IMG/VR virus record: IMGVR_UViG_3300044974_001280
Coordinates: 1 to 64,000 of that record
Direction: 5' to 3' (one strand)
Source of the DNA: a virus
DNA: 64,000 nucleotides
Shown: positions 1-64,000 of the stretch, piece after piece
Numbering within the stretch: position 1 is the first letter of the stretch
How the letters are laid out: the number at the start of each line of letters is the position of its first letter
Position numbers and translations under genes: made by a program
Notes under the pieces: generated by a model
Seen by the model: only the letters and a program-made list of their open reading frames with translations
What the model was told of the DNA's origin: nothing
The model's database searches: none

Positions 1-640
1 GGTTCGTCCGGAACCTCTGGTTCGAGTGGATCAAGTGGATCTTCCGGATCTTCGGGTTCTTCTGGATCCTCGGGCTCTTCGGGTTCATCTGGAACTAGAG
101 GGACTTCTGGAACCTCTGGTTCGAGTGGATCAAGTGGATCTTCTGGATCTTCGGGTTCCTCCGGAACAAGAGGAACTTCTGGAACCTCTGGTTCAAGTGG
201 CTCTTCTGGATCATCAGGCTCGTCTGGATCTTCGGGTTCTTCTGGAACATCCGGCTCGAGTGGTTCTTCTGGATCAAGTGGATCTTCGGGATCATCAGGG
301 TCTTCTGGTTCTTCTGGATCGTCAGGTTCTTCAGGAACCTCTGGTTCGAGTGGATCAAGTGGATCATCAGGATCCTCTGGCTCTTCTGGATCTTCGGGCT
401 CTTCAGGTTCATCTGGAACTAGAGGGACTTCTGGAACCTCTGGCTCTTCAGGATCTTCAGGCTCTTCAGGATCATCTGGCTCTTCAGGTTCCTCAGGATC
501 TTCAGGTTCCTCTGGAACTAGAGGGACTTCTGGAACCTCTGGCTCTTCAGGTTCATCTGGCTCTTCAGGGTCTTCAGGCTCTTCAGGTTCATCAGGAACC
601 TCTGGCTCCTCTGGAACCTCTGGTTCATCAGGAACCTCTG
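1..640 (+). repeat. Gly-Ser-Ser collagen-like triplet repeat
   Basis: This is a degenerate 9-base repeat encoding Gly-X-Y triplets, mostly GSS with interspersed GTS and GTR. Codon use varies among the Ser and Gly codons, so the amino acid pattern is conserved more strictly than the DNA. Phage fibres commonly carry collagen-like triple-helical shafts; here X and Y are Ser/Thr rather than Pro, giving a dense array of possible O-glycosylation sites. Confidence 0.85.
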
Positions 641-3600
641 GTGAATCTTTAACTATCAACGATAACATAGATAATTATGTTTTAACAGCAACGGGTTTAA
701 CTAATGTAATTCAAGGAGAATCCTTGTTAACATTTGATGGTTCACTACCATCTCCCTTTTTGAACGTAAATGGTGTACACGTTGGCCCAGGTGGTGGTAA
801 TTGTTCAACTAATATCGCTATTGGTGAGTGTTCTCTCTCAAGTAACACTACAGGAATTAAAAATGTTGCCGTCGGATTTGGAAGCCTTTATTCGAGTTCT
901 TTCGGAATTGCCAATGTTGCGGTAGGTTACACTGCCCTCTATAATTTTACATACCCTTCTGATTCTTCGACTGCTTCTTTGGCCGTTGGTTACAAAGCTC
1001 TTTGTTCTTCTACAAATGGTAGAAGTAACACTGCGGTTGGCACCAGATCTATGTTGTCAAATTCAACAGGAGAACGTAATACTGCTTTGGGGTCTGATTC
1101 CCTAATAAGTAACTTAACCGGGTGCTTTAACACAGCCGTAGGTTTTAAAAGTTTGTATAGCAACCTAGGAGGATCTGCTAATATAGCCATTGGTAATCAA
1201 TCTCAATATTCTAACATAAGCGGAAGCTCTAATGTTGCTATTGGCAATTCAGCTTTGTCTTCGAATGCCGGAAATGCTAATGTTGCTATCGGTCAATCCG
1301 CTTTATGCTCGCAGAATTTTGCCTCCGCCTCAAACACCGCCAATGTTGCAGTTGGATATTTTGCCATGGCCTTTAATACAACGGGAAGTGGTAACGTCGC
1401 CTTAGGTACCAGAGCTCTGTTGTGTAATACGACTGGAAATTTTAATACTGCGGTAGGAATCTCTGCTTTAGCAGCAAACAACACTGGTAAATACAACACA
1501 GCCTTGGGCAGATATTCTCTTCGGTGTAATACCTCAGGAAATTTCAATACAGCAGTAGGTTTAAATGCTCTTTTTGCTAACACAACAGGCGCAAGCAACA
1601 CCGCAGTAGGTATCAGTGCTCTTCGATGTAACACAATAGGCACATGCAACACCGCACTAGGTACATCTGCTCTTTATGATAACACAACAGGCTCAGACAA
1701 CACCGCAGTAGGTACAAATTCTCTTCGATTTAACACAACAGGCACAAACAACACCGCAGTAGGTACAAATTCTCTTCGATGTAACACAATAGGTATAAAC
1801 AACATCGCAGTAGGTTCAAGTGCTCTTTGTTTAAACACAACAGGCGTAAACAACACCGCAGTAGGTTATAATGCTCTTCGATGTAACACTTCTGGTTCTA
1901 GCAACACTGCAATAGGGACCAATTCTCTTTTGGTTAATGTAACCGGAAACTCCAACACAGCTCAAGGTTTTTATTCTCTAAGATCCAATACCACAGGGGG
2001 TAATAATACTGCAGTAGGAGCTAGCTCTCTTAGATGTAACATAACAGGAAAATATAACGTAGCAATTGGATCAGGTTCTCTTTGTTGTAATTTAACAACA
2101 AACGGGAGTGTTGCAATAGGTGTAAATGCTCTAAACTTAAACCTAGTTTCTTATAATACCGCCGTAGGTGCTTTTTCACAAAGGTGCACCTCTACAGGTA
2201 CGGAAAATGTTTCTGTAGGATCAAGCACTTTGTTCAATAACACGACTGGTTCAGGTAACACCGCAGTAGGTACAAATTCATTGTGTTCAAATGTATCCGG
2301 TTCAAACAACGTAGCAGTAGGTAGATCTTCTTTATTAACAAATACTACCGGCGGATTTAACACTGCTATTGGATTTGATGCATTAAGAAGTCAGAATTTT
2401 GGTTCAACCTCTACAACTGCCAATGTAGCAGTTGGTTATGGGGCGTTAAAAACAAATTCTACAGGCACAAATAATACAGCTATAGGTACACGTTCGCTGG
2501 AACAAAATGATGCTAATTTTAATACTGCGATAGGTGCATCCGCTCTTCGATGTAACACAACAGGAATACAAAATGTTGCTGTTGGGGCAGGTGTATTGCT
2601 TGTTAACACGGGAGGATGTAATAACTCTGCTGTGGGTTTCTATGCTCTAAGATCAAATACAACAGGAGCCCTTAACACCGCAGTAGGTCAACGTGCTCTT
2701 TATTGTAACACAACAGGCTTAAATAACACCGCAGTAGGTAGCTCTTCTTTATTAACAAATACTACCGGCGGATTTAACACTGCTATTGGATTCCATGCAT
2801 TAAGAAGTCAAAATTTTGGTTCAACCTCTACAACTGCCAATGTAGCAGTTGGTTACAGAGCTTTAACAGTTAATACCACTGGTTGTTGCAATACAGCCTT
2901 AGGTAATAGATCTTTTCAAGCTAATACAATTGGAAACACTAATGTGGCCGTAGGATCTGATAGTTTATTTTCCAGCGTTTCAGCTAACAATAATGTGGCA
3001 GTGGGTATCAATACCCTCCGTAGTAATCTATCGAACGGTAACTTGGTTGCCGTAGGAGCAAATGCCCTTTGTTGTAATTGTGCTGCTAATAATGTGGCCG
3101 TTGGAGCTTTTGCTATGAGATATACCACAACAGGAACAGGGGTAGCTATTGGGTTCCAGGCACTAAGAGATAATGTAACTGGTGCCAATAATGTTGCTAT
3201 CGGTGCTAACGCGATGCGAGATAACAAAGGAGCTAATAATAACGTAGCAGTTGGATATCAAGCTCTCTTTTGCACAACGGGTTCTTCGAACGTTGCACTT
3301 GGCTTTTGTTCTCTAAGAAATAACCAAATCGGGGTCCACAATGTAGGAATAGGCTGCAATGTACAACTTCAAAATATATCAGGAGATAGAAATATAGCTG
3401 TAGGTACACTATCTCTTTCTTGTAATACCACCGGTAACTCGAATGTGGCAATAGGCTATCAATCTTTAAGAAATTCAAACTTCGGTTCCATCTCCACTAC
3501 TGCCAACGTGGCCGTGGGTTACTGCTCATTGGCATGTAATTGTATCGGAAATTCTAATGTAGCAGTTGGAACGAGAACTCTTATTAGCAATCAAACAGGT

Positions 3601-4878
3601 TCTTTTAATACTGCCATTGGGGCAAACGCCCTGAGATCTTTTGCCCCGACCCTCCCTGACACTGTTGGCAACACCGCTGTTGGAGCTTTCGCCTTAGAAA
3701 TCACAACCACAGGAGAAGGAAACGTGGCGGTGGGAAGCAATGCCTTAGATTCGAACGTCGTCGGTAATTTCAATGTGGCCATCGGAACATTCACCTTGTC
3801 CAATCAAAACTTTGATTCTGCCTCCAACACCGCTAATGTGGCGGTGGGTTACAGAGCTTTGGACTCTAATACAACAGGATGCTGGAACACAGCTCTGGGT
3901 ACCCGAGCTCTTGCTTCCAACACAACGGGTTGCGGAAATACGGCGGTGGGTTTAATGTCGCTTTTATGTAACACTTTTGGTAGTTTCAATACTGCCGTTG
4001 GTAATTGTACTTTAATAAGTAACACCACCGGGATTTGGAACACTGCTGTTGGAATGTGTAGTCTCACATGCAACACAACTGGTTGTAACAACACCGCTAT
4101 TGGGGTTGGTGCTCTTTTCTGTAATACAGGAGGGAATAGGAATGTTGCTATCGGTATAAATTCTTTATACTTTAACACTACAGGTTGCGAAAACGTTGCA
4201 GTTGGAAGTTATTCTTTAAAATGTAATAATTCGGGCATTAACAACATTGCAATTGGGATCTCATCTTTATGCCAAAATGAAAATGGTTTCCAAAATATCG
4301 CAATTGGAAACACGTCTCTCTTTTCTAACACAATTGGCTATAGAAATACTGCAGTAGGAAACTTGACATTAGGTTGTAATGTTACTGGTCGAGGTAACAC
4401 AGCAATAGGTCATTCTGCTCTTGGATGTCAAAACACAGACACCACAGGTTCTAACGCCAACGTAGGGGTTGGTTATGGAGCTTTAGAGTGTAATATAACA
4501 GGGAAGTGCAACACAGTAGTAGGCACATTCGCGGGTAGATGTAATCTTGCCTCGGGTAACACTTTTGTGGGCATCATGGCCGGCGCATCTGGCGGCACGG
4601 GCGCTTGCAACACCGCTATTGGAGCATGTGCCATGAGCACTAACTTGACAGGCAGTAGCAACGTAGTGGTAGGATTTAACCAACAAGCATGCAACCGAGT
4701 AGGTGTTTCCATGATTGGAGTGGGTGACACAGCCACCGGTAACAACCAGATGAGATTTGGAAGTACCACAGTAAACAACGGAGAAGTGGTAATGACTCCG
4801 TTATCTGTAGAAGGTTACTGGAAAGTCTTCATAAACGGTACAGAATATTGTTTATTATTACATTCAGGAGGGGTCTAA
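1..4878 (+). CDS. Giant tail fibre / adhesin-like virion protein, 5'-truncated by the window edge
   Basis: The frame is open from base 1 to the TAA at 4876-4878, so the start lies upstream; a TTG at 724 is only an internal codon. Bases 1-640 encode a collagen-like run of Gly-X-Y triplets, almost all GSS or GTS, with a GTRGTS block four times (91, 163, 415, 514). After a short linker come about 1300 residues of a 17-residue repeat of the form NTAVGxxSLxxNTTGxx, resembling YadA-type head or beta-solenoid repeats. Many repeats carry Cys just before the NTTG (LRCNTTG, LYCNTTG). The last ~60 residues are non-repetitive and may form a tip. No chaperone or lectin domain is recognised. The next genes form a glycan island, making this protein a plausible glycosylation target. 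Fibre assignment is inferred from composition and context. Confidence 0.75.
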   Translation, partial: GSSGTSGSSGSSGSSGSSGSSGSSGSSGSSGTRGTSGTSGSSGSSGSSGSSGSSGTRGTSGTSGSSGSSGSSGSSGSSGSSGTSGSSGSSGSSGSSGSSGSSGSSGSSGSSGTSGSSGSSGSSGSSGSSGSSGSSGSSGTRGTSGTSGSSGSSGSSGSSGSSGSSGSSGSSGTRGTSGTSGSSGSSGSSGSSGSSGSSGTSGSSGTSGSSGTSGESLTINDNIDNYVLTATGLTNVIQGESLLTFDGSLPSPFLNVNGVHVGPGGGNCSTNIAIGECSLSSNTTGIKNVAVGFGSLYSSSFGIANVAVGYTALYNFTYPSDSSTASLAVGYKALCSSTNGRSNTAVGTRSMLSNSTGERNTALGSDSLISNLTGCFNTAVGFKSLYSNLGGSANIAIGNQSQYSNISGSSNVAIGNSALSSNAGNANVAIGQSALCSQNFASASNTANVAVGYFAMAFNTTGSGNVALGTRALLCNTTGNFNTAVGISALAANNTGKYNTALGRYSLRCNTSGNFNTAVGLNALFANTTGASNTAVGISALRCNTIGTCNTALGTSALYDNTTGSDNTAVGTNSLRFNTTGTNNTAVGTNSLRCNTIGINNIAVGSSALCLNTTGVNNTAVGYNALRCNTSGSSNTAIGTNSLLVNVTGNSNTAQGFYSLRSNTTGGNNTAVGASSLRCNITGKYNVAIGSGSLCCNLTTNGSVAIGVNALNLNLVSYNTAVGAFSQRCTSTGTENVSVGSSTLFNNTTGSGNTAVGTNSLCSNVSGSNNVAVGRSSLLTNTTGGFNTAIGFDALRSQNFGSTSTTANVAVGYGALKTNSTGTNNTAIGTRSLEQNDANFNTAIGASALRCNTTGIQNVAVGAGVLLVNTGGCNNSAVGFYALRSNTTGALNTAVGQRALYCNTTGLNNTAVGSSSLLTNTTGGFNTAIGFHALRSQNFGSTSTTANVAVGYRALTVNTTGCCNTALGNRSFQANTIGNTNVAVGSDSLFSSVSANNNVAVGINTLRSNLSNGNLVAVGANALCCNCAANNVAVGAFAMRYTTTGTGVAIGFQALRDNVTGANNVAIGANAMRDNKGANNNVAVGYQALFCTTGSSNVALGFCSLRNNQIGVHNVGIGCNVQLQNISGDRNIAVGTLSLSCNTTGNSNVAIGYQSLRNSNFGSISTTANVAVGYCSLACNCIGNSNVAVGTRTLISNQTGSFNTAIGANALRSFAPTLPDTVGNTAVGAFALEITTTGEGNVAVGSNALDSNVVGNFNVAIGTFTLSNQNFDSASNTANVAVGYRALDSNTTGCWNTALGTRALASNTTGCGNTAVGLMSLLCNTFGSFNTAVGNCTLISNTTGIWNTAVGMCSLTCNTTGCNNTAIGVGALFCNTGGNRNVAIGINSLYFNTTGCENVAVGSYSLKCNNSGINNIAIGISSLCQNENGFQNIAIGNTSLFSNTIGYRNTAVGNLTLGCNVTGRGNTAIGHSALGCQNTDTTGSNANVGVGYGALECNITGKCNTVVGTFAGRCNLASGNTFVGIMAGASGGTGACNTAIGACAMSTNLTGSSNVVVGFNQQACNRVGVSMIGVGDTATGNNQMRFGSTTVNNGEVVMTPLSVEGYWKVFINGTEYCLLLHSGGV
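2326..2437 (+). repeat. Segmental direct repeat, copy 1 (copy 2 at 2743-2854)
   Basis: About 110 bases encoding SSLLTNTTGGFNTAIGF and the following expanded unit recur 417 bases downstream with only a few substitutions (for example gatttgatg versus gattccatg). This is far more similar than other units and indicates a recent internal duplication or gene conversion. Confidence 0.85.
2743..2854 (+). repeat. Segmental direct repeat, copy 2
   Basis: This is the second copy of the 110-base block at 2326-2437, offset by 417 bases and in the same reading frame. The interval is a whole number of codons (139), so recombination between copies would remove or add 139 residues without breaking the frame. 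Confidence 0.85.
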
Positions 4879-4942
4879 AAATTAACTTAACAAAATACTT
4901 GAAGTTGAAGGAACACTCTTGATTAATTGAGATAAAAAAAAG

Positions 4943-5599
4943 GTGAAAAAAGTACTCATCGGAACCCCATCCTACGACGGTCGAATTGACACCTGGTTTG
5001 CAGATTCTCTAGTAAGAACTATTAAACAGGCAGACCCCAAACTGATAAACATTCACGCCATTTATCCTTCATATGATTCTCTGGTCCAAAGGGCTAGAAA
5101 CGATCTGGTCAGAATGGCAATGGATGGTGGCTATGACACCCTCTTTTTTATTGATTCCGATGTGGAGTGGGAACCCGAATGGTTTTTTAGATTTTTGGCC
5201 AGACCTGAACCGATCGTGGGAGCAGCCTTGATCAAAAAATCTGATCAAGAGTCCTATACGGTCAAGATCATAAAAAAGAATCTGACCAAATCCGAGGATG
5301 ATGTATTAGTTCAGGTAGATGGTTTAGGAACAGGTTTTCTAAAGGTGGACCGATTTGCCTTGGAAAAACTCTGGTTGATGAGTGAACCTTACGTCCACGA
5401 CGGAGTTCCCAATCGGATGGTTTTTGATTTGAAGATTGTGGATGGTGATTTGATCTCCGAGGATTACGTCATGTGCCACAAATGGCAAAGTTTAGGCTAC
5501 AAAGTGTGGCTGGATCCTAGCATCACCATCAATCACAACGGGGTGAAAAAATATCAAGGCAACTTGTCCTCCTTCCTTCAAAGAAATGGCTATGTTTGA
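4943..5599 (+). CDS. GT-A fold glycosyltransferase
   Basis: This 218-residue protein resembles GT-A (GT2-like) glycosyltransferases. The N-terminus MKKVLIGTPSYDGR is a typical first strand of the nucleotide-binding fold, and FFIDSDVEW at about residues 68-76 supplies the D-x-D metal and nucleotide-sugar motif. The sequence DGLGTGFLKV at about 127-136 fits the acceptor side. Translation starts at a GTG 65 bases after the fibre gene without a clear Shine-Dalgarno sequence. The end overlaps the next glycosyltransferase by 14 bases, implying translational coupling. It probably acts in the cytoplasm on a fibre or glycan acceptor; donor sugar and acceptor cannot be read from sequence. Confidence 0.75.
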   Translation: MKKVLIGTPSYDGRIDTWFADSLVRTIKQADPKLINIHAIYPSYDSLVQRARNDLVRMAMDGGYDTLFFIDSDVEWEPEWFFRFLARPEPIVGAALIKKSDQESYTVKIIKKNLTKSEDDVLVQVDGLGTGFLKVDRFALEKLWLMSEPYVHDGVPNRMVFDLKIVDGDLISEDYVMCHKWQSLGYKVWLDPSITINHNGVKKYQGNLSSFLQRNGYV

Positions 5600-6512
5600 A
5601 AAACCTATGGGTGGCACCGAACTGATGTTCGAAGAATTGAAAAGAAGATTACCTGATTCTGTTTGGGGTAATTACTCCATTTTTAATTATCTTCCCCAAG
5701 CTGATTTTACCAAAAAGACTATTTACTGGAATCAGCTTTCCTGGGATCAACAGGCGGTTCAATTTCTAAAGGATCGGGATCTGGTGGAAAAAATAGATCA
5801 TTTCGTCTTCGTCAGCCACTGGCAGGCGGAGCAATTCAGACAGAGGTACAATATTCCTGGTTATAAGACCCATGTCCTAAAGAATGCCTCTCTCGGAGTG
5901 GAAACCAGACCTGTAGGTCCCCGATCTATCGTCAAATTGTGTTACACTTCCACCCCTTGGAGAGGACTAAATGTTCTTCTGCGAGCCTGGGAAATACTTC
6001 AGCCCCAGAATTGTGAACTCCACGTCTTTTCTTCCTGCCACATTTACGGTCCAGAATTCGGTAAATCTGATGCCCAATACGCAACCTTATACGAAAAGTG
6101 CCGAACCACTCCTGGTATAGTTTATAGGGGCTCTATTCCCAATCCACAGCTAAGAGGGGAGTTACCGAATTTCGATCTGTTGGCCTACCCCTGTACCTTC
6201 GAGGAAACCTCCTGTATCGCCGTCATTGAATCTCTATCCGCCGGTTTAAGGGTTGTTTGTTCCAACCTGGGTGCCCTGCCTGAAACAACAGAGGGCTGGG
6301 CTCGGCTGTACCCTTATCTCATGGATCCCGAAACCCACGCCCGCAGATTTTCAAAAATTCTGAGTTCAGAAATAGAAAAGGTCAGAGACGGCGGTTGGGA
6401 TTCTTCTTTACAAGCTGTCCATTATTCTCGGGGTTGGAGTTGGGACGAGAGAATAAAAGAATGGGTCGATTTTTTTCATCAATTGGCGAATGAACTGGAC
6501 GAAAATTTTTGA
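5586..6512 (+). CDS. GT4-family glycosyltransferase (GT-B fold)
   Basis: This is a 308-residue GT-B glycosyltransferase lacking part of the usual N-terminal domain. VFVSHWQAEQF at about 73-83, the C-terminal domain starting near IVKLCYTSTPWRG, and EETSCIAVIE near 206-215 (the E-x7-E nucleotide-sugar signature of GT4) support the family. It overlaps the upstream GT-A gene by 14 bases and the downstream methyltransferase by 23 bases, so all three are likely one translational unit. A second ATG lies two codons in. At ~310 residues it is shorter than typical ~370-residue GT4 enzymes, as often seen in phages. Confidence 0.8.
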   Translation: MAMFEKPMGGTELMFEELKRRLPDSVWGNYSIFNYLPQADFTKKTIYWNQLSWDQQAVQFLKDRDLVEKIDHFVFVSHWQAEQFRQRYNIPGYKTHVLKNASLGVETRPVGPRSIVKLCYTSTPWRGLNVLLRAWEILQPQNCELHVFSSCHIYGPEFGKSDAQYATLYEKCRTTPGIVYRGSIPNPQLRGELPNFDLLAYPCTFEETSCIAVIESLSAGLRVVCSNLGALPETTEGWARLYPYLMDPETHARRFSKILSSEIEKVRDGGWDSSLQAVHYSRGWSWDERIKEWVDFFHQLANELDENF

Positions 6513-7104
6513 AAAAATTCAACCTCAGACCTTTTTGGACATTGGAGCCAACGAAGGTAATTTTACCTCTACCCTTTTAAAATTTTATCCTGACTGCAAG
6601 TGTCTGATGGTAGAGCCCAACCCAGCTTGCCGTCCCTTCTTAGTTTCGATCGGTCACCCTTTTGAGATCGTTGCTGTTTCTGGCTCTAACGGTAAGGGTC
6701 TTCTTCATGTTGAAAACTCTAACTCTTTGGCAACAGGTGCTTCTTTGTACAAAGAAAACACTCAATTTTATGCCCCAGGAAAATCACACCAGACAGAAGT
6801 TCAATTGATTACCTTGGATTCTTTGAACCCTTTTCCTAACACCGAGATAGATCTCATTAAGATTGACACACAAGGGTCTGAATTGGACATTTTAAAGGGC
6901 GGGAAACTAACGATTCAACGCACAAAATTTCTCTTGCTGGAAGTATCTCTCTTAGAATATAATTTAAATGCTCCTTTGATAGATGAAGTTCTTGATTGGA
7001 CTTCTGCACACAATTTTAACTTATGTGAGATTGTAAATTATCACCGGCTAGCTAATAATCAAATATTTCAGCTAGATGTTTTATTGATGAGATCTAGCAT
7101 CTGA
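6490..7104 (+). CDS. FkbM-family methyltransferase
   Basis: This 204-residue protein has the class I SAM-binding motif FLDIGANEGNFTSTLL near residues 15-30 and the FkbM signature IDLIKIDTQGSELDILKGG near 117-135. FkbM enzymes O-methylate sugars and related hydroxyls. It starts inside the end of the GT4 gene. In this island it most likely caps or modifies the glycan. A fragment of a second methyltransferase-like frame follows at 7116-7286. Confidence 0.82.
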   Translation: MNWTKIFEKIQPQTFLDIGANEGNFTSTLLKFYPDCKCLMVEPNPACRPFLVSIGHPFEIVAVSGSNGKGLLHVENSNSLATGASLYKENTQFYAPGKSHQTEVQLITLDSLNPFPNTEIDLIKIDTQGSELDILKGGKLTIQRTKFLLLEVSLLEYNLNAPLIDEVLDWTSAHNFNLCEIVNYHRLANNQIFQLDVLLMRSSI

Positions 7105-7115
7105 CCTGATATCTT

Positions 7116-7286
7116 GTGATTTACAATTTTAAATATTCCAACTACAATTCAAGGGGAGCAGTAATTGACTATCTAAAAGAAAACAATTTCGGCCGATCTA
7201 TAGACGTTGGAGCTTCCATGAATGGCTGGTCAAAAGATTTCACGACTCATTATGATGTATCCTGGTAAATGATGATTTAGATTAAG
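7116..7286 (+). pseudogene. Possible truncated methyltransferase remnant
   Basis: A 56-codon frame opening with GTG at 7116 encodes a protein containing RSIDVGASMNGWSKDF, which looks like SAM-binding motif I of a methyltransferase and then stops at 7284-7286. No downstream motifs follow, and a late promoter for the next gene begins within 20 bases. I read it as the decayed 5' end of a second methyltransferase gene in the island. A real small gene cannot be excluded. Confidence 0.4.
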
Positions 7287-7304
7287 AAACAATTCTAATT
7301 TTTG

Positions 7305-7312
7305 ATATATAG
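7305..7312 (+). promoter_or_regulatory. Late promoter element (GATATATA)
   Basis: This octamer resembles the T4 late -10 box TATAAATA. It ends 15 bases before the ATG at 7328. It is flanked by a weak imperfect dyad (ATTTTTG and CAAAAT). Confidence 0.6.
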
Positions 7313-7327
7313 TAACAAAATAATCTT

Positions 7328-7684
7328 ATGGCAAATACACTTTTGTTTGGAAAAATAAGTCCTGTTTTGAGTGTACCACAACAAGCAAATCAATTCAGTC
7401 AAAATATCACTTTTTTAACGGCCGATTATATGGCCGCTATCGCTGATCCATATCCTCTCGGAGCGACACAAGTCAACTTTTCTGTCCTATACGGTAACTG
7501 TCAGTTCAATGAATCTAACGAAATTATAGGATTTACGACCCTCTCTAGATCTGGGATCAATCTATCAGGTTCAGTGATCCAAAGCTGGGGTGTTGATGAC
7601 AAGGTTGTTCTAAATGCTATTGCATCTGCTCAAGGAACATCTATAGTTTCGACCCAAATTGGAACAGTGGATTCTTTTTTCTAG
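7328..7684 (+). CDS. Hypothetical small protein with its own late promoter
   Basis: The 118-residue product is unrecognised. It begins MANTLLFGKISPVL and is rich in Ser, Thr, Asn and Gln with alternating hydrophobics, suggesting a soluble beta-rich virion or fibre-associated protein. There is no signal peptide or membrane segment. A GATATATA late promoter element ends 15 bases before the ATG, so it is expressed with structural genes even though it sits inside the glycan island. A fibre accessory or tip protein is possible but unproven. Confidence 0.6.
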   Translation: MANTLLFGKISPVLSVPQQANQFSQNITFLTADYMAAIADPYPLGATQVNFSVLYGNCQFNESNEIIGFTTLSRSGINLSGSVIQSWGVDDKVVLNAIASAQGTSIVSTQIGTVDSFF

Positions 7685-7704
7685 TTTTTTTAAATTTCTG
7701 ACCT

Positions 7705-8526
7705 TTGGTTCAAAAAATCTTTTACAACAGTTCAATGCCCAGAGCAGGGTCTACTCTGATCCAAAATATACTGGGTCAGAATCCTCTTATTTACCCAACT
7801 CCAACCTCTGGTGTTTTCGAGATGCTCGCCGGGGCTAGAACAATTTTCACAGATGGTATAGAATTTAAAGCTCAATCGGAACAGGAAATGCTGGAGGGGT
7901 TTAAAGGATTCTTGAAAGGGGGACTTTATGGATTCTATAACAATATTACAGATAAACCTTACGTGATGGAAAAGTGTCGGGGCTGGAATTCGGAATGGGA
8001 GTTTGTGAATGCCTTCGATCCCAATCCAAAGATGATCTGTATGATTAGGGATATTAGGGCGGTCTATGCTTCTTTAGAAAAGAAATTCAGACAACATCCC
8101 CTTTTGGATCATCATCTAGCCAACTGGGGTAATTTGTCTGGAACTACCACCGATAAAAGGATCCAGGTTTGGTCGACTTCTCCGCCTATTGGTCCTTCCA
8201 TGGATAGAATCTACCAAGTTTTGGTCCAAGGGTTGCACGAAAAAATTCTGTTTGTTAAATTTGAAGATCTCTGTCGGGATCCAGAGTTTCAGATGAAAAG
8301 AATTTATGAATATCTCGATCTTGAATTTTTTCATCATGATTTTTACAACATTCCACAAATAACCAAAGAAGACGACCGGTGGTACGGTATTTTTGGAGAT
8401 CACGTCATTAGAAAGGAATTAAAGCCAGTGAGGGATGATTTCAGAGAAGTTTTAGGAACTAATGCCTGTAAATTAATTGAGGACAGCTATGCCTGGTTTT
8501 TTAACGATTTCGAATATCAAAGATGA
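7705..8526 (+). CDS. Sulfotransferase (PAPS-dependent family)
   Basis: This is a 273-residue sulfotransferase-like protein. MPRAGSTLIQNIL near residues 11-23 matches the 5'-phosphosulfate-binding loop, and MIRDIRAVYASLEKK near 113-127 matches the 3'-phosphate-binding segment. The C-terminal half has the usual KFEDLCRDPEFQMKRIYEYL helix region. A TTG start at 7705 is chosen because the first beta strand (KIFYNSS) precedes the only nearby ATG at 7735. It would transfer sulfate from PAPS to a hydroxyl, probably of a sugar given the neighbours. An APS kinase gene two genes downstream could supply PAPS. Confidence 0.78.
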   Translation: MVQKIFYNSSMPRAGSTLIQNILGQNPLIYPTPTSGVFEMLAGARTIFTDGIEFKAQSEQEMLEGFKGFLKGGLYGFYNNITDKPYVMEKCRGWNSEWEFVNAFDPNPKMICMIRDIRAVYASLEKKFRQHPLLDHHLANWGNLSGTTTDKRIQVWSTSPPIGPSMDRIYQVLVQGLHEKILFVKFEDLCRDPEFQMKRIYEYLDLEFFHHDFYNIPQITKEDDRWYGIFGDHVIRKELKPVRDDFREVLGTNACKLIEDSYAWFFNDFEYQR

Positions 8527-9542
8527 AGGTAGGATATAAAACTTCTTCTGAAATCCAGATCTCTCCCGAGCAAAAAGGAGAGATGAATTTACCCAAAGCG
8601 ACTGCCCGTAATTCAGACACAATAGTATCAATAATCACACAACAACAACAGTCCATGGAACATAAATATTTAGTTTGGCACATCGAAGGAGGTTTGGGTA
8701 AAAATGTTGCGGCTACTTCTCTTCTTTTACCCCTGGTAGAGAGATATCCCGAGAGAAAAATAATTGTGGTGGCTTCTTACCCTGAGGTTTTTTTAAACAA
8801 TCCGAACATCTATCGAGTTTATCGAGTTGGTATGACACCGTATTTTTATGACGATTACATTTTGGGTAAGGACACTTTAGTTTTTCGGCAAGAGCCTTAT
8901 TTTCAAAGCGGGCATATTCTGAAACAGAAACATCTGATTCAAAATTGGGCGGATCTTCTAGGATTAGATCTGGTTCAAAATCCTCTGCCTGATTTGAGAT
9001 TTAATATGGTTCAAAGCCAATTAACGAGCAATTGGAAAAGGGAAAGACCCATCTGTCTTATTCAAACAAACGGAGGACCCTTAGAAAATCAAGCCTACAC
9101 CTATGCCTGGACCCGAGATATTCCTATCGATTGGGCAATCTATCTGGCCAACAAGCTTTCCGACGTGTACCACATCATACAGGTCACTAGACCAGGTTCT
9201 CCTCAAATTCCCGGAGCTGAAGTGATTACTTCTCACTTGACCTCCTCTGATCTTTTTTCGCTCCTCAAAATGTCGGAAAAAAGAATTCTGATCGATTCTT
9301 GTCTCCAGCACGCCGCGGCAGCCTTCGGACTTCATGCTTTTGTTTTTTGGATAGGAACATCACCTGAGAACTTTGGTTACGGCTTGCATACTAACATCAA
9401 AGCCCTCCCACCTACAGGACAAACAAAGATGGTGGACTCTTATCTCTTCGATTATTCTTTTGACGGCGTTCTACACGAATGCCCCTATCAAAACGTGAAT
9501 GATATGTTTGATCCCACCCACTTAGAACAGATCTTTGTATGA
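8523..9542 (+). CDS. GT9-like (heptosyltransferase-type) glycosyltransferase
   Basis: This 339-residue protein carries a GT9-like pattern. YLVWHIEGGLGKNVAATSL near residues 49-67 matches the N-terminal nucleotide-binding loop, and IDSCLQHAAAAFGLHAFVFW near 259-278 matches the C-terminal donor-binding segment of ADP-heptose:LPS heptosyltransferases. The first ~44 residues are low-complexity and atypical. An in-frame ATG at 8655 (MEHKYLVWH) would give a 295-residue protein starting at the conserved strand and may be the true start. The annotated ATG overlaps the sulfotransferase stop. Heptose or another ADP/GDP sugar is the likely donor by family resemblance only. Confidence 0.65.
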   Translation: MKVGYKTSSEIQISPEQKGEMNLPKATARNSDTIVSIITQQQQSMEHKYLVWHIEGGLGKNVAATSLLLPLVERYPERKIIVVASYPEVFLNNPNIYRVYRVGMTPYFYDDYILGKDTLVFRQEPYFQSGHILKQKHLIQNWADLLGLDLVQNPLPDLRFNMVQSQLTSNWKRERPICLIQTNGGPLENQAYTYAWTRDIPIDWAIYLANKLSDVYHIIQVTRPGSPQIPGAEVITSHLTSSDLFSLLKMSEKRILIDSCLQHAAAAFGLHAFVFWIGTSPENFGYGLHTNIKALPPTGQTKMVDSYLFDYSFDGVLHECPYQNVNDMFDPTHLEQIFV

Positions 9543-10000
9543 TCTATTGGTTTACCGGTCAGCCGGGGGCTGGAAAAACAACCCTGGCCAAAGCTTTGAA
9601 GGAGACTTTGGAAATGCAAAACTCGAAAGAGGTAATGCACATTGATGGGGATGATATTCGATCCATCTTTAACAACACAGATTACAGCAGAGCTGGACGA
9701 GAAAAAAACATTCAATTAGCTCAACAGATTTCTCATTTTTTATCTATCAAGGGTCTGGATGTTGTGGTTAGTCTGGTGTCACCTTATTTGGAACAGAGAG
9801 AAGAGTTCAAAAAAAGGATGGGCTCCTCCTTGCAAGAAATTTACGTGCACACAACTGAAATCAGAGGCAGAGAAAAATTCCACGTCGAAGACTACGAAAA
9901 ACCTGAAACTAATTTTATTGAAGTAGATACTACTAATACTTCTATCATCTCAAGTCTAAATCAATTCTATGACCAAAAAATTTTCCCTTTTCATCGGTAG
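9539..10000 (+). CDS. cysC: Adenylylsulfate (APS) kinase, CysC-like
   Basis: This 153-residue P-loop kinase begins MIYWFTGQPGAGKTTLAKAL, with Walker A at residues 7-14. HIDGDDIRSIFN near 34-45 matches the APS-kinase DGDxxR signature, and VVVSLVSPYLEQRE near 75-88 matches the ISPxxxxR-type region. The late FHVEDYEKPETNFIEVDT segment also fits CysC. The enzyme phosphorylates APS to PAPS, the donor for the sulfotransferase at 7705. Length is somewhat below the usual ~200 residues. It overlaps both neighbours, so it is part of one operon. A related but different small-molecule kinase is the main alternative. Confidence 0.75.
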   Translation: MIYWFTGQPGAGKTTLAKALKETLEMQNSKEVMHIDGDDIRSIFNNTDYSRAGREKNIQLAQQISHFLSIKGLDVVVSLVSPYLEQREEFKKRMGSSLQEIYVHTTEIRGREKFHVEDYEKPETNFIEVDTTNTSIISSLNQFYDQKIFPFHR

Positions 10001-10325
10001 GTGGCAGCCTTTACACGAGGGACATAAACATATTTTTAATGAGAGATTAAAATTAGGTAAGAATGTCTGGATAGCTATTCGAGATGTTACGCCCGATGAA
10101 AACCAACCCTGGACTGCTTCAGAAATCAAAGACAATATAGAAAAAATTTACTCTCGGGAAATCTCGGAGGGAAGGATTATTGTTACCATAGTTCCTGATA
10201 TTGAATCTATTAACTATGGTAGAGGAGTAGGCTATGAGATTATAGAACACGTGGTCCCAGCTGAAATTGCTTCTATTTCTGCTACCAGCATCAGAGAACA
10301 GATGAGAAAAGAAGGAACTTTATAG
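9969..10325 (+). CDS. HIGH-motif nucleotidyltransferase (NadM/cytidylyltransferase-like)
   Basis: This 118-residue protein has FIGRWQPLHEGHKHIF near residues 8-23, the G-R-x-Q-P-x-H-x-G-H nucleotide-binding motif of NMN-adenylyltransferase-like and cytidylyltransferase enzymes. SISATSIREQMRK near its C-terminus is the matching ISxTxIR motif. It overlaps the APS kinase by 32 bases. It would transfer AMP or CMP to a phosphorylated substrate. In context it could make APS, a nucleotide-activated sugar such as ADP-heptose, or NAD. The sequence does not decide between these, and it is not a canonical ATP sulfurylase. Confidence 0.65.
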   Translation: MTKKFSLFIGRWQPLHEGHKHIFNERLKLGKNVWIAIRDVTPDENQPWTASEIKDNIEKIYSREISEGRIIVTIVPDIESINYGRGVGYEIIEHVVPAEIASISATSIREQMRKEGTL

Positions 10326-10334
10326 ATATAAAAC

Positions 10335-10607
10335 ATGAACCAAGAATCTAAACTAACACCAGAAGAGTTAGAAAAAATCATCACTCTTAGAGACAGCATT
10401 AGAACCAATGTTGAAAAAATTGGCAAGATGAACATCCAAAAATACTTCCTTCAAAAGGAACTGGATTTTGTCAATGAACAATTGTCTGCCCTTTATGACG
10501 AAAGCATGACCCTGTCAGAGCAGGAAAAGGCATCGATTCAAGAAATTGTTACAAAATACGGCGAGGGTCAATTAGATTTCTCAACAGGAGTTTACTCTAA
10601 GTCATAA
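10335..10607 (+). CDS. Hypothetical small helical protein
   Basis: The 90-residue product starts MNQESKLTPEELEKI and is predicted almost wholly alpha-helical and charged, with a heptad-like pattern (KIGKMNIQKYFLQKELDFV). It lies 9 bases after the nucleotidyltransferase and 2 bases before a glycosyltransferase, hence is cotranscribed with the island. A GATATAAA sequence immediately upstream is a weak late promoter variant. No family is recognised; a small coiled-coil adaptor is possible. Confidence 0.6.
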   Translation: MNQESKLTPEELEKIITLRDSIRTNVEKIGKMNIQKYFLQKELDFVNEQLSALYDESMTLSEQEKASIQEIVTKYGEGQLDFSTGVYSKS

Positions 10608-10609
10608 AG

Positions 10610-11674
10610 ATGACTCCAGTAGAGGTTCTCAGAAGTACCAAAAGGCATCTATTAAAATCCCTGTGGGAAGTTCAAAAGGCACTGGATGAAGCTACCAATT
10701 CACAATTGAGAATTCTTTACGTGGCCCCTCATCTTTCTACAGGAGGTATGCCACAGTACCTATATAAACTCATTGAAATTTTCAATACCCAGGCGGATGT
10801 TTACTGTTTAGAATACAGCAACATCTCTGACGAGTACGTCGTGCAAAGAAACAAAATTCAAAAATTACTAGGCAGCAGATATTACCGGATAGACGATCAC
10901 GAGGACAAGAGTCAGTTTTTGCAAATTCTAGACGAGATCTGTCCAGATGTCATTCATTTTCAAGATTTTGTAGAATTCTTTTTGGATAGGAAAATCTGCG
11001 AACACGTCTATGCCTACAATCGGCCCTGGTACATCATGGAAACCCCTCACTCTTCGGCCAATGTACCGAGTGACAAATATTGGTTACCTGACAAACTAGT
11101 TATGGTCAATCAGTGGATGGCGGATAAATTTTCCGACTGTGGCATTCCGACCGATGTTTTAGAATACCCTATTGAGCATTTTGAAAGAAGAATCTCCCGA
11201 TCAGAAGCCCAAGGAATCCTGGGTTTAGACCCTGGAAAGAAACACGTTATCAATGTCGGTCTTTTCACTCCGGGAAAAAATCAAGGTGAACTGATATCCT
11301 TTGCTAGCCAGATGTTGGATTTGCCCGTTGAGTTTCATTTCATCGGCAACACGGCAGTTAATTTTCAAGAATATTGGCAGCCTCTCGTTTCAAATCTTCC
11401 TGAAAACTGTCGTGTGTGGGGAGAAAGAGGGGACGCCGAAATTTTTTATCAAGCGGCAGATCTGTTTGTTTTTAATTCAACTTGGGAACTGAATCCAATT
11501 GTTATTAAAGAATGTCTTTCTTGGCAACTTCCGATCCTCATGAGACGTCTGACCTCATACGGTGATTTCTACGACACTGATCCCTTAGTAACTTATTTAG
11601 AAGAAGGAACTACAGGCTTGGATTTTGAAACAAATCTTGATAGACTAAAAAATTTAGTGCAGCCAGAATCATGA
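10610..11674 (+). CDS. GT4-family glycosyltransferase (GT-B fold)
   Basis: A 354-residue GT-B enzyme. After a 30-residue helical lead, LRILYVAPHLSTGGMPQYL near residues 33-51 is the N-terminal nucleotide-fold entry with the G-G loop of GT4 enzymes. INVGLFTPGKNQGELI near 204-219 opens the donor domain, and ELNPIVIKE near 293-301 is the E-x7-E donor motif. It starts 2 bases after the preceding small gene and overlaps the heptosyltransferase gene by 4 bases. Acceptor and donor are unknown. Confidence 0.8.
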   Translation: MTPVEVLRSTKRHLLKSLWEVQKALDEATNSQLRILYVAPHLSTGGMPQYLYKLIEIFNTQADVYCLEYSNISDEYVVQRNKIQKLLGSRYYRIDDHEDKSQFLQILDEICPDVIHFQDFVEFFLDRKICEHVYAYNRPWYIMETPHSSANVPSDKYWLPDKLVMVNQWMADKFSDCGIPTDVLEYPIEHFERRISRSEAQGILGLDPGKKHVINVGLFTPGKNQGELISFASQMLDLPVEFHFIGNTAVNFQEYWQPLVSNLPENCRVWGERGDAEIFYQAADLFVFNSTWELNPIVIKECLSWQLPILMRRLTSYGDFYDTDPLVTYLEEGTTGLDFETNLDRLKNLVQPES

Positions 11675-12855
11675 AAAACAGAGGTATCAAAGTTTACACC
11701 GAGGTAATCAGACAGAAAAAATCCAGAGTTCCTGATCAAACGGGTTTTGTATTCACCTTTGATTATGGACCAAAAGTGGTGATGAGTGGTAATAATCCAG
11801 AGCTCAAAAGAACCGTTAAGTTTTGGGACAAAAAAAATTCTAAATACGAGTATATTGGTGAAATACAGCCTGGTCTTTTTACAACTTTGTTTAGAAAATG
11901 GTATACCCCCTGGGTAGCTGAAATTTTTGATGGAGAAGAAAAGATTTGGTCGTATGATTTCGAGGAAAATCTCAAGGGCCAAAAAATTTTAGTATCTATT
12001 GACAGTGCCTCTATAGGAGATACTCTAGCCTGGATGCCTGTTATAGCTAAATTTGGTCAAAAGCACGAAGCTGAACTACTGGTCAGTACTTTTTGGAATC
12101 CTCTTCTATCTAATTTTTTTGAGAGCATTCAATTCGTAAATCCTGGCTATCGTCATCCCTCCATTCACAGCATTTTCGGAATTGGTTGGTACGAGGAGGA
12201 CGATAGATACAAACACCCCAGAGATCCAAGAACCATTTCTCTCCAGCACGTGGCTTCGGATCTTCTAGGGATCGAAGAGACCTCAGAATTGCTGATGCCT
12301 AACATCTCAGCCCAACTGGGATCTCAGCCTCGTCCTATCGAAGAAAAATATGTTTGTATAGCAACTGAATCGACAGCTAACGCAAAACATTGGCACTATC
12401 CTGGAGGATGGCAAGAGATAGTTAATTATTTAAGAGAACTCGGTTACAAGGTTGTAGTAATTCATGAACAAGCCAACAGATTAGAAAATGTAGAGGATCG
12501 CACTGGTTCAATTGATCTTTGGGAAAGAATGGTAATGCTGCATCACGCAGAGTTTTTTATTGGGATAGGGTCTGGAATTTCTTGGTTGTCCTGGGCGGTG
12601 AACGTTCCTGTCGTCATGATCTCTGGATTTTCTCTCCCTTTTTGTGAATTTTCCACCCGAAATTATCGGGTGATAAATCCCCATGTGTGTCACGGATGTT
12701 TCAACGATCCAAGATTTAAATTCGATAAAGGAGACTGGAACTGGTGTCCTAAATTAAAAAACACGGAGAGAATTTTTGAGTGTACGCGTCAGATCACTCC
12801 TGGAATGGTTAAAGAGGCCATTCACAATCTAATTCAAGATATTTCTCAGGGCTAA
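11671..12855 (+). CDS. Autotransporter strand-loop-strand O-heptosyltransferase (TibC/Aah-like)
   Basis: This 394-residue protein matches the BAHT family, which O-glycosylates Ser in beta-solenoid autotransporters. Evidence includes SIDSASIGDTLAWMPVIAKF near residues 110-129, VSTFWNPLLSNFF, ATESTANAKHWHYPGGWQEI near 230-249, and GIGSGISWLSWA near 292-303. A four-Cys cluster (CHGC, then WCP and FEC) near 337-370 resembles the iron finger of TibC. The first ~90 residues form the extra N-terminal beta domain typical of this family. The gene ends the island and overlaps the GT4 gene. The obvious candidate substrate in the window is the repeat fibre at 1-4878. Homologues use ADP-heptose. Confidence 0.82.
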   Translation: MKNRGIKVYTEVIRQKKSRVPDQTGFVFTFDYGPKVVMSGNNPELKRTVKFWDKKNSKYEYIGEIQPGLFTTLFRKWYTPWVAEIFDGEEKIWSYDFEENLKGQKILVSIDSASIGDTLAWMPVIAKFGQKHEAELLVSTFWNPLLSNFFESIQFVNPGYRHPSIHSIFGIGWYEEDDRYKHPRDPRTISLQHVASDLLGIEETSELLMPNISAQLGSQPRPIEEKYVCIATESTANAKHWHYPGGWQEIVNYLRELGYKVVVIHEQANRLENVEDRTGSIDLWERMVMLHHAEFFIGIGSGISWLSWAVNVPVVMISGFSLPFCEFSTRNYRVINPHVCHGCFNDPRFKFDKGDWNWCPKLKNTERIFECTRQITPGMVKEAIHNLIQDISQG

Positions 12856-12866
12856 TAATTTCTAGG

Positions 12867-12874
12867 GATATATA
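12867..12874 (+). promoter_or_regulatory. Late promoter element (GATATATA)
   Basis: This is an exact copy 29 bases before the structural gene at 12904, followed by a leader hairpin. It separates the glycan island from the virion operon. Confidence 0.65.
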
Positions 12875-12875
12875 G

Positions 12876-12901
12876 GAAACGATGCTAAATAAAATCGTTT
12901 C
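12876..12901 (+). promoter_or_regulatory. Leader hairpin before the 12904 gene
   Basis: GAAACGAT (12876-12883) pairs perfectly with ATCGTTTC (12894-12901) around a 10-base AU-rich loop. It lies between the late promoter element and the ATG at 12904, so it would form at the 5' end of the late transcript, two bases before the start codon. It could modulate translation or stabilise the RNA. Confidence 0.45.
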
Positions 12902-12903
12902 TT

Positions 12904-15453
12904 ATGTCCATTGTTCCTCCTAATAAAGCTCCCTTTGAAGGTTTACCTGTCTACAATGGCAATGGCAAACAATTAAACATTACTGACCCCAGATATGCAT
13001 ATCAGGATAATCTCCCTAACACGGAGAAGGTAGTAGATTCTAGTACCAATAACCTTTACAGCACAATCGATGCAGCTACGGCTAGAGCCATTCAGATAGG
13101 ATGTAACGGACACCACGTTGTTTTAGGCAGCGATGGTGTTTATTACTATGCTCCCTGTGCTACTGAAACCTGGTTGGTAGAAAGACTTGAACAATTAGAC
13201 AGTGCTCTCAACTTCACCTATATTGGAAACTATCGGGTTTTAAGCTGGGATGCTCCTTTCTATTATGTCAATTCTTTTGATGGCTGGATCATAGATACGG
13301 CGGGTGCTGTTAATGCCTATCCCATTAACTTGGATACAGTCTCCAATGCACAGATCACCAATGACATTGCTATAGATTTTAGATATTCGGTGGACGGAGA
13401 GACATGGTCCTTGTGGGTACCAGTTGGAACAGCACTGACCGGTTACAATAAATCTTCCACTTCGGGGGAAAAAGCCGAGATTTTTTCCATTCCTCTTAAT
13501 CCAACTAAACCTTTCTATCCAGAATTTAGATTTACTTCGGTGGTGGTAAATCAGGATGGCACTATTGCCTATTCCACCGATCAGCCAATCGATCCCAGTG
13601 TAGTAATAGTTTCTTTTGATCTTGATTTGACATATAATACCAATGTAGTGGATGGACCTGATAAGTTGGTGATCCGCAATCCTGTCCCTCAATGTTCTCC
13701 CGAAAAATCAAATCGGCCAGTTGTTTTTAACGAATGTGGTCCCTTCACTTTTCAGCCCTACAACATTAACAAGGCGATCAATTTGTATCAGGATTTGAGC
13801 TTAATAGTCAACCGGATGTTTGGTTTTGAAACTAATTACTATTCGGTGCAACCACAGTCTAGATCCAAGGACGTTATTCTTAAGGAATGGACTTTATTTG
13901 ATGTGGTAGAGGAAAAATGTGTCAAGGTCATGGTTCCCCAGAATCAGTTCCCAGACAATAAGGTGAACTACGATCCCTTTGGTATTTCTTTTGAAGAGCC
14001 CTTTGAAGTTCATATCGACAAAATTTATTTCGAATCCCTTTTCGGAAGAGGATCCCAGCCCCGAAAGAGGGACATCATTTATTTTCCTTTAACCAATAGG
14101 ATCTATGAAATAAACTCAACCTACCTGTTCAGAGATTTCATGTACTCCCCTGTTTATTTCAAATTGGAACTCAAAAAGTACAACCCAAAATCAAATACTT
14201 ATTTCAGAGATCCTGCCTACAAGGAAGAACTGGATGGTATAGCGATCAACTCCCAAGAGCTTTTCGGTCAAGAAACAACCTCGCAAGAAGAACAGATCAC
14301 AAAACCTCAACAGTACGTCACAACCACCAATGAAAGGGGTATAGATCCAACTCGGGGTTATGTCTATCAGAATTTACCTATCATCAACTACGAATTGAAC
14401 AACAACTGGACCATTATTTTAAACCAGTATTACGACCTGAACGATGCCTTTTTGACGGACAGCAATTTTCAATTCGAACCCAACAAATACCGCAATGCGG
14501 TCAGATACAGAGTTGCTCCAAAACTGGATTCAAACGGAGAAATTGCTTATTCTTCTTGGTTTAGCCTCAAAAATTACGTCAACGAGAATTCATTGACTAA
14601 AAAACCATTCCCCCCGTTGGCAATGGTGAAAGAAGGTGAAACCGAGTCTAGAATAGTTTACAATACCTATCCCTACAAACACGGCTTGAGCGTCTGGAGA
14701 GGATTCGATTCTAACCCGGAGGGCTATGTGGCCATTAAATCTGATGCCAACCACAGTGGAGGATTTATGGTCTCTTCGGTCATAGATCCGTATAAATTTT
14801 CAGTGGTTAATCCCAATACTCCTTTCTCTCAGGGAACAACCCCTCTCAAAATGCAGAAGGCACAGGCCCGAAATTTAATTTCGGCAGATCTCATCAATAG
14901 TATAGGTCAACTAGAGGGTTTTAGGATCGACCTGATCCATTCGGGAGTTCAGGAACCTGGTAACACCAATTTCATTCAAGAAGGGTCGATTCAGATTTAT
15001 CTCAATTCTTTAACCTATAATTCCAAACTCCAATTCGTTCCCCAACTGGGAGACTGGTACGGGGTAGTAGTGAATATTTCTAATAAGTACCAACAAATGT
15101 CTATCAACATTTGGGGCTTATCCTATGATCCCAATAATCCACAAGAACAAACTTCTGAATTAATCCCTCTCCATCAGGATTTTGTGGCTTTAACCCAAAC
15201 CTACACCTTCGATTTACCCAGACAAATAGTAGAAGATGTAGCAAATCCTCTTTATGGCACCAATAATAACAGTTATCGTATTTACACCTCTCCGCTGTTG
15301 TTAAGCAACATCAGAATTTTCAATTCCATGATCGATATAGATAAACAATCGATTGTCCTGAACCAGAATGTGGTCAGAGATTCTCAGTTAGCCCAGATCA
15401 TCGACAACGCCAAACCAACCTTAGCTATTCCTAAAATTTTGAGAAAGGGGTAG
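12904..15453 (+). CDS. Large virion structural protein, neck/baseplate type (contains gp14-like segment)
   Basis: This 849-residue protein has no signal or membrane segment. A central region around residues 340-430, including RKRDIIYFPLTNRIYEIN, resembles the segment of T4-like neck protein gp14 and baseplate proteins that reads D-x-I-Y-F-P near the middle. The rest, rich in Asn, Tyr and Pro, looks beta-structured; a C-terminal domain near 680-800 resembles a concanavalin-like fold by hydrophobic pattern only. It has its own late promoter 29 bases upstream and precedes the terminase genes, where T4 places genes 13-15. Structural role is likely; exact identity is uncertain. Confidence 0.55.
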   Translation: MSIVPPNKAPFEGLPVYNGNGKQLNITDPRYAYQDNLPNTEKVVDSSTNNLYSTIDAATARAIQIGCNGHHVVLGSDGVYYYAPCATETWLVERLEQLDSALNFTYIGNYRVLSWDAPFYYVNSFDGWIIDTAGAVNAYPINLDTVSNAQITNDIAIDFRYSVDGETWSLWVPVGTALTGYNKSSTSGEKAEIFSIPLNPTKPFYPEFRFTSVVVNQDGTIAYSTDQPIDPSVVIVSFDLDLTYNTNVVDGPDKLVIRNPVPQCSPEKSNRPVVFNECGPFTFQPYNINKAINLYQDLSLIVNRMFGFETNYYSVQPQSRSKDVILKEWTLFDVVEEKCVKVMVPQNQFPDNKVNYDPFGISFEEPFEVHIDKIYFESLFGRGSQPRKRDIIYFPLTNRIYEINSTYLFRDFMYSPVYFKLELKKYNPKSNTYFRDPAYKEELDGIAINSQELFGQETTSQEEQITKPQQYVTTTNERGIDPTRGYVYQNLPIINYELNNNWTIILNQYYDLNDAFLTDSNFQFEPNKYRNAVRYRVAPKLDSNGEIAYSSWFSLKNYVNENSLTKKPFPPLAMVKEGETESRIVYNTYPYKHGLSVWRGFDSNPEGYVAIKSDANHSGGFMVSSVIDPYKFSVVNPNTPFSQGTTPLKMQKAQARNLISADLINSIGQLEGFRIDLIHSGVQEPGNTNFIQEGSIQIYLNSLTYNSKLQFVPQLGDWYGVVVNISNKYQQMSINIWGLSYDPNNPQEQTSELIPLHQDFVALTQTYTFDLPRQIVEDVANPLYGTNNNSYRIYTSPLLLSNIRIFNSMIDIDKQSIVLNQNVVRDSQLAQIIDNAKPTLAIPKILRKG

Positions 15454-15459
15454 AGTTTG

Positions 15460-15467
15460 GATATATA
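15460..15467 (+). promoter_or_regulatory. Late promoter element (GATATATA) before the terminase genes
   Basis: This exact copy lies 31 bases before the ATG at 15499. GTTTG (15455-15459) and CAAAC (15473-15477) form a 5-bp inverted repeat around it. Confidence 0.65.
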
Positions 15468-15498
15468 AATTTCAAACCGAGCCTAAAAGTTCTAAGCT

Positions 15499-16401
15499 AT
15501 GCCTAGAAGAAAACCAAAAGTTCCCAAAGAAGTCCAGGAAAAAATTAAGATTTCACTGGATAAAATCCTCCTGGACGAGAATTTGGATCAGAGTGTGGTG
15601 GAGGTGGGAGATCTACCTAGACTTAAAACCACAGGGGTTTTAGATTTTATTGATGTATCACAATCCACAGGAACCGACTCCAGAGATCTAGTGGAATCCA
15701 TGGCCAAATTTCACGTTGATGACAACCTGGTTGACGAGACAAGCTATATTCAGGCTAGAAAAAAACTAGATTCTTCAAATCTGGCTTTAATGATGATGCA
15801 GTTTAAAACTGCCCAACACGCCATCACTAAATTAGTAGAGGAAATAGATTTAGGAAACACCGCACCTAAGATGTTTGAAGTCTTAGCCCATTTGCAGGGA
15901 CAAATCATTCAGATGCCAAAAGATCTCCAGAATTACATTGAAAGATCCGAAAATTCCTACAAGAATTTGAACAAGGATCTGGAGAAAAAAACAACCTCCG
16001 GTTCCATTGATATTCATCAGCCCGGCATGGTGTCTACCCATACCCAGCCTTCTGGATTTCATAACGGTCATTCTCACCAAAATCCGAATTTTGGATCTGG
16101 CCAAGTGTACAGAAATCAAGACTCAAACCAAAATCAGGTTAACTCCCAAGATCAACCCGGAGCCCAACAGGGACAAAACCCTACTGGGAGGGACAACCTG
16201 ATTAAGGTCAGAGGAACTAAAAGTTTAATGGAAGGACTTAGAGACATTATCGGAGCTGAGATACAAGACGTTAACGTTGTGGAAGAACAGAGCGAAACCG
16301 CAGTCGTTAATGCCCGACAAAAAGTAGAATCGGATGGCTTGAAAAGCATTAGTGTGGCTGAAGAAAAAGGATTTGATATTGACGATGAACTTTTTCAATA
16401 A
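15499..16401 (+). CDS. Putative terminase small subunit (gp16-like)
   Basis: This 300-residue protein lies directly before the large terminase with an 8-base gap, as gene 16 does in T4. A helical core near residues 90-165 (LALMMMQFKTAQHAITKL to MPKDLQNYIE) fits the central oligomerisation helices of small terminases. Residues ~170-230 are a Gln/Asn/Pro/Ser linker and the C-terminus is acidic. It is almost twice the length of T4 gp16 because of this linker. Assignment rests mainly on synteny and helix pattern. It would bind the viral DNA and stimulate gp17. Confidence 0.6.
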   Translation: MPRRKPKVPKEVQEKIKISLDKILLDENLDQSVVEVGDLPRLKTTGVLDFIDVSQSTGTDSRDLVESMAKFHVDDNLVDETSYIQARKKLDSSNLALMMMQFKTAQHAITKLVEEIDLGNTAPKMFEVLAHLQGQIIQMPKDLQNYIERSENSYKNLNKDLEKKTTSGSIDIHQPGMVSTHTQPSGFHNGHSHQNPNFGSGQVYRNQDSNQNQVNSQDQPGAQQGQNPTGRDNLIKVRGTKSLMEGLRDIIGAEIQDVNVVEEQSETAVVNARQKVESDGLKSISVAEEKGFDIDDELFQ

Positions 16402-16408
16402 ATCTTAG

Positions 16409-18202
16409 ATGAAAGAACAAGTAGTAGAAAGAGATTCAAATTATTGGAGTACTCAGAAAATTCAAGAACTACTCAGAAAAGGTGAGGAAGAAGGACTGGA
16501 TTATAAATCGGTTGACAACCCCTTTCACGAGGGTGAGACAGATCTTAAAAGAGCCAATCTGCTGTATGAATACACTCCAGAGGAAATAGTTGAAATTCAA
16601 AAGTGCGCCCAGGATTCTGTTTATTTTGCTAAATATTGTCAGGTCATGACTGACGACGGTCTCAGGAACATTGAATTGAGGGACTATCAGAAATCCATTT
16701 TAAGAGAGTATCAAAGACATCGTTTTTCAATTTTACTCGCACCACGTCAGATAGGTAAGAGCGTTACCAGTTCCATGATTTTAGTCTGGTATTTGCTCTT
16801 TAACCACGATAAAAACGCCATGATTTTGGCCAACGTGGGCTCGACTGCAGAAGAATTGATGGATAAAATTAAGGGCATAGTTAAAGGATTGCCTTGGTTT
16901 CTAAAACCGGGCATGGTTGTTAATAATGTCATGTCCATGAAATTCGACAATGGGTGCAGGGCTATAGCTAAAACAACCACTAAAACTTCTGCCATTGGAT
17001 TTACCATCCATTTTCTCTACATGGATGAGTTTGCCCACATTCACCCCAATTTCATTGAATCTTTCTTCAGATCGACCTACCCTACTGTTTCATCTTCTAA
17101 AGTCTCAAGAATTATTATTACTTCTACCCCTAATGGCATGAACAAATTCTATGATTTGTACCAAGGGGCTTTAACGGGGGAAAATTCCTTCAATCCTATA
17201 AGGGTTGATTGGTGGCAAGTACCCGGCAGGGATGAGGACTGGAAAAATCAAGAAATAGCCAATCTGGGCAGTGAAGAACTCTTCAACCAAGAATATGGCA
17301 ATCAATTTCTTAGCTCAACTACTCTTCTTCTCAGCTCGGCAGATTTAAGAAAAATGAAATCTAACGAGGCTGAATACACCTGGAGGGAAATAGATGCTTT
17401 GAGCGATCAGAAATTGAAATACCACAACTTCAGATGGCACCCTAAATTCCAGCTAGGAAGTGATTCTCTAGATGGAAAAAGCTTTGTTATTTCGGTCGAT
17501 TTGGCCTCGGGAAGCAGAGGTGACTACACTGTCGTCAACATCTTTAGGGTTGTACCTCTCCCCAAATCTTACATCGAAGAAATGTATGATTATAGCGATG
17601 AGGCTGATTTTTTCGGGCTTCTTCAGGTTGGCATCCTCAGAGACAATGAGATAGAGATAGAAGATTTTAAGAGAATGCTAGAGGCCTTAATTCTAAAGGT
17701 TTTCGACAGGGAAAGACTTACAGTTATCTTGGAAATGAATTTTAAAGGAGAATTGTTACTGGATAAACTCCTCCTTCACGATGACATTTCTCTGGATATA
17801 TTTTTACACACCAAACACACTGAATCTGCCAGAACTCCTAAGCCTGGTATTAAATACAATGAAAAAAACAAGCTCAAATACTGTGAAAGGTTGAGATACC
17901 TGGCCCGCAATAATAAAATCATCCTGAACGAAAAAAACTGGACCATCCCTGAAATGTTCTCTTTTGGTCTTAATACTACCGGTACTTATTCGAGCCAGTC
18001 AGGTCATGACGATGTGGCTATGTCGGTGGTAAATCTTTCGGGCCTGTTTGAAAGTACAGCTTTCCACGATTTAGTGGGTCAGATTTATGATGAGATAGAC
18101 GAAAATTACAAATCCCTAATCGACAAAAAACTCTCAGCCAAAATGGGGGAATTTGGAAGTAAGGAAAGCGATTTTTATTCTTCTTTCAGCAAGCTTCTTT
18201 AG
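16409..18202 (+). CDS. Terminase large subunit (gp17-like ATPase-nuclease)
   Basis: This 597-residue protein packages DNA through the portal. The ATPase domain has Walker A APRQIGKS at residues 111-118, Walker B FLYMDEFAH at 202-210 and coupling motif STPNG at 239-243. The C-terminal RNase H-like nuclease has VISVDLASGSRGDYTVV near 363-379 (first catalytic Asp), ILEMNFKGELLLDKL, and SGHDDVAMSV near 533-542 (late Asp pair). Length matches T4 gp17 (610). It partners with the small subunit upstream and docks on one of the two portal proteins encoded at 35507 and 37117. Confidence 0.95.
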   Translation: MKEQVVERDSNYWSTQKIQELLRKGEEEGLDYKSVDNPFHEGETDLKRANLLYEYTPEEIVEIQKCAQDSVYFAKYCQVMTDDGLRNIELRDYQKSILREYQRHRFSILLAPRQIGKSVTSSMILVWYLLFNHDKNAMILANVGSTAEELMDKIKGIVKGLPWFLKPGMVVNNVMSMKFDNGCRAIAKTTTKTSAIGFTIHFLYMDEFAHIHPNFIESFFRSTYPTVSSSKVSRIIITSTPNGMNKFYDLYQGALTGENSFNPIRVDWWQVPGRDEDWKNQEIANLGSEELFNQEYGNQFLSSTTLLLSSADLRKMKSNEAEYTWREIDALSDQKLKYHNFRWHPKFQLGSDSLDGKSFVISVDLASGSRGDYTVVNIFRVVPLPKSYIEEMYDYSDEADFFGLLQVGILRDNEIEIEDFKRMLEALILKVFDRERLTVILEMNFKGELLLDKLLLHDDISLDIFLHTKHTESARTPKPGIKYNEKNKLKYCERLRYLARNNKIILNEKNWTIPEMFSFGLNTTGTYSSQSGHDDVAMSVVNLSGLFESTAFHDLVGQIYDEIDENYKSLIDKKLSAKMGEFGSKESDFYSSFSKLL

Positions 18203-18235
18203 AATAAATAATTACAAAATTCCTGTTTTTTTGTG

Positions 18236-18243
18236 GATATATA
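18236..18243 (+). promoter_or_regulatory. Late promoter element (GATATATA) before the sheath gene
   Basis: This exact copy lies 26 bases before the ATG at 18270. GGATAT and ATATCC (18253-18258) form a 6-bp dyad overlapping it. Its position supports the 18270 start over the upstream extension. Confidence 0.7.
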
Positions 18244-18269
18244 AGCTGAAAAATATCCTCTGTAAAATA

Positions 18270-21200
18270 ATGGCAAAGAAAATAAAATTAGATCTCTCTC
18301 AATTCAAAGCTTCTGGTGTTTATACGCTGGAGTTTGATGCCTCCGAAAACGTCATTCTCACCTCCCAAACAATCAGGCTGGTGGTAGGATTTTCTAATAA
18401 AGGACCATTTAATGCTCCTGTTTACATTCCAGACATCACCACTGCTATAGCCATTTTTGGTGATATTGATAAGACTTTAGAAAGTCAAGGTTCTTATTTT
18501 CAAAGATCTATTTTTACTTGTCTGCAAACAGGTCCAGTTTTTGCCTTGAATCTATTAAAGCTAAACAATGATGAAGATAGTCCTACGGCAGATAAGGTAA
18601 ACTATTTTGGCTTTTCTGTTGCAACAGATGAACCTAATGGGGTTTTAACCTCTAGGCTCTATTCATCTTTCTACAATAAAGAAAGATTTTGGTACGCCGA
18701 TGTAGATTATTTCTTGGCAACAATGTCAATTCCTGATCAAGGTAGAATTTTTAATTTAGTGAATCTGGGTCAAGAGCCCATGAGCGTTATCGTCAGAAAA
18801 TCTACTGATGCTAACCCACCTTTACAAGGCTATGATGTTTTTGCCATCGATTGGTACGGAGCTGACAATGTTCCTAGCTACGTTCATCCTTATGACTACA
18901 TTTCAGATTGGTTCATAGATATTATTGCGGTGTCTGGTAACTGGACTGATTATGCATCTTTGTCACAAGACCCCGAATGGGCAGAATATTTTACTAGAAA
19001 TGGATTTGTTAAAAGTAAAATCAACCAATTCTTAAGCCAACAAAACGTTAATATCATTTCACAAACTACGGGCTGTTTGATCGTTGACTTTGTAGATCTG
19101 AATGGTAATAACCAATTCATCCAGACCCTAGTCAATAATAACACTCCTTCAACGGGTCTATTTTGTGCGGTTGACGCAGAAGCTTTGGATTATTTGTGTC
19201 AAAATAGGTTTAAAGTCGATTTAGTCGGTAATTTTTTAATTGATGAACTAACTGGTGACAGAGATCTTGAAGATCCAACTCTGAACTTTTTGAGCTACGA
19301 CCAGCAGCTCGTTCAAGATTACGTTTATACCCAAAATTACATAGGAATTACTGGTGCTGGTGGGGTAACAGGGGGAACAGCCGCTATTGCCTATTCGGGA
19401 TTGAACGTTGGTACTTTGCACAGAATAGATGGCGTAACAGGATCTTATGGTATTCCTGCCTCAGCTCTAGTTCCTTACAGTTCCACAGCTACTTTCGGGG
19501 GTCTACATTACGTTAGAACCAATTCGGGCGTGACGGGGGGTGCAGTTGTGAATGTTTATATTACCAACGGAGGTACCGGTTACACTAGTGCACCAACAGT
19601 CACTTTCTCTGGACCTGGAACTGGTGCTGCTGCCACTGCGGTCATAACTGGAGATGCGGTTTCTAGCATTACTTTAACAGCTAGCGGATCTGGATACACG
19701 TCCGCTCCTTCGGTCACTTTTTCGGGAGGCGGAGGCACGGGAGCGGCCGCTTCTGCAGATATCTTAACAGAACCTTCTTTGACCTCTGCTCAAAAAACTT
19801 TACTGAAAGATTTCTTGACCCCTTCTGCTACCAGTTCGCCTTTCATAGTAGGAACGGTCACTATTCCTGCGGGAGCATCGGGTAATGTCGTAAATCAGTT
19901 CTCTTCAGGGAATTTGGTTAAATTAAAAGTATCAGGTGTAGCTGAAACCTCTGGTGATTTAACTATCACCTTTACCCATCCATTGGACACCGGATTTTAT
20001 TCGGCTCAAGGAATTTCAGTTCAACCTACTTTCTTAACTGCCGGTATTACTGGAAGTTTTGTTAATGCCTTCTATCAGCAATTTGGAGCATCAGATTATT
20101 TAAATATAGATGCAATTGCTTCCGTCACAGGGGCAGCTCAAAGTAATACCCTCGTCGGACAAATTTCAACTAGTTTGTATCAAAATATTCAATACGATGA
20201 AATCCAAGACGGAGATACGGTTTGGTTGAACTCGGAGGGATCTTCTATTTACTACCTCGACACACAGTTAACTGTAGATAGAGATCAATACAACGTGGCT
20301 TACGTCAGGGCATTCGATAATATTGCCAGACAAAACCCTGACGATTTGGTGAATTATCCTCCCTTCGGTTCTGTTTATGCATCAGACAACATTGGAATTG
20401 GTGTTACTGCAGGTAAGACCGATATAGTTTCATCTGTTGCTTCCATAAATCAGTTTTTGGATGTAGTTCCTGGAGCTACAGGGTCCAGATCTAATCCCAA
20501 CACTTTTCTTTTTGCCCCAGATCAGGCGAACGATAAAATTATTTCAGTTGGAGATTTGCTGGTTTCTACTGATTTGGAACTCTGTGAAACTGTGGGGGCC
20601 AACCGACAGTCCAGACTAACCAAGGTCACTTCAGTGGCTCAGACGACAACTTCAGGGATAGTAAGAGTCACATGTTCCAGACCAATCTATTTCTATGCTG
20701 GAGACCCCGTCCAAGTACAAAAATTCAAATCGATCCCTCAATTTACTAGATCCTTCGATTTCATTTATTTACAGGGTTACACTATGAGAGATGCTCAGAG
20801 ACCTAACGGTTCTGATCTAAGGGTCAACGAAATTTTAGATGTCTTATACAACACGAACTTGGCTGCGACTCTTGCCACTAAAGACGTCATTTCATTCCGT
20901 TACATTGTCGATACCTTCAGCGGAACTATTCAGCCTAATTCTAAATTCCAGCTTTCAAAATTGGCAATGATGAGACAAAAAGCTTTGGCCTTCATCAATG
21001 CTCCTTCTATGGCTCAATTCAGAGCCAGTACGGATCCCAGATTTACTAATGCACCAACAGCAACAGATCCATTCCCTCCTTTGGAAGCCAGATATATCGC
21101 AGAGGGTGGAAATCTATCTTTAAATCCCTCCTACACCTTTAGCTTACCAACCCAAGATTTAGGAGCATCGTATGCTGCTTTCTACACTCCTTACATCACG

Positions 21201-21815
21201 GTCAGAGAGAACAACAGAAATCTAAACGTTCCTCCAGCTGCTTACGTTTCGAACAACTTTGTCCGGAAGTTTGCCAACGGAGAACCTTACAACATTATAG
21301 CTGGTCAGAAAAGAGGTACGATCTCAGGAGGTACTATCGTAGGAGTAGAATACGACTTCACCAACGACGATAGGGGCTGGCTAGAACCTTTCGGTCTCAA
21401 TCCAATCATCAAGAAGAGAGGATTCGGGGTCGTTATTTTCGGAAACCAAACCGCTTATCAGGTTGTAAATTCTGCATTTAATCTTGTGCACGTTCGGGAT
21501 TTACTGATCAGTCTTGAAAACGACGTCGAAGAAATTCTCTCTAATTATCTCTTTGACTTCAACGAGGACTCAATTCGTTTAGAGATCAAGACTATCGTTG
21601 ATACCTATTTGGATGGAGTGAGAGCAGGGGGTGGTATTTATGCCTACCAAGTTATTATGGATGCTTCCAATAATCCTCCTTCTATTATCGATCAGAACAT
21701 CGGTATCATCGATGTGATAATCGAGCCAGCAAGGGGTATTCAAAAATTCATTAACAGAATCACAGTCACCCGAACCGGAGGCATAGCTGCAGGAGGTTTC
21801 ATCAACTTTGTGTAA
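18270..21815 (+). CDS. Tail sheath protein (gp18-like) with repeat insertion
   Basis: This 1181-residue contractile sheath protein starts at the ATG at 18270, 26 bases after a late promoter; the longer frame upstream overlaps the terminase end and is not used. The N-terminus (SGVYTLEFDASENVILTSQ, then VVGFSNKGPFNAPVYI) and C-terminus (FINRITVTRTGGIAAGGFIN) are sheath-like, and the gene sits next to terminase and tail tube as in T4. It is much longer than T4 gp18 (659). Extra length includes residues ~430-500, where GYTSAPTVTFSG and a near copy repeat in a Gly/Thr/Ala-rich insert, probably a surface domain. Confidence 0.9.
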   Translation: MAKKIKLDLSQFKASGVYTLEFDASENVILTSQTIRLVVGFSNKGPFNAPVYIPDITTAIAIFGDIDKTLESQGSYFQRSIFTCLQTGPVFALNLLKLNNDEDSPTADKVNYFGFSVATDEPNGVLTSRLYSSFYNKERFWYADVDYFLATMSIPDQGRIFNLVNLGQEPMSVIVRKSTDANPPLQGYDVFAIDWYGADNVPSYVHPYDYISDWFIDIIAVSGNWTDYASLSQDPEWAEYFTRNGFVKSKINQFLSQQNVNIISQTTGCLIVDFVDLNGNNQFIQTLVNNNTPSTGLFCAVDAEALDYLCQNRFKVDLVGNFLIDELTGDRDLEDPTLNFLSYDQQLVQDYVYTQNYIGITGAGGVTGGTAAIAYSGLNVGTLHRIDGVTGSYGIPASALVPYSSTATFGGLHYVRTNSGVTGGAVVNVYITNGGTGYTSAPTVTFSGPGTGAAATAVITGDAVSSITLTASGSGYTSAPSVTFSGGGGTGAAASADILTEPSLTSAQKTLLKDFLTPSATSSPFIVGTVTIPAGASGNVVNQFSSGNLVKLKVSGVAETSGDLTITFTHPLDTGFYSAQGISVQPTFLTAGITGSFVNAFYQQFGASDYLNIDAIASVTGAAQSNTLVGQISTSLYQNIQYDEIQDGDTVWLNSEGSSIYYLDTQLTVDRDQYNVAYVRAFDNIARQNPDDLVNYPPFGSVYASDNIGIGVTAGKTDIVSSVASINQFLDVVPGATGSRSNPNTFLFAPDQANDKIISVGDLLVSTDLELCETVGANRQSRLTKVTSVAQTTTSGIVRVTCSRPIYFYAGDPVQVQKFKSIPQFTRSFDFIYLQGYTMRDAQRPNGSDLRVNEILDVLYNTNLAATLATKDVISFRYIVDTFSGTIQPNSKFQLSKLAMMRQKALAFINAPSMAQFRASTDPRFTNAPTATDPFPPLEARYIAEGGNLSLNPSYTFSLPTQDLGASYAAFYTPYITVRENNRNLNVPPAAYVSNNFVRKFANGEPYNIIAGQKRGTISGGTIVGVEYDFTNDDRGWLEPFGLNPIIKKRGFGVVIFGNQTAYQVVNSAFNLVHVRDLLISLENDVEEILSNYLFDFNEDSIRLEIKTIVDTYLDGVRAGGGIYAYQVIMDASNNPPSIIDQNIGIIDVIIEPARGIQKFINRITVTRTGGIAAGGFINFV
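19567..19760 (+). repeat. Tandem GYTSAP(T/S)VTFSG module inside the sheath gene
   Basis: Two tandem units of about 32 residues each contain GGTGYTSAPTVTFSG and SGSGYTSAPSVTFSG followed by GTGAAA. The units are coded by diverged DNA, so this is an old duplication of a beta-rich surface module. Confidence 0.75.
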
Positions 21816-21819
21816 AAAA

Positions 21820-21827
21820 GATATATA
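21820..21827 (+). promoter_or_regulatory. Late promoter element (GATATATA) before the tail tube gene
   Basis: This exact copy is only 8 bases before the ATG at 21836. With T4-like spacing the transcript would begin at or within a few bases of the start codon. Confidence 0.6.
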
Positions 21828-21835
21828 AATGAATC

Positions 21836-22390
21836 ATGGCAGGTTTACCTCATTTTCAGAATTCTCTGTACTCTATTAACAAATACGAGCCAGTTTATCT
21901 CAACCAATTCGAAGTGGTTGTAATTCCTCCAGCAGCTGTGGCAGGGGGTCAGCTTCTTCTTGAACAAGTTATGAGCGTAACCGGAATGGACGTGGATAAA
22001 AACCCGTCCTTTGTTTTCCAGAAGTACAAGTTTGCCAAAAGAAACTATGCCGGTGGTAAGCCAGATAGTACCGTCTTCGATTTAGGCTTAAGATTCAATG
22101 TCAATTTGAACGATGACAATTCAATGTACACTTTCAAGACTTTAAGACAGTGGACCGATTTGATCTATAATCCTTTGACGGGAGCCATGGGCATTAAATT
22201 AGATTACACAGGCACTATCATCATTTCGATTTTTAATAAAAATGGTGATGTTTTCAGAAGGATTACCTGCCGAGATTGTTTTCCGCTCAAGGCAATCGAC
22301 CCCATGGAACTTGATTACACTAATGGCACAACCTTGTATGAAATCAACATGAATTGGGCAGTTGATTATTGGGAAGATCTTTTCCTCTAA
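21836..22390 (+). CDS. Tail tube protein (gp19-like), copy 1
   Basis: This 184-residue protein matches contractile-tail tube proteins: YEPVYLNQFEVVVIPP near residues 17-32, RQWTDLIYNPLTGAMG near 103-118 and SIFNKNGDVFRRITC near 129-143. It forms the inner tube within the sheath and lies straight after the sheath gene, as in T4. A late promoter element ends only 8 bases before the ATG, so transcripts from it would be almost leaderless. A paralogue follows 15 bases downstream. Confidence 0.9.
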   Translation: MAGLPHFQNSLYSINKYEPVYLNQFEVVVIPPAAVAGGQLLLEQVMSVTGMDVDKNPSFVFQKYKFAKRNYAGGKPDSTVFDLGLRFNVNLNDDNSMYTFKTLRQWTDLIYNPLTGAMGIKLDYTGTIIISIFNKNGDVFRRITCRDCFPLKAIDPMELDYTNGTTLYEINMNWAVDYWEDLFL

Positions 22391-22405
22391 AAAATAAAAT
22401 TCACT

Positions 22406-22987
22406 ATGTCCGGTTTACCACATTTCAATAATTCACTAGCAGCCAGGAACAATTTCGAGCCAGTTTTCTTAAACCAGTTCGAAGTTATCATTACCCCACC
22501 TGCTGCCGTGACTTTAGCAAATGTCAGATTTAACGGGGAGTCTATCATGACACAGCAGGTAAAAAGTATTGGTGGGAGTTTAGCAGTAGACATCCAGCCA
22601 GCCGCGCCGGTGACTCAATACTACAAATTCGCCGAAAGAAGATATGCCGGCGGTGAACCGTCAACTTCGGACGTAGAGTTTACCGTTAATTTCGAGGTGA
22701 ATTTAGATGAGAACAACTCGATGACTATTTACAAAATCCTGCGCCAATGGTCCGATTTGATCTACAATCCTTTGACAGGTGCGATGGGCCTAAAAAGAGA
22801 TTACGTTGGTCAAATGATTGTTTCTATTTTTAACAAACAAGGGGATGTATTCCGACGTCTAACTTTTAATAACTGTTTTTTGGTCAATCCTCTAACTACT
22901 ATGGCCCTTAGCTACGAGACTGGTGACGGCCTTTACGAGCTTGAAACAACCTGGAAGTCTGACTATTGGCAAGATCAGTTTTTATAA
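22406..22987 (+). CDS. Tail tube protein (gp19-like), copy 2
   Basis: This 193-residue paralogue of the preceding tube protein shares LPHFxNSL at the N-terminus, EPVFLNQFEVIITPP, RQWSDLIYNPLTGAMG and SIFNKQGDVFRR. By eye roughly half of aligned positions are identical. The main difference is an extra loop near residues 32-58. The gene has no promoter of its own and follows after 15 bases. It may form a specialised end of the tube (tube initiator or terminator, like T4 gp54 or gp3 in role) or alternate with copy 1. Confidence 0.88.
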   Translation: MSGLPHFNNSLAARNNFEPVFLNQFEVIITPPAAVTLANVRFNGESIMTQQVKSIGGSLAVDIQPAAPVTQYYKFAERRYAGGEPSTSDVEFTVNFEVNLDENNSMTIYKILRQWSDLIYNPLTGAMGLKRDYVGQMIVSIFNKQGDVFRRLTFNNCFLVNPLTTMALSYETGDGLYELETTWKSDYWQDQFL

Positions 22988-23073
22988 GAAACTTTTCTCT
23001 TTTTCTTTCTATGAATTAATATATTGGATCGTTGTGTTTTATAATCGGCTGATTCACAAAAATAATTGCATTC

Positions 23074-24156
23074 ATGGATTTATCAAACTTGTCTCCCGAA
23101 AACATACTTAAACAAAAGGAATTGGCCCACGGGATTGTTTATGATGATCCCATCCCAGAACCACAAAATTCTCCTCAATTAACGGCAGAGGATAAAATTG
23201 ATAGAGAGATCGAATCCATTAAAGTTAAAAAGGAAGAGATTCTGATGGAATCTTCCCTGGTCAAGCAAATCAAAAAAGCTCCCGATAGCAATCCTGCAAT
23301 TCCAGAGAACGGACCACCTCTTCAAACGGGCTGGAAAAACCTACCGGTTTCTATTCTACCTTCTGAAGGTTTTTTCTATCCACCTAATACCCAAATTGCA
23401 ATCAGATCAGCAGAGGTGAAGGAAATACGGCATTTTTCTTCTATTGATGAAAGTGATGTCTTAGATATCAACAGCAAGTTAAATATGATTCTATCGTCTT
23501 GCTCTGTTGTTAAATTTGGAAGTCATGGTGTGGTCTCCTACAAAGAATTGAAACAGGAAGACAGGTTCTTCATAGTTATGGCTATTAGAGATTTGACCTT
23601 CATTAAAGGGGAAAACAGAATCATTTTAAAACCTCAAACTGATTGCGGAGGACAGAAAGATTGTCCATTTTCCCAAGGTGTTGAACTCAGAACCGGTGTT
23701 TTATCCAGATACAAGATTCCTGATAAGCTGATGCAGTATTATTCCCCGGCTGATAGAAAATTCATTTTCCAAATTCCTAAAGTAGGTAAAAAGCTAAGCA
23801 TCACAATTCCCTCTATTGGTGTCATGGAAATATTTTCCAATTACACAAGTCAAAAAATTCAATCTGGGCAGGAGGTAGACGAAAGTTTTATTAAGATAGC
23901 CCCATATATCTACGAAAACTGGAAAGATTTAGACGTCAAGAAAATAGAGCAACTAGAAAAAGAATCTAGCAATTGGTCTAAGGAAGAGTTTTCGGTTTAT
24001 TTTGAAGTAGTTGATCAACTAAAAATTGGAACTAAACTGGAAGTCAGTTTGCCATGTTCAAAATGCGGTGCAGAGGAGGTCACCGCCAGAATCTCCTTTC
24101 CCCGAGGGTTCAGATCTCTTTTCGTTATTTCAGATATCTTTGGAGAACTTCTTTGA
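23074..24156 (+). CDS. Baseplate hub protein, T4 gp26-like, with Cys motifs
   Basis: This 360-residue protein has a disordered N-terminal third (residues 1-85). A conserved baseplate-type domain then starts with LPVSILPSEGFFYPPNTQ near 91-108, typical of the T4 gp26 hub family. Two Cys pairs, CGGQKDC near 190-196 and CSKCG near 326-330, suggest metal binding. It follows the tail tube genes with an 86-base gap and overlaps the next small gene by 17 bases. It probably builds the baseplate hub or acts in its assembly. Confidence 0.65.
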   Translation: MDLSNLSPENILKQKELAHGIVYDDPIPEPQNSPQLTAEDKIDREIESIKVKKEEILMESSLVKQIKKAPDSNPAIPENGPPLQTGWKNLPVSILPSEGFFYPPNTQIAIRSAEVKEIRHFSSIDESDVLDINSKLNMILSSCSVVKFGSHGVVSYKELKQEDRFFIVMAIRDLTFIKGENRIILKPQTDCGGQKDCPFSQGVELRTGVLSRYKIPDKLMQYYSPADRKFIFQIPKVGKKLSITIPSIGVMEIFSNYTSQKIQSGQEVDESFIKIAPYIYENWKDLDVKKIEQLEKESSNWSKEEFSVYFEVVDQLKIGTKLEVSLPCSKCGAEEVTARISFPRGFRSLFVISDIFGELL

Positions 24157-24328
24157 TATTAAATTCAGGCTTTGGAGAGAACACCGTTTGGATCCAGTCT
24201 GGATTGAATCTTTGCCTTATTACGAATATCAAATTTGGTTAGAAAAGTTGAACAAATCCATCGAAAAGGAAAACGCAGATAGAATGAGTGAGTCTGGTCA
24301 AGTCCAAGTTTTCAACTTTACCAAATAA
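24140..24328 (+). CDS. Small protein overlapping the gp26-like gene
   Basis: The frame is open from 24026, but the conserved-looking part starts at FFDIKFRLWREHRLDPVW. A TTG at 24140 gives a 62-residue protein overlapping the upstream gene by 17 bases, the arrangement seen for coupled phage genes. The product is charged, helical and Trp/Tyr-rich (WIESLPYYEYQIWLEKLN). In T4-like phages a baseplate hub assembly gene often follows gene 26, so such a role is plausible. The start is uncertain. Confidence 0.5.
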   Translation: MENFFDIKFRLWREHRLDPVWIESLPYYEYQIWLEKLNKSIEKENADRMSESGQVQVFNFTK

Positions 24329-24340
24329 TTCCTATCCTTT

Positions 24341-24366
24341 TCTTTTAGAATATATAGTCTAAAAGA
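24341..24366 (+). promoter_or_regulatory. Late promoter variant inside a 9-bp inverted repeat
   Basis: TCTTTTAGA (24341-24349) pairs perfectly with TCTAAAAGA (24358-24366) around an 8-base loop ATATATAG. The box reads GAATATATA rather than GATATATA. It lies 10 bases before the tape-measure-like gene at 24377. Confidence 0.6.
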
Positions 24367-24376
24367 GACCTAAATT

Positions 24377-26053
24377 ATGGCAGACGATTCTCAAAAGATC
24401 TTGAAAGAATTATCCAGTTTGTCTTCTAACTTGGATGTTTTGAGTCGAGAGCTGAGACAGAACAACAAACTCTTGTCAGACCAAAAACAGGTTCAAACAA
24501 AAATTCTAGAGGACAAAGCAGACGAAAAAACGGAAGAAAAAGGAGATTCCAAACAACCCTTCGATCAAAAATTTTTCGAAAATTTTGCAAAATCTTTAGC
24601 CGATAATTTTCAGAAAGATCAGGGTAATTTGACCAGCTCTATTACTCAAACCCTAGGCAAAGAACTGTCTGGAATCCTGCAGAAAAAAGAGAACAAGCCT
24701 GCCCAGATCAAGCCTTTACCTGCCGGTGATAAAGAAAATAATCCCATCAATTTTTTATTGAATAGTCTTAAGTCACTCCCTAAAATGCAGGATGGAGGTA
24801 AAGTCACTTCTTCAGGAACTGCCATTGTGGGAGAAAAAGGACCAGAAGTTGTAAACCTGGTCCAAGGTAGTAAAGTCAGTCCTACTTCTAATTCTGGAAG
24901 CTTTGTAAATCAAGGAAACAAAAAATCAGGAGAAGAACTTGGGAAGCTCCTATCAAGTCCAGTCGATGGAAGTATGACCAAAAAAATAGACTACGCCTCA
25001 GAAAATAAAATTCAACCTACTGGGAAAAAAGAAATCACAAAGAACGGATCTACCGTAGCTCAGACATCCCTTTCTTCAATAGAAAGCTCAATCCAAAAAA
25101 ATGGTCCTCCGCCGATCAGAGATGTAGAAAAATTCGAAAATTTCAAAAACGTCTGGGGGATAAAAGTTCCAATGGATGTATTAAATAGTTACAGATACAG
25201 ATTATACCACGAAGATCCAGATTTTTATTCACAATATGATGATGGTAGTGATCTGGATTCAGATACTTTGAGACATTTCAAATACAGTACAGACTATCCT
25301 GAATATCTCCCTAATTCAACGGAACCCGGTCAAATTGATGAGACTTTAAAAAAGGGGATTGAGGATGATCCTGAATTAATGACCCCACAAGATGTGGCTA
25401 AACTAGCAACCCCGGTTAAAACTCCTCCTCCCGCCTCTAATGTTGATATGCAGTCCCCTTCTTCTAGTTCCTCTAAAAAGAAAGAAAAAAAAGGTGCAAA
25501 GGAAACAGTAGAGGGTGAGTTAGAAAGAAAGAGAAGAGATGGAAAAAAATTATCGGAAACTAAATTCGGCAAGACCGTTACTAATTCTGCAAAGTTGATA
25601 GGGGAAGTCGGAAAAGAAGTAGGGAAGAATTTTATCAATAATAAAATAGAATCCTTTACTGGGGTTTCTCCTACTTTTTTGAAAGAGAGGGTCAAAGAAT
25701 TTCAGGAGAGGCAGAAGGGAACTTCGGAGATCTCAAATGAGCAACAGCAGTTAAAAGTCATGGAAAAACCCAGAGTAGAAAATAAGGAGACCCAGCCTAA
25801 TCCTGTCCCTCAACAAGTCGAAAAAAGACAGGAAACAACTTCAGCCCAAACTGAAACAAAAACACCAACTACTTCTATACAATCACCCCAGACACAATCT
25901 CAACCTAAAATTAACGGCGGCCAAGAACCTATGGACTTGACTAAGGATATGAAAGAGTTAAAAGGTTTATTAGCAGGGATCTATAAATCCCTGCAGTCGC
26001 ATTTAGATATTTCATCCAATTCCCCCTATAGACCAAATTCCAATATCATTTAA
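24377..26053 (+). CDS. Tape-measure-like / disordered tail protein
   Basis: This 558-residue protein is low in hydrophobics. Residues 1-50 form a helical coil (ELSSLSSNLDVLSRELRQNN). Residues ~137-170 contain DGGKVTSSGTAIVGEKGPEV, a motif common near the ends of phage tape measure proteins. The middle and C-terminal parts are Pro/Gln/Thr/Lys-rich and likely disordered, ending in a short helix (MDLTKDMKELKGLLAGIYKS). It follows the baseplate genes and has a promoter within a 9-bp inverted repeat just upstream. A tail or baseplate role is inferred from the motif and position. Confidence 0.5.
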   Translation: MADDSQKILKELSSLSSNLDVLSRELRQNNKLLSDQKQVQTKILEDKADEKTEEKGDSKQPFDQKFFENFAKSLADNFQKDQGNLTSSITQTLGKELSGILQKKENKPAQIKPLPAGDKENNPINFLLNSLKSLPKMQDGGKVTSSGTAIVGEKGPEVVNLVQGSKVSPTSNSGSFVNQGNKKSGEELGKLLSSPVDGSMTKKIDYASENKIQPTGKKEITKNGSTVAQTSLSSIESSIQKNGPPPIRDVEKFENFKNVWGIKVPMDVLNSYRYRLYHEDPDFYSQYDDGSDLDSDTLRHFKYSTDYPEYLPNSTEPGQIDETLKKGIEDDPELMTPQDVAKLATPVKTPPPASNVDMQSPSSSSSKKKEKKGAKETVEGELERKRRDGKKLSETKFGKTVTNSAKLIGEVGKEVGKNFINNKIESFTGVSPTFLKERVKEFQERQKGTSEISNEQQQLKVMEKPRVENKETQPNPVPQQVEKRQETTSAQTETKTPTTSIQSPQTQSQPKINGGQEPMDLTKDMKELKGLLAGIYKSLQSHLDISSNSPYRPNSNII

Positions 26054-26092
26054 TTTTTTTTTTTTGAGAGGTTACATACACATCTTGTGATG

Positions 26093-26100
26093 TATATTTG
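26093..26100 (+). promoter_or_regulatory. Bacteroidetes-like -7 box (TATATTTG)
   Basis: TATATTTG fits TAnnTTTG and lies 23 bases before the dCMP deaminase start, after a long T-run at the end of the late operon. The -33 element is not well placed. It is consistent with host-sigma (early/middle) transcription of 26124-29158. Confidence 0.4.
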
Positions 26101-26123
26101 CATCTCTTCCCCAATCAATCCTT

Positions 26124-26732
26124 ATGTCAAAATTTCTCAAAATCGTCGGATTCGATGAAGTCTTTTCCGTCCTCCAAAGTCTACCCACTCAGGTTCCCGA
26201 GCACCCCCTGTTTTCTCATTCCTGGGTAGCTAAATTTAATCCTTTTGAATTGATTTTCTTCAATGATATTAACAGCGAAATCGACGAAACTTTTTATCAC
26301 CCTAAAAATATTAAGAACGATCGGGTATATTTAACTATGGCGGAAGTGTGGTCTAAAAATTCTCATTGTCAAAGAATGAAAGTCGGAGCACTTATAGTTA
26401 AAAATAGATCTATTATCTCAGATGGTTATAATGGATCCCCCTCAGGATTTCCCAATCCCTGTGAAGGCCCAGATAATGTCACTTTGCCATACGTTTTACA
26501 TGCCGAAGCAAACGCCATTACTAAACTAGCAAAAAGCACCCAAAGCTGTGAAGACTCAACTCTTTTTGTAACAGTTTCCCCCTGTTACGATTGCTCCAAA
26601 TTGATAATTCAATCCGGAGTAAAAAGATTGGTTTTTAGAGAACTATATCGCAAAACAGAATCCTTGAGTTTTCTCTATCAAGGAGGACTAGAAATTATTC
26701 GTCTTAAAAATCCAACTCTCCCCAATGATTAA
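26124..26732 (+). CDS. cd: Deoxycytidylate (dCMP) deaminase
   Basis: This 202-residue zinc deaminase carries H-A-E at residues 126-128 (LPYVLHAEANAITKL) and P-C-x-x-C at 153-157 (SPCYDCSK), the catalytic zinc site, plus ISDGYNGSPSGFPNPC near 98-113, typical of dCMP deaminases. It converts dCMP to dUMP for thymidylate synthesis. An unusual ~65-residue N-terminal extension precedes the domain. It starts 23 bases after a Bacteroidetes-like TATATTTG box and overlaps the sigma factor gene by 8 bases, suggesting an early or middle operon distinct from the late genes around it. Confidence 0.9.
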   Translation: MSKFLKIVGFDEVFSVLQSLPTQVPEHPLFSHSWVAKFNPFELIFFNDINSEIDETFYHPKNIKNDRVYLTMAEVWSKNSHCQRMKVGALIVKNRSIISDGYNGSPSGFPNPCEGPDNVTLPYVLHAEANAITKLAKSTQSCEDSTLFVTVSPCYDCSKLIIQSGVKRLVFRELYRKTESLSFLYQGGLEIIRLKNPTLPND

Positions 26733-27336
26733 AGAAAAAAACATTCAGGTTCTGGCCGAAAATTTTATCTCTCAACGCGACAACAAGACCTTTAAAATTC
26801 TCTACGACAGGATCAGACCTGGTGTTTTGAACCACTGTTACACTATTCTAAAAGACCTCGAGCTGGCAGAGGATGCATTTATGAATTCCATGGCCAAAGT
26901 CTGGGAAAAAATTGAACAGTATGATTTATCAAGAGGTAACTTTTCTACCTGGTGCTACAATATAGCTAGAAACGAATCTCTACTTCTACTTAAAAGCAGA
27001 AAAAAATACATTTCCAAATCTTCGGAAGATTTAGAAATAGATTCCACCCAAAACGAGGAGTCAGGGGGTTTTCATGATGTAGAAACAGATCCTTTATGGC
27101 ATTTCTTCTTCCAAAGTCCAAATATTGATGAACTTTATGATCAGATTGTTGATGAAATTAGAGAGCTCCCAATTCTTTACAAGGACATCATGATAGATAG
27201 AGAGATCAATGGCATGAAATACAAAGATATAGCAGACAAATACGACATTAAAAAAAGATCTATTGCCACAAGAATAAGAAGGGCTCGAACCAAAATCAAG
27301 AACAAGATCGAAAAGTTCAACAAAATGAAGAAATAG
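26725..27336 (+). CDS. ECF-like sigma-70 family factor
   Basis: This 203-residue protein has sigma region 2 at about 25-93 (LELAEDAFMNSMAKVWEKI, then GNFSTWCYNIARNESLLLL). Region 4 follows at about 146-195, with ELPILYKDIMIDREINGMKY and a helix-turn-helix through YKDIADKYDIKKRSIATRIR. An acidic linker separates them. This is the ECF layout, without region 3. It would direct host RNA polymerase to a class of phage promoters, and is distinct from the gp55-like factor at 34564. It overlaps the dCMP deaminase gene and precedes 27341 by 4 bases. Confidence 0.85.
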   Translation: MIKEKNIQVLAENFISQRDNKTFKILYDRIRPGVLNHCYTILKDLELAEDAFMNSMAKVWEKIEQYDLSRGNFSTWCYNIARNESLLLLKSRKKYISKSSEDLEIDSTQNEESGGFHDVETDPLWHFFFQSPNIDELYDQIVDEIRELPILYKDIMIDREINGMKYKDIADKYDIKKRSIATRIRRARTKIKNKIEKFNKMKK

Positions 27337-27340
27337 TCCT

Positions 27341-27820
27341 ATGAAACATCTGTCAAAAATTTTTGTAATTTTTAGAATCTTTGGAGTGCTAAAGGATCTG
27401 AAGCTTTATTCAGATTTTCTCACCATAGTAAAGAACGAATCTCTCAACTCTCCCCAGTGGAGCAGACTGAAGCTCAGGAGGGATTGGATCGGAAGAATCT
27501 ATACCGTTGTAAATCTTCCTCCTGAAGTAACAATGTCCAGAGATTTTCCTAGAGAAGCCCGACCAGCTTTTGTATTCGAAGAAATCCGGCCCATCAACGA
27601 ATATCTAACGAAGCTGAATCTCCATGAAATCATTACTCCCCTGTTAAAACCAATTCCTGAAACAAATGATGATTCTTTTCTTATCATCTATTCTTTTGTG
27701 TTCAGAGAATTGAGTTGGTTTTGGCTCATTAGATTCTTCATCGAAATTTTTCTATTTATCTGGCTTTATAACCACCTAGATCAAGTAACCCAAATTTTAA
27801 ACCTTAATGCAATTGGATAA
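27341..27820 (+). CDS. Hypothetical protein with C-terminal membrane segment
   Basis: This is a 159-residue unrecognised protein. Residues 1-115 are basic and soluble-looking (SPQWSRLKLRRDWIGRIY near 37-54). Residues ~127-150 (WLIRFFIEIFLFIWLYN) form a single likely transmembrane helix, giving a tail-anchored topology. The gene sits 4 bases after the sigma factor and overlaps the nuclease gene by 14 bases. A membrane-associated early function is possible. Confidence 0.6.
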   Translation: MKHLSKIFVIFRIFGVLKDLKLYSDFLTIVKNESLNSPQWSRLKLRRDWIGRIYTVVNLPPEVTMSRDFPREARPAFVFEEIRPINEYLTKLNLHEIITPLLKPIPETNDDSFLIIYSFVFRELSWFWLIRFFIEIFLFIWLYNHLDQVTQILNLNAIG

Positions 27821-28601
27821 ACTGAAGGAAGAGTACCAGCAAAAATTAGATTTTTTTAAAGACCCTAATTTCCTATTTGAAGAAAAAGCTCACGTTTATT
27901 CTTACGAAGGTTCTAAATTTGATTCCGTTACAACCTTTTTAAGGAGATTTAAAACCCCATTCGAAAGAAATTATTGGATTCAAAGAAAAGCACAGGAAAG
28001 AGGAGTAGATCCGTCAGTCATAGATGCGGAATGGACCCAACTGGCCACTCACGCCGCTGCTCTTGGTACCAAAGTACATAAATGGATTGAGGATTTTTGG
28101 TCTGGATTGGAACCAGAGTTACCAGAAAACCCAGAAGAATTACAGAGGGTCAATTCTTTCTTAGATCTATACGAGGCCAGATTATCAAAACTAGTTCCCC
28201 TGGAATCTGAATTGAAAATTTTTTCCAAAAAATGGAGATTAGCTGGAACGATAGATCAACCTTTTTTAATGTGGGACGAAAAGTCGGGTAAGCCTCTTTT
28301 TTTGCTTGGAGACTGGAAAACGAACAAGGATTTCAAAGACGATAATCATCCCAAGGGTAGGTACAAGAAATTGCTCCACCCTTTTGTGGATCTTTTTGAA
28401 AATTCTTTGAATGAATATTCTATCCAGATCAGTCTCTATCGTTTGATTTTAGAAGAAGAACTAGGTATAGAAACTCACAGTGGTTTTTTGGTACATCTAG
28501 GACCAGAAGGGTCAAAAATTTATCAAGTTAAGGATCTTAGGGAGAGACTTAAAGTTTACCTGCAACACAACAGAGAAAACATGGATATTTTCGATGTTTG
28601 A
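27807..28601 (+). CDS. PD-(D/E)XK nuclease, RecB/Cas4-like
   Basis: This 264-residue protein has the RecB-family nuclease pattern: ALGTKVHKWIEDFWSG near 90-105 (first catalytic His/Glu helix), WRLAGTIDQPFLM near 144-156 (catalytic Asp), LLGDWKTNKDF near 168-178 (the D-x-K part) and YSIQISLYRLILEEELG near 210-226 (the Q-x3-Y motif). No Cys cluster of Cas4 is seen. It overlaps the preceding gene. Likely functions are DNA end processing in recombination or host DNA degradation. Confidence 0.78.
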   Translation: MQLDKLKEEYQQKLDFFKDPNFLFEEKAHVYSYEGSKFDSVTTFLRRFKTPFERNYWIQRKAQERGVDPSVIDAEWTQLATHAAALGTKVHKWIEDFWSGLEPELPENPEELQRVNSFLDLYEARLSKLVPLESELKIFSKKWRLAGTIDQPFLMWDEKSGKPLFLLGDWKTNKDFKDDNHPKGRYKKLLHPFVDLFENSLNEYSIQISLYRLILEEELGIETHSGFLVHLGPEGSKIYQVKDLRERLKVYLQHNRENMDIFDV

Positions 28602-28645
28602 TTGAAACAAATCCAAACCCAATCGTAAAATAAAAAAAACATAAA

Positions 28646-29158
28646 ATGGCAAAGAAAAAAACAGATACTCTCAAAGGTACCGTTGTCCAATTACAATCTG
28701 AGGATTTAGGAGAAACCATCTTGAATTCCCTTGATCAGGCAAGAATAGAAGCATGTCAAAAAAATCTAGACGAGACAAAAGAAAGAATTTCAAAAAAAGT
28801 CTATGCAGTTAAATTTGATGCTCAGGAGGATTTAAATAGATTTATTGATTTTATTAATAATAAAGCTCAGTGGAAAGAGAAAGAAGCCTTGGGTGTCATT
28901 GAAATCAACAAGGTTTTAGAAAAAGCCCAGCGGGAAGGAATTCAACAAAACGCTCTTTATCTTCAAGCCTTACCTTTAGAAGCCAGCTATTATTTCTTGA
29001 GCAAAATCACGGGTTCTGGTTTGGAGGAAGCTAAAAAATATATTGCTATGCTCAAACCTTTTGACGTAGCACTTAGTTCGGTTAAAGCTGACGCCGTAGA
29101 AATTCAGAATTTAGAGAAAGAATTAGCTGCAGCTCAGCAAGGAATAGAAATCTCCTAG
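28646..29158 (+). CDS. Hypothetical helical protein
   Basis: This 170-residue, mostly alpha-helical protein starts MAKKKTDTLKGTVVQLQ and ends in a coiled-coil-like ELAAAQQG tail. Nothing is recognisable. An intrinsic terminator 24 bases after its stop closes the operon that began at the dCMP deaminase, so it is probably the last gene of this non-structural block. Confidence 0.6.
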   Translation: MAKKKTDTLKGTVVQLQSEDLGETILNSLDQARIEACQKNLDETKERISKKVYAVKFDAQEDLNRFIDFINNKAQWKEKEALGVIEINKVLEKAQREGIQQNALYLQALPLEASYYFLSKITGSGLEEAKKYIAMLKPFDVALSSVKADAVEIQNLEKELAAAQQGIEIS

Positions 29159-29182
29159 ATCAGAGAAATCTATCCTTCGTCG

Positions 29183-29211
29183 AAAGTCCAGTTCCCAACT
29201 GGACTTTTTTT
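29183..29211 (+). terminator. Intrinsic terminator
   Basis: AAAGTCCAGTT (29183-29193) pairs with AACTGGACTTT (29197-29207) around a CCC loop, with a run of seven T from 29205. The late promoter of the next gene starts 15 bases beyond, so this separates the non-structural operon from a late one. Confidence 0.92.
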
Positions 29212-29226
29212 GTGAGAAAAAATGTG

Positions 29227-29234
29227 GATATATA
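29227..29234 (+). promoter_or_regulatory. Late promoter element (GATATATA)
   Basis: This exact copy lies 15 bases after the terminator at 29183-29211 and 20 bases before the ATG at 29255. AAATGT (29220-29225) and ACATTT (29249-29254) flank it as a 6-bp inverted repeat. Confidence 0.7.
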
Positions 29235-29254
29235 AACAAACTAAAAAAACATTT

Positions 29255-29545
29255 ATGATGCAAAAATTAAAAGAACATTCCTGGCTTATCACAATGTGCC
29301 TATTGTTCTTTGTTTTTTTTAAACAATGCGGAGTTTCCTCCACCTTGAAAAAGACAAACAAGAGGCTGGAATATCTGACTGAAGAAGTGTCAAAATTGAA
29401 GGACACCGTTGCCACTAAACAAGATCTAGAAATTGAAGGGCTTAGAGCAGAAAAAAGAATGATCCAATCAACAGATCGAAGAATGATGGATGTGAACAGA
29501 CAGTCTGAAATAGATTCAAAACTCAAAAATTTAGAAAATAGATGA
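29255..29545 (+). CDS. Small membrane protein with coiled coil
   Basis: The frame is open from 29222, but the late promoter GATATATA (29227-29234) lies within that extension, so the start is the ATG at 29255 or 29258. The product (about 96 residues) has one N-terminal transmembrane segment (WLITMCLLFFVFF) followed by a coiled coil (RLEYLTEEVSKLKDTV). The layout recalls Rz/spanin or holin-accessory proteins, but no lysis gene is recognised nearby. It overlaps the next membrane protein gene by 4 bases, so the two probably work together. Confidence 0.6.
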   Translation: MMQKLKEHSWLITMCLLFFVFFKQCGVSSTLKKTNKRLEYLTEEVSKLKDTVATKQDLEIEGLRAEKRMIQSTDRRMMDVNRQSEIDSKLKNLENR

Positions 29546-30339
29546 ACCAATCTTGGGTCCGAGGGTTTATTATCACAACTTTTGTCTCTTTGTACCTAGT
29601 TGTGTCAATCATCTCGACTATACACGTGATAGATTTTTTCAGACTCTCCAACCCTAATTGGCTGGCAGTTTCGTTGGCTATTGCTTTTGAATTGGGAGCA
29701 GCTGCTTCTTTGGCTTCTTTGATTGCCTTGGATAAAATGAACAAAGCCCTGATTTGGTTTCTTTTTATTCTTCTAACTGCCATGCAGATGATGGGAAACA
29801 CCTACTATGCCTTTACCCATTTGAACGACTACCAAGCTTGGGTTGATCTCTTTGGTCTGAATGAAGAGGACGTCCTTTATCAAAAGCGGTTTCTCTCTAT
29901 CATCAGTGGGGCTATCCTCCCCATCGTGGCTTTAGGATTTATCAAATCTCTGGTCGATTATATTCGTCCGTCTGAAATAAACACCATAGAACAAAAAAGC
30001 GATTTATTATTCACCTCCGAAGAAGTTACTCAGGAAAAAGAGGATCCTACACCCCCCATCGAAACAGAGACCGTCGAAGAAGGAGTAGAAGAAAAAGTCG
30101 AGAAAGTTGACGATATTGTCTTCGACGGGGGCGGCTCTATTTTTGGAAACCCCACACCTCCTGAGCCAGAATCAGAATCCCAAGAAGAACCAAAACCAGA
30201 TGAGATTATTGAAGAGGTACCAGAGGCACCAGAACCCGGTGGAGTTACTTTTATAGAAAATTCTCCGACTTCAATTAATTATGCTAAAGCAAAGTCCTCA
30301 CACCAATCGGTCTACATCGATCCTACAAAAATAATCTAA
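29542..30339 (+). CDS. Polytopic membrane protein with acidic tail
   Basis: This 265-residue protein has four predicted transmembrane segments in residues ~8-140 (e.g. GFIITTFVSLYLVVSIIST and LIWFLFILLTAMQMMG). An acidic Glu/Pro/Val-rich region of ~110 residues and a conserved-looking end (SINYAKAKSSHQSVYID) follow. It is translationally coupled to the small membrane protein upstream. Candidate roles are holin-like or membrane-remodelling; no family is recognised. It is expressed from a late promoter. Confidence 0.6.
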   Translation: MNQSWVRGFIITTFVSLYLVVSIISTIHVIDFFRLSNPNWLAVSLAIAFELGAAASLASLIALDKMNKALIWFLFILLTAMQMMGNTYYAFTHLNDYQAWVDLFGLNEEDVLYQKRFLSIISGAILPIVALGFIKSLVDYIRPSEINTIEQKSDLLFTSEEVTQEKEDPTPPIETETVEEGVEEKVEKVDDIVFDGGGSIFGNPTPPEPESESQEEPKPDEIIEEVPEAPEPGGVTFIENSPTSINYAKAKSSHQSVYIDPTKII

Positions 30340-30340
30340 C

Positions 30341-31015
30341 ATGTCTCAAAACTCAATCACCGGCGGAGATCTTGATATTTTTGGTGGTTCTTCTACCAAC
30401 GAATCTCCCCAACCCCTCTTTGGAGAAGGAACTGCTATTTCGGGTTTAGACCCTGGACCTAGTGCTACCTTCGAAACCCGCTATACCTTAATAGCCCTGA
30501 ACCCCAGCGGTCTTGAGAGAGTTAACTTGACATTTTCTGACGTCAATGATCCTAACAACATTCGATTTTATAACACCTCTATGAATGTTGCATGGCAGGA
30601 TGTTACCGAGCAAAAGTTAAATCTAAGCGACTTCTTTTACCCTCTACAAGATTTTTCAGGTTATCAGCAACAGACTTTTGTCATTTCCCCTAATACCTCT
30701 GTTAATTTAGATCAAGGAGATTTCGACACTACCCTTGGGGAGATAGGTCTTTTAATGGCCAGAGCCCAGTTCAATGCTGATGCAGAACCGGAACAACGTC
30801 TTCTATATTGGCAATACGGAGGAGATGACCGTTATATTATGGCAGATTTTATGATGCTAACTGGCCAAGTTAAAAACGGATTTCCTTGGAAGGGCTGGCA
30901 AACAAGTAACAACGTTAGCCAAGAAATAGGCTATACAGGAGCCGCTACTGGTGGATTTATTTTTTCGAATCCGACCGAGTATTCTGTAAAATTAACAATA
31001 TTAACAGCAAGCTAA
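30341..31015 (+). CDS. Virion-associated protein, paralogue of 31015 gene
   Basis: This 224-residue protein is probably beta-rich. Its C-terminus (DFMMLTG, then GW, ATGGFIFSNPTEYSVKLTIL) matches the C-terminal pattern of the next gene, showing an ancient duplication. There is no signal peptide. It starts 1 base after the membrane protein gene's stop, and its own stop overlaps the next ATG. It could be a head decoration or fibre-like protein. Function is unknown. Confidence 0.55.
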   Translation: MSQNSITGGDLDIFGGSSTNESPQPLFGEGTAISGLDPGPSATFETRYTLIALNPSGLERVNLTFSDVNDPNNIRFYNTSMNVAWQDVTEQKLNLSDFFYPLQDFSGYQQQTFVISPNTSVNLDQGDFDTTLGEIGLLMARAQFNADAEPEQRLLYWQYGGDDRYIMADFMMLTGQVKNGFPWKGWQTSNNVSQEIGYTGAATGGFIFSNPTEYSVKLTILTAS

Positions 31016-31557
31016 TGGCAACTAGACCTATCCCTTGTCCTCCTGCAGTTCCTAATGGCTGGGTTTTTTTTAAGGACCAATTTGTGTTAGAACAAGACTA
31101 CCAATACACCACTTTTTTTAATTTCAAAGATTTGGCTTTTGGAGTTGTAGCATATTCCAGGCTTAGAATTAGTTTAAAAAGAGGCAGATCTGTTAAATTA
31201 AGTCAATCCAATATTGGAACTGAAGGTTTTGTTCGATGGATAGCAGTAAAAGTGCAGTATCCAGCTCCTAAGAATCCTATCCTTTATGCATCTCAAACCC
31301 CAATTATTCCAGGTGTTCCAACTCCTACCAATGGCACACCCCAAATTCAGAAATATATCACCTGGACCTATCAGGGTAGAACTTTAAATCTGGGAGATAT
31401 GATGGTGCTTACAGGTAATCCTTTAGGGTCGACTGATTCTGAAGTTACTGGTTGGAACCTGAGTGAGGATGATTTCCTATTTGCTGGAGGCGGAATTACT
31501 TTCACGAATCCTCATTCAGATTTTGATGTCAAACTAGAAATTTTAGTTGCAAAATGA
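31015..31557 (+). CDS. Virion-associated protein, paralogue of 30341 gene
   Basis: This 180-residue protein shares with its neighbour the C-terminal pattern DMMVLTG, GW, GGGITFTNPHSDFDVKLEIL, and differs in the N-terminal half (VPNGWVFFKDQFVLEQDYQY). Its ATG overlaps the upstream stop. A palindromic region with two late-promoter-like boxes follows its stop codon. Function is unknown; late expression suggests a virion role. Confidence 0.55.
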   Translation: MATRPIPCPPAVPNGWVFFKDQFVLEQDYQYTTFFNFKDLAFGVVAYSRLRISLKRGRSVKLSQSNIGTEGFVRWIAVKVQYPAPKNPILYASQTPIIPGVPTPTNGTPQIQKYITWTYQGRTLNLGDMMVLTGNPLGSTDSEVTGWNLSEDDFLFAGGGITFTNPHSDFDVKLEILVAK

Positions 31558-31599
31558 ATATATACTAAACAAATTTTCAAGTTTGTCTTTAGATATATA
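31557..31599 (+). promoter_or_regulatory. Palindromic double late-promoter region
   Basis: GAATATATA overlaps the stop codon at 31555-31557, and an exact GATATATA lies at 31592-31599. Between them CTAAACAAA and an imperfect TTTGTCTTTAG form a dyad, so the two TATATA boxes are symmetric ends of one inverted repeat. The ATG at 31627 is 27 bases downstream. Confidence 0.6.
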
Positions 31600-31626
31600 A
31601 AATGTAAAAAAACAAAATAAATCAAA

Positions 31627-34335
31627 ATGGATTTACTCACACAACTCAAAACCCTCAAAGAAAATTCTCAGAATCCTGAGGTTGTTCTTTTTTGCGAAAA
31701 TAGCATCAGGGAGATACAGCAAGGTAACAGCAACCTAAATGAAACAATGCTGTTTGATCAGGTTCAATCTTTGCAAAACACACAGCAGTCAACGGAGAAA
31801 AATCCTTTGGAAATCATTAGAGAGCAAGAAATGTCAACCTCTAAGAATGCTGCCACTAGAATTCTTGAATCATGGGGTGGTATAGGTTCTAAAACTTTCA
31901 AAAGTGCTGGTAGCTATGTCGATGGTGTTGAGGAGAAAAAACAGGTCTCACATCAGAACATCAATGAGGGCATTTCTTCTTTTGCATCTCAAGACGCAGG
32001 AGTAGCTTCTCTGATGAAATCTCAAGAAGTTCACAATCTTGGAATTTTAGAATCCATTTTGAGCCTTAAGGATGCAGGAATCTTCGAGCATCCTTCTGTT
32101 AAGATCCTGGCAGAAAGATACTATCATTTGTTGAAAGGGAAAAATCTGCCTGAATTTATTATAGCAGAATCTTTTCTTGGAGAACTAGGTAACTTCAACT
32201 GGGATCAGGACGTTAAACGGATGTACGAAGGTATTTCGAATAAAATTTCTAATTTGAGACCTGAAATCGAAGTGGCCAAAGCTTTGTACGCAATCAGTCA
32301 AAATGGAACACCTGATTTTTACTCTCCAGTAACAGAATCTCTGAACAAATGGCTGGTGTCTGAAAACAAATCGATTTCTCTACTTTCTCAAGAGATTTCT
32401 AGATGGCAGTTCAATCCTATTGTTAAAAATCTCCTAAACAATCTTTCTCTGATGGAAAGTACAAGCCGTCAGCTTCATGTTCCTGTTAGTTCTGGTAACA
32501 GTGAAGTGAGTAAAGTTTATTCTCCTGTTTTTGTAGAAGGTGGAAAAACCCTATTTGTTCTGGGCAAAAATGTTTTCGAAGCAACTTCAAATGGAATTTC
32601 AAAGCTCAGACACGGTCAAATAGCTTCTCTGCCAAACCGGTATCTGTCCTTGTTAGAGTCCTATGCTAATTTGAACACCAAGGCTGATGAAAAAGGTCTT
32701 TCGATTTACTTAGGCAAAACCAGAATTCTTTTGGTGGAAGAGAGCGAAAAAACTTCGGTTTACTTCGGTGGTAAGAAATTGAACTTCTCTGACTATAATC
32801 AATTTGCTCGAATTCTGTCGATTGAGATGAGCAAAACTTTGGGTCTCAACGAGAACAAGATCATCAGAGACGTTATCAATATCTATGAGAATTTCAGTAG
32901 CATCGTGGAATTGGATTTCGCCAAAACTATTTCTTCTAAATTGTATGAAGGTGCCGCAGTACATTTGATGAAATGGGACGGTAAGATCTATTTGAACAAG
33001 ATCAACGAGTCAATGAGAGAAGATTCTTTCTATGTTGTGAATGGCAATCAGGCTACATCAATGGTGAAAGAATTCTTGAAATATGATATTTCTGAAGGTC
33101 TCACTCAATTTTTAGATGGTGAGAATAGAGTTAAATCTGTTATGATGAACGATAGAAAAGTTCTGATGGAGAATATAGCTCTAGTTGAAACTCAGATCCA
33201 GAAGATTGAGAACCAGATGTCAAAAAGTCCTTTGTTTGCAAATTCTCAAGAAATGCAAAATGCCAAATACCTCTTAGAAAGAGAGCTTGGAATTCTGAGA
33301 CAGAAATGGTCGGTTGTGAATGAAGAAATTAAGAAAATTGAATCTGCTCCAGATCCAATTCATAACATGAACGAGGACGATGATTTCAATGTGGGGGAAT
33401 ACGTAAAGGTGAAAGAATCAGGCAACACGGGTAAAATCATTTCTATCAACGGTTCATCTGGTTCCTATACTGTCTTAATGGACAACGGCAGAACTGGAGA
33501 ATTTAGATTGGATGAAATCATCAATCTAGACGATGCGCTGGCTGCCGCTGGTGACGAGAACGAAGCCGAAGCAGAAACCCAAGAAGAATTGAAAGAAGGA
33601 ACTCAGCCTTTAGCATCGGCTCCAGGTTCGTCAAAAACGGGTAAATTAGACAAATCTGTTGCTGCCACTATGAGAAAAAGTACCACAAAAGCTCCTGCAG
33701 GTTCTCATCAAAACGAAGCTGGAAAAAAGGACATTGAAGATCTGGATGACGCCAATCTAGAAGAAGCACCAGCAGGTCAAAAACTAACAAAATATAAGGC
33801 TTACAAAAAAGCTGGATATAACCTGGCTGAATCTAAAGGCACAGGTAAATCCACTTCAGCCCCAGAAACCAGTTGGGAATCAGCAAAGGCAAAGGAAATG
33901 AATCTGGCAGTTGCCCCAGGTAAAACAAACTATGACTCCAGTTATTTCTACAAGACAAAAGTCACTCAAGGGGAATCTAAGAATCCCGAAGTGATGAAAA
34001 CGGACCCCAATTTTGCTGCTGCTCCAGGTACTCAAGGAGCTGGTAAAGATCTGAAGTACAGAGTCAGCTCGGAGATGGGTTACAACGTAGATGAAATGGC
34101 GGAGATCGAAAAGACCAATCAAGAGTTGGCAAAAGCCCCTGGTCCTATTGGAACATACGGCAAAAAATTCGGCGCCAGAACCATCCACGGAAAACCAGGT
34201 AAACCCGAGGTCATGAACATCGATCCTAATTTTGCTAATGCCCCAGGAATGAACTCAAAAGGTGAAGTTGATTACGATCTAAATGACGAAATGGGTTACA
34301 ATCTGGACGAAAGCCAGGAGTCAAAAAAAAACTGA
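31627..34335 (+). CDS. Large virion/head-associated protein with KOW-like domain and APG repeats; -1 frameshift at its end
   Basis: This is a 902-residue zero-frame product. Residues 1-575 are mostly helical. Residues ~590-640 (VGEYVKVKESGNTGKI, SYTVLMDNGR) resemble a KOW/SH3-like barrel. Residues ~660-890 hold about seven diverged units with LAxAPG or FAxAPG cores (DPNFAAAPG, NQELAKAPG, DPNFANAPG), two followed by EMGYN(V/L)DE. It ends AAA AAA AAC TGA, a canonical A-AAA-AAC slippery site directly at the stop. The -1 frame continues to 34508 with similar SFAP motifs. It has its own late promoter 27 bases upstream. A head or internal virion role is inferred. Confidence 0.6.
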   Translation: MDLLTQLKTLKENSQNPEVVLFCENSIREIQQGNSNLNETMLFDQVQSLQNTQQSTEKNPLEIIREQEMSTSKNAATRILESWGGIGSKTFKSAGSYVDGVEEKKQVSHQNINEGISSFASQDAGVASLMKSQEVHNLGILESILSLKDAGIFEHPSVKILAERYYHLLKGKNLPEFIIAESFLGELGNFNWDQDVKRMYEGISNKISNLRPEIEVAKALYAISQNGTPDFYSPVTESLNKWLVSENKSISLLSQEISRWQFNPIVKNLLNNLSLMESTSRQLHVPVSSGNSEVSKVYSPVFVEGGKTLFVLGKNVFEATSNGISKLRHGQIASLPNRYLSLLESYANLNTKADEKGLSIYLGKTRILLVEESEKTSVYFGGKKLNFSDYNQFARILSIEMSKTLGLNENKIIRDVINIYENFSSIVELDFAKTISSKLYEGAAVHLMKWDGKIYLNKINESMREDSFYVVNGNQATSMVKEFLKYDISEGLTQFLDGENRVKSVMMNDRKVLMENIALVETQIQKIENQMSKSPLFANSQEMQNAKYLLERELGILRQKWSVVNEEIKKIESAPDPIHNMNEDDDFNVGEYVKVKESGNTGKIISINGSSGSYTVLMDNGRTGEFRLDEIINLDDALAAAGDENEAEAETQEELKEGTQPLASAPGSSKTGKLDKSVAATMRKSTTKAPAGSHQNEAGKKDIEDLDDANLEEAPAGQKLTKYKAYKKAGYNLAESKGTGKSTSAPETSWESAKAKEMNLAVAPGKTNYDSSYFYKTKVTQGESKNPEVMKTDPNFAAAPGTQGAGKDLKYRVSSEMGYNVDEMAEIEKTNQELAKAPGPIGTYGKKFGARTIHGKPGKPEVMNIDPNFANAPGMNSKGEVDYDLNDEMGYNLDESQESKKN

Positions 34336-34508
34336 AAAAAATCCTGAGCCGAGTTTGGTCTTTCGCTCCTTCCAGCCCGGATCAAAACGACAAGCCTAAG
34401 CCTTTTGTGGTAGACTACAAAAAAGGCATGAGCTTTGCCCCCACCGGCAAGAATGAGGGTGAAAACCTCATCTCTGATGAGGATGGTGATTTTTCAGAAA
34501 AAGAATAA
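34332..34508 (+). CDS. -1 frameshift extension of the 31627 gene
   Basis: This is a 58-codon frame, -1 relative to the upstream gene, starting at the CTG read after slippage on A-AAA-AAC (34326-34332) and ending TAA at 34506-34508. It has no good start codon of its own near its beginning. It contains VWSFAPSSPDQ and GMSFAPTGKNEG, echoing the APG-type units of the upstream C-terminus. A programmed -1 frameshift giving a 959-residue product fits best. A decayed frame or initiation at an internal GTG or ATG is the alternative. Confidence 0.6.
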   Translation: MKKILSRVWSFAPSSPDQNDKPKPFVVDYKKGMSFAPTGKNEGENLISDEDGDFSEKE

Positions 34509-34563
34509 ATGGGAACTTTTCTAATTTTAGTTGATATAAAAAAAACAAGATATGTTTTTTTAA

Positions 34564-34923
34564 ATGTCGAAGATCTATGTAACTAATCAAAATCTGATGG
34601 AGGCAATTCTTGAATCTAAAGAGAAGGGAGAATTAACACCAGCAGCCATAGAAATGTTCACTCTGATGATCTCGGGCATTTCTAAAAAAATGTCTTATAA
34701 GGATCCTGATGATAAAGATGATTGTATGGCTTTTGCCATGGAGGATCTTTGCAAATATTGGAATAGATTCGACCCAGAAAAATCCAACAATCCTTTTTCC
34801 TATTACACCCAAATAGCCAAAAATGGGTTTGCAAAAGGCTGGAAAAAAATACATCCCCCCAAATCACCTAAGACTATTCCTTTTTCTCACATCACGGGAG
34901 AAGATAATTCTTATAATGTGTAA
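34564..34923 (+). CDS. Late promoter sigma factor, T4 gp55-like
   Basis: This 119-residue protein aligns in pattern with T4 gp55 over residues ~25-97: MFTLMISGISKKMSYKDP, DDCMAFAMEDLCKYWNRFDP and NPFSYYTQIAKNGFAKGWKK (the sigma region 2-like part that recognises the late TATAAATA box). It is shorter than T4 gp55 (185); the C-terminal sliding-clamp-binding segment of gp55 is not evident. The GATATATA elements before structural genes are its likely targets. It overlaps the gp4-like gene by one base. Confidence 0.75.
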   Translation: MSKIYVTNQNLMEAILESKEKGELTPAAIEMFTLMISGISKKMSYKDPDDKDDCMAFAMEDLCKYWNRFDPEKSNNPFSYYTQIAKNGFAKGWKKIHPPKSPKTIPFSHITGEDNSYNV

Positions 34924-35405
34924 TGACTGATATCAAAAAAATCAAGCCAAATGGCAATTTTAAATCTGGCGTATTTGCCCCTTTAAATCCAGAAAAATAC
35001 ATCGGAGATATCAATAACATCATTTGCAGATCAAGCTGGGAATACAGGTTCTGTAAATACTGTGATTCGAATCCACTGATTTTAAAATGGTCTTCTGAGC
35101 CCCTGCCAATTCCTTACTACAACCCTTTAGATCAGAAAGATCATAAATATCATGTTGACTTTTACATGAGGGTCCAGCAGGAAAACGGGGAACAGCAGGA
35201 ATGGCTTATCGAGGTAAAGCCCCAGAGACAGCACGAAAAACCAGTTTTCGAAGGAAGCAAAACCAACGAAAAATTGAAATCCTACAACGATAAGATGAAA
35301 GTCTGGATCACCAATCAGGCTAAATTTAAAGCGGCAAAAATCTGGGCAGAAGCGAGAGGAATGAAATTTGGAGTAGTAAACGAGAATTTCCTATTTAACA
35401 AGTAA
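34923..35405 (+). CDS. Head completion nuclease, T4 gp4-like
   Basis: This 160-residue protein has the gp4/gp50 pattern: SGVFAPLNPEKYIGD near 15-29, IICRSSWEYRFCKYCDSNP near 33-51, VDFYMRV near 77-83 and EWLIEVKPQRQHEKP near 92-106. This is a TnsA/PD-(D/E)XK-like core with Glu-39, Asp-78 and Glu-x-Lys near 96-98. T4 gp4 finishes filled heads before tail attachment. It is translationally coupled to the gp55-like gene. Confidence 0.8.
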   Translation: MTDIKKIKPNGNFKSGVFAPLNPEKYIGDINNIICRSSWEYRFCKYCDSNPLILKWSSEPLPIPYYNPLDQKDHKYHVDFYMRVQQENGEQQEWLIEVKPQRQHEKPVFEGSKTNEKLKSYNDKMKVWITNQAKFKAAKIWAEARGMKFGVVNENFLFNK

Positions 35406-35440
35406 AAAATACCGACTGGAAAAAGCAATATCATCCAACG

Positions 35441-35448
35441 GATATATA
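35441..35448 (+). promoter_or_regulatory. Late promoter element (GATATATA) before the portal genes
   Basis: This exact copy lies 58 bases before the ATG at 35507. ACCGAC (35411-35416) and GTCGGT (35476-35481) flank it as a GC-rich inverted repeat. A rare strong Shine-Dalgarno follows at about 35488-35496. Confidence 0.65.
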
Positions 35449-35506
35449 CTTGCTGTAAATCGAAATAAAATTCACGTCGGTGGTAAAAAGGAGGAATAGT
35501 TTCTAA

Positions 35507-37111
35507 ATGGCAGGTTTTAGCGAGAATCCAAACACCAATCCAATCTTTCAGAAGATTAGGGATTCGGTTAAAAATCTGAGTAATTTCGGGATCCGATATG
35601 GTGACATGGTTGTCAAAAATTCTCAGGCTATTGGGGCCACTGAAGCTGAATTTTTGAAAAAAGGACCTATTGAGGATGAAACCACCTTCTTTTCTTTAGG
35701 TCGCCAAGACACAACCACCAGGCAGTATATTTCTTATTTTGATAAAGACTATGCGGGAAAAAGAGATTATCTGAGAAAATTCTCTTTGAACCCTGAGATA
35801 GAATACATTTTAGACACTGTCTGTGATGAATCTATTACTTACGATTCTTATAATTTCTTTGCCTATCCAGCTTTTCTGAACCTATCTAATCTTAAAAAGT
35901 CCGTTATCGATCGCATCGATTCGACTTATAAGAAACTGTATGACATGTTCGGTTTCAACGATGACATTTCGGCCTGGCAGTATTTCAGGCAAATGCTGGT
36001 GGATGGATTTATTGCCTTTGAGATTGTCTTTGATGATAGCGGCAGAAACATCATCGGATTTAAAGAGCTAGATGCCACGACCCTCATGCCTTCTGTGGAA
36101 AAACAGAAAGACGGAACTTTTTTGAATGTTTGGTATCAATACCCTAAAGATGAAAGAAAAAGAAGAATGTTGTACGACTCTCAGGTCATCTACATTTCTT
36201 ACGCCAAAGGCAATTCTATTTCTAGAGTTAGCTACACAGAAAGACTGATTAGACCTTACAATGTCTTGAGAATTATCGAATACACCAGAGTTATTTGGTC
36301 GGTCATGAATGCTTCTTTTAGGATGAAGATGACCATTCCGGTGGGATCTAGATCCCAACAGAAAGCAATGCAAACTCTGGGAGAATTGATGTCTATCTAC
36401 AAAGAGGACATCCAGTTTAACGACGAGAGTGGAGAACTTTCTGTTAACGGCCAACCCAAGATTCAGTTCTATAAGAACTATCTAATGCCCAAAGGAGCAG
36501 GAGGCACCCCTTCTATTGAGCCTCTAAACACGGCAGGCCCCAATCTGAATGATCCTGCCCCATTAGCCTATTTTTTCGATAAATTAGTGCAGGAATCAAA
36601 AATTCCTTTTTCCCGGTTTCAGGGGCCTGATGGCGGATCTATTGGAAAATACGCTAATGCTGCCGAAGGTTTAGATAAAGAAGAAATCAGATTCTCTAAA
36701 TTTATTATGAGGCTTAGATCTGTATTTCAGGATATCCTGGTTAAGCCTCTATGGATTCAAATCTGTAAAGATTTTCCCCAACTAGAAAAGGATTACACTT
36801 TTAAATCCCAATTAGGTCTAAGCTATGTTTCAGATAACCCCTTCCGGGTTAACCAGGAGATTGAAACCATTACGAAGAGAAAAGAATTTATAGATTCTCT
36901 TTATACCCTCACCGACGAGGAAGGAAATCCTTTCTTTTCTATCTCATATCTAGTGGAAAACTACATGGGTCTTACTGAGGATGATATAGCTTCTAATAAA
37001 AAAGCCAGAAGTGATAACAAATTAAAATCTGCTGAAGAAGCTGCGGCTGCCAGCGCATCTCCGCCAGCGGGCGAGTCCGAGCCAGAAGTAGCACCAGAAA
37101 CCCCAGTATAA
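35507..37111 (+). CDS. Portal protein (gp20-like), copy 1
   Basis: This 534-residue protein matches T4-like portals in length and motifs: MVVKNSQAIGATEAEF near 34-49, SLNPEIEYILDTVCDE near 94-109, GFKELDATTLMP near 184-195, SYAKGNSISRVSYTERLIRP near 236-255, and MRLRSVFQDILVKPLWIQIC near 401-420. The ring forms the head vertex and DNA channel. It has a late promoter 58 bases upstream and one of the few strong Shine-Dalgarno sequences here (aaaggaggaata). A second portal gene follows after 5 bases. Confidence 0.92.
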   Translation: MAGFSENPNTNPIFQKIRDSVKNLSNFGIRYGDMVVKNSQAIGATEAEFLKKGPIEDETTFFSLGRQDTTTRQYISYFDKDYAGKRDYLRKFSLNPEIEYILDTVCDESITYDSYNFFAYPAFLNLSNLKKSVIDRIDSTYKKLYDMFGFNDDISAWQYFRQMLVDGFIAFEIVFDDSGRNIIGFKELDATTLMPSVEKQKDGTFLNVWYQYPKDERKRRMLYDSQVIYISYAKGNSISRVSYTERLIRPYNVLRIIEYTRVIWSVMNASFRMKMTIPVGSRSQQKAMQTLGELMSIYKEDIQFNDESGELSVNGQPKIQFYKNYLMPKGAGGTPSIEPLNTAGPNLNDPAPLAYFFDKLVQESKIPFSRFQGPDGGSIGKYANAAEGLDKEEIRFSKFIMRLRSVFQDILVKPLWIQICKDFPQLEKDYTFKSQLGLSYVSDNPFRVNQEIETITKRKEFIDSLYTLTDEEGNPFFSISYLVENYMGLTEDDIASNKKARSDNKLKSAEEAAAASASPPAGESEPEVAPETPV

Positions 37112-37116
37112 TAGAC

Positions 37117-38742
37117 ATGGCAGGATTTTTAGATAATGCTCAGGAAAAATCTTTTTTGGGGGTTCTGTACAGAAACCTCGGAAAGATTAGTAAATTCGGG
37201 ATGCAATATGAAGATATGGTTATCCGTAATTCTCAGGCCATTGGTGCTACCGAATCGACCTTTTTTAACAATCAAGGCACTGGTTTTACCGAAAATGATG
37301 CCTTTTTCTGGACTTTAGGTTACCAGGATACCAGAATCAGAAAATACATCGCCTATTTTGATAAGGATTATCTTGGTAAAAGAGAATTCCTTCGCAAATT
37401 TGCTCTCAACGGAGAAATAGATTTCATTCTAGACACCGTTACTGATGATGCGATAAACTACGATGACAAGAATTTTTTCTGCTACCCCAGTTTGGTGAAT
37501 ATTGAGCTGAAAGACAACGTCAGGGAGAGAGTGGAAGAAAATTTTAGAACCTTATATAATCTTTTTGGCTTTCAACAAAGCATTCTGGCTTGGCAGTACT
37601 TCAAGCAGTTTTTGGTTGATGGTTTTTTGGCTTTTGAGATTGTTTATTCTACAGATGGCAAGAAAATAGTTGGATTCAAAGAACTAGACGCCACCTCACT
37701 TCAGCCGGCCACTGAAAAACAGCCCAACGGGGAATTCCAACAAATTTGGATCCAATATCCTCAGGACAACCGAATGACCAGAAAGCTGAAATCGGAACAG
37801 GTTATTTACTTGTCTTACGCCAAGGGCAATGCTGTCTCCAGAGTTAGCTACACAGAAAGGCTCATTCGTTCCTATAACATTTTAAGGGTGATGGAAAATA
37901 CGAGAGTTATTTGGAATGTCATGAATGCATCCTATCGACTGAAGTTCATTATCCCTGTTGGTACTCAATCCATGCAAAAAGGCATGCAGACTCTTGGTCA
38001 ATTGATGTCCCAGTACAAGGAGGAGATCCAGATCAACGACACTTCGGGGGAACTAACGGTCAATGGTGCACCCAGAGTCCAGTTTTATAAAAACTATCTG
38101 TTCCCTGAGAAGGACGGCGAATCTCCTGATATTAGCACACTCAACCCCAGCGGACCGGATTTTAACGTGATGGAAAATGTTGTTTATTTTTACAACAAAT
38201 TGAAGTTGGATTCTAAAATCCCTTACGCCAGGTTTTCAGCCAGATCCGGAACCCCTGCTAATTATCAGATTAGCATAGATCAGTTGGAGAGGGACGAAAT
38301 TCGATATGAAAAATTTGTAACTCGTCTGAGATCTGTTTTCCAGGAGATCCTAGTTAAACCTCTTTATATCCAAATGTGTCTAGATTTTCCTGTTTTGTCA
38401 AAGGATCGTACTTTTAAGGTAAATTTGGGTTTAGATTATGTGAAGGAAAATGTCTTCGAACAAATGATTCAGTTGTCCAACTATTCCAAGAGAGCATCTT
38501 TTATTTCCAGCATGGGTGAGATAAAAATGAAAGTGGGGGAAGAGGAATTACCCTATTTTGACAAAGAATGGCTTATCAAAAGATGGCTGGGTCTTAGTAT
38601 GGATGAATACAGGATGAACGAAAAGTACAAGAAGGAAGAGAAGGAAGAAGCAGATAAATTAAAGAAAGATCAAGAGAAAGAAGGAGAGAAGAAAGGAGAA
38701 GGGGGAGAGGGACAAGCAGAAACACCTAGTTTTACCCTATAA
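37117..38742 (+). CDS. Portal protein (gp20-like), copy 2
   Basis: This 541-residue full-length paralogue of copy 1 has RNSQAIGATESTFF near 38-51, GFKELDATSLQP, SYAKGNAVSRVSYTERLIRS, and TRLRSVFQEILVKPLYIQMC. The fold-defining regions are collinear throughout and neither copy shows frameshifts or missing blocks, so both are likely functional. The C-terminal 40 residues are a Lys/Glu/Gly-rich tail (EKEGEKKGEGGEGQ) unlike copy 1's Ala/Pro tail. It starts 5 bases after copy 1, so the two are co-expressed. Confidence 0.92.
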   Translation: MAGFLDNAQEKSFLGVLYRNLGKISKFGMQYEDMVIRNSQAIGATESTFFNNQGTGFTENDAFFWTLGYQDTRIRKYIAYFDKDYLGKREFLRKFALNGEIDFILDTVTDDAINYDDKNFFCYPSLVNIELKDNVRERVEENFRTLYNLFGFQQSILAWQYFKQFLVDGFLAFEIVYSTDGKKIVGFKELDATSLQPATEKQPNGEFQQIWIQYPQDNRMTRKLKSEQVIYLSYAKGNAVSRVSYTERLIRSYNILRVMENTRVIWNVMNASYRLKFIIPVGTQSMQKGMQTLGQLMSQYKEEIQINDTSGELTVNGAPRVQFYKNYLFPEKDGESPDISTLNPSGPDFNVMENVVYFYNKLKLDSKIPYARFSARSGTPANYQISIDQLERDEIRYEKFVTRLRSVFQEILVKPLYIQMCLDFPVLSKDRTFKVNLGLDYVKENVFEQMIQLSNYSKRASFISSMGEIKMKVGEEELPYFDKEWLIKRWLGLSMDEYRMNEKYKKEEKEEADKLKKDQEKEGEKKGEGGEGQAETPSFTL

Positions 38743-38752
38743 ATTTCAATGA

Positions 38753-39751
38753 ATGAATTTACTAAAATTATTTTCCACCCAAAGGATCTTGGTGGTTGGA
38801 GATTCGATTCTAGATCACTATGTCTATGGTAAAGTTCACCGGGTTTCCCCTGAGGCACCAGTCCCGGTTGTTCTCAAGAACAGAGAAGAGTATTTTCTAG
38901 GAGGAGCGGCAAACGTGGCTCAGAACATCACCGCCTTCGGAGCTAAGTGTACCCTGTTGTCCTTGATAGGGCCCGACGTCGAAAGCAAAATTCTTTTGCA
39001 AAAATGCCTGGATGAAAACATCGAGCCTCTTTTTATTGAAGAAAGAGGAAGACCGACAACCAAAAAAACAAGAGTTTTAGGCAATAGACATCAGATTGTT
39101 AGAATCGATGTGGAAGAATCCAGAGATTTATCTTTGGGCTCCAGTTTAAAAATCATGAAAATTTTCGAAGAACAAATTCAATCCCACGATGGGGTCATTT
39201 TCCAAGATTACGGTAAAGGACTATTTACAAATTCCCTTCTGAATCAGCTTGTTCAGATTTGTCAAAAACACGACAAAAAGATTCTGGTGGATCCTAAAGA
39301 GCCAGATCTTTTTCGCTACCAAGGTGCCTGTTTTATCAAGCCCAATCTGGCAGAGTTCAAAGCCATGTTAAAACTAAAGACCGAGGATGAATTAGAAATC
39401 CATCAAATCTCTGATTATGCCCAACGAGCCCTGGAAGAATTTGATTATAATTTCTTTTTGATCACTCTGTCTGAACGGGGTATTTTATTAGTGGGCAGAG
39501 ACTTTTCCCGACATCTCCCAGGTATCAATGTGGATGTCTCGGATGTGTCAGGAGCAGGAGACACAGTTTCTGCTGTTTTTGGTTTGGGTTTTTTCTCTAG
39601 CCTTAAAAATCCAAAGCCTGGACTGGAGCTACACCACATAGCCGAACTGTCCAATTTGGCTGGATCTCTGGTGTGCAGACACTCTGGAGCGGTTCCTGTT
39701 GATCCTGAAGAATTACAAAAATTATTTGAAAAAAGTTCGTTTTTTTCCTGA
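38753..39751 (+). CDS. hldE: D-glycero-beta-D-manno-heptose-7-phosphate kinase (RfaE1/HldE N-domain)
   Basis: This 332-residue PfkB-family kinase has ILVVGDSILDHYVYGKVHRV near 12-31 and SPEAPVPVV near 32-40, the family-defining start of RfaE/HldE. GGAANVAQNI and the catalytic DVSGAGDTVSAVFGLG near 262-277 complete it. Length covers the kinase domain only; the C-terminal adenylyltransferase half of HldE is absent. It phosphorylates heptose 7-phosphate on the route to ADP-heptose. It sits after the portal genes, far from the glycan island, but fits the two heptosyltransferase-like genes there. Confidence 0.88.
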   Translation: MNLLKLFSTQRILVVGDSILDHYVYGKVHRVSPEAPVPVVLKNREEYFLGGAANVAQNITAFGAKCTLLSLIGPDVESKILLQKCLDENIEPLFIEERGRPTTKKTRVLGNRHQIVRIDVEESRDLSLGSSLKIMKIFEEQIQSHDGVIFQDYGKGLFTNSLLNQLVQICQKHDKKILVDPKEPDLFRYQGACFIKPNLAEFKAMLKLKTEDELEIHQISDYAQRALEEFDYNFFLITLSERGILLVGRDFSRHLPGINVDVSDVSGAGDTVSAVFGLGFFSSLKNPKPGLELHHIAELSNLAGSLVCRHSGAVPVDPEELQKLFEKSSFFS

Positions 39752-39792
39752 ATGGATTTTTTTTCTACGCAGTTTAGTTCTACATTTACATC

Positions 39793-41130
39793 ATGATAAA
39801 CGAACTAAAAATCCTCTCCACCCTTGAATCCCTCACGGGCAACGGGTCCCAAAAAGAGAAGCAAAGACTTCTTTCCGAAAATCTCACCGAAGTAATGTCT
39901 TACTTGCTGGATGTGTGCTTCAATCCATTTGTGACTACTAAGTTACACAAGCTGGATCTACAGCCAACCCCGACAGGGGAATTTCCTGGTTTCGAGACCT
40001 TTAAATCCGTAATGGAAAACTTGAAATCGGCCCCGGCTGCCAACGACAACCTTAGAGGTCAAGCCACATCACTCATCAATTCCCGTCTTTCAGAAGATCC
40101 AATCGAAGACAAACAGCTTCGGGAAATTCTAATGAAGATTTTTACCAAAAGAATGAACTCCGGAATTGGTGCCAAACTCATCAACAAAGCTTTAGGTACA
40201 GAGCTAATTCCGGACCCATCTTTGATGCTGGCCACTGATGATCAAAAGGAAGTTCTGGACTGGGATAAGATCTATTGTGAAGAGAAATATGACGGGGTAA
40301 GAGTAATAGCAGTTGGTGATAAAGATAAGGGATTCCAATTTTACACCAGAGCCTTTAACGAGTTGGATAAAAGCAGACTTTCTTCTATCGAACGGGATTT
40401 GATTCAAATCTTACACAATGCTAATATCGTAGGGGAGATATTTTTTGATGGTGAATTGACAGACCTAAATAGAAAGTCGGTTTCAGGAAAGGTAACACAA
40501 ATTCTGAAGGGCACAGCACCCAAGGATATAGATAAGGAATTCATGTTCAACGTGTTCGACATAGAAAAGGCCTCAGTGCTCAAAATTGGCAATGGAACCA
40601 CCCCCTTTCTCAAAAGAAGAAAAGAACTGGAATTCTTAACTTCCTTTCTGTCCCCTAATTCCCAGGTTAAACTTGCTCGTCAGTGGGTAGTTGATTCAAT
40701 GGAGGAAACCCAAAAGATTTATGGTCTAATCATTTCTATGGGTGGAGAAGGGGTCATTCTAAAACCAGGTAATCACGTGTACGAGTGTAAACGAAGTAGA
40801 AGCTGGGTTAAATTGAAGCAAGTCCAAGATTGTGATTTGGAAATCATCGGTTGGTATCCAGGAGAAGGTAAGAGAGAGGGATTGATCGGGGGTTTCATTT
40901 GTACCGATGCTTCCAGAACTTTACAAGTAAAAATAGGATCTGGATTTACCGATGCCGATTTAAAAACTCTCAGTTCCAATCCAGATCAATTCATTGGTCG
41001 GGTTGCTGCCGTTCAATTCAACGAGCCCATCACAGACAAATTTGGCAATCGGAGCTTATTTCTTCCCCGTTTCATCGAAGTTAGATCCGATAAGAATCAA
41101 GCTGATGATATGTCCCCCTTTTTCAAATAG
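39793..41130 (+). CDS. ATP-dependent DNA ligase (T4 gp30-like)
   Basis: This 445-residue ligase has motif I EEKYDGVRV near 163-171 (adenylated Lys-165), motif III FFDGELTD, motif IV GGEGVILKPG, and motif V WVKLKQVQDCDLEIIGWYPG leading into the OB domain. About 150 residues of an N-terminal helical domain precede the nucleotidyltransferase core, as in T4 ligase (487 residues). It seals nicks in replication and repair. It opens the replication block; no late promoter precedes it. Confidence 0.93.
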   Translation: MINELKILSTLESLTGNGSQKEKQRLLSENLTEVMSYLLDVCFNPFVTTKLHKLDLQPTPTGEFPGFETFKSVMENLKSAPAANDNLRGQATSLINSRLSEDPIEDKQLREILMKIFTKRMNSGIGAKLINKALGTELIPDPSLMLATDDQKEVLDWDKIYCEEKYDGVRVIAVGDKDKGFQFYTRAFNELDKSRLSSIERDLIQILHNANIVGEIFFDGELTDLNRKSVSGKVTQILKGTAPKDIDKEFMFNVFDIEKASVLKIGNGTTPFLKRRKELEFLTSFLSPNSQVKLARQWVVDSMEETQKIYGLIISMGGEGVILKPGNHVYECKRSRSWVKLKQVQDCDLEIIGWYPGEGKREGLIGGFICTDASRTLQVKIGSGFTDADLKTLSSNPDQFIGRVAAVQFNEPITDKFGNRSLFLPRFIEVRSDKNQADDMSPFFK

Positions 41131-41175
41131 GAGGAAACAAATCTTTGACTTTTTTGTAAAAAGACAAAGACAAAT

Positions 41176-42126
41176 ATGGTCAACCAACTTCTTACTGAAA
41201 AGCTCAGGCCCCGGGAGCTAAAACACATGATTCTTCCTGAAAGGATCCGGGTTCTCTTCGAAAATAAACCCTTGAGCCAAAATTTACTTCTGGCGGGTTC
41301 TCCTGGGTGTGGCAAAACAACACTCGCCAAAATTTTAGCTACTGGATCTCCCTATTTGTTCATCAATGTTTCCGACGAAAGCTCTGTTGATGTTATCAGA
41401 ACAAAGATCAACGACTTTTGTTCTACCCTCAGTGTGATGGATGGCAAATCAACCTTTAAAGTTGTCATTCTGGACGAGTTTGATGGAGCATCGGATCAGT
41501 TCTATAAAGCTCTCAGAGGAACCATTGAGAAATTTGCCAAAAACGCCAGATTTGTAGCTACCTGTAATTGGATTACGAAGGTTCCTGATGCTATTCAATC
41601 TAGATTTGAAGTCATTAATTTTGACCCAGTTAACCAGCAGGAAGAAGATCAATTGAAGTCAGAATGGAAAGCCAGAATATCTTTGATCCTCTCCAAATTA
41701 AACATCCAGATTCAGCCCGATGCCTTGGATGTCTTTGAAAGAGACTATTTTCCGGATTTAAGATCTGCCTTGAATAAAATTCAATCTTGGTCTATCGAAG
41801 GAATCTCTGAAGTTGATGCCAAAAAAATCCAGGACACTGCTTTTTCCTATGAAGAGCTCTATCAGTTAATTTGTTCCTCTCAGGATCCGATCAAAAATTA
41901 TCAGTTTGTGATCGGTCAATATTCTGGTAAAGTTGACACAGTCATGCAGGCTCTGGGCAGTGAATTTATCAATTGGTTGATTCGGCATAGACCTGAATTA
42001 TCCAAGACTATCCCCATGATTTTAGTCATGGTGGCAGAACACCAGGCCCAAAGATCATCAGTGATAGATCCTATCGTCTCTCTTTTGGCTCTAATCTTCA
42101 AAATACAGAAACAAATACAAGCCTAA
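41176..42126 (+). CDS. Sliding clamp loader large subunit (gp44-like)
   Basis: This 316-residue AAA+ ATPase has Walker A GSPGCGKTT at residues 41-49, Walker B VVILDEFD at 96-103, sensor 1 FVATCNW at 126-132 and the arginine-finger region QSRFEVI at 141-147. The collar domain follows. This is the RFC/gp44 arrangement, loading the gp45 clamp for the polymerase. Its stop overlaps the next ATG by one base. No gp45 or polymerase is in the window; a candidate small subunit is at 44163. Confidence 0.92.
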   Translation: MVNQLLTEKLRPRELKHMILPERIRVLFENKPLSQNLLLAGSPGCGKTTLAKILATGSPYLFINVSDESSVDVIRTKINDFCSTLSVMDGKSTFKVVILDEFDGASDQFYKALRGTIEKFAKNARFVATCNWITKVPDAIQSRFEVINFDPVNQQEEDQLKSEWKARISLILSKLNIQIQPDALDVFERDYFPDLRSALNKIQSWSIEGISEVDAKKIQDTAFSYEELYQLICSSQDPIKNYQFVIGQYSGKVDTVMQALGSEFINWLIRHRPELSKTIPMILVMVAEHQAQRSSVIDPIVSLLALIFKIQKQIQA

Positions 42127-42431
42127 TGGAATTATTACCAGAAGAAATACGAAAAGGCAGCTACATGTACAGGCTGGTAAAGAGAGGAAAAAAAGCTCTG
42201 TGGTACGAGCAATTTTGTTTGGACTCTGAAAAAATCGTTGCCTGGGAGGTTTTCAAAATAAAAATAGATCCGCCTAAAGAACTTTTTGGAGTTCAGATGG
42301 GGGAAAGGGAGATTTTTCCAGGTAATGAAGATTTTGGCAAATGGGCTTGGGCACCTTTCAATTTCGATATAGCTGCCACTTATTACGAAAGATTAGAACA
42401 AGGTTTGCACCCTAAAGATTGCGAGATTTAA
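42126..42431 (+). CDS. Hypothetical small protein in the replication block
   Basis: The 101-residue product has many Trp, Tyr and Phe residues (WAWAPFNFDIAATYYERLEQG near 77-97) and starts MELLPEEIRKGSYMYRLV. It is overlapped by one base with the clamp loader gene, so it is translated with it. No family is recognised. A small protein partner of the replisome is a reasonable guess from position alone. Confidence 0.65.
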   Translation: MELLPEEIRKGSYMYRLVKRGKKALWYEQFCLDSEKIVAWEVFKIKIDPPKELFGVQMGEREIFPGNEDFGKWAWAPFNFDIAATYYERLEQGLHPKDCEI

Positions 42432-42440
42432 TAAAATTTT

Positions 42441-43019
42441 ATGAGACAGTCCCAGTACGACAAGGAATTTCCTATATACAATTACACCTTTTTCCAAAAA
42501 CCAATCAAGAGGCTGATTATCTGTGGACCCGGTGGATCTGGTAAGGACTATTACCGCTATCATCTACAAAAAAAGGGATTCAAATATTCCATCCCCTGGA
42601 CTTCTAGACCTATCAGGCTTGGGGAAGTGCAAGGAGTAGATTACTTTTTTGTCTCTCCTGAAGAAGCTTCTGCTGCTATTGCCCAGGAATCTTTTTACGA
42701 GTATAATTTTTTTGCTAGCTGGTTTTACGGAACACCTAAAGCCGAATTTTATGCTAGTAATTTATTCATTATGACCCCTTCTGGAATTGCCAAGCTCCAT
42801 CAAAAAGACAGGTCAGAGTCCTTTATTCTGTACTTGGATATAGATCTGGAGGTTCGTCGAGCTAGGATGCAAAATAGAAATGATGCCGATTCCGTGGAGA
42901 GAAGACTTAAAACAGACAGTGAGGATTTTTCAGATTTCGTGAATTTTGATTTGTCAATTACAGATCCCTCCTATAAAATAACTGACGAAATTTGGTCAGA
43001 CCCTTCCTACTATAAATAA
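42441..43019 (+). CDS. gmk: Guanylate-kinase-like nucleotide kinase
   Basis: This 192-residue protein has the P-loop ICGPGGSGKDYY near residues 28-39. The guanylate kinase signature TSRPIRLGEVQGVDYFFVS is near 54-72, with the Arg, Glu and Tyr that bind GMP. FYEYNFFASWFYGTP near 85-99 corresponds to the second substrate loop. It would phosphorylate (d)GMP for DNA synthesis. The P-loop has Asp rather than Ser/Thr after the Lys, an unusual substitution worth noting for activity. Confidence 0.8.
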   Translation: MRQSQYDKEFPIYNYTFFQKPIKRLIICGPGGSGKDYYRYHLQKKGFKYSIPWTSRPIRLGEVQGVDYFFVSPEEASAAIAQESFYEYNFFASWFYGTPKAEFYASNLFIMTPSGIAKLHQKDRSESFILYLDIDLEVRRARMQNRNDADSVERRLKTDSEDFSDFVNFDLSITDPSYKITDEIWSDPSYYK

Positions 43020-43024
43020 AAAAT

Positions 43025-44176
43025 ATGTTAAACGTTCTTATTGATGGACACTATTTGTTCCATAAAACTTTTGGTATTTTCAGTGGTTACGGCACGAAAG
43101 AACCCAATGAAATTCTAGGCCACAAAAACGACAGGGCTATGTTCATCAGAAAGCTGGCAACCGACCTGTGTTCATCTCTGAAACAAATCCCTATTACCGG
43201 GAGAGTGGTGTTTGTTTCTGATTCAAGAAGTTGGAGAAAAGATATTCCAATCGAAGGTGGGGGATACAAATCCAATCGGGTTAAGAGTCCCCAGGTCGAT
43301 TGGAGCATTTTCTTTAATTTAATTAATGAATTTGGTCAACATCTAGAGCAGAAAGGTTTTATTTTTTCAAAAGTGGAGGGAGCAGAGGGAGATGATCTTC
43401 TCTATTTCTGGTCCAAATATTTCAATGAAAAAGGAGAAAATTGTCTCATTGTTTCGGGTGATAAGGACATGGATCAACTTGCACGTTGGACAGAAGATAG
43501 CTGGACAGTCGTTTGGAGTTCTAACTCTAAAAATAACACCTTTAGAGTTCCTCTGGGTTGGGGCTCAGAGTATTTGAACAAAAAGACCGAAATTACGGTT
43601 TTTGATCTAGGTGAATCTATTTCACCAGAAAAGAAAAAAATTCAAGAACTAGTTGGCAAGTGTAACATTGAGGAAATAGATGCCCAGACTTTTGTTTTTT
43701 TAAAAATGATGGAAGGTGATAAGGGTGATGCCGTTCCCAGCGTTTGGGAAGTTAAAAGCCCGGACGGGAAAACCTTCAGAATCACTCCTAAAAAAGCCCA
43801 ACAAATTTTAGACTCAGTCAGAGAATCGGGATGGAGCATTTCAGATTTTCAATTGTTGTTGATGGATGAAGCTTTTCTGGAATGGATTAGCGGGTTTGTT
43901 CTAAGATTCATGAAAGATTTAGATAACGAAACCAACAGACAGAAAGTTGTCGATAATTTTCAAAGAAATTTCTCTTTAATGTGGTTGGATACCTCAGTTA
44001 TTCCAGAGGCTGTTGCAGATAGAGTCACTTCCCAAATTAAAGGGTATTCTATCCTACCCAACTCAAGTGTTCCTTCAGATTGGAAAATTTTGTTGGAAGG
44101 TACAGAGTGGTTGGAAAGTAAAGCTCCTTCTTATTTAGACCCTTTTTCAAATTATCAGTCCAATGGATTTATTTGA
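43025..44176 (+). CDS. RNase H / FEN-like 5'-3' exonuclease (T4 Rnh-like)
   Basis: This 383-residue protein has the FEN/PIN metal-site set: LIDGHYLFHK near 5-14, VSDSRSWRKD near 64-73, VEGAEGDDLLYFWSK near 118-132, LIVSGDKDMDQLA near 141-153 and EGDKGDAVPSV near 230-240. T4 RNase H removes RNA primers and adjacent DNA from lagging-strand fragments. It starts 5 bases after the kinase gene and overlaps the next gene by 14 bases. It is longer than T4 RNase H (305). Confidence 0.9.
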   Translation: MLNVLIDGHYLFHKTFGIFSGYGTKEPNEILGHKNDRAMFIRKLATDLCSSLKQIPITGRVVFVSDSRSWRKDIPIEGGGYKSNRVKSPQVDWSIFFNLINEFGQHLEQKGFIFSKVEGAEGDDLLYFWSKYFNEKGENCLIVSGDKDMDQLARWTEDSWTVVWSSNSKNNTFRVPLGWGSEYLNKKTEITVFDLGESISPEKKKIQELVGKCNIEEIDAQTFVFLKMMEGDKGDAVPSVWEVKSPDGKTFRITPKKAQQILDSVRESGWSISDFQLLLMDEAFLEWISGFVLRFMKDLDNETNRQKVVDNFQRNFSLMWLDTSVIPEAVADRVTSQIKGYSILPNSSVPSDWKILLEGTEWLESKAPSYLDPFSNYQSNGFI

Positions 44177-44588
44177 GCTAGTTAAATCGGTTTTTAAATC
44201 CGACGAAGAGTGGAAAAAGGTGCCAAGAAGTGTGAAGACAAAACATTTTTTCATGGTTAATAGAATTATGTCCATCCAGTTTCCGATTCATGCCCATCTA
44301 TTTAACCACTCCAAGATCGAAATGGTGCCAGTAGTGGATTGGTGGCACGGATTTTTATGCAATGCTTTTAAAAAACCACCCACCTGGATCTATACAACTG
44401 GACCTAAAAAAAATGCGGTTCAGGCAGTAGAGAAAAATCATGACACAGAAGAATTCATTAGAACCAAATACGAATTAAGCTCCAGGGATCTGAAACAGCT
44501 CCAGACCTTTTACCCTGAATCTTACTCCCAGTGGATGGACTCAATCTCTGACCAATTGGGAAGAAATAAAAAACAATCGGATATATAA
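44163..44588 (+). CDS. Hypothetical; possible clamp loader small subunit (gp62-like)
   Basis: The 141-residue product starts MDLFELVKSVFKSDEEWKKV and continues FFMVNRIMSIQFPIHAHLFN. This spacing resembles gp62-type clamp loader small subunits of marine T4-like phages (an F-x-VN-R-x-(L/M)-S pattern followed by short helices). The match is weak and made from memory of the family. The position in the replication block fits. It overlaps the RNase H gene, and a late promoter element overlaps its stop codon. Confidence 0.4.
   Translation: MDLFELVKSVFKSDEEWKKVPRSVKTKHFFMVNRIMSIQFPIHAHLFNHSKIEMVPVVDWWHGFLCNAFKKPPTWIYTTGPKKNAVQAVEKNHDTEEFIRTKYELSSRDLKQLQTFYPESYSQWMDSISDQLGRNKKQSDI
44580..44587 (+). 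promoter_or_regulatory. Late promoter element (GATATATA) over a stop codon
   Basis: This exact copy overlaps the stop of the 44163 gene and lies 11 bases before the ATG at 44599. It is the only exact copy inside the replication block. Confidence 0.6.
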
Positions 44589-44598
44589 ACCAACTATC

Positions 44599-45135
44599 AT
44601 GGAAAAGCAGCACCAAAAAATTGTCAAAACCATTATTAAAAACTTGGATTGGGATTCTATTTCTCGAATTCATGACTCTTTTAAGTATGGGGTAGGACAA
44701 TCTAATCAAGTCTTACCTGGGATGAAGAGAAAAGATTTTTCTCAAGGCATCACCAAAAAAGACATTCAGGACGAGCTCACTGTGGTTCTACAATATGTTA
44801 TCGACAACGATTTTCAAACCTATATTTACGGACCCTGGATAATTTCTTGGTACAATCAGGAATGGGGAGAAAAGATCGTGCAAGAAACAAAGTCAAACGG
44901 AGAAGAAGATATTCAGATAGAAATTGAGGTTGATCAAGATTCCAAACTGGAAGTTGCCTATGCTCCTCAGAGAATTTGTGTCACGATGGACACGGAAATC
45001 TTCAGTGATAGTACAGGTTCAGTGTCCGAGAGTACAACTCTTCAGAAAATGCTCGATAAAGCTATTTCTCAAGAAAAATATGAAATCGCCCAGAAAATTC
45101 AGGAAATCCTGAAATTGACAGAGATAGATTCCTAA
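44599..45135 (+). CDS. Hypothetical protein with UVR-motif-like tail
   Basis: This 178-residue protein is expressed from a late promoter element 11 bases upstream. The middle is acidic. The last ~35 residues, TLQKMLDKAISQEKYEIAQK, resemble the UVR motif (helical hairpin L-x2-ML-x2-AI-x2-E-x-YE-x-A) of UvrB/UvrC and Clp adaptor proteins, a protein-interaction element. The N-terminus (DWDSISRIHDSFKYGVG) is not recognised. DNA-repair or adaptor function is speculative. Confidence 0.5.
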   Translation: MEKQHQKIVKTIIKNLDWDSISRIHDSFKYGVGQSNQVLPGMKRKDFSQGITKKDIQDELTVVLQYVIDNDFQTYIYGPWIISWYNQEWGEKIVQETKSNGEEDIQIEIEVDQDSKLEVAYAPQRICVTMDTEIFSDSTGSVSESTTLQKMLDKAISQEKYEIAQKIQEILKLTEIDS

Positions 45136-45150
45136 AAAAAAGAAAAAAAC

Positions 45151-45633
45151 TTGAAACATATCCTCAGCCTGCATGAATTTTTCGACACAGGAATCTTCGG
45201 AGACACTTACGGCTATGGGGGAGCAAATGGAATTTTTAAGGTTGCCTATAAACCATATAAAGATCTCTCCGTTTCGGTAGGTCCGGATCCCAAAGTTCCC
45301 CGCAACATTCCTGGTTCTAAATTTCAGGTGGGAGACATCGTCATTGGAATGCCGATCGAGGGCAAGAAAAAAGTTGCCGGCATGGTGGTGAAAAATGTGC
45401 TGGCACCAGACCAAAAAAGCTACAAATATTTCGTCCAGGTCCACACTAAAGGGAAAAAAGAACAGAAAGTAATGGAACTGGTTCCTGATTCTGTCGAGTT
45501 TGTAGATATGGGGGACAAGGGACATCGCCAGATTGTTTCTCAGTATAAGTTCAACGATCTACCAGGAGATGTGTACAATTCTAAAACAGTCTACAACAAT
45601 CCTGGTTTGGGGATAGAGGCTGTTGGTTCTTAA
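45151..45633 (+). CDS. Hypothetical protein with capsid-targeting-like N-terminus
   Basis: The 160-residue product starts at TTG 45151 with MKHILSLHEFFDTG, resembling the short amphipathic start of several head-module proteins in this window. A beta-rich core near residues 55-110 (KFQVGDIVIGMPIEGKKKVA) could be an SH3-like barrel. It is read from the same late transcript as 44599. Packaging in the head is a hypothesis based only on the N-terminal motif. Confidence 0.5.
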   Translation: MKHILSLHEFFDTGIFGDTYGYGGANGIFKVAYKPYKDLSVSVGPDPKVPRNIPGSKFQVGDIVIGMPIEGKKKVAGMVVKNVLAPDQKSYKYFVQVHTKGKKEQKVMELVPDSVEFVDMGDKGHRQIVSQYKFNDLPGDVYNSKTVYNNPGLGIEAVGS

Positions 45634-45669
45634 GGGAAACTTTTTGTTCATCTTCCTGTAAAAATTCAG

Positions 45670-46554
45670 ATGATTCTCAGTAAAACAAGACACGGCTTGG
45701 GTGTCGTGTATCGACATTCTAATTCAGGATTGGAACCTCAGGAAGAAGCTTTAAATTTTTTAAATGTGATGCTTCGGAAGGTCTCCCAGAACAATAAGCA
45801 CGGAATTGATGTTACCTGTCTTGAGCTAAAAGAGTCGGATTTTCCCAAATTTTTCTACGACAGAACCTCTGAGTGTGATCCTTTGCAAGAAAGGATTCAC
45901 GAGCTTTCAGGCTTCTTAAAAGCCTCGAACCATCGTCTTTTTTTCTTCCTGTCTTCCTATTACTACTTCGGGAGTCAGTTGACCCAGCCCGTTGAAGACA
46001 CCCGAAAGATTGTGCAAAACATCTACCATTTGCTCGAGGATCTCGGAATTCAATATCCTGCTGTCATTCTGAAGATCGGATCTGCCTATGGGAAAAGAAA
46101 AGAAACGATGGCCAGATTTGTTGAAGAAATAAATTGTTTAGAACCAGAGGTCAGAAAAGTGCTGGCGGTAACAAATGACGATAAACCATCTCTCTTCTCG
46201 GTTACCGATCTGCTGTCCGGGATTTTTTATTCCTCTGGAATTCCCATTTGTTTTCGTACTTTGGCCCACAATTTTAACACCGGAGACTTATCGGTCAGAG
46301 AGGCTCTTTTTCTGAGCTGCTCGACCTGGCAAAAGGGGATTAAACCAATTTTTCTGCATGCAGAAAGTCTCAAAGTTGATCCAAAGGGGTTTCCTTTGAG
46401 TCCCTTGCCTTCCGAGGATTTAAAATACAGAATTCCTGTTTTTGGTTTGGATGTGGATGTTGTGATAGAATGTCCCACCTCTTTTGAGACTGCCGTTAAA
46501 TATCTAGGAGCATATCAGAGTCTTAAACCTTTGGTAATTGATAAAGACTGGTGA
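45670..46554 (+). CDS. UV damage endonuclease, UvsE/UvdE-like
   Basis: This 294-residue TIM-barrel protein of UvdE type has a start RHGLGVVYRH, a central KIGSAYGKRKETMARF near 137-152, KVLAVTNDDKPSLFSVTDLL near 166-185 (metal-ligand Glu/Asp region), and GIPICFRTLAHNFN near 194-207. The conserved His region of UvdE is represented by AHNFN. It incises DNA 5' to UV photoproducts. The family is common in bacteria and fungi but rare in phages. Some ligand positions differ from bacterial UvsE, so activity is not assured. Confidence 0.7.
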   Translation: MILSKTRHGLGVVYRHSNSGLEPQEEALNFLNVMLRKVSQNNKHGIDVTCLELKESDFPKFFYDRTSECDPLQERIHELSGFLKASNHRLFFFLSSYYYFGSQLTQPVEDTRKIVQNIYHLLEDLGIQYPAVILKIGSAYGKRKETMARFVEEINCLEPEVRKVLAVTNDDKPSLFSVTDLLSGIFYSSGIPICFRTLAHNFNTGDLSVREALFLSCSTWQKGIKPIFLHAESLKVDPKGFPLSPLPSEDLKYRIPVFGLDVDVVIECPTSFETAVKYLGAYQSLKPLVIDKDW

Positions 46555-46586
46555 AATTTTATCAGAGCTAGATCAAAAAATTTTCT

Positions 46587-46594
46587 TAAATTTG
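46587..46594 (+). promoter_or_regulatory. Bacteroidetes-like -7 box (TAAATTTG)
   Basis: TAAATTTG fits TAnnTTTG and ends 4 bases before the DNA glycosylase ATG at 46599, which would give a nearly leaderless RNA. Low support without a -33 element. Confidence 0.3.
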
Positions 46595-46598
46595 CTGC

Positions 46599-47402
46599 AT
46601 GCCAGAATTAGCCGAAGTCAGATTGACCTCAGAGTACGTCAGTCAAGTTTCAGATAGAATTGTTTTTCATTCTGTTTGGAAAAATCCAGTTCACAAAGGA
46701 AAAGAAGTAGAAATTAGAACTCCTTTTTCTCTGCGGGCAGAGTCCAGAGGGAAGGAGATGAGACTGACTATTTCTCCAGCCCCCAATTTTTTTTCTGATG
46801 CTACCCAAGAAAAAAAGACCCTCTATTTAATGATGACCATGGGCATGTCCGGTCATTTCAAATGGGCGCCGAAGATCGATGAAATGCCTAAACACACCCA
46901 TTTAAGTTTCAATTCTAACTTGGGAAATCTGTGCTTCGTAGATGTCAGAAGATTTGGCAAGTGGTCTTTTGGATCTTGGAATCCTCAAAGAGGTCCAGAC
47001 CCAACCCAAGAGTTTTTCCTCTTCTCTGAGCATGTGACCAAAAATATGTTCACTAAGGCTTTTCAAAAACCGATTCACGAGGTTCTCATGGACCAGTCCT
47101 ACTTTAACGGAATTGGTAATTATCTTAGGGCTGAGATTTTATACAGAACTGAATGTGACCCCTTTTCTTCGGCTACATTAGCTTTACAGGCTCACCCCGA
47201 AATCCTAACTCTCTGCCGGGATCTCCCTTTGCAGGCCTATGCCTTGGGAGGGGGAAGATTAAAAGACTGGGAGAATCCCGCTGGCGTGCCCGTGCCCGAA
47301 GGATGGAATTCATTCATGCTCTGCTACGGCAACCCGGTCATGTCCAGAATAAAAGATAGAAACGGCAGAACTTTCTGGTACGATCCTAAATGGAACTCTT
47401 AA
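46599..47402 (+). CDS. Fpg/Nei-family DNA glycosylase
   Basis: This 267-residue protein starts MPELAEV, with catalytic Pro-2 and Glu-3. YLMMTMGMSGHFKW near 76-89 matches the Fpg core, and VLMDQSYFNGIGNYLRAEIL near 164-183 is the helix-two-turn-helix. The usual C-terminal four-Cys zinc finger is missing; the terminal hairpin YGNPVMSRIKDRNGRTFWYD, with its Arg, resembles the zincless finger of NEIL1-like enzymes. It excises oxidised bases and nicks the strand. A TAAATTTG box just upstream suggests independent expression. Confidence 0.9.
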   Translation: MPELAEVRLTSEYVSQVSDRIVFHSVWKNPVHKGKEVEIRTPFSLRAESRGKEMRLTISPAPNFFSDATQEKKTLYLMMTMGMSGHFKWAPKIDEMPKHTHLSFNSNLGNLCFVDVRRFGKWSFGSWNPQRGPDPTQEFFLFSEHVTKNMFTKAFQKPIHEVLMDQSYFNGIGNYLRAEILYRTECDPFSSATLALQAHPEILTLCRDLPLQAYALGGGRLKDWENPAGVPVPEGWNSFMLCYGNPVMSRIKDRNGRTFWYDPKWNS

Positions 47403-47417
47403 ATAAAAAATAAAAAA

Positions 47418-48122
47418 ATGATCCCTTCCTACACTCTTGAAAAGCACCTTTACTTCGACGTCGAAACTGCGGGAATTACCCCAGATTTGCAAACTCTTCA
47501 GCAAACAAACCCCAGATTGGCAAAACTCTGGGAAAGAAGGGTCAAATACTACAGATCCTACCCCGAATACGCCCAAGCCACTTCGGATGCTATTTTCTTG
47601 GATAAAGCTGGGCTAGAACCAGAATTTGCCCGGGTTGTCTGTGTTTCTTTTGGTCAGATAGATTCAGATGGAAAAAGTAGATTCGTTTCTTTCTCAGGGG
47701 AAGAAGAGGCAGAAATCCTCGCCAAATCCAAAAAAGTTATTATCAACGCCCAGGGCAAAAACATGAAGCTGGCAGGCCATAATATCAAAGGCTTCGATGT
47801 GCCCTGTCTGTGCAAAAGGATGCTTTTCAACGGAATCAAACCCCCAGCCTTACTTCAGGTTTGGGATAAAAAACCCTGGGACATTCCCTTTTTGGACACC
47901 TCTGAAGTGTTTGCCTTTGGGAGCTGGTCCCAACAGAAATACTTGAGCCTAGATCTATTGGCCTGCTCTTTGGATGTTGTTTCCCCGAAAGAGGATATCG
48001 ATGGCTCACAGGTTCATCGGGTTTTCTGGGAAGAAAAAGATCACGCCAAAATCTCTCAATATTGCGAAAAGGATGTTGAAACTGTCATCAACGTGCTTCA
48101 AAAGGTTGCCCGGTTGGAATAA
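47418..48122 (+). CDS. DEDD-type 3'-5' exonuclease (proofreading-like)
   Basis: This 234-residue RNase H-like exonuclease has Exo I HLYFDVETAG near 10-19 (Asp-14, Glu-16), Exo II AGHNIKGFDVPCL near 117-129 and Exo III YCEKDVETVI near 217-226 with Tyr and Asp (DEDDy type). This set matches family B polymerase proofreading domains and their stand-alone relatives. It lies 15 bases after the glycosylase gene and ends in a terminator. It could supply proofreading in trans if the phage polymerase lacks an exonuclease domain, or act in repair. Confidence 0.78.
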   Translation: MIPSYTLEKHLYFDVETAGITPDLQTLQQTNPRLAKLWERRVKYYRSYPEYAQATSDAIFLDKAGLEPEFARVVCVSFGQIDSDGKSRFVSFSGEEEAEILAKSKKVIINAQGKNMKLAGHNIKGFDVPCLCKRMLFNGIKPPALLQVWDKKPWDIPFLDTSEVFAFGSWSQQKYLSLDLLACSLDVVSPKEDIDGSQVHRVFWEEKDHAKISQYCEKDVETVINVLQKVARLE

Positions 48123-48148
48123 AAAATTTTAATTTAACAGACACTGAG

Positions 48149-48183
48149 ACTGGTTTAGATATATACTCTAAACCAGTTTTTTT
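48149..48183 (+). terminator. Intrinsic terminator with embedded late promoter
   Basis: ACTGGTTTAGA (48149-48159) pairs with TCTAAACCAGT (48167-48177) around a 7-base loop, then T to 48183. It ends the replication/repair transcript. The late promoter element GATATATA (48158-48165) forms the loop and loop-closing bases, and the downstream GTG start is at 48184. Confidence 0.9.
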
Positions 48184-48888
48184 GTGGCCTACATTTCAGA
48201 TTTTGAAAATTTTCTTCTAGTTGAATCCGATTCAACTTCCCAGCCTGTTTTTAACGGGATCTGGGATCCTATGGTAGACGGAAAGGGAAAAAGACACTGG
48301 AGGTTGAATGTGTTAGTCTTATCCAAACTCAAAAAGATAGCAGAGGAGGCTCACGATCACTGCCGGGGGAATTTCCAAACTGAATTAAAGGATGTGGTTC
48401 TACTGTGTCCTGCTAATTTTACGAATTCCGAGGACGATCTGGATCTGGTTCTGCTCGTGGAAAAAAGAGGGAATTTAAAAAAAGGATCCAGATCAGAAAT
48501 GGAAGACCAAATGAACGAACATCTCTCTGACTACGTGGCTGAAAAAAACCCCCGTCTTAGAGGCAAAGAGGTGGAGATAGAAGCTTCTACATCCGATTAC
48601 TTTCCTAAAAGGCTAGGAGTTTATTCACTTTTTGACAACAAGTGGCTCCAATCACCTCCCTCTGATCAGGATTTAGATTTTGTGGGGGTATCAGTCAAAA
48701 AAATTATCGGAGCAATCAAAAAACTAGATTCTTCTTCTTTATCAGAGACCCCCCGAAAAAAAATTCAGAAAATATCCAGACAGATCCAGAGACTCAAAAG
48801 ATCCGGTCCAACTGGCATAGGGTCCTACAATCATCTGTTGTCGGGTGGATATATACACAAAATAATGGATCTCCTTTCCAAAAAATAA
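48184..48888 (+). CDS. Head-module protein with capsid-targeting-like N-terminus
   Basis: This 234-residue product starts with GTG directly after the terminator T-run. Its N-terminus AYISDFENFLLVES matches the amphipathic F-x-x-F motif shared by several genes here and includes an L-V-E potential prohead protease site at residues 12-14. Residues ~75-100 (NSEDDLDLVLLVEKRG) form an acidic beta hairpin that could belong to a nucleotidyltransferase-like fold, but without supporting motifs. It is a putative internal head protein. Confidence 0.55.
   Translation: MAYISDFENFLLVESDSTSQPVFNGIWDPMVDGKGKRHWRLNVLVLSKLKKIAEEAHDHCRGNFQTELKDVVLLCPANFTNSEDDLDLVLLVEKRGNLKKGSRSEMEDQMNEHLSDYVAEKNPRLRGKEVEIEASTSDYFPKRLGVYSLFDNKWLQSPPSDQDLDFVGVSVKKIIGAIKKLDSSSLSETPRKKIQKISRQIQRLKRSGPTGIGSYNHLLSGGYIHKIMDLLSKK
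48848..48855 (+). promoter_or_regulatory. Late promoter element (GATATATA) inside the 48184 gene
   Basis: This exact copy in the 3' end of the preceding coding region lies 40 bases before the ATG at 48896, giving the large internal protein its own late promoter. Confidence 0.55.
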
Positions 48889-48895
48889 TTTTCTT

Positions 48896-51397
48896 ATGTA
48901 CACCATTCTCGACACAAAAAAAATCATCAAGGGCAGTTATGCTGACCCTAAAAAAGAACCTGGTATTTTTCCAATTGTTAATTTACCACTGGACGACGAG
49001 GGCGAGGACATGGAGTTAAACGACTTTCAGTGGGTTGCCCCAACAGATAGATGGTTGGAGTGGTTAAAAGAAAACCCCAGAGATTGGCAAGCCGAGAGCG
49101 AAGATTCTCGATATGAATTCGACTATATTCTGGTTGAATCATATTCAACAGAGGAAGATCCCTACCTATTTCTATTTCAACCTCAAAATTACGACCAGCC
49201 CACATCAGAAAGTTATCTCCAGTCCTTCGATGAGTTTGCCCAGATCTACGAGGAGGAATTGGACGGTGGATCGGAGGAATTAACAGGCAGAGCGGTCAAA
49301 CTTGCCTTTGCCTTAGAGAAATTAAACAAAGAAGGCAAACTGAAAGAGGAGCTCAACCCCAGCGAGCTAGACAAAGCTAAAGAATATGCCATCATTTTCG
49401 ACCCGGTCGACTCCGCCAAGAACGAGGTCATTCCAAGCGGGAGAAACGCAGTCCGATTTAAACTTCTCTCTCAAGATGAAGACACAATTTCAGTTGGTAA
49501 AATAGATTATTCCCTGTTGACCGACGAAGACCTGCCCGACAATATGACAGCTGAAGAGCAGAGTGAGTGGATGAAAGGGTTACTTGATGAGGCAGGAGAC
49601 ATAGGAAAGGCAGGGATCTGGGGTTTAACTGCCTATGGTGTAGCAACAACTGTAGGTGGAACAGTCGGTACCTATCTTAGTTATAAGGGTATTCAGAAGT
49701 GGATGCGAAGAGGAACTACAACACCTCCTCCAGGTGGTACCCCTCCAGCCGGTCCTGGTTTAGTATCCAGAATTGGAACCTGGCTCAGCGGACGTAGAGC
49801 CTGGCTTAGCGGAACACGAGCAGCCTCAGGACTAAGATCACTTCACGTTGCGGCAGCTGGAATTCCAAGACTTGGCTCTTTATTTGGAGGAGCCGCATCC
49901 GCTGCTGCCGGAGGGTCAGCTGCAGTTGGAGCCGGTATAGCTGCTGGTGTTTTAGCAATAGTTTCAGCTGCCCAACAAGTTTATAATTGGTCGTCTACCA
50001 ATCAAGCTCCCACATACAGTAAACTGAAATCTTTCGCCAAAGATTCTTTCGTTCCTAGAAACACTCCTGCCGGTGGTTTAATTACTGTGTGTTGGACCGC
50101 AGACGGAGGGAAAGGTTTTTGGGGAAATATAACAAATATCTTCAAAGACGATACTAGAACAACCATGAATCTAATGAAGCTGGCAAACACGGATAAAAAA
50201 GCTGTTTTTCTCCTTCTCTCTGTCAACTCTGAACAAATCCAAAAAGAGAGGAACCAGTACGATGCTATTCTTTTTTCTTTCGATCTAGATTCTGCTTTTG
50301 AACACGGATATTTGGATAACGACGATTTAGAATTCCAAATCATTAGGATCAAACCTCTCAGTGATTTCTCGACCCCGACCTCGTTTGTCGCCTACTGTGA
50401 ATGGTCGGAACTAAAATCAGCTTTTGATTCGGCTCCAGATAGTCCGTTTGTTGTTCCGGCAGATGCTCCTGACAGCTATGTCTTTAATTATCAGCAAGGA
50501 GATCAGAGAGCCAATATACAAGGTTCTCTTCTATCAGCTGAAACCATAGCTTCTCAACGTAGTTTGTTTGAGAGTGATTCGGCAGATCTTTCGGATGTTG
50601 TCTTTATTAGTAACACCTCGGTTCTGGAAGGCAACAAGGCTTTAGGCTTCAATGAATTCTGGAGATCTAACTCTATCTCTCTGTTCGAAGAAGACAAAAA
50701 TTCAGCAGATGAGAGCAAAAAAGATTCTAAATCGGTTCAATTAGGAATCTCGAAAGATTCGGATTATTCACAAACCGAAATCATAGTGTACGAGGTCAGT
50801 AGTAACGAATTTGCCAACCCCAATGCCAGCGGAAACCCTCCAGAAGTTAACTACTTTATAGTAGACAAAAGAAGCTTATCAGCCACTGATGGCCAATCTG
50901 TGAAAGTTGAATCGTCGGCAGGAAAAAGATTCCAGGATGCTAAATACGGTTTAGCAATTTATAAAGAAGAGACCGAAGACACAAAACAGAAAAAAGGGGA
51001 AGGAGATGAAGAAGATGAGGAATCTTTAGCCCCAATTCCACCAACAGATGGCAAAAAAGACACAGGTTCATTACTCACCTCTCCTGATGATGTTTCAATC
51101 AAGGATAGAAGAAGAAGAACTGTTATTAAAGACAAACCAACCAATAGGGAGGAAGATGTCAATATTATAGATGATATTCTTACAAACGATGATAAAAAGT
51201 CTTTAGGTATTCAGGATTGGAAAACCCTCACAAAAATAGTTCTAGTTAAAGATAAAGAAGGTTATCCAGAAAAAGTCATTCTGAAAAATCAAACCCAAGG
51301 CAGAGATAGAACTAGAAGAATTAAGAGAGGTGAATCAGGATTTGAAACCGCTGTTAAGATAGCTGATAAGGTTAAAAGTTCAATCAAATACAAATAA
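48896..51397 (+). CDS. Large internal virion protein with Gly/Ala hydrophobic centre
   Basis: This is an 833-residue unrecognised protein. Residues 1-235 are acidic. Residues ~240-355 contain hydrophobic Gly/Ala-rich stretches (IWGLTAYGVATTVGGTVGTY and GAGIAAGVLAIVSAAQQVY) around a Pro/Gly/Arg linker, which could insert in membranes. The C-terminal half is mixed alpha/beta and ends in Lys/Arg-rich segments with KOW-like VLVKDKEGYPEKVIL. A segment LQSFDEFAQIYEEEL near 107-121 resembles the capsid-targeting motif. A late promoter lies in the end of the preceding gene. An ejected or internal head protein is a reasonable hypothesis. Confidence 0.5.
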   Translation: MYTILDTKKIIKGSYADPKKEPGIFPIVNLPLDDEGEDMELNDFQWVAPTDRWLEWLKENPRDWQAESEDSRYEFDYILVESYSTEEDPYLFLFQPQNYDQPTSESYLQSFDEFAQIYEEELDGGSEELTGRAVKLAFALEKLNKEGKLKEELNPSELDKAKEYAIIFDPVDSAKNEVIPSGRNAVRFKLLSQDEDTISVGKIDYSLLTDEDLPDNMTAEEQSEWMKGLLDEAGDIGKAGIWGLTAYGVATTVGGTVGTYLSYKGIQKWMRRGTTTPPPGGTPPAGPGLVSRIGTWLSGRRAWLSGTRAASGLRSLHVAAAGIPRLGSLFGGAASAAAGGSAAVGAGIAAGVLAIVSAAQQVYNWSSTNQAPTYSKLKSFAKDSFVPRNTPAGGLITVCWTADGGKGFWGNITNIFKDDTRTTMNLMKLANTDKKAVFLLLSVNSEQIQKERNQYDAILFSFDLDSAFEHGYLDNDDLEFQIIRIKPLSDFSTPTSFVAYCEWSELKSAFDSAPDSPFVVPADAPDSYVFNYQQGDQRANIQGSLLSAETIASQRSLFESDSADLSDVVFISNTSVLEGNKALGFNEFWRSNSISLFEEDKNSADESKKDSKSVQLGISKDSDYSQTEIIVYEVSSNEFANPNASGNPPEVNYFIVDKRSLSATDGQSVKVESSAGKRFQDAKYGLAIYKEETEDTKQKKGEGDEEDEESLAPIPPTDGKKDTGSLLTSPDDVSIKDRRRRTVIKDKPTNREEDVNIIDDILTNDDKKSLGIQDWKTLTKIVLVKDKEGYPEKVILKNQTQGRDRTRRIKRGESGFETAVKIADKVKSSIKYK

Positions 51398-51422
51398 TCT
51401 CAAAAATTTAAAATTTCAGAAA

Positions 51423-51445
51423 TTAGAATAGATATATAATTCTAA
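51423..51445 (+). promoter_or_regulatory. Late promoter element in a 7-bp inverted repeat before the protease-scaffold gene
   Basis: TTAGAAT (51423-51429) and ATTCTAA (51439-51445) are perfect inverted repeats on either side of GATATATA (51431-51438). The ATG at 51463 is 24 bases beyond the promoter box. Confidence 0.7.
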
Positions 51446-51462
51446 ATAAAAAATAACAGCCC

Positions 51463-53493
51463 ATGAGTCTAGGTCCTTTTGGAGAAGATATGGTTTTCAT
51501 TCTGGAAAAACAGAATCACCATGTTAATGTTTCGAAACAGAAAGTAGATGGGGACAATGTTTACACATTGAAAGGAATTGCTGCTCAATTTGGTAAAGAA
51601 AACAACAACAATAGAATCTACGAAGAAGCAGAATATCTACCCCATCTTGACTACTTGAACGAGAAAATCAAACAAAAAAGATTGGTTGGTGAACTAGATC
51701 ACCCCGAGAAATTTGATGTCTCTCTCAGAAACATTTCACACATCATCGAAAATCTCGAGTATGATAAAAACGGTCGGGTACTGAACATTAAAGTCAAGTT
51801 GCTTGATACTCCCGCAGGTCAGATTGCCAAGAAGCTGGTTGATGCCGGTGTTCCTCTTTCTATTTCTTCAAGAGCTGCTGGTAATGTGGGTCCGGATAAA
51901 AAGGTTCAGATCAAAAAGATCTTCACTTACGACCTAGTCGCAGATCCTGGTTTTCAAGACGCCCAATTAGAAAGAGTCTATGAAAGCGCGGGCTTTTCTT
52001 TTTCGGAATTCGCCGACAAGACTAAAAATTCCATTGTGAGCCATTTAGAGTGTATCAATGAATCTTTGGGTCTAAAAAATAACGATTCAGTAAAGATATA
52101 TAGAGTCGAAAATAACGAAGAATTCGAAAAAATATTCACAACAGAAAAAAATAACATCGATATTATGGAGTCACAAAAAAGAGAATTCGTTACGGCCGAA
52201 GAGCTCAACAAATATTCTATTTTTCTGAAAAAGAAAATGGAGGAAATGGAAATGCAAATTCAGGAGATGAAGAGCAGTTCACCACAGTCAAGCAATGCAT
52301 CTGAAAATGCTCAGCTGTTGGAGAGAATTGACCGTCTAGAAGAATATTCCGAATATCTAGCCGAAAATTTAGAGGATGCTATCAAATACGGCGAATATTT
52401 GGCTGAAAATTTGGACGACTCCATCAATTACAGCAAGTATCTGGCCGAGAGCCTGGATAAATCGATCTCTTACTCGAAGTATTTGGCCGAGAATGTAGAC
52501 AACTCTATTTCTTATTCAGAATACGTAGCAGAGAATGTGGATAGAACCATCAACTACTCGAAATATTTGGCAGAAAAGATCGACGATGGTATTCAGTACA
52601 GCGAGTATGTGGCTGAAAACCTAGGTAACAGTATTGCCTACTCTGAATATCTGGCCGAAAACGTCGACAGAGGAATTGCCTACTCTGAATATCTGGCCGA
52701 GAAGGTTGATAGGAACATTTCGTACTCTGAATATCTGGCCGAGTATATCGATAAAGACATCGCCTACTCTGAATATCTAGGAGAAAAAATAGATCAAGGT
52801 ATTTCTTACTCTGAATATCTGGCTGAAAAACTAGATCAGGGTATCTCTTATTCGGAATATCTGGCTGAAAATGTGAACAGGACTATCTCTTACTCTGAAT
52901 ACATTGCAGAAAAATTAAACGGCACAATTGAATTTGGTGAGGCACTATCAGAAAAAGTTGGTTATCCAACCCATCTGAATTCCAGAGCCAGATCAGAAGC
53001 AAATCTTGCCGCTAAAACTGAATTATTTGAATCAGGATTTGCCGGGGATTATAATAACCTCGGAAGTCAAATCGATTCATTAATCGAATCGGTCCAAACC
53101 CAAAAGACCGAATTAACCCGGGCCCAACTGGTTGGAAGGCCCTCTGCCCACACTCCAAAGGCAGAAGAGATGCTCAACGAGAATCAATCAGCCACCATTT
53201 CCTCCTCAGGTCATAAATTTATCGACGAAATGCCGGAAAATTATGCTCCAATTTGGGAATCTCTCAACGAAGGACAGAAGCAATCTATTATTGCTCAGTC
53301 CGCTTTCTATCGATTGGAGACACCTTATCAGATCAACAATTTCTGGTCTACTCGTAACTTGAGGAAAGAAACGGTGACTATGCAGAGACTCGATGAGAAT
53401 CAACAAACCCATGCTCTTCCCCAGTCGACGACTCGTGCTTATGGAAGTGATTACCTAAACTGGGTAGCTCAATCACTGGAGAAAAGATTCTAA
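51463..53493 (+). CDS. Prohead protease (gp21-like) fused to repeat-based scaffold
   Basis: This is a 676-residue protein. Residues ~30-165 are a gp21/S78-type prohead protease: GIAAQFGKENNNNRIYEEAE, VGELDHPEKF (catalytic His) and PLSISSRAAGNV (catalytic Ser). A coiled-coil linker follows. From residue 295 to 490 there are fourteen 14-residue repeats, consensus YSEYLAENVDxGIS, with a decayed fifteenth. The C-terminal ~150 residues are conserved-looking (SGHKFIDEMPENYAPIWESL). Each repeat has an (L/I/V)-x-E triad, the T4 prohead protease cleavage type. T4 encodes protease and scaffold (gp22) separately. The capsid gene follows after 26 bases. Confidence 0.85.
   Translation: MSLGPFGEDMVFILEKQNHHVNVSKQKVDGDNVYTLKGIAAQFGKENNNNRIYEEAEYLPHLDYLNEKIKQKRLVGELDHPEKFDVSLRNISHIIENLEYDKNGRVLNIKVKLLDTPAGQIAKKLVDAGVPLSISSRAAGNVGPDKKVQIKKIFTYDLVADPGFQDAQLERVYESAGFSFSEFADKTKNSIVSHLECINESLGLKNNDSVKIYRVENNEEFEKIFTTEKNNIDIMESQKREFVTAEELNKYSIFLKKKMEEMEMQIQEMKSSSPQSSNASENAQLLERIDRLEEYSEYLAENLEDAIKYGEYLAENLDDSINYSKYLAESLDKSISYSKYLAENVDNSISYSEYVAENVDRTINYSKYLAEKIDDGIQYSEYVAENLGNSIAYSEYLAENVDRGIAYSEYLAEKVDRNISYSEYLAEYIDKDIAYSEYLGEKIDQGISYSEYLAEKLDQGISYSEYLAENVNRTISYSEYIAEKLNGTIEFGEALSEKVGYPTHLNSRARSEANLAAKTELFESGFAGDYNNLGSQIDSLIESVQTQKTELTRAQLVGRPSAHTPKAEEMLNENQSATISSSGHKFIDEMPENYAPIWESLNEGQKQSIIAQSAFYRLETPYQINNFWSTRNLRKETVTMQRLDENQQTHALPQSTTRAYGSDYLNWVAQSLEKRF
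52095..52102 (+). promoter_or_regulatory. Internal late-promoter-like GATATATA inside the protease-scaffold gene
   Basis: This exact copy of the late element lies 62 bases before an in-frame ATG at 52165 (residue 235, MESQKREFVTAEELNKY). That position follows the protease domain and precedes the coiled coil and repeats. It could drive a scaffold-only product of about 442 residues. Chance occurrence in AT-rich coding DNA is possible. Confidence 0.45.
52345..52932 (+). repeat. Fourteen tandem 42-bp (14-residue) scaffold repeats
   Basis: The units encode YSEYLAExxDxxIx. Fourteen residues equals two heptads, consistent with a continuous helical or coiled-coil rod. DNA identity between units is moderate, highest in units 7-13 (gaatatctggccga recurs). 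Confidence 0.95.
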
Positions 53494-53519
53494 AAAAAAA
53501 CAAAAAAAACAATAAAAAA

Positions 53520-55241
53520 ATGAAACTAATTAACGAAGCCGAGATTTTTGATACCTGGGCACCTATTATTGAACAAAAAGCTGGTATCACTGATCCCTCA
53601 AAACAAACTTGGTTGGCAAAATATTGCCACTACCACTCCCTCAACGAGTCTGCCGGTGCATATCAGTCGTTGAATGTCGTCAACGGTATGGGTGCCGTTA
53701 CACCTCCTACCTTCCCAGCAGCAACAGCAGCCGGTTCTCTTGGCGGTCTAACTCCTAACCAAGGATTCTACAGCCAGTCTTGGCAAGGATCTGGCGATAA
53801 GTTCCCTTCACTTCTTCCTTTGGCTATTCAGGTAGCTGCGAAGACTGTAGGTTTCGACATCGTTCCAGTTATTCCAATGTCCGGTCCTTCTGGCGTTTTG
53901 TCCTACCTTGACTATGTGTATGCCGGTGGTAAGATCAGCCCGCAAAACGCCGGAACTACAGCTGCCGAGGCTTTGGCAAATGCTCCTACAATGATCAAAT
54001 TGCAAATCACTACCCAGACGAACATGTCTTTACTAGAGGTAGGACCAAATACACCAGGTACAGATTATTACATCTCCAACGCCAGTGCTTCAGCTACTGA
54101 ATACATCACTGCTAGGTTTGTAGGCTACTCTAGAATTGATGGATTTCCAATTTTTGAAATCACAGCAATGACCGCAGGTGAAACTGTTGCCTCCGTTCTT
54201 AGCGGAGGTGCTTTCATTGGTACTACAATTGCCGGAGATGAAGTTGGTAGTACCACAGCTACTGCTTCTCTGGTTAAGGCTCTAGAGGATCACATTCAGG
54301 GTTTCTCTGGTGCAGGTTTTTATGACGATCAGAATTGGCAAGGTCCCTTCACCGATGGCACACAGACTTACAATCCGATGCTAAGAAGTGTAGGTGAAGA
54401 AAACTACTACAATTTGATGGGTCTAACGACTTTCACTAAGTTCGTAGAAGCCGACACCTTCCAGGTAGCCGCTTCCGTTACCACGGAGCAAATCCAGGAT
54501 CTCAACAAGCAATTCGGAATCGATGTTATCTCAATGATCGAAAACGCATTGGTGAATGAGGTTTCTCAGGCTATCAACAAGCACATCTTGTCAAGGGCAT
54601 TTGCTTTAGGATGGTCTAACACCTATGCTTTCTTCCAAACAGAAGCACAGAATTTGAACTTGAGCCTAGTATTGGGTGGTGCAACAGGAACTACCCTTGC
54701 CTATGTTACTAAAACTGACGGAACCCAATCAATGTCTATCCCAGCCGGGCCTGCTAATGGAGGTTACGAGAATTTGTCAACTCTACAGAGAAGGCTTTTC
54801 TCCCGGATCTTGGCAGCTGCCAACATGGTAGCTAACAGAGGTAGAAGAGGTCCTGCTAACTTCATTGTTACCAACGCTAATTTGGCTTCGGCAATGCAGG
54901 ACATCAGCCAATTCACTTTCGCTCCTTTCACTAACACCTTGACTCAGAACAATGGTACTCTGTATCCAGTAGGTTCTTTGGCAGGTATGACTGTCTACGT
55001 CGATCAAAACATGAGATTCTCCGATAACCGTATCCTAGTCGGTAGAAAAGGTGGAGACGACGAGCCAGGTCTAAAATTCATGCCTTACATGATGGCTGAA
55101 TCTATCCAGACTATCTCCGAGGGAACTATGTCTCCTAAAATCGCGGTCAAGTCTCGTTACGCTCTAGTAGAAGCTGGTTTCCACCCAGAAACCATGTATG
55201 CTACTTTCTTCGTACAAGTTCCGGTTGGAGGTATCAACTAA
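53520..55241 (+). CDS. Major capsid protein (gp23-like)
   Basis: This 573-residue protein matches T4-like gp23. The N-terminal arm MKLINEAEIFDTWAPIIEQ resembles the T4 gp23 start, and GDKFPSLLPLAIQVAAKTVG then FDIVPVIPMSGPSG open the HK97-type core. The C-terminal ALVEAGFHPETMYATFFVQV is also typical. A likely maturation site is HSLNE/SAGAY after residue 43 (L-x-E type), comparable to T4 cleavage after residue 65. Codon use and richer GC near the middle are as expected for a highly expressed gene. A strong terminator follows. Confidence 0.95.
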   Translation: MKLINEAEIFDTWAPIIEQKAGITDPSKQTWLAKYCHYHSLNESAGAYQSLNVVNGMGAVTPPTFPAATAAGSLGGLTPNQGFYSQSWQGSGDKFPSLLPLAIQVAAKTVGFDIVPVIPMSGPSGVLSYLDYVYAGGKISPQNAGTTAAEALANAPTMIKLQITTQTNMSLLEVGPNTPGTDYYISNASASATEYITARFVGYSRIDGFPIFEITAMTAGETVASVLSGGAFIGTTIAGDEVGSTTATASLVKALEDHIQGFSGAGFYDDQNWQGPFTDGTQTYNPMLRSVGEENYYNLMGLTTFTKFVEADTFQVAASVTTEQIQDLNKQFGIDVISMIENALVNEVSQAINKHILSRAFALGWSNTYAFFQTEAQNLNLSLVLGGATGTTLAYVTKTDGTQSMSIPAGPANGGYENLSTLQRRLFSRILAAANMVANRGRRGPANFIVTNANLASAMQDISQFTFAPFTNTLTQNNGTLYPVGSLAGMTVYVDQNMRFSDNRILVGRKGGDDEPGLKFMPYMMAESIQTISEGTMSPKIAVKSRYALVEAGFHPETMYATFFVQVPVGGIN

Positions 55242-55264
55242 TCCATCGGATCAAATACGTCAAC

Positions 55265-55299
55265 AAAAATCCCAGTGTTTTTCACTGGGATTTTTTTTT
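55265..55299 (+). terminator. Intrinsic terminator after the capsid gene
   Basis: AAAAATCCCAGTG (55265-55277) pairs perfectly with CACTGGGATTTTT (55283-55295) around a T5 loop, with the T-run continuing to 55299. It isolates the capsid transcript from the following late promoter at 55332. Confidence 0.93.
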
Positions 55300-55331
55300 G
55301 CAGTATTGTCTTGGATTATATTCGATGGAAG

Positions 55332-55339
55332 GATATATA
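55332..55339 (+). promoter_or_regulatory. Late promoter element (GATATATA) after the capsid terminator
   Basis: This exact copy lies 33 bases after the capsid terminator and 20 bases before the ATG at 55360. It starts the transcript of the coiled-coil head proteins. Confidence 0.68.
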
Positions 55340-55359
55340 CTTAGAAAATAATAAAGGGT

Positions 55360-56052
55360 ATGTCATACATTTTAGATTTTGAATCTTATGATTCTGGAAG
55401 AAAAAAATCTGAGGACACTCTGGATGAAAAATCTCTACTAGCTCTAGAATCCTGGATTGAAGACCTGAACGAATCTCGACTACTGGACGAAATAAAAAAC
55501 AGATTTTCCAAACTGTTGGGCGGTTTTTCTAATATCAATGCAATAGACGAAATTAGAAAAGGTATGCTGAAACTGAAAAAAGAAATTCTGGAGAAAAAAT
55601 ACGAAACCCAAGAAGAGATCTCAGATTTAGAATTAAAACTTGAGCAACTAGAGCAGAAGAAAACTAAAACATCTACCGATAAAACAGCTATTGAGGCAGT
55701 CGAAAAAGAAATTATAGCCAAAAAAGAAGAGTATAGAGCTTTCTTAAAAAGTCAAAACGACAGAATGCAGAAAGGCAAAGAACTGCTCCAGAAAACAATA
55801 AGCAAAAAAGACCGGCTCAAGAGGTACTTAGAATCTGTCGAGACTGATGATAAATTAGAAATCTCTGAGTATGAGTACGAGCTGGCCAAAAAACACTCGG
55901 CCGATGCGGCTGAAATCTCTAAATTAAAGAATCGAATAGATAAGGCAAAAAAAGATGCCAAAGATCTATTAAGCTCTTTAAGAAAAAAGCCCAGTCCGGG
56001 CGCAAGAGGTTCAACAAACTCGTCAAGCTCTGGTTGGGGATTTTTTCCTTGA
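55360..56052 (+). CDS. Coiled-coil head-associated protein (paralogue of 56104)
   Basis: This 230-residue protein starts MSYILDFESYDSG, the capsid-targeting-like motif. It then has several L-x-E triads (LALE, DLNE, LLDE) within residues 20-45. The rest is a long Lys/Glu coiled coil (residues ~65-205) and ends in a Ser/Gly tail with GWGFF. The segment IKNRFSKLLGGFSNINAID matches LKWFSNTFGGDKNKID of the next gene, indicating duplication. It is a probable internal head protein by analogy with T4 IP proteins. Confidence 0.55.
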   Translation: MSYILDFESYDSGRKKSEDTLDEKSLLALESWIEDLNESRLLDEIKNRFSKLLGGFSNINAIDEIRKGMLKLKKEILEKKYETQEEISDLELKLEQLEQKKTKTSTDKTAIEAVEKEIIAKKEEYRAFLKSQNDRMQKGKELLQKTISKKDRLKRYLESVETDDKLEISEYEYELAKKHSADAAEISKLKNRIDKAKKDAKDLLSSLRKKPSPGARGSTNSSSSGWGFFP

Positions 56053-56103
56053 GAATCTAGGTAATATAATTCCTTAAAATCAAACACAAATTAGTTAAAA
56101 GTT

Positions 56104-57048
56104 ATGTTGTACACATTCGAACAATGGGATCAAAACCTAAAACATAAAACCGGATCGGTCGAAGAGAGTGTTTCCCTTCAGGGGATTCTGAAGTGGTTTT
56201 CAAACACTTTTGGCGGGGACAAAAATAAAATCGATCTGCTCATTTCGGATCTCCAGGAGATAGAATACAAATTTGCCGAAGAATGGAATGAGATTCAGGT
56301 GGATATCGACGAACTAGAAGTACAGAAAGCTCAGATCAAAAACGACCCAGCCGAAATTAGAAAACTAGAAAGGTTAATCGAAAGAAACGATAGATTGTTG
56401 GATGCCTTAACCAAAAAGAAAAGAACTGCAATCTCAGAAATAGAAAGCAAAATAGAAAAAATAACCGACAAGAAACCAAAATTGGTTTCTTATTGGAATT
56501 TGCAGAAAACCAAAGCCGAGGCAGAAATAGCAGAAAATTTGTATCAATTGGCTAAAAAATTATCCAGGGAAGAAGTAGCAGAAGAACTTTACTCCAAGTA
56601 CAAAGAAGCTTCTCTCAGGGCAAAAAAGAAAGACGAGGAATTTAAAAGAAAATTTGGAAACCTAAAAATGCCATCAGGCCTAAAAACAAGAGTACCTAAA
56701 GAAGACAAAGAAACCTCTAAAAGAACTTCAGTGCCGGCAGAAATCTCCCACAAGTACACTGCGGAGTTTGAAGAATCGATGGATTTTCCTCCCCTCGAGT
56801 TCGATCGTTATGTTAAGGGACTAGATAAGAAGGTAGTTCAGCAGCTCAAGAAATATTTAATTGAGCAAAGGAATGAAAGGTATGTCTTGATCGATAGTAG
56901 AGAAGCCAAAGTCAGCGAGATGAAAAAAACTATGAGTGCCGTAGAGGCCAAAGAAATCCAAGCCAGATTCATAGAATTCAGGAAATCTACCATGGAGCAG
57001 ATCCGTCAGCTTCGCACAAAAATAACTATTTGCAATAGATATGATTAA
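56104..57048 (+). CDS. Coiled-coil head-associated protein (paralogue of 55360)
   Basis: This 314-residue protein starts MLYTFEQWDQNLKHKTG, again an aromatic-rich amphipathic start. It shares with the preceding gene the FSNTFGGDKNKID-type segment and the ENLYQLAKKLS helix, and is largely coiled coil (residues 40-190). A C-terminal helical domain (residues ~215-310) is absent from its paralogue. It overlaps the next small gene by 8 bases. It is a putative internal head protein; no enzyme motif is seen. Confidence 0.55.
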   Translation: MLYTFEQWDQNLKHKTGSVEESVSLQGILKWFSNTFGGDKNKIDLLISDLQEIEYKFAEEWNEIQVDIDELEVQKAQIKNDPAEIRKLERLIERNDRLLDALTKKKRTAISEIESKIEKITDKKPKLVSYWNLQKTKAEAEIAENLYQLAKKLSREEVAEELYSKYKEASLRAKKKDEEFKRKFGNLKMPSGLKTRVPKEDKETSKRTSVPAEISHKYTAEFEESMDFPPLEFDRYVKGLDKKVVQQLKKYLIEQRNERYVLIDSREAKVSEMKKTMSAVEAKEIQARFIEFRKSTMEQIRQLRTKITICNRYD

Positions 57049-57301
57049 AAAATTTGACTCCTTTAGACTGAACGAGGATGTGAACAAGGACCTCTCTACA
57101 GCTAAAAAGCTTGTTAACGATCAGATGGATCTGATTCGTCAGGAGATTAGCAATGAAAAATCGCAGGAGGATCCACTCCAAAAGATCGGCAGTATTAAGA
57201 AGCAAGCCACGCTATATGCAGCCTTGCCTGCTCTGTTGAATAAACTAGCTGCTGCCATGGATGCAAAACAAAAATCAGGAGATAAAACAAACGTCTATTA
57301 A
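57041..57301 (+). CDS. Small putative internal head protein
   Basis: The 86-residue product starts MIKKFDSFRLNEDVNKD. MIKKFxxFR is identical in pattern to the start of the 62258 gene, and L-N-E at residues 10-12 is a potential prohead protease site, just as T4 internal proteins are cut after their short targeting peptide. The remainder is helical and Lys/Gln-rich, ending in GDKTNVY. It is coupled to the preceding gene by an 8-base overlap. Confidence 0.6.
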   Translation: MIKKFDSFRLNEDVNKDLSTAKKLVNDQMDLIRQEISNEKSQEDPLQKIGSIKKQATLYAALPALLNKLAAAMDAKQKSGDKTNVY

Positions 57302-57302
57302 T

Positions 57303-59771
57303 ATGAACAATTATTTCAGGAGTAACCCAGTAGCACATCAATTTCTTATCAGTACTCTGAATTTAAACGAGAATGCCTCGGTCGACAATTTGTTGAAGAA
57401 AACCACAGAGGCAGCTTTGGACACTTTCAAAAAGATCGTTTTTGATTTAACCACCAAAGAGAACAGAAACCCAGATAAATTTAGGAGTATGCTCAATGAG
57501 GTTGGGTCTGCCAAAGGGGTTAGAGGAATGATCGCCAAGATGAAAGATTTCGCAGAAGAAGCTGATATTTCTGATTCAAAATTAGCCCAGGTAAAGCAGA
57601 TCTATCTGGATGCCTTGGGACAAGTGGGAGAGGCTTTAAAAAGATTGGTTGAGATAGATGGTAAAATGGGAGCCATGATTTTGGATCACTATCGGCTCAT
57701 GGCAAAGAGACTTATCTCGGCCATGGATGATATTGCCTCTGCCTATTCTAAGAAGATTCTTCTAACTGAAAATTTTAGGACTGCCCTGAATTTGCCCCTT
57801 AACGAATCAGAAAACGTTGGGTTCCACGGGAGGATCAACAAGCTGAAGAAAAAGTTGGTTAATCTTATTTCAGATGCACAGGGAAAAGATGCCAAAAACG
57901 GATATGGCAGAGACTGGCAAAGGCTTTTCTCTGGGATCCACCAAAAACTCGAGGCCCTGATCAGCGATAAATCAGTTGTCTCCGAGCGGGAAAAGAAAAG
58001 TTTGCTAGAGATAGAAAAGCAGTCCGATAATTTAGCGGAAGAATATTACAACTACAAGATTAAGGCGGCTGAATTGACGATGAAGAAAATTATTGATGAT
58101 GATGAATTAGTAACCAAGTTTTCCGATGTAACTGATCTGTTGACCAAATCTTTAGATCTTATAGCCAAGGCTAACGTGCAAGAAGTTCTGATCGACCAGA
58201 AAATCAGAGAGGAATTGGAAGAGGTTGAAAACAAGATCGTGCAGAAGGTTTTTCCCGTCCGCCCGGGAGCGAAAGATTCTGATCTGAAGTTCAAAAAATC
58301 AGGTCTCATCTCTGCTGTGCAAAAGGCCTTAATGTCTGCATTTCCCTCTGTCAAAAAACTGCTTTCTGACCACGAGAAAGACAGTGGCACTTTTGGTCCG
58401 GCTACATCCCTGGCTATCAAATCCATCCAGACCTCATTGGGTAACAAAAATGCTAATGGTGACCTGGATAAACCCCTGCTGGATCTGATCTTGACTATGG
58501 AACAGGTAGCCGACGTGGACAAGAAAAAGATTTCAGCCGCTCTTAAATCGCTCAAAAGCTCCTATGCCATGTCAGAATCAAGAGTCCTGCAGATGTCCGA
58601 TTTCTCCAGACTTTCCGAGGCGGTTTATATCGATGATGATGACTTGCAAAAAGAAATCGAAAGAGGTCAGGAGGAACTGAAGAAATCTGGGTCTGGAAGT
58701 CTTTCTCATCTAGCCTCGGACGAAACGACGGGTGCGGATACAGCTCTGGCCAAGAAGCTGGCCAAATTACTGAGAGGAGGTGGTTTTAATAAAAACGCCG
58801 AAGAAGAGGATTTTTTAAAAGACGATGGCACCTTTAAGAATTCTTACCCCACCCGTTTTATCGAGTCTTGGCTCCAGTGCCTTTCTGCCACCAAAGAATC
58901 CAAAGACAAGCCTGGTTTCTTCTGGATCCAAGGACCTGATGAAAAAATTGGAGCACTATATTCAACCAAAAGAATTGCAGGAAACGTTAAAAAACCCTAT
59001 AACTGGGCCAAATGGAAAGAGATTTCAGGTGATGATTCTCAGGAAGAGAGAGAAAGGTTTGCCCGTTGGTATACCTCCTATTTCTCAGGTTTCGGGGGAC
59101 TCATGGACAAACAGAGATTGAATGTTGCCTCAGAGATTCTAACCTACTACGGAGATCCAAAAAACAGTACTGAGGCACCTGAAAATCTTCAATCTGAATT
59201 TAAAGACTACTGCTCAGTTTACGATGGTCTGAAAGATGTTCTGAGAAGCGGCAGAACTTCAAGGGACTCAGAACCCTATCAGTATTTTGCCCAAGGCTTG
59301 TTGACGAAAGAGACCATGAAGAAAATCTCTGAAGCTGTTTCTAAATTTTCTCAGTTGGACAAATCGGATCCAGATTTGACTTTTTATGATTTTATGATCT
59401 TAACAGTGTGTGTGTTTTTAACGGCTTCCTGTGTTGCCTGGGACGAGTCTAATAGAAAGTGGGCTCCTGCCTTTTCTATTTTGACCGACGGTGCACTATC
59501 TGATTCGGTTGTTAACAGAATCCTAGACGACCAGATTCACGATGCAGATCCCAGCGCACCCGTTCCTCAGATGTCAAAAGAATCTGGAGCCATGGTTATC
59601 AGCAAGGGCTACGATGGAAAAATCAAGACCATTTTCAAACAGAACTACAACAGAGCCCAAAAAGTATTAGAACCCCTGGTACAAAGACACGCGGACCGGA
59701 TGAACTATGTTGACAAAGACGATATAGAAAATTTCGATCGAGAAAATGTGTATGTAATTCCGAATTCTTAA
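57303..59771 (+). CDS. Large putative head-packaged protein with peptidoglycan-binding-like segment
   Basis: The ATG at 57303 is preferred over the ATG at 57261, which lies inside the preceding gene. The 822-residue protein starts MNNYFRSNPVAHQFLI, with LNLNE near residues 18-22 as a potential cleavage site. Residues 30-300 are helical. Residues ~330-395, including VKKLL, GTFGPATSLAIKSIQTSLG and DLDKPLLDLIL, resemble a PG_binding_1-type domain. The C-terminal ~350 residues are soluble alpha-helical with Trp-rich parts. No catalytic muramidase motif is recognised. It could be ejected to act at the cell wall. Confidence 0.5.
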   Translation: MNNYFRSNPVAHQFLISTLNLNENASVDNLLKKTTEAALDTFKKIVFDLTTKENRNPDKFRSMLNEVGSAKGVRGMIAKMKDFAEEADISDSKLAQVKQIYLDALGQVGEALKRLVEIDGKMGAMILDHYRLMAKRLISAMDDIASAYSKKILLTENFRTALNLPLNESENVGFHGRINKLKKKLVNLISDAQGKDAKNGYGRDWQRLFSGIHQKLEALISDKSVVSEREKKSLLEIEKQSDNLAEEYYNYKIKAAELTMKKIIDDDELVTKFSDVTDLLTKSLDLIAKANVQEVLIDQKIREELEEVENKIVQKVFPVRPGAKDSDLKFKKSGLISAVQKALMSAFPSVKKLLSDHEKDSGTFGPATSLAIKSIQTSLGNKNANGDLDKPLLDLILTMEQVADVDKKKISAALKSLKSSYAMSESRVLQMSDFSRLSEAVYIDDDDLQKEIERGQEELKKSGSGSLSHLASDETTGADTALAKKLAKLLRGGGFNKNAEEEDFLKDDGTFKNSYPTRFIESWLQCLSATKESKDKPGFFWIQGPDEKIGALYSTKRIAGNVKKPYNWAKWKEISGDDSQEERERFARWYTSYFSGFGGLMDKQRLNVASEILTYYGDPKNSTEAPENLQSEFKDYCSVYDGLKDVLRSGRTSRDSEPYQYFAQGLLTKETMKKISEAVSKFSQLDKSDPDLTFYDFMILTVCVFLTASCVAWDESNRKWAPAFSILTDGALSDSVVNRILDDQIHDADPSAPVPQMSKESGAMVISKGYDGKIKTIFKQNYNRAQKVLEPLVQRHADRMNYVDKDDIENFDRENVYVIPNS

Positions 59772-59803
59772 TTGCAAAAGGACTTAGTTTGAATTTTTAT
59801 TCT

Positions 59804-59811
59804 TATATTTG
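59804..59811 (+). promoter_or_regulatory. Bacteroidetes-like -7 box (TATATTTG)
   Basis: TATATTTG fits the TAnnTTTG -7 consensus of Bacteroidetes primary sigma promoters and lies 22 bases before the lipoprotein ATG at 59834. No well-spaced -33 TTTG is found (the nearest is too close), so support is partial. Confidence 0.4.
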
Positions 59812-59833
59812 GGTTCTTTATAAACCCATAATT

Positions 59834-60199
59834 ATGAATAGAAATTGGTTTTCTATTTTTTTAGCTGTGACAATTTCTTGCACAGCCGATCCTCAGCCCA
59901 TTCAAACAGAAATTCGCCCTGTCGACAAAACTGTTTATTTTCAGGATAAAATGCTCCAGACTGCCAGAATTTTAGAAAAGTCTGGCATCGATTTCAAATC
60001 TTCAGGAAAACTTCTTCATGCCCTGTATTTGTACAAAGAAAGGTACGGCACCATCGAGTTTGAAAAATTTCACGCCCAACTTCAGCAGGCAAACGGGTGG
60101 GGCAAGGCTAAAATTCTCAAAAAGAATCGAAAATTTGTCAGGATTGCAAAAGAAGTGAATCTAGACCTGACCAAGTTAGATTACATTAAATCCTTGTAA
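59834..60199 (+). CDS. Predicted small lipoprotein
   Basis: The frame is open from 59789, but the ATG at 59834 gives MNRNWFSIFLAVTISCTADP, a short lipoprotein signal peptide with lipobox V-T-I-S-C and modified Cys at residue 16. The 121-residue product is otherwise basic and helical (ILKKNRKFVRIAKEVNLDL). A TATATTTG box 22 bases upstream supports this start and host-type expression. Phage-encoded lipoproteins often block superinfection or aid lysis. Function here is unknown. Confidence 0.65.
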   Translation: MNRNWFSIFLAVTISCTADPQPIQTEIRPVDKTVYFQDKMLQTARILEKSGIDFKSSGKLLHALYLYKERYGTIEFEKFHAQLQQANGWGKAKILKKNRKFVRIAKEVNLDLTKLDYIKSL

Positions 60200-60226
60200 A
60201 GGGGAAATTATTTCCCCTCTTGTTTC
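60200..60226 (+). terminator. Possible terminator / hairpin
   Basis: AGGGGAAA (60200-60207) pairs with TTTCCCCT (60211-60218) around TTA, immediately overlapping the lipoprotein stop region. The following cttgtttct is only moderately T-rich, so termination may be weak. Confidence 0.5.
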
Positions 60227-60247
60227 TATAAAACAGAAACATCCGCG

Positions 60248-60790
60248 GTGATTAAAATTTTCGAAGGAGCTAGAAATTCAGGGAAAACATATCTGTCCTC
60301 TGAATTTTCTAAAATGTCCAACCTCCCCCTCTTTAAATTCCAATTCTCAGATTGGTTTGGCCTGCTGAATCTGACCGATCAAGATCCCAAGACCCACTAT
60401 TTTGCCCTGGGCAAAGAGCTCATGCTGCTCCAGACCAACAAAGAAGGTCTTTTAGCTGATTTAATCCTAGATAGAGGATTTTTAACTGTTTTTACCTGGG
60501 CTATTCTCAGTAGCAGAACCACTGAAGAAAATGCCATGACCCAATTTGATCTGCTTCAAACCATGGGTCTTCTAACCAATCTGCAGATCTTCCTGGTTGT
60601 TGGTAAAAATCCTAGTCAAGACCCCAGGAATAAGGACCACTGGGATTTCAGAGACGGCCAAGACGACGAGGCCAGAATCCTACTGAAGCTCTTGTCTCAC
60701 CTGAAAAAAATTGCTCCTCAGGTTCCCGTAATTGAGATCCAGAATGATTTTAGCCCTCGTACTCTTGCCCAATTAAGACAAAATTTTTAA
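60248..60790 (+). CDS. P-loop (deoxy)nucleotide kinase-like protein
   Basis: This 180-residue protein starts with GTG and has Walker A FEGARNSGKTYLS near residues 5-17 and LILDRGFLTVFTWAILSSR near 72-90, the D-R-x-(F/W) region of thymidylate and deoxynucleoside kinases. No complete LID signature is visible. It probably phosphorylates a nucleoside or nucleotide; the exact substrate is unclear. It ends 1 base before the asparagine synthetase gene. Confidence 0.6.
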   Translation: MIKIFEGARNSGKTYLSSEFSKMSNLPLFKFQFSDWFGLLNLTDQDPKTHYFALGKELMLLQTNKEGLLADLILDRGFLTVFTWAILSSRTTEENAMTQFDLLQTMGLLTNLQIFLVVGKNPSQDPRNKDHWDFRDGQDDEARILLKLLSHLKKIAPQVPVIEIQNDFSPRTLAQLRQNF

Positions 60791-60791
60791 T

Positions 60792-62195
60792 ATGTGTGGA
60801 ATTTTACTTTCCTTATCCGGGACCGACTCTGTTTTGAATAGCATCTCCCATCGGGGAATAGAAAGGAACACCCTAGAAAGAGATGGTGTTTTTTTAACCC
60901 ACCATCGTCTGCCCATTCAGACAGAGGCAGGAGACGGCTGGAAGCAACCTCTAGAAATTTCTCCTGGCATTTTCTTGATGTACAACGGAGAGATCTTTAA
61001 CTATGATAAATCTCTTTACACCTCTGATATTGATTATCTGTCCCGCCTTTTTGGGACTTGGACGGGAGGGGATTTTCAGATGTTCTGTGCAATTTTTCTA
61101 GCCCGTATTCAGAACTGGGATGGTTTTTGGTCCGTAGTCATCTACGATTCAAAGCAGAAGAATGTTATTTGCTTTACTGACCCTTTGGGTAAAAAATGTT
61201 TGTATAAGAACGAGGACGGGGAATTGTCTTCTGAAATTAAGTCCCTGGTGACCGAGTTTTCTCCACTTGATGTTTCCTATTTAAGTTCGGTAAAGAAATT
61301 TGGTTACGTGCCAAACGGTGACACTCCTTACCGAAATGTGAAGAGGCTGCTTCCCAACACAATCTATTCTTATTCTCTTCAGAGTCCTGATTTTGTCACA
61401 GTCTTTCCTCACTATTACAGATTTTTGAATTTTCCTCTTGCTGAATTATCTAATGCCTCCTACGATGAGCACATGGAGTGGTTATGGAACAAACTTTTCG
61501 AATCCGTTCAGAACAGACTTCTGTCTAAAAATTATCCTATTTCTCTCCTGGTGTCAGGGGGTTTAGATTCTTCTATCATAGCTGGTATTTTATCCGAATT
61601 AAAAGCTAGTACTACCTGGTTTAGTATCGAAAACGGAGAAAGAGAATACGTGGATCTTCTCTCCAAACATCTGGGACAAGAGGTTGTGTTTTTGGACTAC
61701 GAGGTTCAAAACGAAAAAAACGCCGAAATTTACGCCAGATGGAACGAGGGCCCGGTCGATCTAGGCTCGGTTATTCCCCAATATTATTTGTTCGAGTCCA
61801 TTAAGAAATTTGGTCAGCATCGGATAGTTCTGAGCGGGGATGGAGCAGATGAACTGTTTGGAGGTTATTCTCGCATTTTGGATTACGATTCCCAACAATC
61901 AGATGTCTTTCAAGAACTGTCTTTTTATCATTTACCCAGATTGGATAAACTCTCTATGGCTCACACTCTAGAACTGAGAAACCCTTTTTTGCACCTCGAT
62001 CTAGTCAGATTTGCCTTGTATCTGCCTTTGGAATGGAGAACAGGCAAAAAAATTCTTAAAGACACTTTTGGTCCTTTGCTCCCTTCTGCAATAATCGATA
62101 GACCCAAGGAGGCCCTTAAAAATCCTTTAATCAAACAGGATAAAATCAAATACAGACTCTGGGTAGCGGATCTCTTTGAAAACAATCATATTTAA
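60792..62195 (+). CDS. asnB: Asparagine synthetase, glutamine-hydrolysing (AsnB-like)
   Basis: This 467-residue protein has Cys-2 as N-terminal nucleophile (MCGILLSLSG) and the glutaminase loop ISPGIFLMYNGEIFNYD near 57-73. The ATP-pyrophosphatase domain has SLLVSGGLDSSIIAGIL near 250-266 (the SGGxDS loop) and LSGDGADELFGGYSRI near 345-360. It makes Asn or another amide from Asp and Gln. It is shorter than bacterial AsnB (~550). Related amidotransferases modify surface sugars or peptides, so a glycan role is an alternative to amino acid supply. Confidence 0.88.
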   Translation: MCGILLSLSGTDSVLNSISHRGIERNTLERDGVFLTHHRLPIQTEAGDGWKQPLEISPGIFLMYNGEIFNYDKSLYTSDIDYLSRLFGTWTGGDFQMFCAIFLARIQNWDGFWSVVIYDSKQKNVICFTDPLGKKCLYKNEDGELSSEIKSLVTEFSPLDVSYLSSVKKFGYVPNGDTPYRNVKRLLPNTIYSYSLQSPDFVTVFPHYYRFLNFPLAELSNASYDEHMEWLWNKLFESVQNRLLSKNYPISLLVSGGLDSSIIAGILSELKASTTWFSIENGEREYVDLLSKHLGQEVVFLDYEVQNEKNAEIYARWNEGPVDLGSVIPQYYLFESIKKFGQHRIVLSGDGADELFGGYSRILDYDSQQSDVFQELSFYHLPRLDKLSMAHTLELRNPFLHLDLVRFALYLPLEWRTGKKILKDTFGPLLPSAIIDRPKEALKNPLIKQDKIKYRLWVADLFENNHI

Positions 62196-62254
62196 AATCT
62201 TTTGGAGATATATAAGTCAGATGTTGCATCTACCTTATAAAAAACCAAAAGATT
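62196..62254 (+). promoter_or_regulatory. Late promoter within a 10-bp inverted repeat
   Basis: AATCTTTTGG (62196-62205) and CCAAAAGATT (62245-62254) are perfect inverted repeats flanking 39 bases that contain GATATATA (62207-62214) and an inner AGATG/CATCT hairpin. The right arm ends 3 bases before the ATG at 62258. Confidence 0.65.
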
Positions 62255-62257
62255 GTT

Positions 62258-63001
62258 ATGATTAAAAAGTTTTCTGAATTTAGAAATAGGGTCACACCAG
62301 GTCCCGATGACCAACCTGAACTCAATGAAGGAATAGGAGATTGGCTAGGTCAAACCTTTGGCAGTATTTGGGGAGGAGCCAAGGATCTATTGACCAAAAA
62401 AATAACAGCTCATCTGCTCAGTAAACTTGGTATCGAGGAGAATAGCATTTTCGCAGAGCTGGTGAGCAAATTCGTTCAGCAAATCCCAATCAGTGACTAT
62501 TACGGTATTTTGTTCAATTCTAAACTGAACGCCAAATACTTGGCTCCCAAAATGGCTGAAGCGGCAATGGAATTTATTTCAGGCCAGGGTTACGATGGTA
62601 TAGCTCAGTCTTTAGGTTTTAATCGTGATGGATTAATATACCAATTATTAAGGGAGACCTTCACTAACGAGGCAGCTAAATTGAATTTTAAAAAGAATTT
62701 AGAAAATTTCTTCCTATCGGTGTTTCAAGGATTTCCATCCACTAGTGCGACTGAATTTGAAAAAAGTTTGACTAGTTCTGAAAAATCCGCCTTAACGAGG
62801 CCTCTTCTTCAAACAGCCAAAGATAAAGGAATAAAGATGGATAAATCTGCTAGGGGAGAAGGAAATATTCTGACTAATTTCCTTACTAACATGCAGAATG
62901 CTAACCAGGCTAACTCTGCCCAAATTGCATCTTCCTCAACCACTTACAATCAAGGTCTAACTGCTCAGCAGTATGAAGATTTAATAAAATTCAGATCTTA
63001 A
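62258..63001 (+). CDS. Putative internal head protein
   Basis: This 247-residue protein starts MIKKFSEFRNRVTPG, sharing MIKKFxxFR with the 57041 gene. L-N-E at residues 22-24 (QPELNEGIGDWLG) is a potential prohead protease site. After it comes GDWLGQTFGSIWGGAKDLL, an amphipathic helix resembling the LKWFSNTFGG segment of the 56104 product, and a helical domain to residue ~170, then a Gln/Asn/Ser tail. It is expressed from its own late promoter. It is probably packaged with DNA; no enzyme motif is seen. Confidence 0.58.
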   Translation: MIKKFSEFRNRVTPGPDDQPELNEGIGDWLGQTFGSIWGGAKDLLTKKITAHLLSKLGIEENSIFAELVSKFVQQIPISDYYGILFNSKLNAKYLAPKMAEAAMEFISGQGYDGIAQSLGFNRDGLIYQLLRETFTNEAAKLNFKKNLENFFLSVFQGFPSTSATEFEKSLTSSEKSALTRPLLQTAKDKGIKMDKSARGEGNILTNFLTNMQNANQANSAQIASSSTTYNQGLTAQQYEDLIKFRS

Positions 63002-63019
63002 AAATATAACCCCGAATTT

Positions 63020-63376
63020 ATGAACATTAACGACGTTGCCCAAAGAGAAATTTTAGATTTCAAACAGTTCAGAGGAAAGGTAATGGATGACACCTACAAA
63101 CCTTTCGATCCTCAGAATCAGAAGGACTCTTATTCTAGAACAGGACTGCACCCCATCAAAAGGGAACCTGCTTATGATTTCGTAGGGTACGCGGACGCCA
63201 TCTTTTCTCCTGACAAGGCTGGTATTGGCCTGCCTGGTTACAACGCAGGACAAAGCAGACAGTACATCAACGCTATCGGTGGTCCTGGTCTGGCACAAAC
63301 CCCTGCTACTAACGAGTCTGAAAATCAGGAAATTGACGAACCTATAATTTTAGGTCTCAGAGATTTTAGAGGCTAG
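63020..63376 (+). CDS. Small putative virion protein with N- and C-terminal motif copies
   Basis: This 118-residue protein starts MNINDVAQREILDFKQFRG and ends PIILGLRDFRG: the IL-x(2)-(Q/D)FRG motif appears near both ends and resembles the amphipathic capsid-targeting-like motif of its neighbours. The middle is Pro/Tyr/Gly-rich (YDFVGYADAIFSPDKAGIGL) and probably extended. It lies 18 bases after the 62258 gene and is co-transcribed with it. Confidence 0.5.
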   Translation: MNINDVAQREILDFKQFRGKVMDDTYKPFDPQNQKDSYSRTGLHPIKREPAYDFVGYADAIFSPDKAGIGLPGYNAGQSRQYINAIGGPGLAQTPATNESENQEIDEPIILGLRDFRG

Positions 63377-63423
63377 GTTTGATTCAAGCCCGAAATTTTT
63401 TTTCATTCTGACGTAAGACGAGC

Positions 63424-64000
63424 ATGGAAAAAATTAGACTCGTTCACATTCTGACTGAATTAGATCACACAAGAGAAATAGCATCCGTAAATTCTCTATC
63501 GGTCTTGCCGAGTGTGGGAATAGAATACATTCAACAGGTAAATCAAAGATACACTGGTGACGATTGGAAGTTAGTTAAAGCTTTATCTCAAAATGAACAT
63601 ACCCGACACGGAGCAGGACATTATGGGGCTTTTCAATCTTTCAAGAAAGCCATTTTGGAAAATTTCACTCCTGATCTGGACGCCTTGATATTATGTGAGT
63701 GTGACTGCGTGCTTGAAGTATCCCCCGAGGCTTTCTTGATTAACGTTAAAAGAGGTTTAGAATTTTGTCAAACACACCAACTAAATTATTTTTCTTTGGG
63801 TGGGAGGTTTGCTTTAGGACATCTTCAATCTCCTATTTTAGAAACAGATCCCAGGTTCGAAGATTTTTACGTCACTAATAAAATTATTCTGGCCCATTGT
63901 ATAGTCTTAACCCCAATAGGCCGAGAATTTTATTTGAATGTACTGCAGGGAGATTCTTGGGACAGTCCAGATCTATGGTTTTTTGAAATCAATTGGAAGC
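63424..64000 (+). CDS. GT-A-like glycosyltransferase, 3'-truncated by the window edge
   Basis: The frame is open from the ATG at 63424 to the end of the window (192 codons). It begins MEKIRLVHILTELDHTREI, includes HTRHGAGHYGAFQSFKKAIL near 60-79 and DLDALILCECDCVLEVSPE near 85-103. This spacing fits GT-A enzymes in which a nucleotide-binding strand ends in an acidic D-x-D-like motif (here E-C-D). The rest continues outside the window. It may start a second glycan cluster, or be the true neighbour of the fibre region if the genome is circularly permuted. Confidence 0.6.
   Translation, partial: MEKIRLVHILTELDHTREIASVNSLSVLPSVGIEYIQQVNQRYTGDDWKLVKALSQNEHTRHGAGHYGAFQSFKKAILENFTPDLDALILCECDCVLEVSPEAFLINVKRGLEFCQTHQLNYFSLGGRFALGHLQSPILETDPRFEDFYVTNKIILAHCIVLTPIGREFYLNVLQGDSWDSPDLWFFEINWK

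Follow-up and report, generated by a model that had tools for sequence, protein, structure and literature searches.

What do phage enzymes for building and capping glycans act on when their genes lie directly behind a fibre gene? The locus that raises this question opens the window (the whole 64,000-nucleotide stretch of DNA analysed here), which belongs to a 230 kb record of a T4-like phage whose late structural module holds both the fibre gene and the enzyme operon. The fibre reading frame (1-4878) is open at the record start and is followed, on the same strand, by a tight operon spanning 4943-12855. From comparison with hundreds of sequences, viral and bacterial, we consider it probable that the operon serves to glycosylate the virion: a heptosyltransferase of the BAHT family would heptosylate the fibre's own GXX stalk and the other enzymes would elaborate the glycan. 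The features are as follows.

1-648, plus strand: Ser/Thr-rich fibre segment, (Gly-X-Y)72, proposed BAHT acceptor (sequence composition)
649-4878, plus strand: remaining fibre, NxAVG units and C-terminal domain (virion structural and tail spike PHROG matches)
4943-5599, plus strand: probable GT-A glycosyltransferase (GT2, 14.8 bits, below cut-off; PHROG 1574; DSD motif)
5586-6512, plus strand: GT4 glycosyltransferase (PF13692, 37.7 bits)
6490-7104, plus strand: FkbM-type methyltransferase (PF05050, 75.5 bits; TIGR01444)
7328-7684, plus strand: protein of 118 aa (no family match)
7705-8526, plus strand: sulfotransferase (Sulfotransfer_3, PF13469, 57.7 bits; PAPS-binding motifs PRAGST and RDIRAVYAS seen in the sequence)
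8523-9542, plus strand: putative GT9-fold (heptosyltransferase-like) enzyme (fold model; gene 13910 of relative L086 passes PF01075)
9539-10000, plus strand: APS-kinase-like P-loop kinase (PF01583, 76.9 bits)
9969-10325, plus strand: small HIGH-type nucleotidyltransferase (PF01467, CTP_transf_like, 26 bits)
10335-10607, plus strand: conserved 90-aa protein (upstream of the GT4-BAHT pair, or of gp14 where the pair is missing)
10610-11674, plus strand: GT4 glycosyltransferase, constant BAHT partner (PF00534, 35.6 bits; pairing in relatives)
11671-12855, plus strand: BAHT, TibC/Aah-type protein O-heptosyltransferase (TIGR04414; TibC structure; key residues)
12904-15453, plus strand: neck protein (gp14 / head closure Hc2), following the BAHT gene
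38753-39751, plus strand: HldA-like heptose-7-phosphate kinase (TIGR02198; likeness to E. coli HldE)

The reading frames given in the initial annotation (the fibre, those starting at 4943, 5586, 6490, 7705, 8523, 9539, 9969 and 10610, and the BAHT frame) were recovered at the same positions, and the genes do mostly overlap, by 4-32 bases, the exceptions being gaps at 7105-7327 and 12856-12903. Two further frames, at 7328-7684 and 10335-10607, had been missed. The island is placed in the structural module because gp14 (12904), the terminase gene (16409) and the sheath gene (18153) are nearby; the 90-aa gene is itself part of that module. No T4-type late promoter (TATAAATA) was found near the island, and the whole window holds one match, below chance expectation. 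Across divergent phages the gene order is kept as fibre, variable cassette, 90-aa gene, GT4, BAHT, gp14, terL and sheath, with BAHT identities of 42-60% among phages with this synteny, and the GT4/BAHT arrangement recurs as fusions beside a GXX fibre in unrelated phages.

Family matches bear out the two GT4 enzymes, the FkbM methyltransferase, the sulfotransferase and the nucleotidyltransferase that had been named in the cassette and beside it. Three assignments are less certain: the GT-A enzyme at 4943 shows a DSD motif but has a weak family score; the GT9-like enzyme at 8523 lacks a family match of its own, and is a candidate through its relative and through a low-confidence fold model (pLDDT 56) that retrieved GT9, WaaF, TibC and WaaC structures in Foldseek (E 1.6e-8 to 1e-5); and the kinase at 9539 passes the Pfam APS kinase model but misses the TIGR00455 equivalog cut-off (80 vs 138.7 bits). 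This last shortfall, together with a divergent second half, leaves room for a different chemistry, in which the sulfotransferase, kinase and nucleotidyltransferase make another activated group and not a glycan sulfate, as the Cj1415-type "APS kinases" of Campylobacter capsule loci do; the best score of the 9969 product, with NMN adenylyltransferases, leans the same way. We consider this unlikely, though well worth keeping in view: the sulfotransferase retains its PAPS motifs and travels with the kinase/nucleotidyltransferase pair in the window and in loci L408, L086 and L088, and the L408 orthologue of the nucleotidyltransferase matches ATP sulfurylase (PF01747, E 9e-4), so that the 9969 product is possibly an ATP-sulfurylase-like partner of the 9539 kinase. 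Such a chemistry would change the capping step only; fibre decoration would stand, and the two are compatible. Because these genes sit in an exchangeable cassette, we only infer that the fibre glycan is methylated and sulfated.

The BAHT assignment at 11671 is firmer, with 300.4 bits against a curated TIGR04414 equivalog cut-off of 200 and a match to TibC (4rb4) at E 4e-64, whereas the LPS heptosyltransferase I model reaches only 24 bits. All 44 phage BAHTs compared keep the equivalents of TibC D110 (the catalytic Asp), K230 (the beta-phosphate Lys), T226 and W305, together with the four cysteines of the iron finger (TibC C339, C342, C358 and C370; C340, C343, C359 and C371 here). The sugar-binding Arg286 of TibC is Arg in the window, and among the phage sequences is Arg in 23 of 44 and Thr in 17 of 44. 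Judged by its sequence, the gene belongs to the protein-acceptor branch of heptosyltransferases and not to the LPS branch. A single-sequence scan of genome contigs for BAHT returned no match; an alignment query returned 467 relatives.

The phage may also contribute to heptose supply. The kinase at 38753 matches TIGR02198 at E 1.7e-90 and, with 303 bits, misses its cut-off of 345, for which reason it is called HldA-like and not HldA; the next sugar kinase model lies far lower, at 58 bits. It shares 35% identity with the N-terminal kinase domain of E. coli HldE, with the GAGDT catalytic motif aligned and kept. Of the 15 relatives sampled that carry the stand-alone GT4-BAHT operon, 14 have such a kinase (four of these being weaker, shorter matches), but it was absent or weak in 25 of 25 records outside that group, and therefore is not a universal link to BAHT. 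E. coli queries for GmhA, GmhB and HldC found no homologues in the phage.

Might the enzymes instead alter host surface polysaccharide (LPS or O-chain) and so block superinfection, the fibre being adjacent only through a shared hypervariable host-recognition island that runs from the baseplate genes to gp14? Islands in the same place in pelagimyophages and cyanomyophages carry glycosyltransferases with tail fibres and are read in this way in the accessible part of their description (PMC7029224), and several transferases of the present island are generic and could use lipid-linked sugars. We nevertheless regard this explanation as improbable, since BAHT belongs to the protein-acceptor branch, not with WaaC/WaaF, and tracks one fibre sequence type across unrelated viruses and again in bacterial chromosomes. 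The viral evidence comes from 40 records picked for Ser/Thr-rich GXX DNA and 40 picked for other collagen-like GXX, BAHT being no selection criterion: BAHT exceeded its cut-off in 24 of the former and none of the latter (Fisher P = 3.9e-10), at a median distance of 7.4 kb from the GXX gene (proximity combined P 1e-5), and, counting against the link, was missing at any score from 15 of the 40 Ser/Thr-rich records. FkbM shows enrichment as well (20/40 vs 5/40), and the BAHT-GXX association could come partly from shared lineage or from these phages being rich in glycan genes overall. Both BAHT and (G-[ST]-S)n are present in Mel-JY01, a Microcystis phage available as an isolate. In bacteria, each of the five chromosomal gammaproteobacterial BAHTs nearest the phage enzymes adjoins a small (GTS)n/(GSS)n stalk protein, with a recognisable lipobox at four of the five loci; these five group with every phage BAHT in a single clade (100/100), and the autotransporter-linked BAHTs make up another. 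Two metagenome-assembled loci with GXX, L448 and L466, are read as phage contigs and not as bacterial.

Within the fibre, residues 1-216 are pure G-X-Y (72 triplets, with 121 Ser and 18 Thr), position X being Ser in 74% and Thr in 25% and position Y being Ser in 94%. Glycine recurs at every third position throughout these triplets, and the fibre scores 102.6 bits against the collagen model PF01391; it lacks the Pro/Hyp richness of collagen, having no Pro in these 216 residues. Serine at Y (encoded by both TCN and AGT codons) was considered as proof of an acceptor and rejected: Y is nearly always Ser and not Thr, but equally in records with and without BAHT, and so does not discriminate. The remaining 1409 residues hold 69 N-x-A-V-G units, mostly spaced 17 aa apart, with many Ser/Thr and 58 N-x-S/T sequons. 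That BAHT targets this NTAVG region and not the GXX stalk, the region being a beta-solenoid resembling autotransporter passengers in keeping with the link drawn in the initial annotation, is very unlikely: beta-helical passengers are the known BAHT acceptors, the repeat is rich in Ser/Thr and sequons, and in the L065 group an NxAVG fibre lies close to the BAHT, but the fibre matches no NCBIfam autotransporter repeat model and no solved structure by sequence search, the model of the NTAVG part is poor (pLDDT 60) with no significant PDB match in Foldseek, and the link to a solenoid fails because few BAHT loci have NTAVG (the window, L013-L015/L044, the L065 group and L366) while most have Ser/Thr-rich (G-S/T-S)n. 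Against the GXX reading, four relatives of the lineage (L023, L026, L028 and L047) show (GAQ)n in place of (GSS)n at the visible fibre end. BAHT genes usually have as companion and acceptor an adjacent autotransporter built of strand-loop-strand repeats, which the enzyme model itself does not include; here its place is taken by (G-S/T-S)n.

Self-glycosylation of the fibre is the best-supported reading, because BAHT belongs with the protein and not the LPS heptosyltransferases, its gene sits within the structural module, and across many viruses and in bacteria it is found together with one particular fibre sequence; what changes from the earlier claim is the acceptor, the GXX stretch in place of the 17-residue repeat. 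The sequences themselves show the gene content, the family to which BAHT belongs, its conserved catalytic residues and its association with Ser/Thr-rich GXX proteins; for the acceptor, the glycan structure, the sequence in which the steps occur, when the genes are expressed and what the modification does, we infer the following. Late in infection, in the cytoplasm and before or during virion assembly, BAHT would transfer heptose from ADP-heptose to Ser hydroxyls of the (Gly-Ser/Thr-Ser)n stalk, the HldA-like kinase boosting ADP-heptose supply and the host providing the other steps. The GT4 at 10610 and the transferases at 4943, 5586 and 8523 would lengthen the glycan, and FkbM and the sulfotransferase would finish it with methyl and sulfate groups, the PAPS for sulfation coming from the kinase/nucleotidyltransferase pair. 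The glycan may stiffen or shield the proline-free stalk, or tune adhesion; the purposes put forward in the initial annotation, adsorption and concealment from grazers, are speculative. More broadly, and tentatively, though as a real possibility, the separate BAHT branch may be a general O-heptosylation system for low-complexity (Gly-Ser/Thr-Ser)n stalks, in the fibres of many large aquatic phages and in small bacterial lipoproteins, with glycosylation and not proline hydroxylation giving stiff or protected proline-free GXX chains.

If true, the proposal would name both a concrete enzyme and its acceptor for the glycosylation of phage fibres, would add a new class of acceptor to a family of protein glycosyltransferases known from virulence autotransporters, and, in (G-[ST]-S)n plus BAHT, would provide a sequence signature predicting glycosylated virions of environmental phages. 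Phage virion glycosylation is already known; BAHT action on GXX stalks, a kind of target of which we found no earlier report, would be new. The host-recognition cluster between VrlC and gp14 in pelagimyophages and cyanomyophages occupies the same genomic slot and likewise combines fibres with glycosyltransferases, taken there to modify LPS; unlike the present case, a link between BAHT and Ser/Thr-rich GXX goes unmentioned in the accessible part of that account (PMC7029224). Mycobacteriophages resemble the proposed system in encoding glycosyltransferases for virion proteins, namely the capsid and tail-tube C-termini (Freeman et al. 2023, cited in PMC12619734), and differ in that neither BAHT nor a collagen-like fibre figures in the accessible part of PMC12619734. 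The mimivirus hydroxylase/glycosyltransferase fusion L230, from a virus of amoebae, adds glucose to hydroxylysine of viral collagen (reviewed in PMC4691112) and would share with our phage the virus-encoded glycosylation of its own collagen-like protein; unlike L230, ours is a bacteriophage system, with probable heptose on Ser and repeats devoid of Pro and Lys. With TibC of ETEC and AAH of DAEC (TIGR04414; PMC4358343), the phage BAHT shares the sequence family, the catalytic Asp, the beta-phosphate Lys and the four-Cys iron finger, and the Ser acceptor residues of that family are proposed for it as well (PMC4358343); unlike them it is phage-encoded, falls in a clade apart from the autotransporter-linked enzymes and is partnered with a (G-S/T-S)n stalk and not a strand-loop-strand passenger, while phage BAHTs differ from TibC in carrying Gly or Ser at the Pro300 site and, often, fused GT4 or FkbM domains.

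The virus record is 230,445 bases long, the window being its first 64 kb, and genes for a portal, a large terminase, a sheath and a T4-type neck protein mark it as a T4-like myophage. The record starts inside the fibre gene, whose product has two parts.

Composition of the fibre
First part: 216 residues of uninterrupted Gly-X-Y (collagen-like, Gly at every third residue); 121 Ser, 18 Thr, 4 Arg, 1 Glu, no Pro
Second part: 1409 residues after the Gly-X-Y; 69 NxAVG units, spacing mostly 17 residues

The enzyme genes follow on the same strand, mostly with overlaps of 4-32 bases, and lead into gp14, terminase and sheath. Most of the enzyme names in the initial annotation were upheld by family searches; the GT-A gene came out weak, and the GT9-like gene is backed by a fold match and a relative only. 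The 11671 gene (11671-12855) encodes a TibC/Aah-type protein O-heptosyltransferase (BAHT): its product scores 300 bits, over a cut-off of 200, in a profile search with TIGR04414, the equivalog model for O-heptosyltransferases acting on autotransporters, versus 24 bits with the LPS heptosyltransferase I model, and its sole PDB relative is TibC (E 4e-64). Across 44 distinct phage BAHT sequences, the equivalents of the mutation-sensitive TibC residues Asp110, Lys230, Trp305 and iron-finger cysteines 339, 342, 358 and 370 (PMC4358343), and of the sugar-binding Thr226, are invariant. Only 23 of these sequences have the Arg286 equivalent, and Gly or Ser stands at the Pro300 site, which bears on stereoselectivity, so that no heptose epimer is predicted as the preferred one.

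The initial annotation set the repeat-built fibre beside the beta-solenoid autotransporters that BAHT enzymes O-heptosylate; a pairing of BAHT with the repeat region is not borne out, the NTAVG repeat being found in few BAHT loci. Most BAHT loci hold Gly-X-Y stretches that are 70-99% Ser/Thr and almost Pro-free, and in an unbiased scan of viral collagen-like proteins only about one in ten attained 60% Ser/Thr. When BAHTs were grouped at 70% identity, Ser/Thr-rich Gly-X-Y lay less than 10 kb from BAHT in 17 of 29 clusters and anywhere in the record in 21 (counted by hand from tables), the remaining eight being mostly short contigs or contigs ending beside BAHT.

The association is specific. A test not baited by BAHT compared 40 long records containing Ser/Thr-rich Gly-X-Y (nearly all chosen because their DNA matched a Gly-Ser/Thr-Ser/Thr repeat pattern, two because of measured composition) with 40 containing other Gly-X-Y stretches: BAHT scored above cut-off in 24 versus none (Fisher 3.9e-10; 3.2e-9 once three records also retrieved via BAHT were removed), in records that are fragmentary, in sets of modest size and among related phages that are not fully independent. 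The contrast persists in records of at least 60 kb (about 22/29 versus 0/23, a hand count from the same tables), and record size is therefore not the explanation. BAHT also lies closer to the Gly-X-Y gene than random placement would give (median 7.4 kb; combined P 1e-5). Phages with Ser/Thr-rich Gly-X-Y generally abound in glycan genes, and the control methyltransferase FkbM was enriched too, but less (20/40 versus 5/40); the BAHT link is the sharper. Four loci (L023, L026, L028, L047) combine BAHT with a (GAQ)n fibre, so either the rule has exceptions or the acceptor part lies outside the visible fibre end.

Relatives are encoded in 190 viral stretches. Within the phage's own lineage the fibre gene is followed, in this order, by a variable cassette, a 90-aa gene, GT4, BAHT, gp14, a 300-aa gene, terminase and sheath. 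Because cassette content varies between members (DUF6445 protein, GT2, sulfotransferase), the set of sulfotransferase, APS kinase, nucleotidyltransferase and GT9-fold genes is an exchangeable module; it also adjoins BAHT loci of two unrelated phages (L086, L088), and in a third record (L408) occurs without a neighbouring GT4-BAHT pair, BAHT lying elsewhere. The Pfam DUF6445 protein (L034:3499-4077) and look-alikes (L042:7406-7981, L033:2138-2722), in the variable cassette beside (GSS)n fibres, are possible further modifying enzymes.

Other phages have BAHT as the C-terminal domain of glycosyltransferase fusions 700-1450 aa long, near which a GT4 relative and a large Gly-X-Y fibre are again encoded; among them are the isolated Microcystis phage Mel-JY01 and a metagenomic phage of 735 kb. 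The Mel-JY01 fibre ORF (PP395634; L002:1-3052 and L506:7738-10001) is open at both record ends and unannotated, and an antisense 'hypothetical protein' is annotated at 739-2298 over its 606-aa Gly-X-Y part; repetitive fibres of this kind easily escape gene callers. The same phage (G000) encodes two more proteins, whose collagen stretches are of the ordinary Pro-rich type (GPQGPVGPQG...; 110968-114562, L005), and so has both kinds of Gly-X-Y protein. It also carries, by eye, a second glycan-related-looking cluster with GT2-like and sugar-aminotransferase-like proteins (169859-181964, L008) and a membrane protein resembling Prohibitin/SPFH (194434-195294, L009), as well as three tandem minus-strand paralogues beginning VKHLQSFSLFEARKT (147039-149936, L007).

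A tree combining BAHTs from phages and bacteria places every phage sequence in one clade with a few environmental bacterial ones (100/100), opposite BAHTs with autotransporter-repeat neighbours. The five gammaproteobacterial members (L424-L427, L429) have small (GTS)n or (GSS)n stalk proteins next to BAHT, and at four of these loci a lipobox is recognisable. They are thus an independent, cellular case, far removed from phage virions, in which this branch of BAHTs is again found with the Gly-Ser/Thr-Ser repeat. Remaining neighbours in the three loci with ORFs listed resemble ordinary bacterial genes; in these loci with (GTS)n proteins a gene encoding roughly 280 aa is conserved ahead of BAHT (L424:6958-7800, L425:3612-4457, L429:7012-7842).

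A candidate donor gene lies further along the window, where two adjoining portal-like genes (35507-37111 and 37117-38742) are 52% identical across 503 residues. The kinase directly behind the second matches the heptose-7-phosphate kinase model (1.7e-90, 303 bits; curated cut-off 345) and is 35% identical to E. coli HldE, GAGDT motif included; of the 15 relatives sampled that carry the stand-alone GT4-BAHT operon, 14 have an HldA-like kinase (four by weaker, shorter matches), which is rare elsewhere. No further ADP-heptose gene was found in the phage with E. coli queries, and the host would therefore have to provide the remaining steps. The portal duplication seems old and retained, since orthologues of the second copy (68-89% identical) directly precede this kinase in eight related records.

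We infer that the serines of the (Gly-Ser/Thr-Ser)n stalk are the BAHT acceptors. BAHT uses a soluble nucleotide sugar as donor and requires no lipid carrier, and TibC modified serines, not threonines, in TibA; both fit this reading, as does the position of the operon amid virion genes. A Pro-free Gly-X-Y chain is expected to make a poor triple helix, and our preferred guess is accordingly that the glycan stabilises or shields the stalk, with adhesion tuning second. Among open papers, a set with few subscription journals and no bioRxiv preprints, nothing on the pairing of BAHT with Gly-X-Y was found in a joint search on phage, collagen and heptosyltransferase. Precedents are the glycosylation of mycobacteriophage virions, as cited in PMC12619734, and the glucosylation of collagen by mimivirus (PMC4691112).

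What the first reader, a model, noticed from the sequence alone, without database searches (positions are those of the whole stretch)
11671..12855. BAHT heptosyltransferase plus a separate phage heptose kinase
The autotransporter-type heptosyltransferase (four-Cys finger retained) and an RfaE1/HldE kinase domain at 38753-39751 are two steps connected to ADP-heptose. A GT9-like protein lies at 8523. The adenylyltransferase half of HldE is absent, but a HIGH-motif nucleotidyltransferase sits in the island. Together this suggests that the phage boosts an ADP-heptose supply for its own use.
Basis: partly seen in the sequence, partly recalled or inferred. Interest (0 to 1): 0.7.

Follow-up and report, generated by a model that had tools for sequence, protein, structure and literature searches.

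The report
Phage heptosyltransferase paired with collagen-like fibre
A large phage carries a relative of a bacterial enzyme that puts heptose sugars on surface proteins, and in phages and bacteria alike this enzyme type sits beside genes for serine-rich, collagen-like proteins, which points to sugar-coating of collagen-like tail fibres, a substrate I found no record of for this enzyme family.

Summary
11671-12855 is a TibC/AAH-type heptosyltransferase (TIGR04414 300 bits; model Z 41.5 to TibC). 38753-39751 is an HldE-type heptose-7-phosphate kinase, and 8523-9542 has the GT9 fold. The 9969 nucleotidyltransferase is NMN-adenylyltransferase-like; its partner in 76 of 80 viral loci is the APS-kinase-like gene, never the heptose kinase, so it is not the missing HldE half. 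The record shows no GmhA, GmhB, HldE-C or epimerase, so ADP-heptose would depend on the host.
New result: the enzyme belongs to a branch lacking the TibC beta-hairpin thumb needed for the dodecamer, and no autotransporter target repeat was found. Instead a Gly-Ser/Thr-Ser collagen-like tract lies nearby: in 26 of 44 phage lineages (3 of 66 control lineages), and within 5.6 kb in 12 of 12 bacterial genomes. In the window the fibre gene opens with 72 such triplets (1-648). Best explanation: O-heptosylation of a Ser/Thr-rich collagen-like tail fibre, extended by the conserved GT4 partner, with the kinase raising ADP-heptose supply. Substrate, donor and dimeric state are inferred, not tested.

The parts
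1..648 (+). Collagen-like tract, 72 triplets (53 GSS, 14 GTS, 4 GTR, 1 GES), N-terminal part of the fibre ORF as far as the record shows it; proposed acceptor
   Evidence: Pfam Collagen 9.2e-30
649..4878 (+). Rest of the fibre ORF: short linker and a long repetitive solenoid-like stretch (repeats of the kind NTTGxxNTAVGxxSL); frame open from base 1
   Evidence: translation; PHROG tail spike / virion structural protein
4943..8526 (+). Variable cassette, first part: GT2-like (4943-5599), GT4 (5586-6512), FkbM methyltransferase (6490-7104), 118-aa ORF (7328-7684), sulfotransferase (7705-8526)
   Evidence: same set together in other phages
8523..9542 (+). GT9-fold glycosyltransferase
   Evidence: AlphaFold model Z 20.8 to 3tov, 19.1 to 1psw; no sequence-level match
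9539..10000 (+). APS-kinase-like P-loop kinase, partner of the nucleotidyltransferase
   Evidence: PF01583 2.2e-21; with the NTase in 76 of 80 loci
9969..10325 (+). HIGH-motif nucleotidyltransferase, NMN-adenylyltransferase-like; not the HldE adenylyltransferase half
10335..10607 (+). 90-aa ORF, conserved in front of the GT4-BAHT pair; no Pfam match
10610..11674 (+). GT4 glycosyltransferase, constant partner of the BAHT-type enzyme, in one ORF with it in distant phages
   Evidence: PF00534 8.6e-9
11671..12855 (+). BAHT-type heptosyltransferase without the beta-hairpin thumb; D117, T235, K239, R286, W305 and C340, C343, C359, C371 kept
   Evidence: TIGR04414 300 bits
12904..15453 (+). Neck (head closure) protein, conserved next gene
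   Evidence: PHROG head closure Hc2, 4e-7
38753..39751 (+). HldE-type heptose-7-phosphate kinase, between portal (37117-38742) and DNA ligase (39793-41130)

Best explanation
The phage glycosylates its own Ser/Thr-rich collagen-like tail fibre. The 11671 enzyme transfers a heptose from ADP-heptose to Ser/Thr hydroxyls in the Gly-Ser/Thr-Ser tract of the fibre (inferred). The adjacent GT4 enzyme (10610) probably extends or completes the glycan (inferred from constant adjacency and single-ORF arrangements). The HldE-type kinase (38753) phosphorylates heptose-7-phosphate made by the host and so raises flux to ADP-heptose, while isomerase, phosphatase and adenylyltransferase come from the host (inferred from their absence in the record). 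Because the enzyme lacks the TibC thumb, it should work as the finger-mediated back-to-back dimer and not as a dodecameric ring (inferred). Shown here: enzyme families, active-site conservation, missing thumb, absence of the classical target repeat, and the association with collagen-like genes in phages and bacteria.
For: TIGR04414 and TibC match with all catalytic and donor-site residues. A Ser/Thr-rich collagen-like tract in the fetched flank of 26 of 44 phage BAHT lineages against 3 of 66 control lineages, Fisher p 1.6e-10. In 12 of 12 bacterial chromosomal loci a tract lies 14 to 1145 b (11 loci) or 5.6 kb (one) from the enzyme, in genomes where the pattern is otherwise absent or rare; the neighbours match Pfam Collagen. 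The window fibre starts with 72 such triplets. No TIGR04415 target repeat over its cut-off in any of 34 records. GT4 adjacent or in the same ORF. Kinase at the same site between portal and ligase, with the PEAPVPV signature also seen in HldA; full-length kinases occur only in records whose BAHT, where known, keeps the adenine-reading Arg286.
Against: No biochemical data. 18 of 44 phage BAHT lineages show no Ser/Thr-rich tract in the fetched flank, among them long records without the pattern anywhere (319-kb L037 record, 636-kb LR756504), and three lineages have collagen-like tracts poor in Ser/Thr. Collagen-like tracts also occur without the enzyme. The kinase is missing in many BAHT phages. 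The donor could be another nucleotide sugar, since Arg286 is lost in several branches. In the window the tract is 11 kb from the enzyme. The bacterial cases form few independent clades.
Confidence: 0.6

Rival explanations
1. Same enzyme and donor, but the acceptor is the solenoid-like part of the fibre (NTTGxxNTAVG repeats), as TibC acts on the beta-helix of TibA; the collagen-like tract is only a neighbour.
For: TibC substrates are beta-helical (PMC4358343); the window fibre and L004/L006/L035 carry the repetitive stretch directly before the island.
Against: The solenoid repeat was detected in only a few BAHT loci, whereas the Gly-Ser/Thr tract recurs in phages with other fibres and beside bacterial genes without a solenoid.
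Confidence: 0.12
2. The enzyme is a protein glycosyltransferase for the collagen-like tract but uses a donor other than ADP-heptose; the heptose kinase serves something else, such as host LPS.
For: Arg286 is replaced by Thr, Val, Leu or Ile in other branches; many BAHT phages lack the kinase; the record lacks the rest of the pathway.
Against: In the window clade all donor-site residues of TibC are kept, and the full-length kinase is found in that clade.
Confidence: 0.15
3. The enzyme modifies host surface structures (LPS or an adhesin), for example to block other phages.
For: Phage glycosyltransferases that act on host envelopes are common (general knowledge); the fold is shared with LPS heptosyltransferases.
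Against: The gene is a conserved neighbour of neck, terminase and sheath genes, follows a fibre gene, and its homologues sit beside collagen-like genes.
Confidence: 0.08
4. One reading: the phage runs its own ADP-heptose supply, with the 9969 nucleotidyltransferase as the missing HldE adenylyltransferase.
For: The kinase is real and two heptose-linked genes co-occur; cyanophage P-SSM2 carries a similar kinase next to nucleotidyltransferases and a phosphoheptose isomerase.
Against: 9969 matches NMN adenylyltransferases, not rfaE_dom_II; partner APS-kinase-like in 76 of 80 loci, heptose kinase in 0 of 80.
Confidence: 0.04

Closest known systems
TibC / AAH bacterial autotransporter heptosyltransferases (BAHT; PDB 4rap, 4rb4)
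   Same: Fold (Z 41.5 over 359 residues), N-terminal barrel strands, Asp/Thr/Lys/Arg/Trp donor site, four-cysteine finger
   Different: No beta-hairpin thumb; position 300 Gly instead of Pro; neighbour is a collagen-like gene instead of an autotransporter; found in phages, next to a GT4 partner
HldA / HldE N-terminal kinase (TIGR02198, PDB 4e84)
   Same: Whole kinase domain, PEAPVPV segment, GAGD motif
   Different: Single domain, about 30% identical, under the curated cut-off, placed between phage portal and ligase genes
Heptose genes of cyanophages (e.g. P-SSM2, S-T4)
   Same: Phage-borne heptose-kinase-like gene
   Different: There in a cluster with a phosphoheptose isomerase and nucleotidyltransferases; no BAHT match in those records; kinase only about 25-31% identical
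Mimivirus L230 and Bacillus BclA (glycosylated collagen-like proteins)
   Same: Viral or bacterial collagen-like proteins that are glycosylated (PMC9614988; PMC8968730)
   Different: L230 adds glucose to hydroxylysine through another kind of enzyme; no heptosyltransferase involved

Membership tests
BAHT (TibC/AAH) | Passes the TIGR04414 curated cut-off | tested here: met
   300 of 200 bits
BAHT (TibC/AAH) | TibC fold with N-terminal beta-barrel and GT-B-like catalytic domain | tested here: met
   Z 41.5, model residues 23-394 aligned
BAHT (TibC/AAH) | Asp110, Thr226, Lys230, Arg286, Trp305 | tested here: met
   D117, T235, K239, R286, W305
BAHT (TibC/AAH) | Four-cysteine iron finger | tested here: met
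   C340, C343, C359, C371 in sequence; bound iron not testable
BAHT (TibC/AAH) | Beta-hairpin thumb with two hydrophobic tip residues | tested here: not met
   Gap at TibC 265-266 in all 40 homologues aligned
BAHT (TibC/AAH) | Partner autotransporter with target repeats (TIGR04415) | tested here: not met
   No match over the cut-off in 34 records, E. coli control positive
BAHT (TibC/AAH) | Dodecamer and heptosyltransferase activity | not testable with these tools
   needs protein
HldE N-terminal kinase (RfaE1/HldA) | PfkB fold family | tested here: met
   PF00294 107 bits, cut-off 25.8
HldE N-terminal kinase (RfaE1/HldA) | Curated cut-off of TIGR02198 | tested here: not met
   303 of 345 bits; still the best model by a wide margin
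HldE N-terminal kinase (RfaE1/HldA) | RxSPEAPVPV segment as in HldA 4e84, and GAGD motif | tested here: met
HldE N-terminal kinase (RfaE1/HldA) | Activity on heptose 7-phosphate | not testable with these tools
   needs assay
HldE C-terminal adenylyltransferase (for ORF 9969) | Match to rfaE_dom_II | tested here: not met
   No match at E 0.1 in the record; best matches are NMN adenylyltransferases
Glycosyltransferase family 9 (ORF 8523) | GT9 fold | tested here: met
   Z 20.8 to 3tov, 19.1 to 1psw
Glycosyltransferase family 9 (ORF 8523) | Sequence-profile match to GT9 | tested here: not met
   no Pfam or NCBIfam match
Collagen-like proteins (fibre ORF 1-4878) | Gly-X-Y triplet run matching PF01391 | tested here: met
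   9.2e-30, 102.6 bits, cut-off 27.2

The most novel reading that the evidence does not exclude
A widespread branch of the TibC family, thumbless and not needing a dodecamer ring, forms a dedicated O-heptosylation system for collagen-like proteins, shared by phages (tail fibres) and Gram-negative bacteria (collagen-like lipoproteins).
Probability: 0.55. Interest if true: 0.82.

Novelty: new variant of a known kind. Interest (0 to 1): 0.72.

Why it matters
Protein O-heptosylation is known for a few adhesins of pathogens. If this reading is right, it also coats collagen-like tail fibres of large phages and collagen-like surface lipoproteins of environmental bacteria, with a simpler enzyme that would show which parts of TibC are needed for catalysis and which for the ring. 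It gives a testable function to a recurrent phage gene pair whose heptosyltransferase matches no PHROG family, suggests a reason for a phage-borne heptose kinase, and could become a tool for making glycosylated bacterial collagen. In the held library only one paper mentions both heptosyltransferase and collagen-like, and by its title it is unrelated (not opened).

Tried and rejected
A complete ADP-heptose pathway in the record: no SIS_2, GmhB, epimerase or rfaE_dom_II match. The second CTP_transf_like hit at record position 128251 lies in a 649-aa protein with a GRFQPFHLGH C-terminal part, not an HldE half. TIGR04415 target repeats: absent. ORF 8523 by sequence profile: no match; settled by fold. 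A heptose gene cluster around the kinase of the 735-kb huge phage: none in the ten neighbours scanned. Literature on heptosyltransferase plus collagen-like: one paper, by its title unrelated. Strict pairing of kinase and BAHT: rejected, since many BAHT phages lack the kinase.

Full report
WHAT IS THERE. The window is the first 64 kb of a 230,445-base virus record of a large phage with tail sheath, portal and terminase. Its terminase is nearest to huge phages, Sphingomonas phage PAU, Tenacibaculum phage PTm1 and Lak phages, all under 40% identity; the host is unknown. ORF 11671-12855 passes the curated cut-off of TIGR04414, the AAH/TibC autotransporter O-heptosyltransferase model (300 against 200 bits). 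The AlphaFold model (pLDDT 92.9) superposes on TibC with Z 41.5, rmsd 1.9 over 359 residues. ORF 38753-39751 is a single-domain HldE-type kinase. ORF 8523-9542 has the GT9 fold.

ACTIVE SITE AND ARCHITECTURE. Yao et al. (PMC4358343) name Asp110 as catalytic base, Thr226, Lys230, Arg286 and Trp305 as donor site, four cysteines of an iron finger, and a beta-hairpin thumb with Phe265 and Val266 that makes the dodecamer and is required for activity in TibC. In the window protein the catalytic, donor-site and cysteine residues are all present (D117, T235, K239, R286, W305, C340, C343, C359, C371), but the thumb is missing. The thumb tip is absent in all 27 phage rows and all 13 rows from genome contigs that I aligned; a few rows have about five extra residues there, still short of TibC. 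26 of the 27 phage rows keep the four cysteines; L171 is degenerate. Position 300, which sets D,D against L,D selectivity in TibC, is Gly here and Ser in several relatives. Arg286, which contacts the adenine, is kept in the window clade and in its gammaproteobacterial sister clade but replaced in several other branches.

CORE GENES AND PASSENGER GENES. In about 35 related loci the order 90-aa ORF - GT4 - BAHT - neck - ORF - terminase - sheath is conserved as far as the contigs reach. The upstream genes (GT2-like, GT4, FkbM, sulfotransferase, GT9-fold, APS-kinase-like, nucleotidyltransferase) are mostly not conserved there; they form a separate cassette seen whole in other phages (L133, L181, L197, L198, L209). 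In more distant phages a single ORF matches both GT4 and BAHT. The kinase sits between portal and ligase in nearly all loci of this clade. Of 44 records tested, 13 have a full-length kinase and 6 a shortened one; 25 have none, although many are fragments. The shortened kinases and the cyanophage P-SSM2 kinase still carry the PEAPVPV segment.

THE NUCLEOTIDYLTRANSFERASE. ORF 9969 matches NMN adenylyltransferases and not rfaE_dom_II. In 80 viral loci it has the APS-kinase-like partner in 76, this BAHT type in 9 and the heptose kinase in none. It therefore belongs to another donor pathway. The record also shows no isomerase, phosphatase or epimerase, so the phage can at most boost one step of a host pathway.

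THE ACCEPTOR. The classical target repeat TIGR04415 is not found over its cut-off in any of the 34 records and genomes tested (one weak hit at 17 bits), while the E. coli control rings. Looking for repeats beside BAHT loci, I found Gly-Ser/Thr-Ser collagen-like tracts. In the window the frame is open from base 1 to 4878. The first 216 codons are 72 triplets (53 GSS, 14 GTS, 4 GTR, 1 GES), matching Pfam Collagen at 9.2e-30, followed by a repetitive solenoid-like stretch that PHROGs call tail spike or virion structural protein. Counting one per lineage, 26 of 44 phage BAHT lineages have a Ser/Thr-rich tract in the fetched flank against 3 of 66 control lineages (Fisher p 1.6e-10). The controls are loci from the other scans without a strong BAHT match and are somewhat shorter (mean 13.8 kb), so the ratio is approximate.

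BACTERIA GIVE THE STRONGEST TEST. The genome scan returned 15 loci; three (L235, L238, L239) look like phage contigs inside genome bins (judged from neighbouring ORFs). In the other 12, in genomes of 2.3 to 9.2 Mb, a Gly-Ser/Thr-X tract lies 14 to 1145 b from the BAHT in 11 and 5.6 kb away in one, while the tract pattern is otherwise absent or rare in those genomes. With a generous three tract sites per genome the summed log10 probability is -31.7. The genomes are not independent: those placed on the tree form two clades plus one single row, so the safe count is about three independent cases, still far from chance. The neighbouring proteins match Pfam Collagen (two of the six tested fall just under its cut-off) and several begin like lipoproteins. 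The converse is weaker: in 369 genomes of one class 16 match a tract pattern, of which I judge about 8 to be real Gly-Ser/Thr tracts, and only 2 carry the enzyme, both known before. A collagen-like tract therefore does not require this enzyme.

MECHANISM PROPOSED. Host-made heptose-7-phosphate is phosphorylated by the phage kinase and converted to ADP-heptose by host enzymes; the BAHT-type enzyme puts heptose on Ser/Thr of the collagen-like fibre segment; GT4 extends it. Shown: gene content, families, conserved residues, missing thumb, genomic association. Inferred: donor, acceptor, dimeric state, role of GT4, benefit to the phage (hydration, stability or shielding of the fibre). Precedents for collagen glycosylation are mimivirus L230 (PMC9614988) and BclA (PMC8968730), with other enzymes.

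MEMBERSHIP AND NOVELTY. By sequence family, fold and active site it is a homologue of BAHT. Two features tied to the described BAHTs, the thumb and the autotransporter partner, were tested and not met, so I call it a BAHT-related, thumbless, collagen-linked variant and not a BAHT in the strict sense. The held library has only one paper with both terms, by its title unrelated; literature outside that library was not searched.

Noticed in passing
window 724: The TTG at 724 is not the start of the fibre gene; the frame is open from the first base of the record, inside the collagen-like repeat, so the record probably ends there because the repeat broke the assembly.
   Followed up: partly
window 7705-10325: Sulfotransferase, GT9-fold protein, APS-kinase-like kinase and NMNAT-like nucleotidyltransferase recur together in unrelated phages; the kinase-nucleotidyltransferase pair is near-constant (76 of 80 loci) and suggests an uncharacterised activated-donor pathway.
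   Followed up: partly
L126-L132: Shortened heptose-kinase-like genes (about 250-265 aa frames) occupy the same portal-ligase site in several relatives but keep the PEAPVPV segment.
   Followed up: partly
L104 61-2010 (record about 128251): A 649-aa protein with a C-terminal GRFQPFHLGH nucleotidyltransferase part; its N-terminal part looks RNA-ligase-like by eye only.
   Followed up: no
L106 4750-8430: In the isolated Microcystis phage Mel-JY01 a 3.7-kb gene annotated as methyltransferase FkbM contains the BAHT-type domain at its C-terminal end.
   Followed up: no
L214-L224: A diverged BAHT-like protein (about 110-126 bits) stands directly before the GT9-fold protein in several phages.
   Followed up: no
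L171 2918-4015: A phage BAHT homologue that has lost all four finger cysteines but keeps the catalytic Asp and Lys.
   Followed up: no
window 18153-21815: The tail sheath is unusually long (1220 aa) and has a segment around residues 450-540 that matches other virion proteins in PHROGs.
   Followed up: no
L226 4958-5800, L232 5012-5842: DUF6502-type genes stand directly before the BAHT gene in some gammaproteobacterial genomes.
   Followed up: no

Follow-up and report, generated by a model that had tools for sequence, protein, structure and literature searches.

Known slippage sites and phage frameshifts

Slippage at runs of A residues and frameshifts in phage structural genes are both already known. 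According to the review PMC5009743, efficient slippage by bacterial RNA polymerase occurs at 9 A or T residues, and the hybrid of the Thermus polymerase is 9-10 bp long. In tssM genes, set-ups in which slippage leads to the long form and set-ups in which it leads to the short form have both been described (PMC4256274, in the part available). Citrobacter rodentium tssM1 and Yersinia pseudotuberculosis tssM3 resemble the phage locus analysed here in having an A run near the stop codon and two C-terminal lengths, whereas tssM1 differs in that it has 11 A's, is a bacterial secretion gene and had its slippage tested by experiment (PMC4256274, same part); here, 9-10 A's lie in a phage gene, are conserved across a clade and are known from sequence alone. 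The dnaX gene of Thermus thermophilus is similar in its run of nine and its short and long products, and is close to the arrangement of one lineage described below (L214), but encodes a DNA polymerase subunit of a cellular organism and not a phage protein (PMC5009743, available portion). In Shigella spa13, slippage gives a C-terminal extension to 25-30% of the product, and this extension runs into the gene that follows, which is also seen in one group of relatives here (group 3), although spa13 is a type III secretion gene and its extension measures 112 aa (PMC5009743, available portion). By the same partial account, lambda G/GT is alike in that a frame change near the 3' end yields a lengthened version of a structural or assembly protein, but lambda G/GT, T7 gene 10 and Listeria phage PSA differ in that they depend on ribosomal slippage at short motifs or on +1 shifts (PMC5009743). 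The nearest case found in our searches is slippage suggested for one methyltransferase gene of a Campylobacter phage (PMC2853527, in the part available).

Among the titles and abstracts listed by our literature searches, we recognised no conserved polymerase-slippage switch in tailed DNA phages. T7 gene 10 and Listeria phage PSA also yield a second, longer structural or assembly form via a frame change near the 3' end, and we know of no homopolymer-length constraint on the frameshifts of lambda G/GT, T7 gene 10 or PSA. As far as these searches show, the novelty here is that a clade of tailed phages has kept a putative slippage site on a homopolymer and that swapped, re-phased and split versions of it exist. 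If true, slippage by the polymerase would act as a deeply conserved switch in tailed DNA phages, and the swapped, re-phased and split lineages would offer a comparative test bed for the evolution of slippage sites.

Layout of the junction

The window, that is, the whole stretch of DNA that was analysed (64,000 nucleotides), covers the opening 64 kb of a virus record of 230,445 bases. An earlier note on this DNA had proposed a programmed -1 shift at A-AAA-AAC at the end of a 902-codon frame. The 3' end of that frame indeed reads TCA AAA AAA AAC TGA and every detail given of it is correct, including the phase of the heptamer, the stop directly after it (34326-34335) and the 58 open codons of the -1 frame. 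The features of the gene are the following:

31627-34335, + strand: zero-frame ORF, short form, 902 aa, C-terminus ESQESKKN followed by the stop; homologues found
33379-33534, + strand: KOW/Tudor-like small barrel (about residues 585-636 of the core), from Pfam PF20297, predicted structure and fold matches
33604-34322, + strand: low-complexity tail with repeated [LF]AxAP motifs, from reading of the sequence
34323-34331, + strand: nine-A run, the putative conserved slippage site, with C at 34332
34326-34332, + strand: A_AAA_AAC heptamer, correctly phased for a -1 shift in this phage but not itself the unit that is conserved
34333-34335, + strand: zero-frame stop, TGA in this phage; most relatives have TAA or TAG
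34332-34508, + strand: -1-frame extension, 58 codons (34332-34505), then TAA at 34506-34508

Reading across the junction in the -1 frame gives S K K K L K K I L S R V W S F A P..., and the product of slippage would be a protein of 960 aa that comprises the 902 residues through ...SKKK followed by LKKILSRVWSFAP...

Conservation of the junction among relatives

Searches with the core protein, which are blind to the junction, reached relatives down to ~30% identity (in the two deepest, the best 80 of 198 and the best 80 of 199 relatives were examined), and a search with the 58-aa extension alone retrieved 34 IMG/VR loci, all 34 of which have nine A's (A9) and a zero-frame stop. The collection holds 164 rows in all, including six that end before the junction (L089, L111, L113, L133, L199 and L232) and L144, in which A9 is present, the extension is cut by the contig end and which is outside the junctions counted here. 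Among the matches listed, the run comprises nine A's in 69 and ten in five of the 74 distinct junctions (156 loci), counts that come from related loci and not from independent events, for which the tree counts given below correct in part; a run of nine or ten A's is present in every examined relative whose sequence reaches the junction. The script behind these 74 junctions picks the longest A run upstream of the extension motif and could favour long runs. Measured at the zero-frame end, independently of that script, 70 of the 77 distinct junctions (again among the matches listed) consist of 9-10 A's, one base and a stop. The remaining seven were read singly: L197, L201, L214, L211, L212 and L217 each have a run of 9-10 A's where the extension begins; L003 had been entered at a wrong start and was dropped (its contig is that of L030, which has A9).

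The relatives fall into four groups. Group 1 is window-like and has C after the run, and group 2 (~44-49% identity) has T. Group 3 (~30% identity) has G or C after the run, and its extension is unrelated and 83-84 aa long. In group 4 (35-41% identity to the window where listed), the extension is of the [LV]SRN[FY]YFAP type and the codon before the run is GTA, YTA, CAA or GAA. Outside this collection, tblastn of the 902-aa protein against named phages returned only LR756500.1, and the same search with L191 also retrieved Lak phages at ~20% identity; the homologues in LR756500 and Lak-A1 do not have the A9-tail arrangement. Among 37 pattern matches in bacterial genomes, no homologue was confirmed.

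Homopolymers are error-prone, and the earlier note had named an assembly error in the A run among the things that would refute its reading. Because the run is conserved across relatives, in 74 distinct junctions from many metagenomes and between diverged flanks, with a contig from another metagenome (L001/L005) showing the same junction as this phage, an assembly or sequencing error is so improbable that it can practically be set aside.

Lineages with altered arrangements

In L214, L215 and L226, which come from three metagenomes, the extension follows A9 in the zero frame, and a -1 move stops early (KPQS-stop) with the run still nine long. An indel has put the extension in frame while the run was kept, giving the reverse set-up, in which slippage would produce the short form; the relation of these loci to the common junction is similar to the reversal between tssM3 and tssM1 (PMC4256274, in the part available). 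In L197 and L201, the run sits in another phase. In L212, L213 and L217, the extension has become an independent ORF that starts at an ATG of its own, MSSNKILDFFSYINEENADVKKNLSRNFYFAP..., and A9 is still present. The start of the split ORF in L212, MSSNKILDFFSYINE, resembles by eye the T4 capsid targeting sequence and has an I-x-E site; in T4, internal head proteins carry an N-terminal capsid targeting sequence with an L/I-x-E cleavage site (PMC9026906, in the part available).

In L211, a homologue that is otherwise open has an in-frame stop after codon 254 (SISK-stop-AFN, L211:3707), which is either an error or a real interruption; the A9 site and the extension are intact downstream of that stop.

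Selection on the A run

For the analysis of substitutions, a tree of 72 zero-frame proteins was used, from which L001, L003, L144, L211, L212, L213 and L217 had been removed beforehand and in which five group 3 rows begin inside the protein; the 69 members with the common phase were scored, with L197, L201 and L214 kept out of the tree statistics because their phase differs. The codon before the run is TCA in 28 of the 69, TTA in 14, GTA in 12, CTA in 10, CAA and GAA in 2 each and ACA in 1; that is, the residue can be S, L, V, Q, E or T, and the third base is A in 69 of 69. Mapped on the tree, this codon underwent 10 amino-acid changes, 14 first-base changes and 0 third-base changes, compared with a minimum of 4 and a median of 18 third-base changes in 230 control columns with 8-14 amino-acid changes; the share of A-ending codons in these genes is 22% for Ser, 49% for Leu, 30% for Val and 34% for Thr. 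Furthermore, both Lys codons of the run are AAA in all 69 proteins, against 9-16 third-base changes in each of five other near-invariant Lys columns. The codon that follows the two lysines is AAC in 43, AAT in 13 and AAG in 13 of the 69, and the base after the run in the 74 distinct junctions is C in 45, G in 15 and T in 14.

Because the third base of the preceding codon is fixed and the base after the run is free, the conserved unit appears to be a stretch of at least nine consecutive A's with free flanks and not A_AAA_AAC, which accounts neither for the first A of the run nor for a kept last base. One part of the earlier proposal stands: the change of frame is strongly supported, and some programmed change of frame very probably occurs at the A run. 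The heptamer as the working unit is not supported, given that its last base is C, T or G in the proportions just listed, that it is out of phase in L197 and that the selected run includes a wobble base outside it.

A runs elsewhere in the genomes

A census of A and T runs in 836 ORFs (705 kb) of the 72 loci, with expectations from synonymous shuffling, shows how rare such tracts are elsewhere in these ORFs. Runs of nine A's were found 8 times against 49.8 expected and runs of at least 10 were found 0 times against ~28 (combined, 8 seen against ~78 expected), where the expectation takes in the Lys-rich gene itself and the counts are not independent, the loci sharing genes. Runs of eight are also scarce (56 against 145 expected for A; 13 against 36.6 for T), and runs of 5-7 in ORFs are close to expectation. 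Hence, long A runs appear to be strongly purged from the genes of these phages. The whole record has 13 A9 places, this junction included; within the window, the two others lie outside ORFs or across an ORF end, and most of the ten beyond the window lie outside ORFs or at starts.

Two A9 tracts are well inside ORFs, of 327 and 301 aa, at G000:C1:170274 (+) and 229648 (-), and are possible further slippage sites.

This distribution bears on the possibility that the junction is a phase-variable tract, the length of which differs between phage genomes in the DNA itself and switches the extension on or off. Homopolymers do mutate by DNA slippage as well, L214 shows that an in-frame state can become fixed, and minor variants could be hidden by consensus contigs, the consensus metagenome sequences used here being of a kind that may conceal minority run lengths. 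However, an 8-A version occurs in 0 of the 74 distinct junctions (156 loci, among the matches listed), no in-frame 10-A version of the common site was seen, the five A10 cases still stopping in the zero frame, and long A runs are depleted in the other genes. Phase variation is accordingly rated as very improbable.

Coding of the extension

Changes in the -1 frame at codon positions 1, 2 and 3 number 24/12/81, 8/3/34, 29/19/45 and 10/5/59 in the four groups, and because of this excess at the third position in all four, the extension appears to be under protein-coding constraint in that frame. Sixteen group 1 extensions have 19 invariant residues in common. In this phage, the 58-aa extension runs from LKKILSRVWSFAP... 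to SFAPTGK and then an acidic end. Two xAP motifs are found in the extension of 63 of the 72 representatives, the zero-frame tail has a median of six, and AP is ~28 times denser in the tail of the main protein than in its core, which strongly supports the earlier suggestion that the extension belongs to the same protein. If the proposed slippage is real, it also serves as a warning that gene callers will truncate or overlook extensions of this kind.

A separate gene with its own start would need no change of frame, and in L212, L213 and L217 the extension is indeed an ORF with an ATG. In the window, by contrast, the invariant LKKILSRVW lies upstream of any in-frame ATG, GTG or TTG (the first, a GTG, is codon 26), the extension of L147 in group 3 is without such a start codon before about codon 29, and the conservation of A9 would be left unexplained, all of which makes a separate gene a far-fetched alternative.

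Polymerase or ribosomal slippage

What marks a slippage site, a homopolymer of at least nine within a gene and selection on run length with free flanks, is found at this junction, and the kept run with its free flanks is no less compatible with slippage by RNA polymerase than with -1 frameshifting by the ribosome. We consider it fairly probable that RNA polymerase slips at the run of at least nine A's and that two C-terminal forms of a probable virion protein result. Transcripts with nine A's would give the short form of 902 aa. In a fraction of transcripts, the polymerase would insert one A as its RNA:DNA hybrid of 9 bp shifts register along the homopolymer, and the extra A would lead translation past the zero-frame stop and add the 58-aa tail, giving the form of 960 aa. 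Polymerase slippage is favoured because a minimum of nine agrees with the length of the hybrid (9-10 bp) and with the efficient slippage reported for nine A's or T's, and because the following base is free and no local RNA structure was found. The lineages L214, L215 and L226, which keep A9 though their extension is already in the zero frame, are also counted in its favour, as is the scarcity of such runs in the other ORFs. That slippage takes place at all, that the polymerase slips and not the ribosome, that the phage needs the two forms in a fixed proportion and that their place is in the virion is what we infer from these patterns.

The main rival is ribosomal -1 frameshifting, in which tRNA-Lys pairs would slip on AAA_AAZ with the mRNA unchanged, yielding the identical two proteins. 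The phage cases named in PMC5009743, in the part available, work by ribosomal slippage. Not only is an in-phase A_AAA_AAZ, with the stop directly after it, present in 69 of the 69 typical junctions, but L197 and L201 retain an in-phase A_AAA_AAA; moreover, A9 amounts to two overlapping heptamers (A_AAA_AAA and A_AAA_AAZ), which could alone select for the ninth A. Against the ribosome stand the third base of the preceding codon, an invariant A although it lies outside the heptamer, and the E. coli data in the part of PMC5009743 available, which argue against indifference to the last base of the heptamer, although these phages probably infect hosts that are not closely related to E. coli. Stimulatory signals, of which a downstream stem-loop or pseudoknot is usual but not always present and an upstream SD-like element occurs at some sites, may also speak against it, no downstream structure having been found and no SD-like usage. 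RNA folds around the junction were no better than those of shuffled sequences (window z-scores -0.34 to 0.24), and an alignment fold of 20 sequences gave a consensus of -1.08 kcal/mol with 0 pairs changed on both sides, in tests that cover local folds and not pseudoknots or long-range pairing. SD-like motifs at gene starts show no excess (3 of 60 against 3.07 expected on shuffling); GAGGAG or GAAGAG precedes the run in many group 1 loci (scored in group 1). On balance, we regard ribosomal frameshifting as a serious contender, if the less probable of the two.

The fuller proposal built on polymerase slippage is that, throughout a clade of large dsDNA phages, slippage at one kept A9-A10 tract, with such tracts purged elsewhere, determines how much of each form of a virion protein is made, and that the slippage-added tail is a modular capsid- or partner-binding tag, which one lineage has exchanged for an unrelated tail, a second has re-framed so that slippage gives the short form, and a third has split off with a start that resembles a capsid-targeting sequence. 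We consider this combination plausible, falling just short of probable.

The core protein, its neighbours and the host

The gene lies between tail and head genes, and is followed by:

34564-34923, + strand: T4 gp55-like late sigma factor (phrog_234, E 1.4e-14; Sigma70_r2 at 22.1 bits, below the cut-off of 24)
34923-35405, + strand: head closure/completion protein (phrog_218, E 4.8e-46)
35507-38742, downstream: a tandem pair of portal-type genes, each matching phrog_213 (E 4.8e-59 and 6e-59)

The gp55-like signature was found within 1.2 kb downstream in 61 of the 71 representatives, the ten without it all belonging to group 2, and the pairing of the core gene with the gp55-like gene may point to a role in late transcription, which was considered.

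The core has no match in PHROGs, and in Pfam only a sub-threshold SH3-like one (PF20297 MSSS, 23.2 bits against a cut-off of 26.8). Its predicted structure, of moderate per-residue confidence (pLDDT) and a more tentative overall arrangement (pTM), consists of helices, among them a long coiled coil, together with two beta regions and a barrel of Tudor/KOW-like type. A PDB fold search with the core gave 0 matches at E <=0.001, and the PDB matches taken up in a second look cover mainly the coiled coil and the barrel. Eight models of viral proteins matched at E <=0.001, seven of them uncharacterised phage proteins and one labelled DNA ligase (phage pT24). Two candidates from phage PTm1 were rejected: ORF-242 (442 aa), which had been taken as the fold match A0A5S9HXP5 (442 aligned-target residues) by length only, gave a weak profile comparison of very low probability and has neither A9 nor AP repeats, and ORF-295, picked by position, showed no resemblance to the 902-aa protein. 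The core homologue of L212 has two peptidoglycan-binding domains (PF01471, E 2.1e-26), which hint at contact with the cell wall and hence at a protein that is part of the virion; from this insertion and the position of the gene, the protein is probably virion-associated.

The L212 counterpart of the 902-aa protein is encoded at L212:5001-7793 with one PG_binding_1 domain at residues 121-171, and L213 and L217 are alike by length.

Capsid and portal proteins are closest to those of LR756500, other large phages, the Prevotella Lak phages, the Tenacibaculum phages PTm1 and PTm5, a Flavobacterium phage and the Sphingomonas phage PAU. The clade is one of large T4-like phages, the host of which is probably a member of the Bacteroidota because of these affinities and the lack of an SD-like excess at gene starts.

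Several other features of the window deserve mention. In the head region at 48184-63376, a [FY]xx[FWY] motif near the N-terminus is present in 8 of 13 ORFs compared with 3 of 47 elsewhere (for example, MIKKFDSFRLNE, MSYILDFESY and MIKKFSEFRNRV), and these motifs could direct internal head proteins to the capsid. At 21836-22987, two neighbouring genes encode small proteins that resemble each other, MAGLPHFQNSL... and MSGLPHFNNSL..., and are perhaps duplicated tail tube-like genes. Finally, at 30341-31557, two neighbouring ORFs without a family match have similar C-termini (FSNPTEYSVKLTILTAS and FTNPHSDFDVKLEILVAK).
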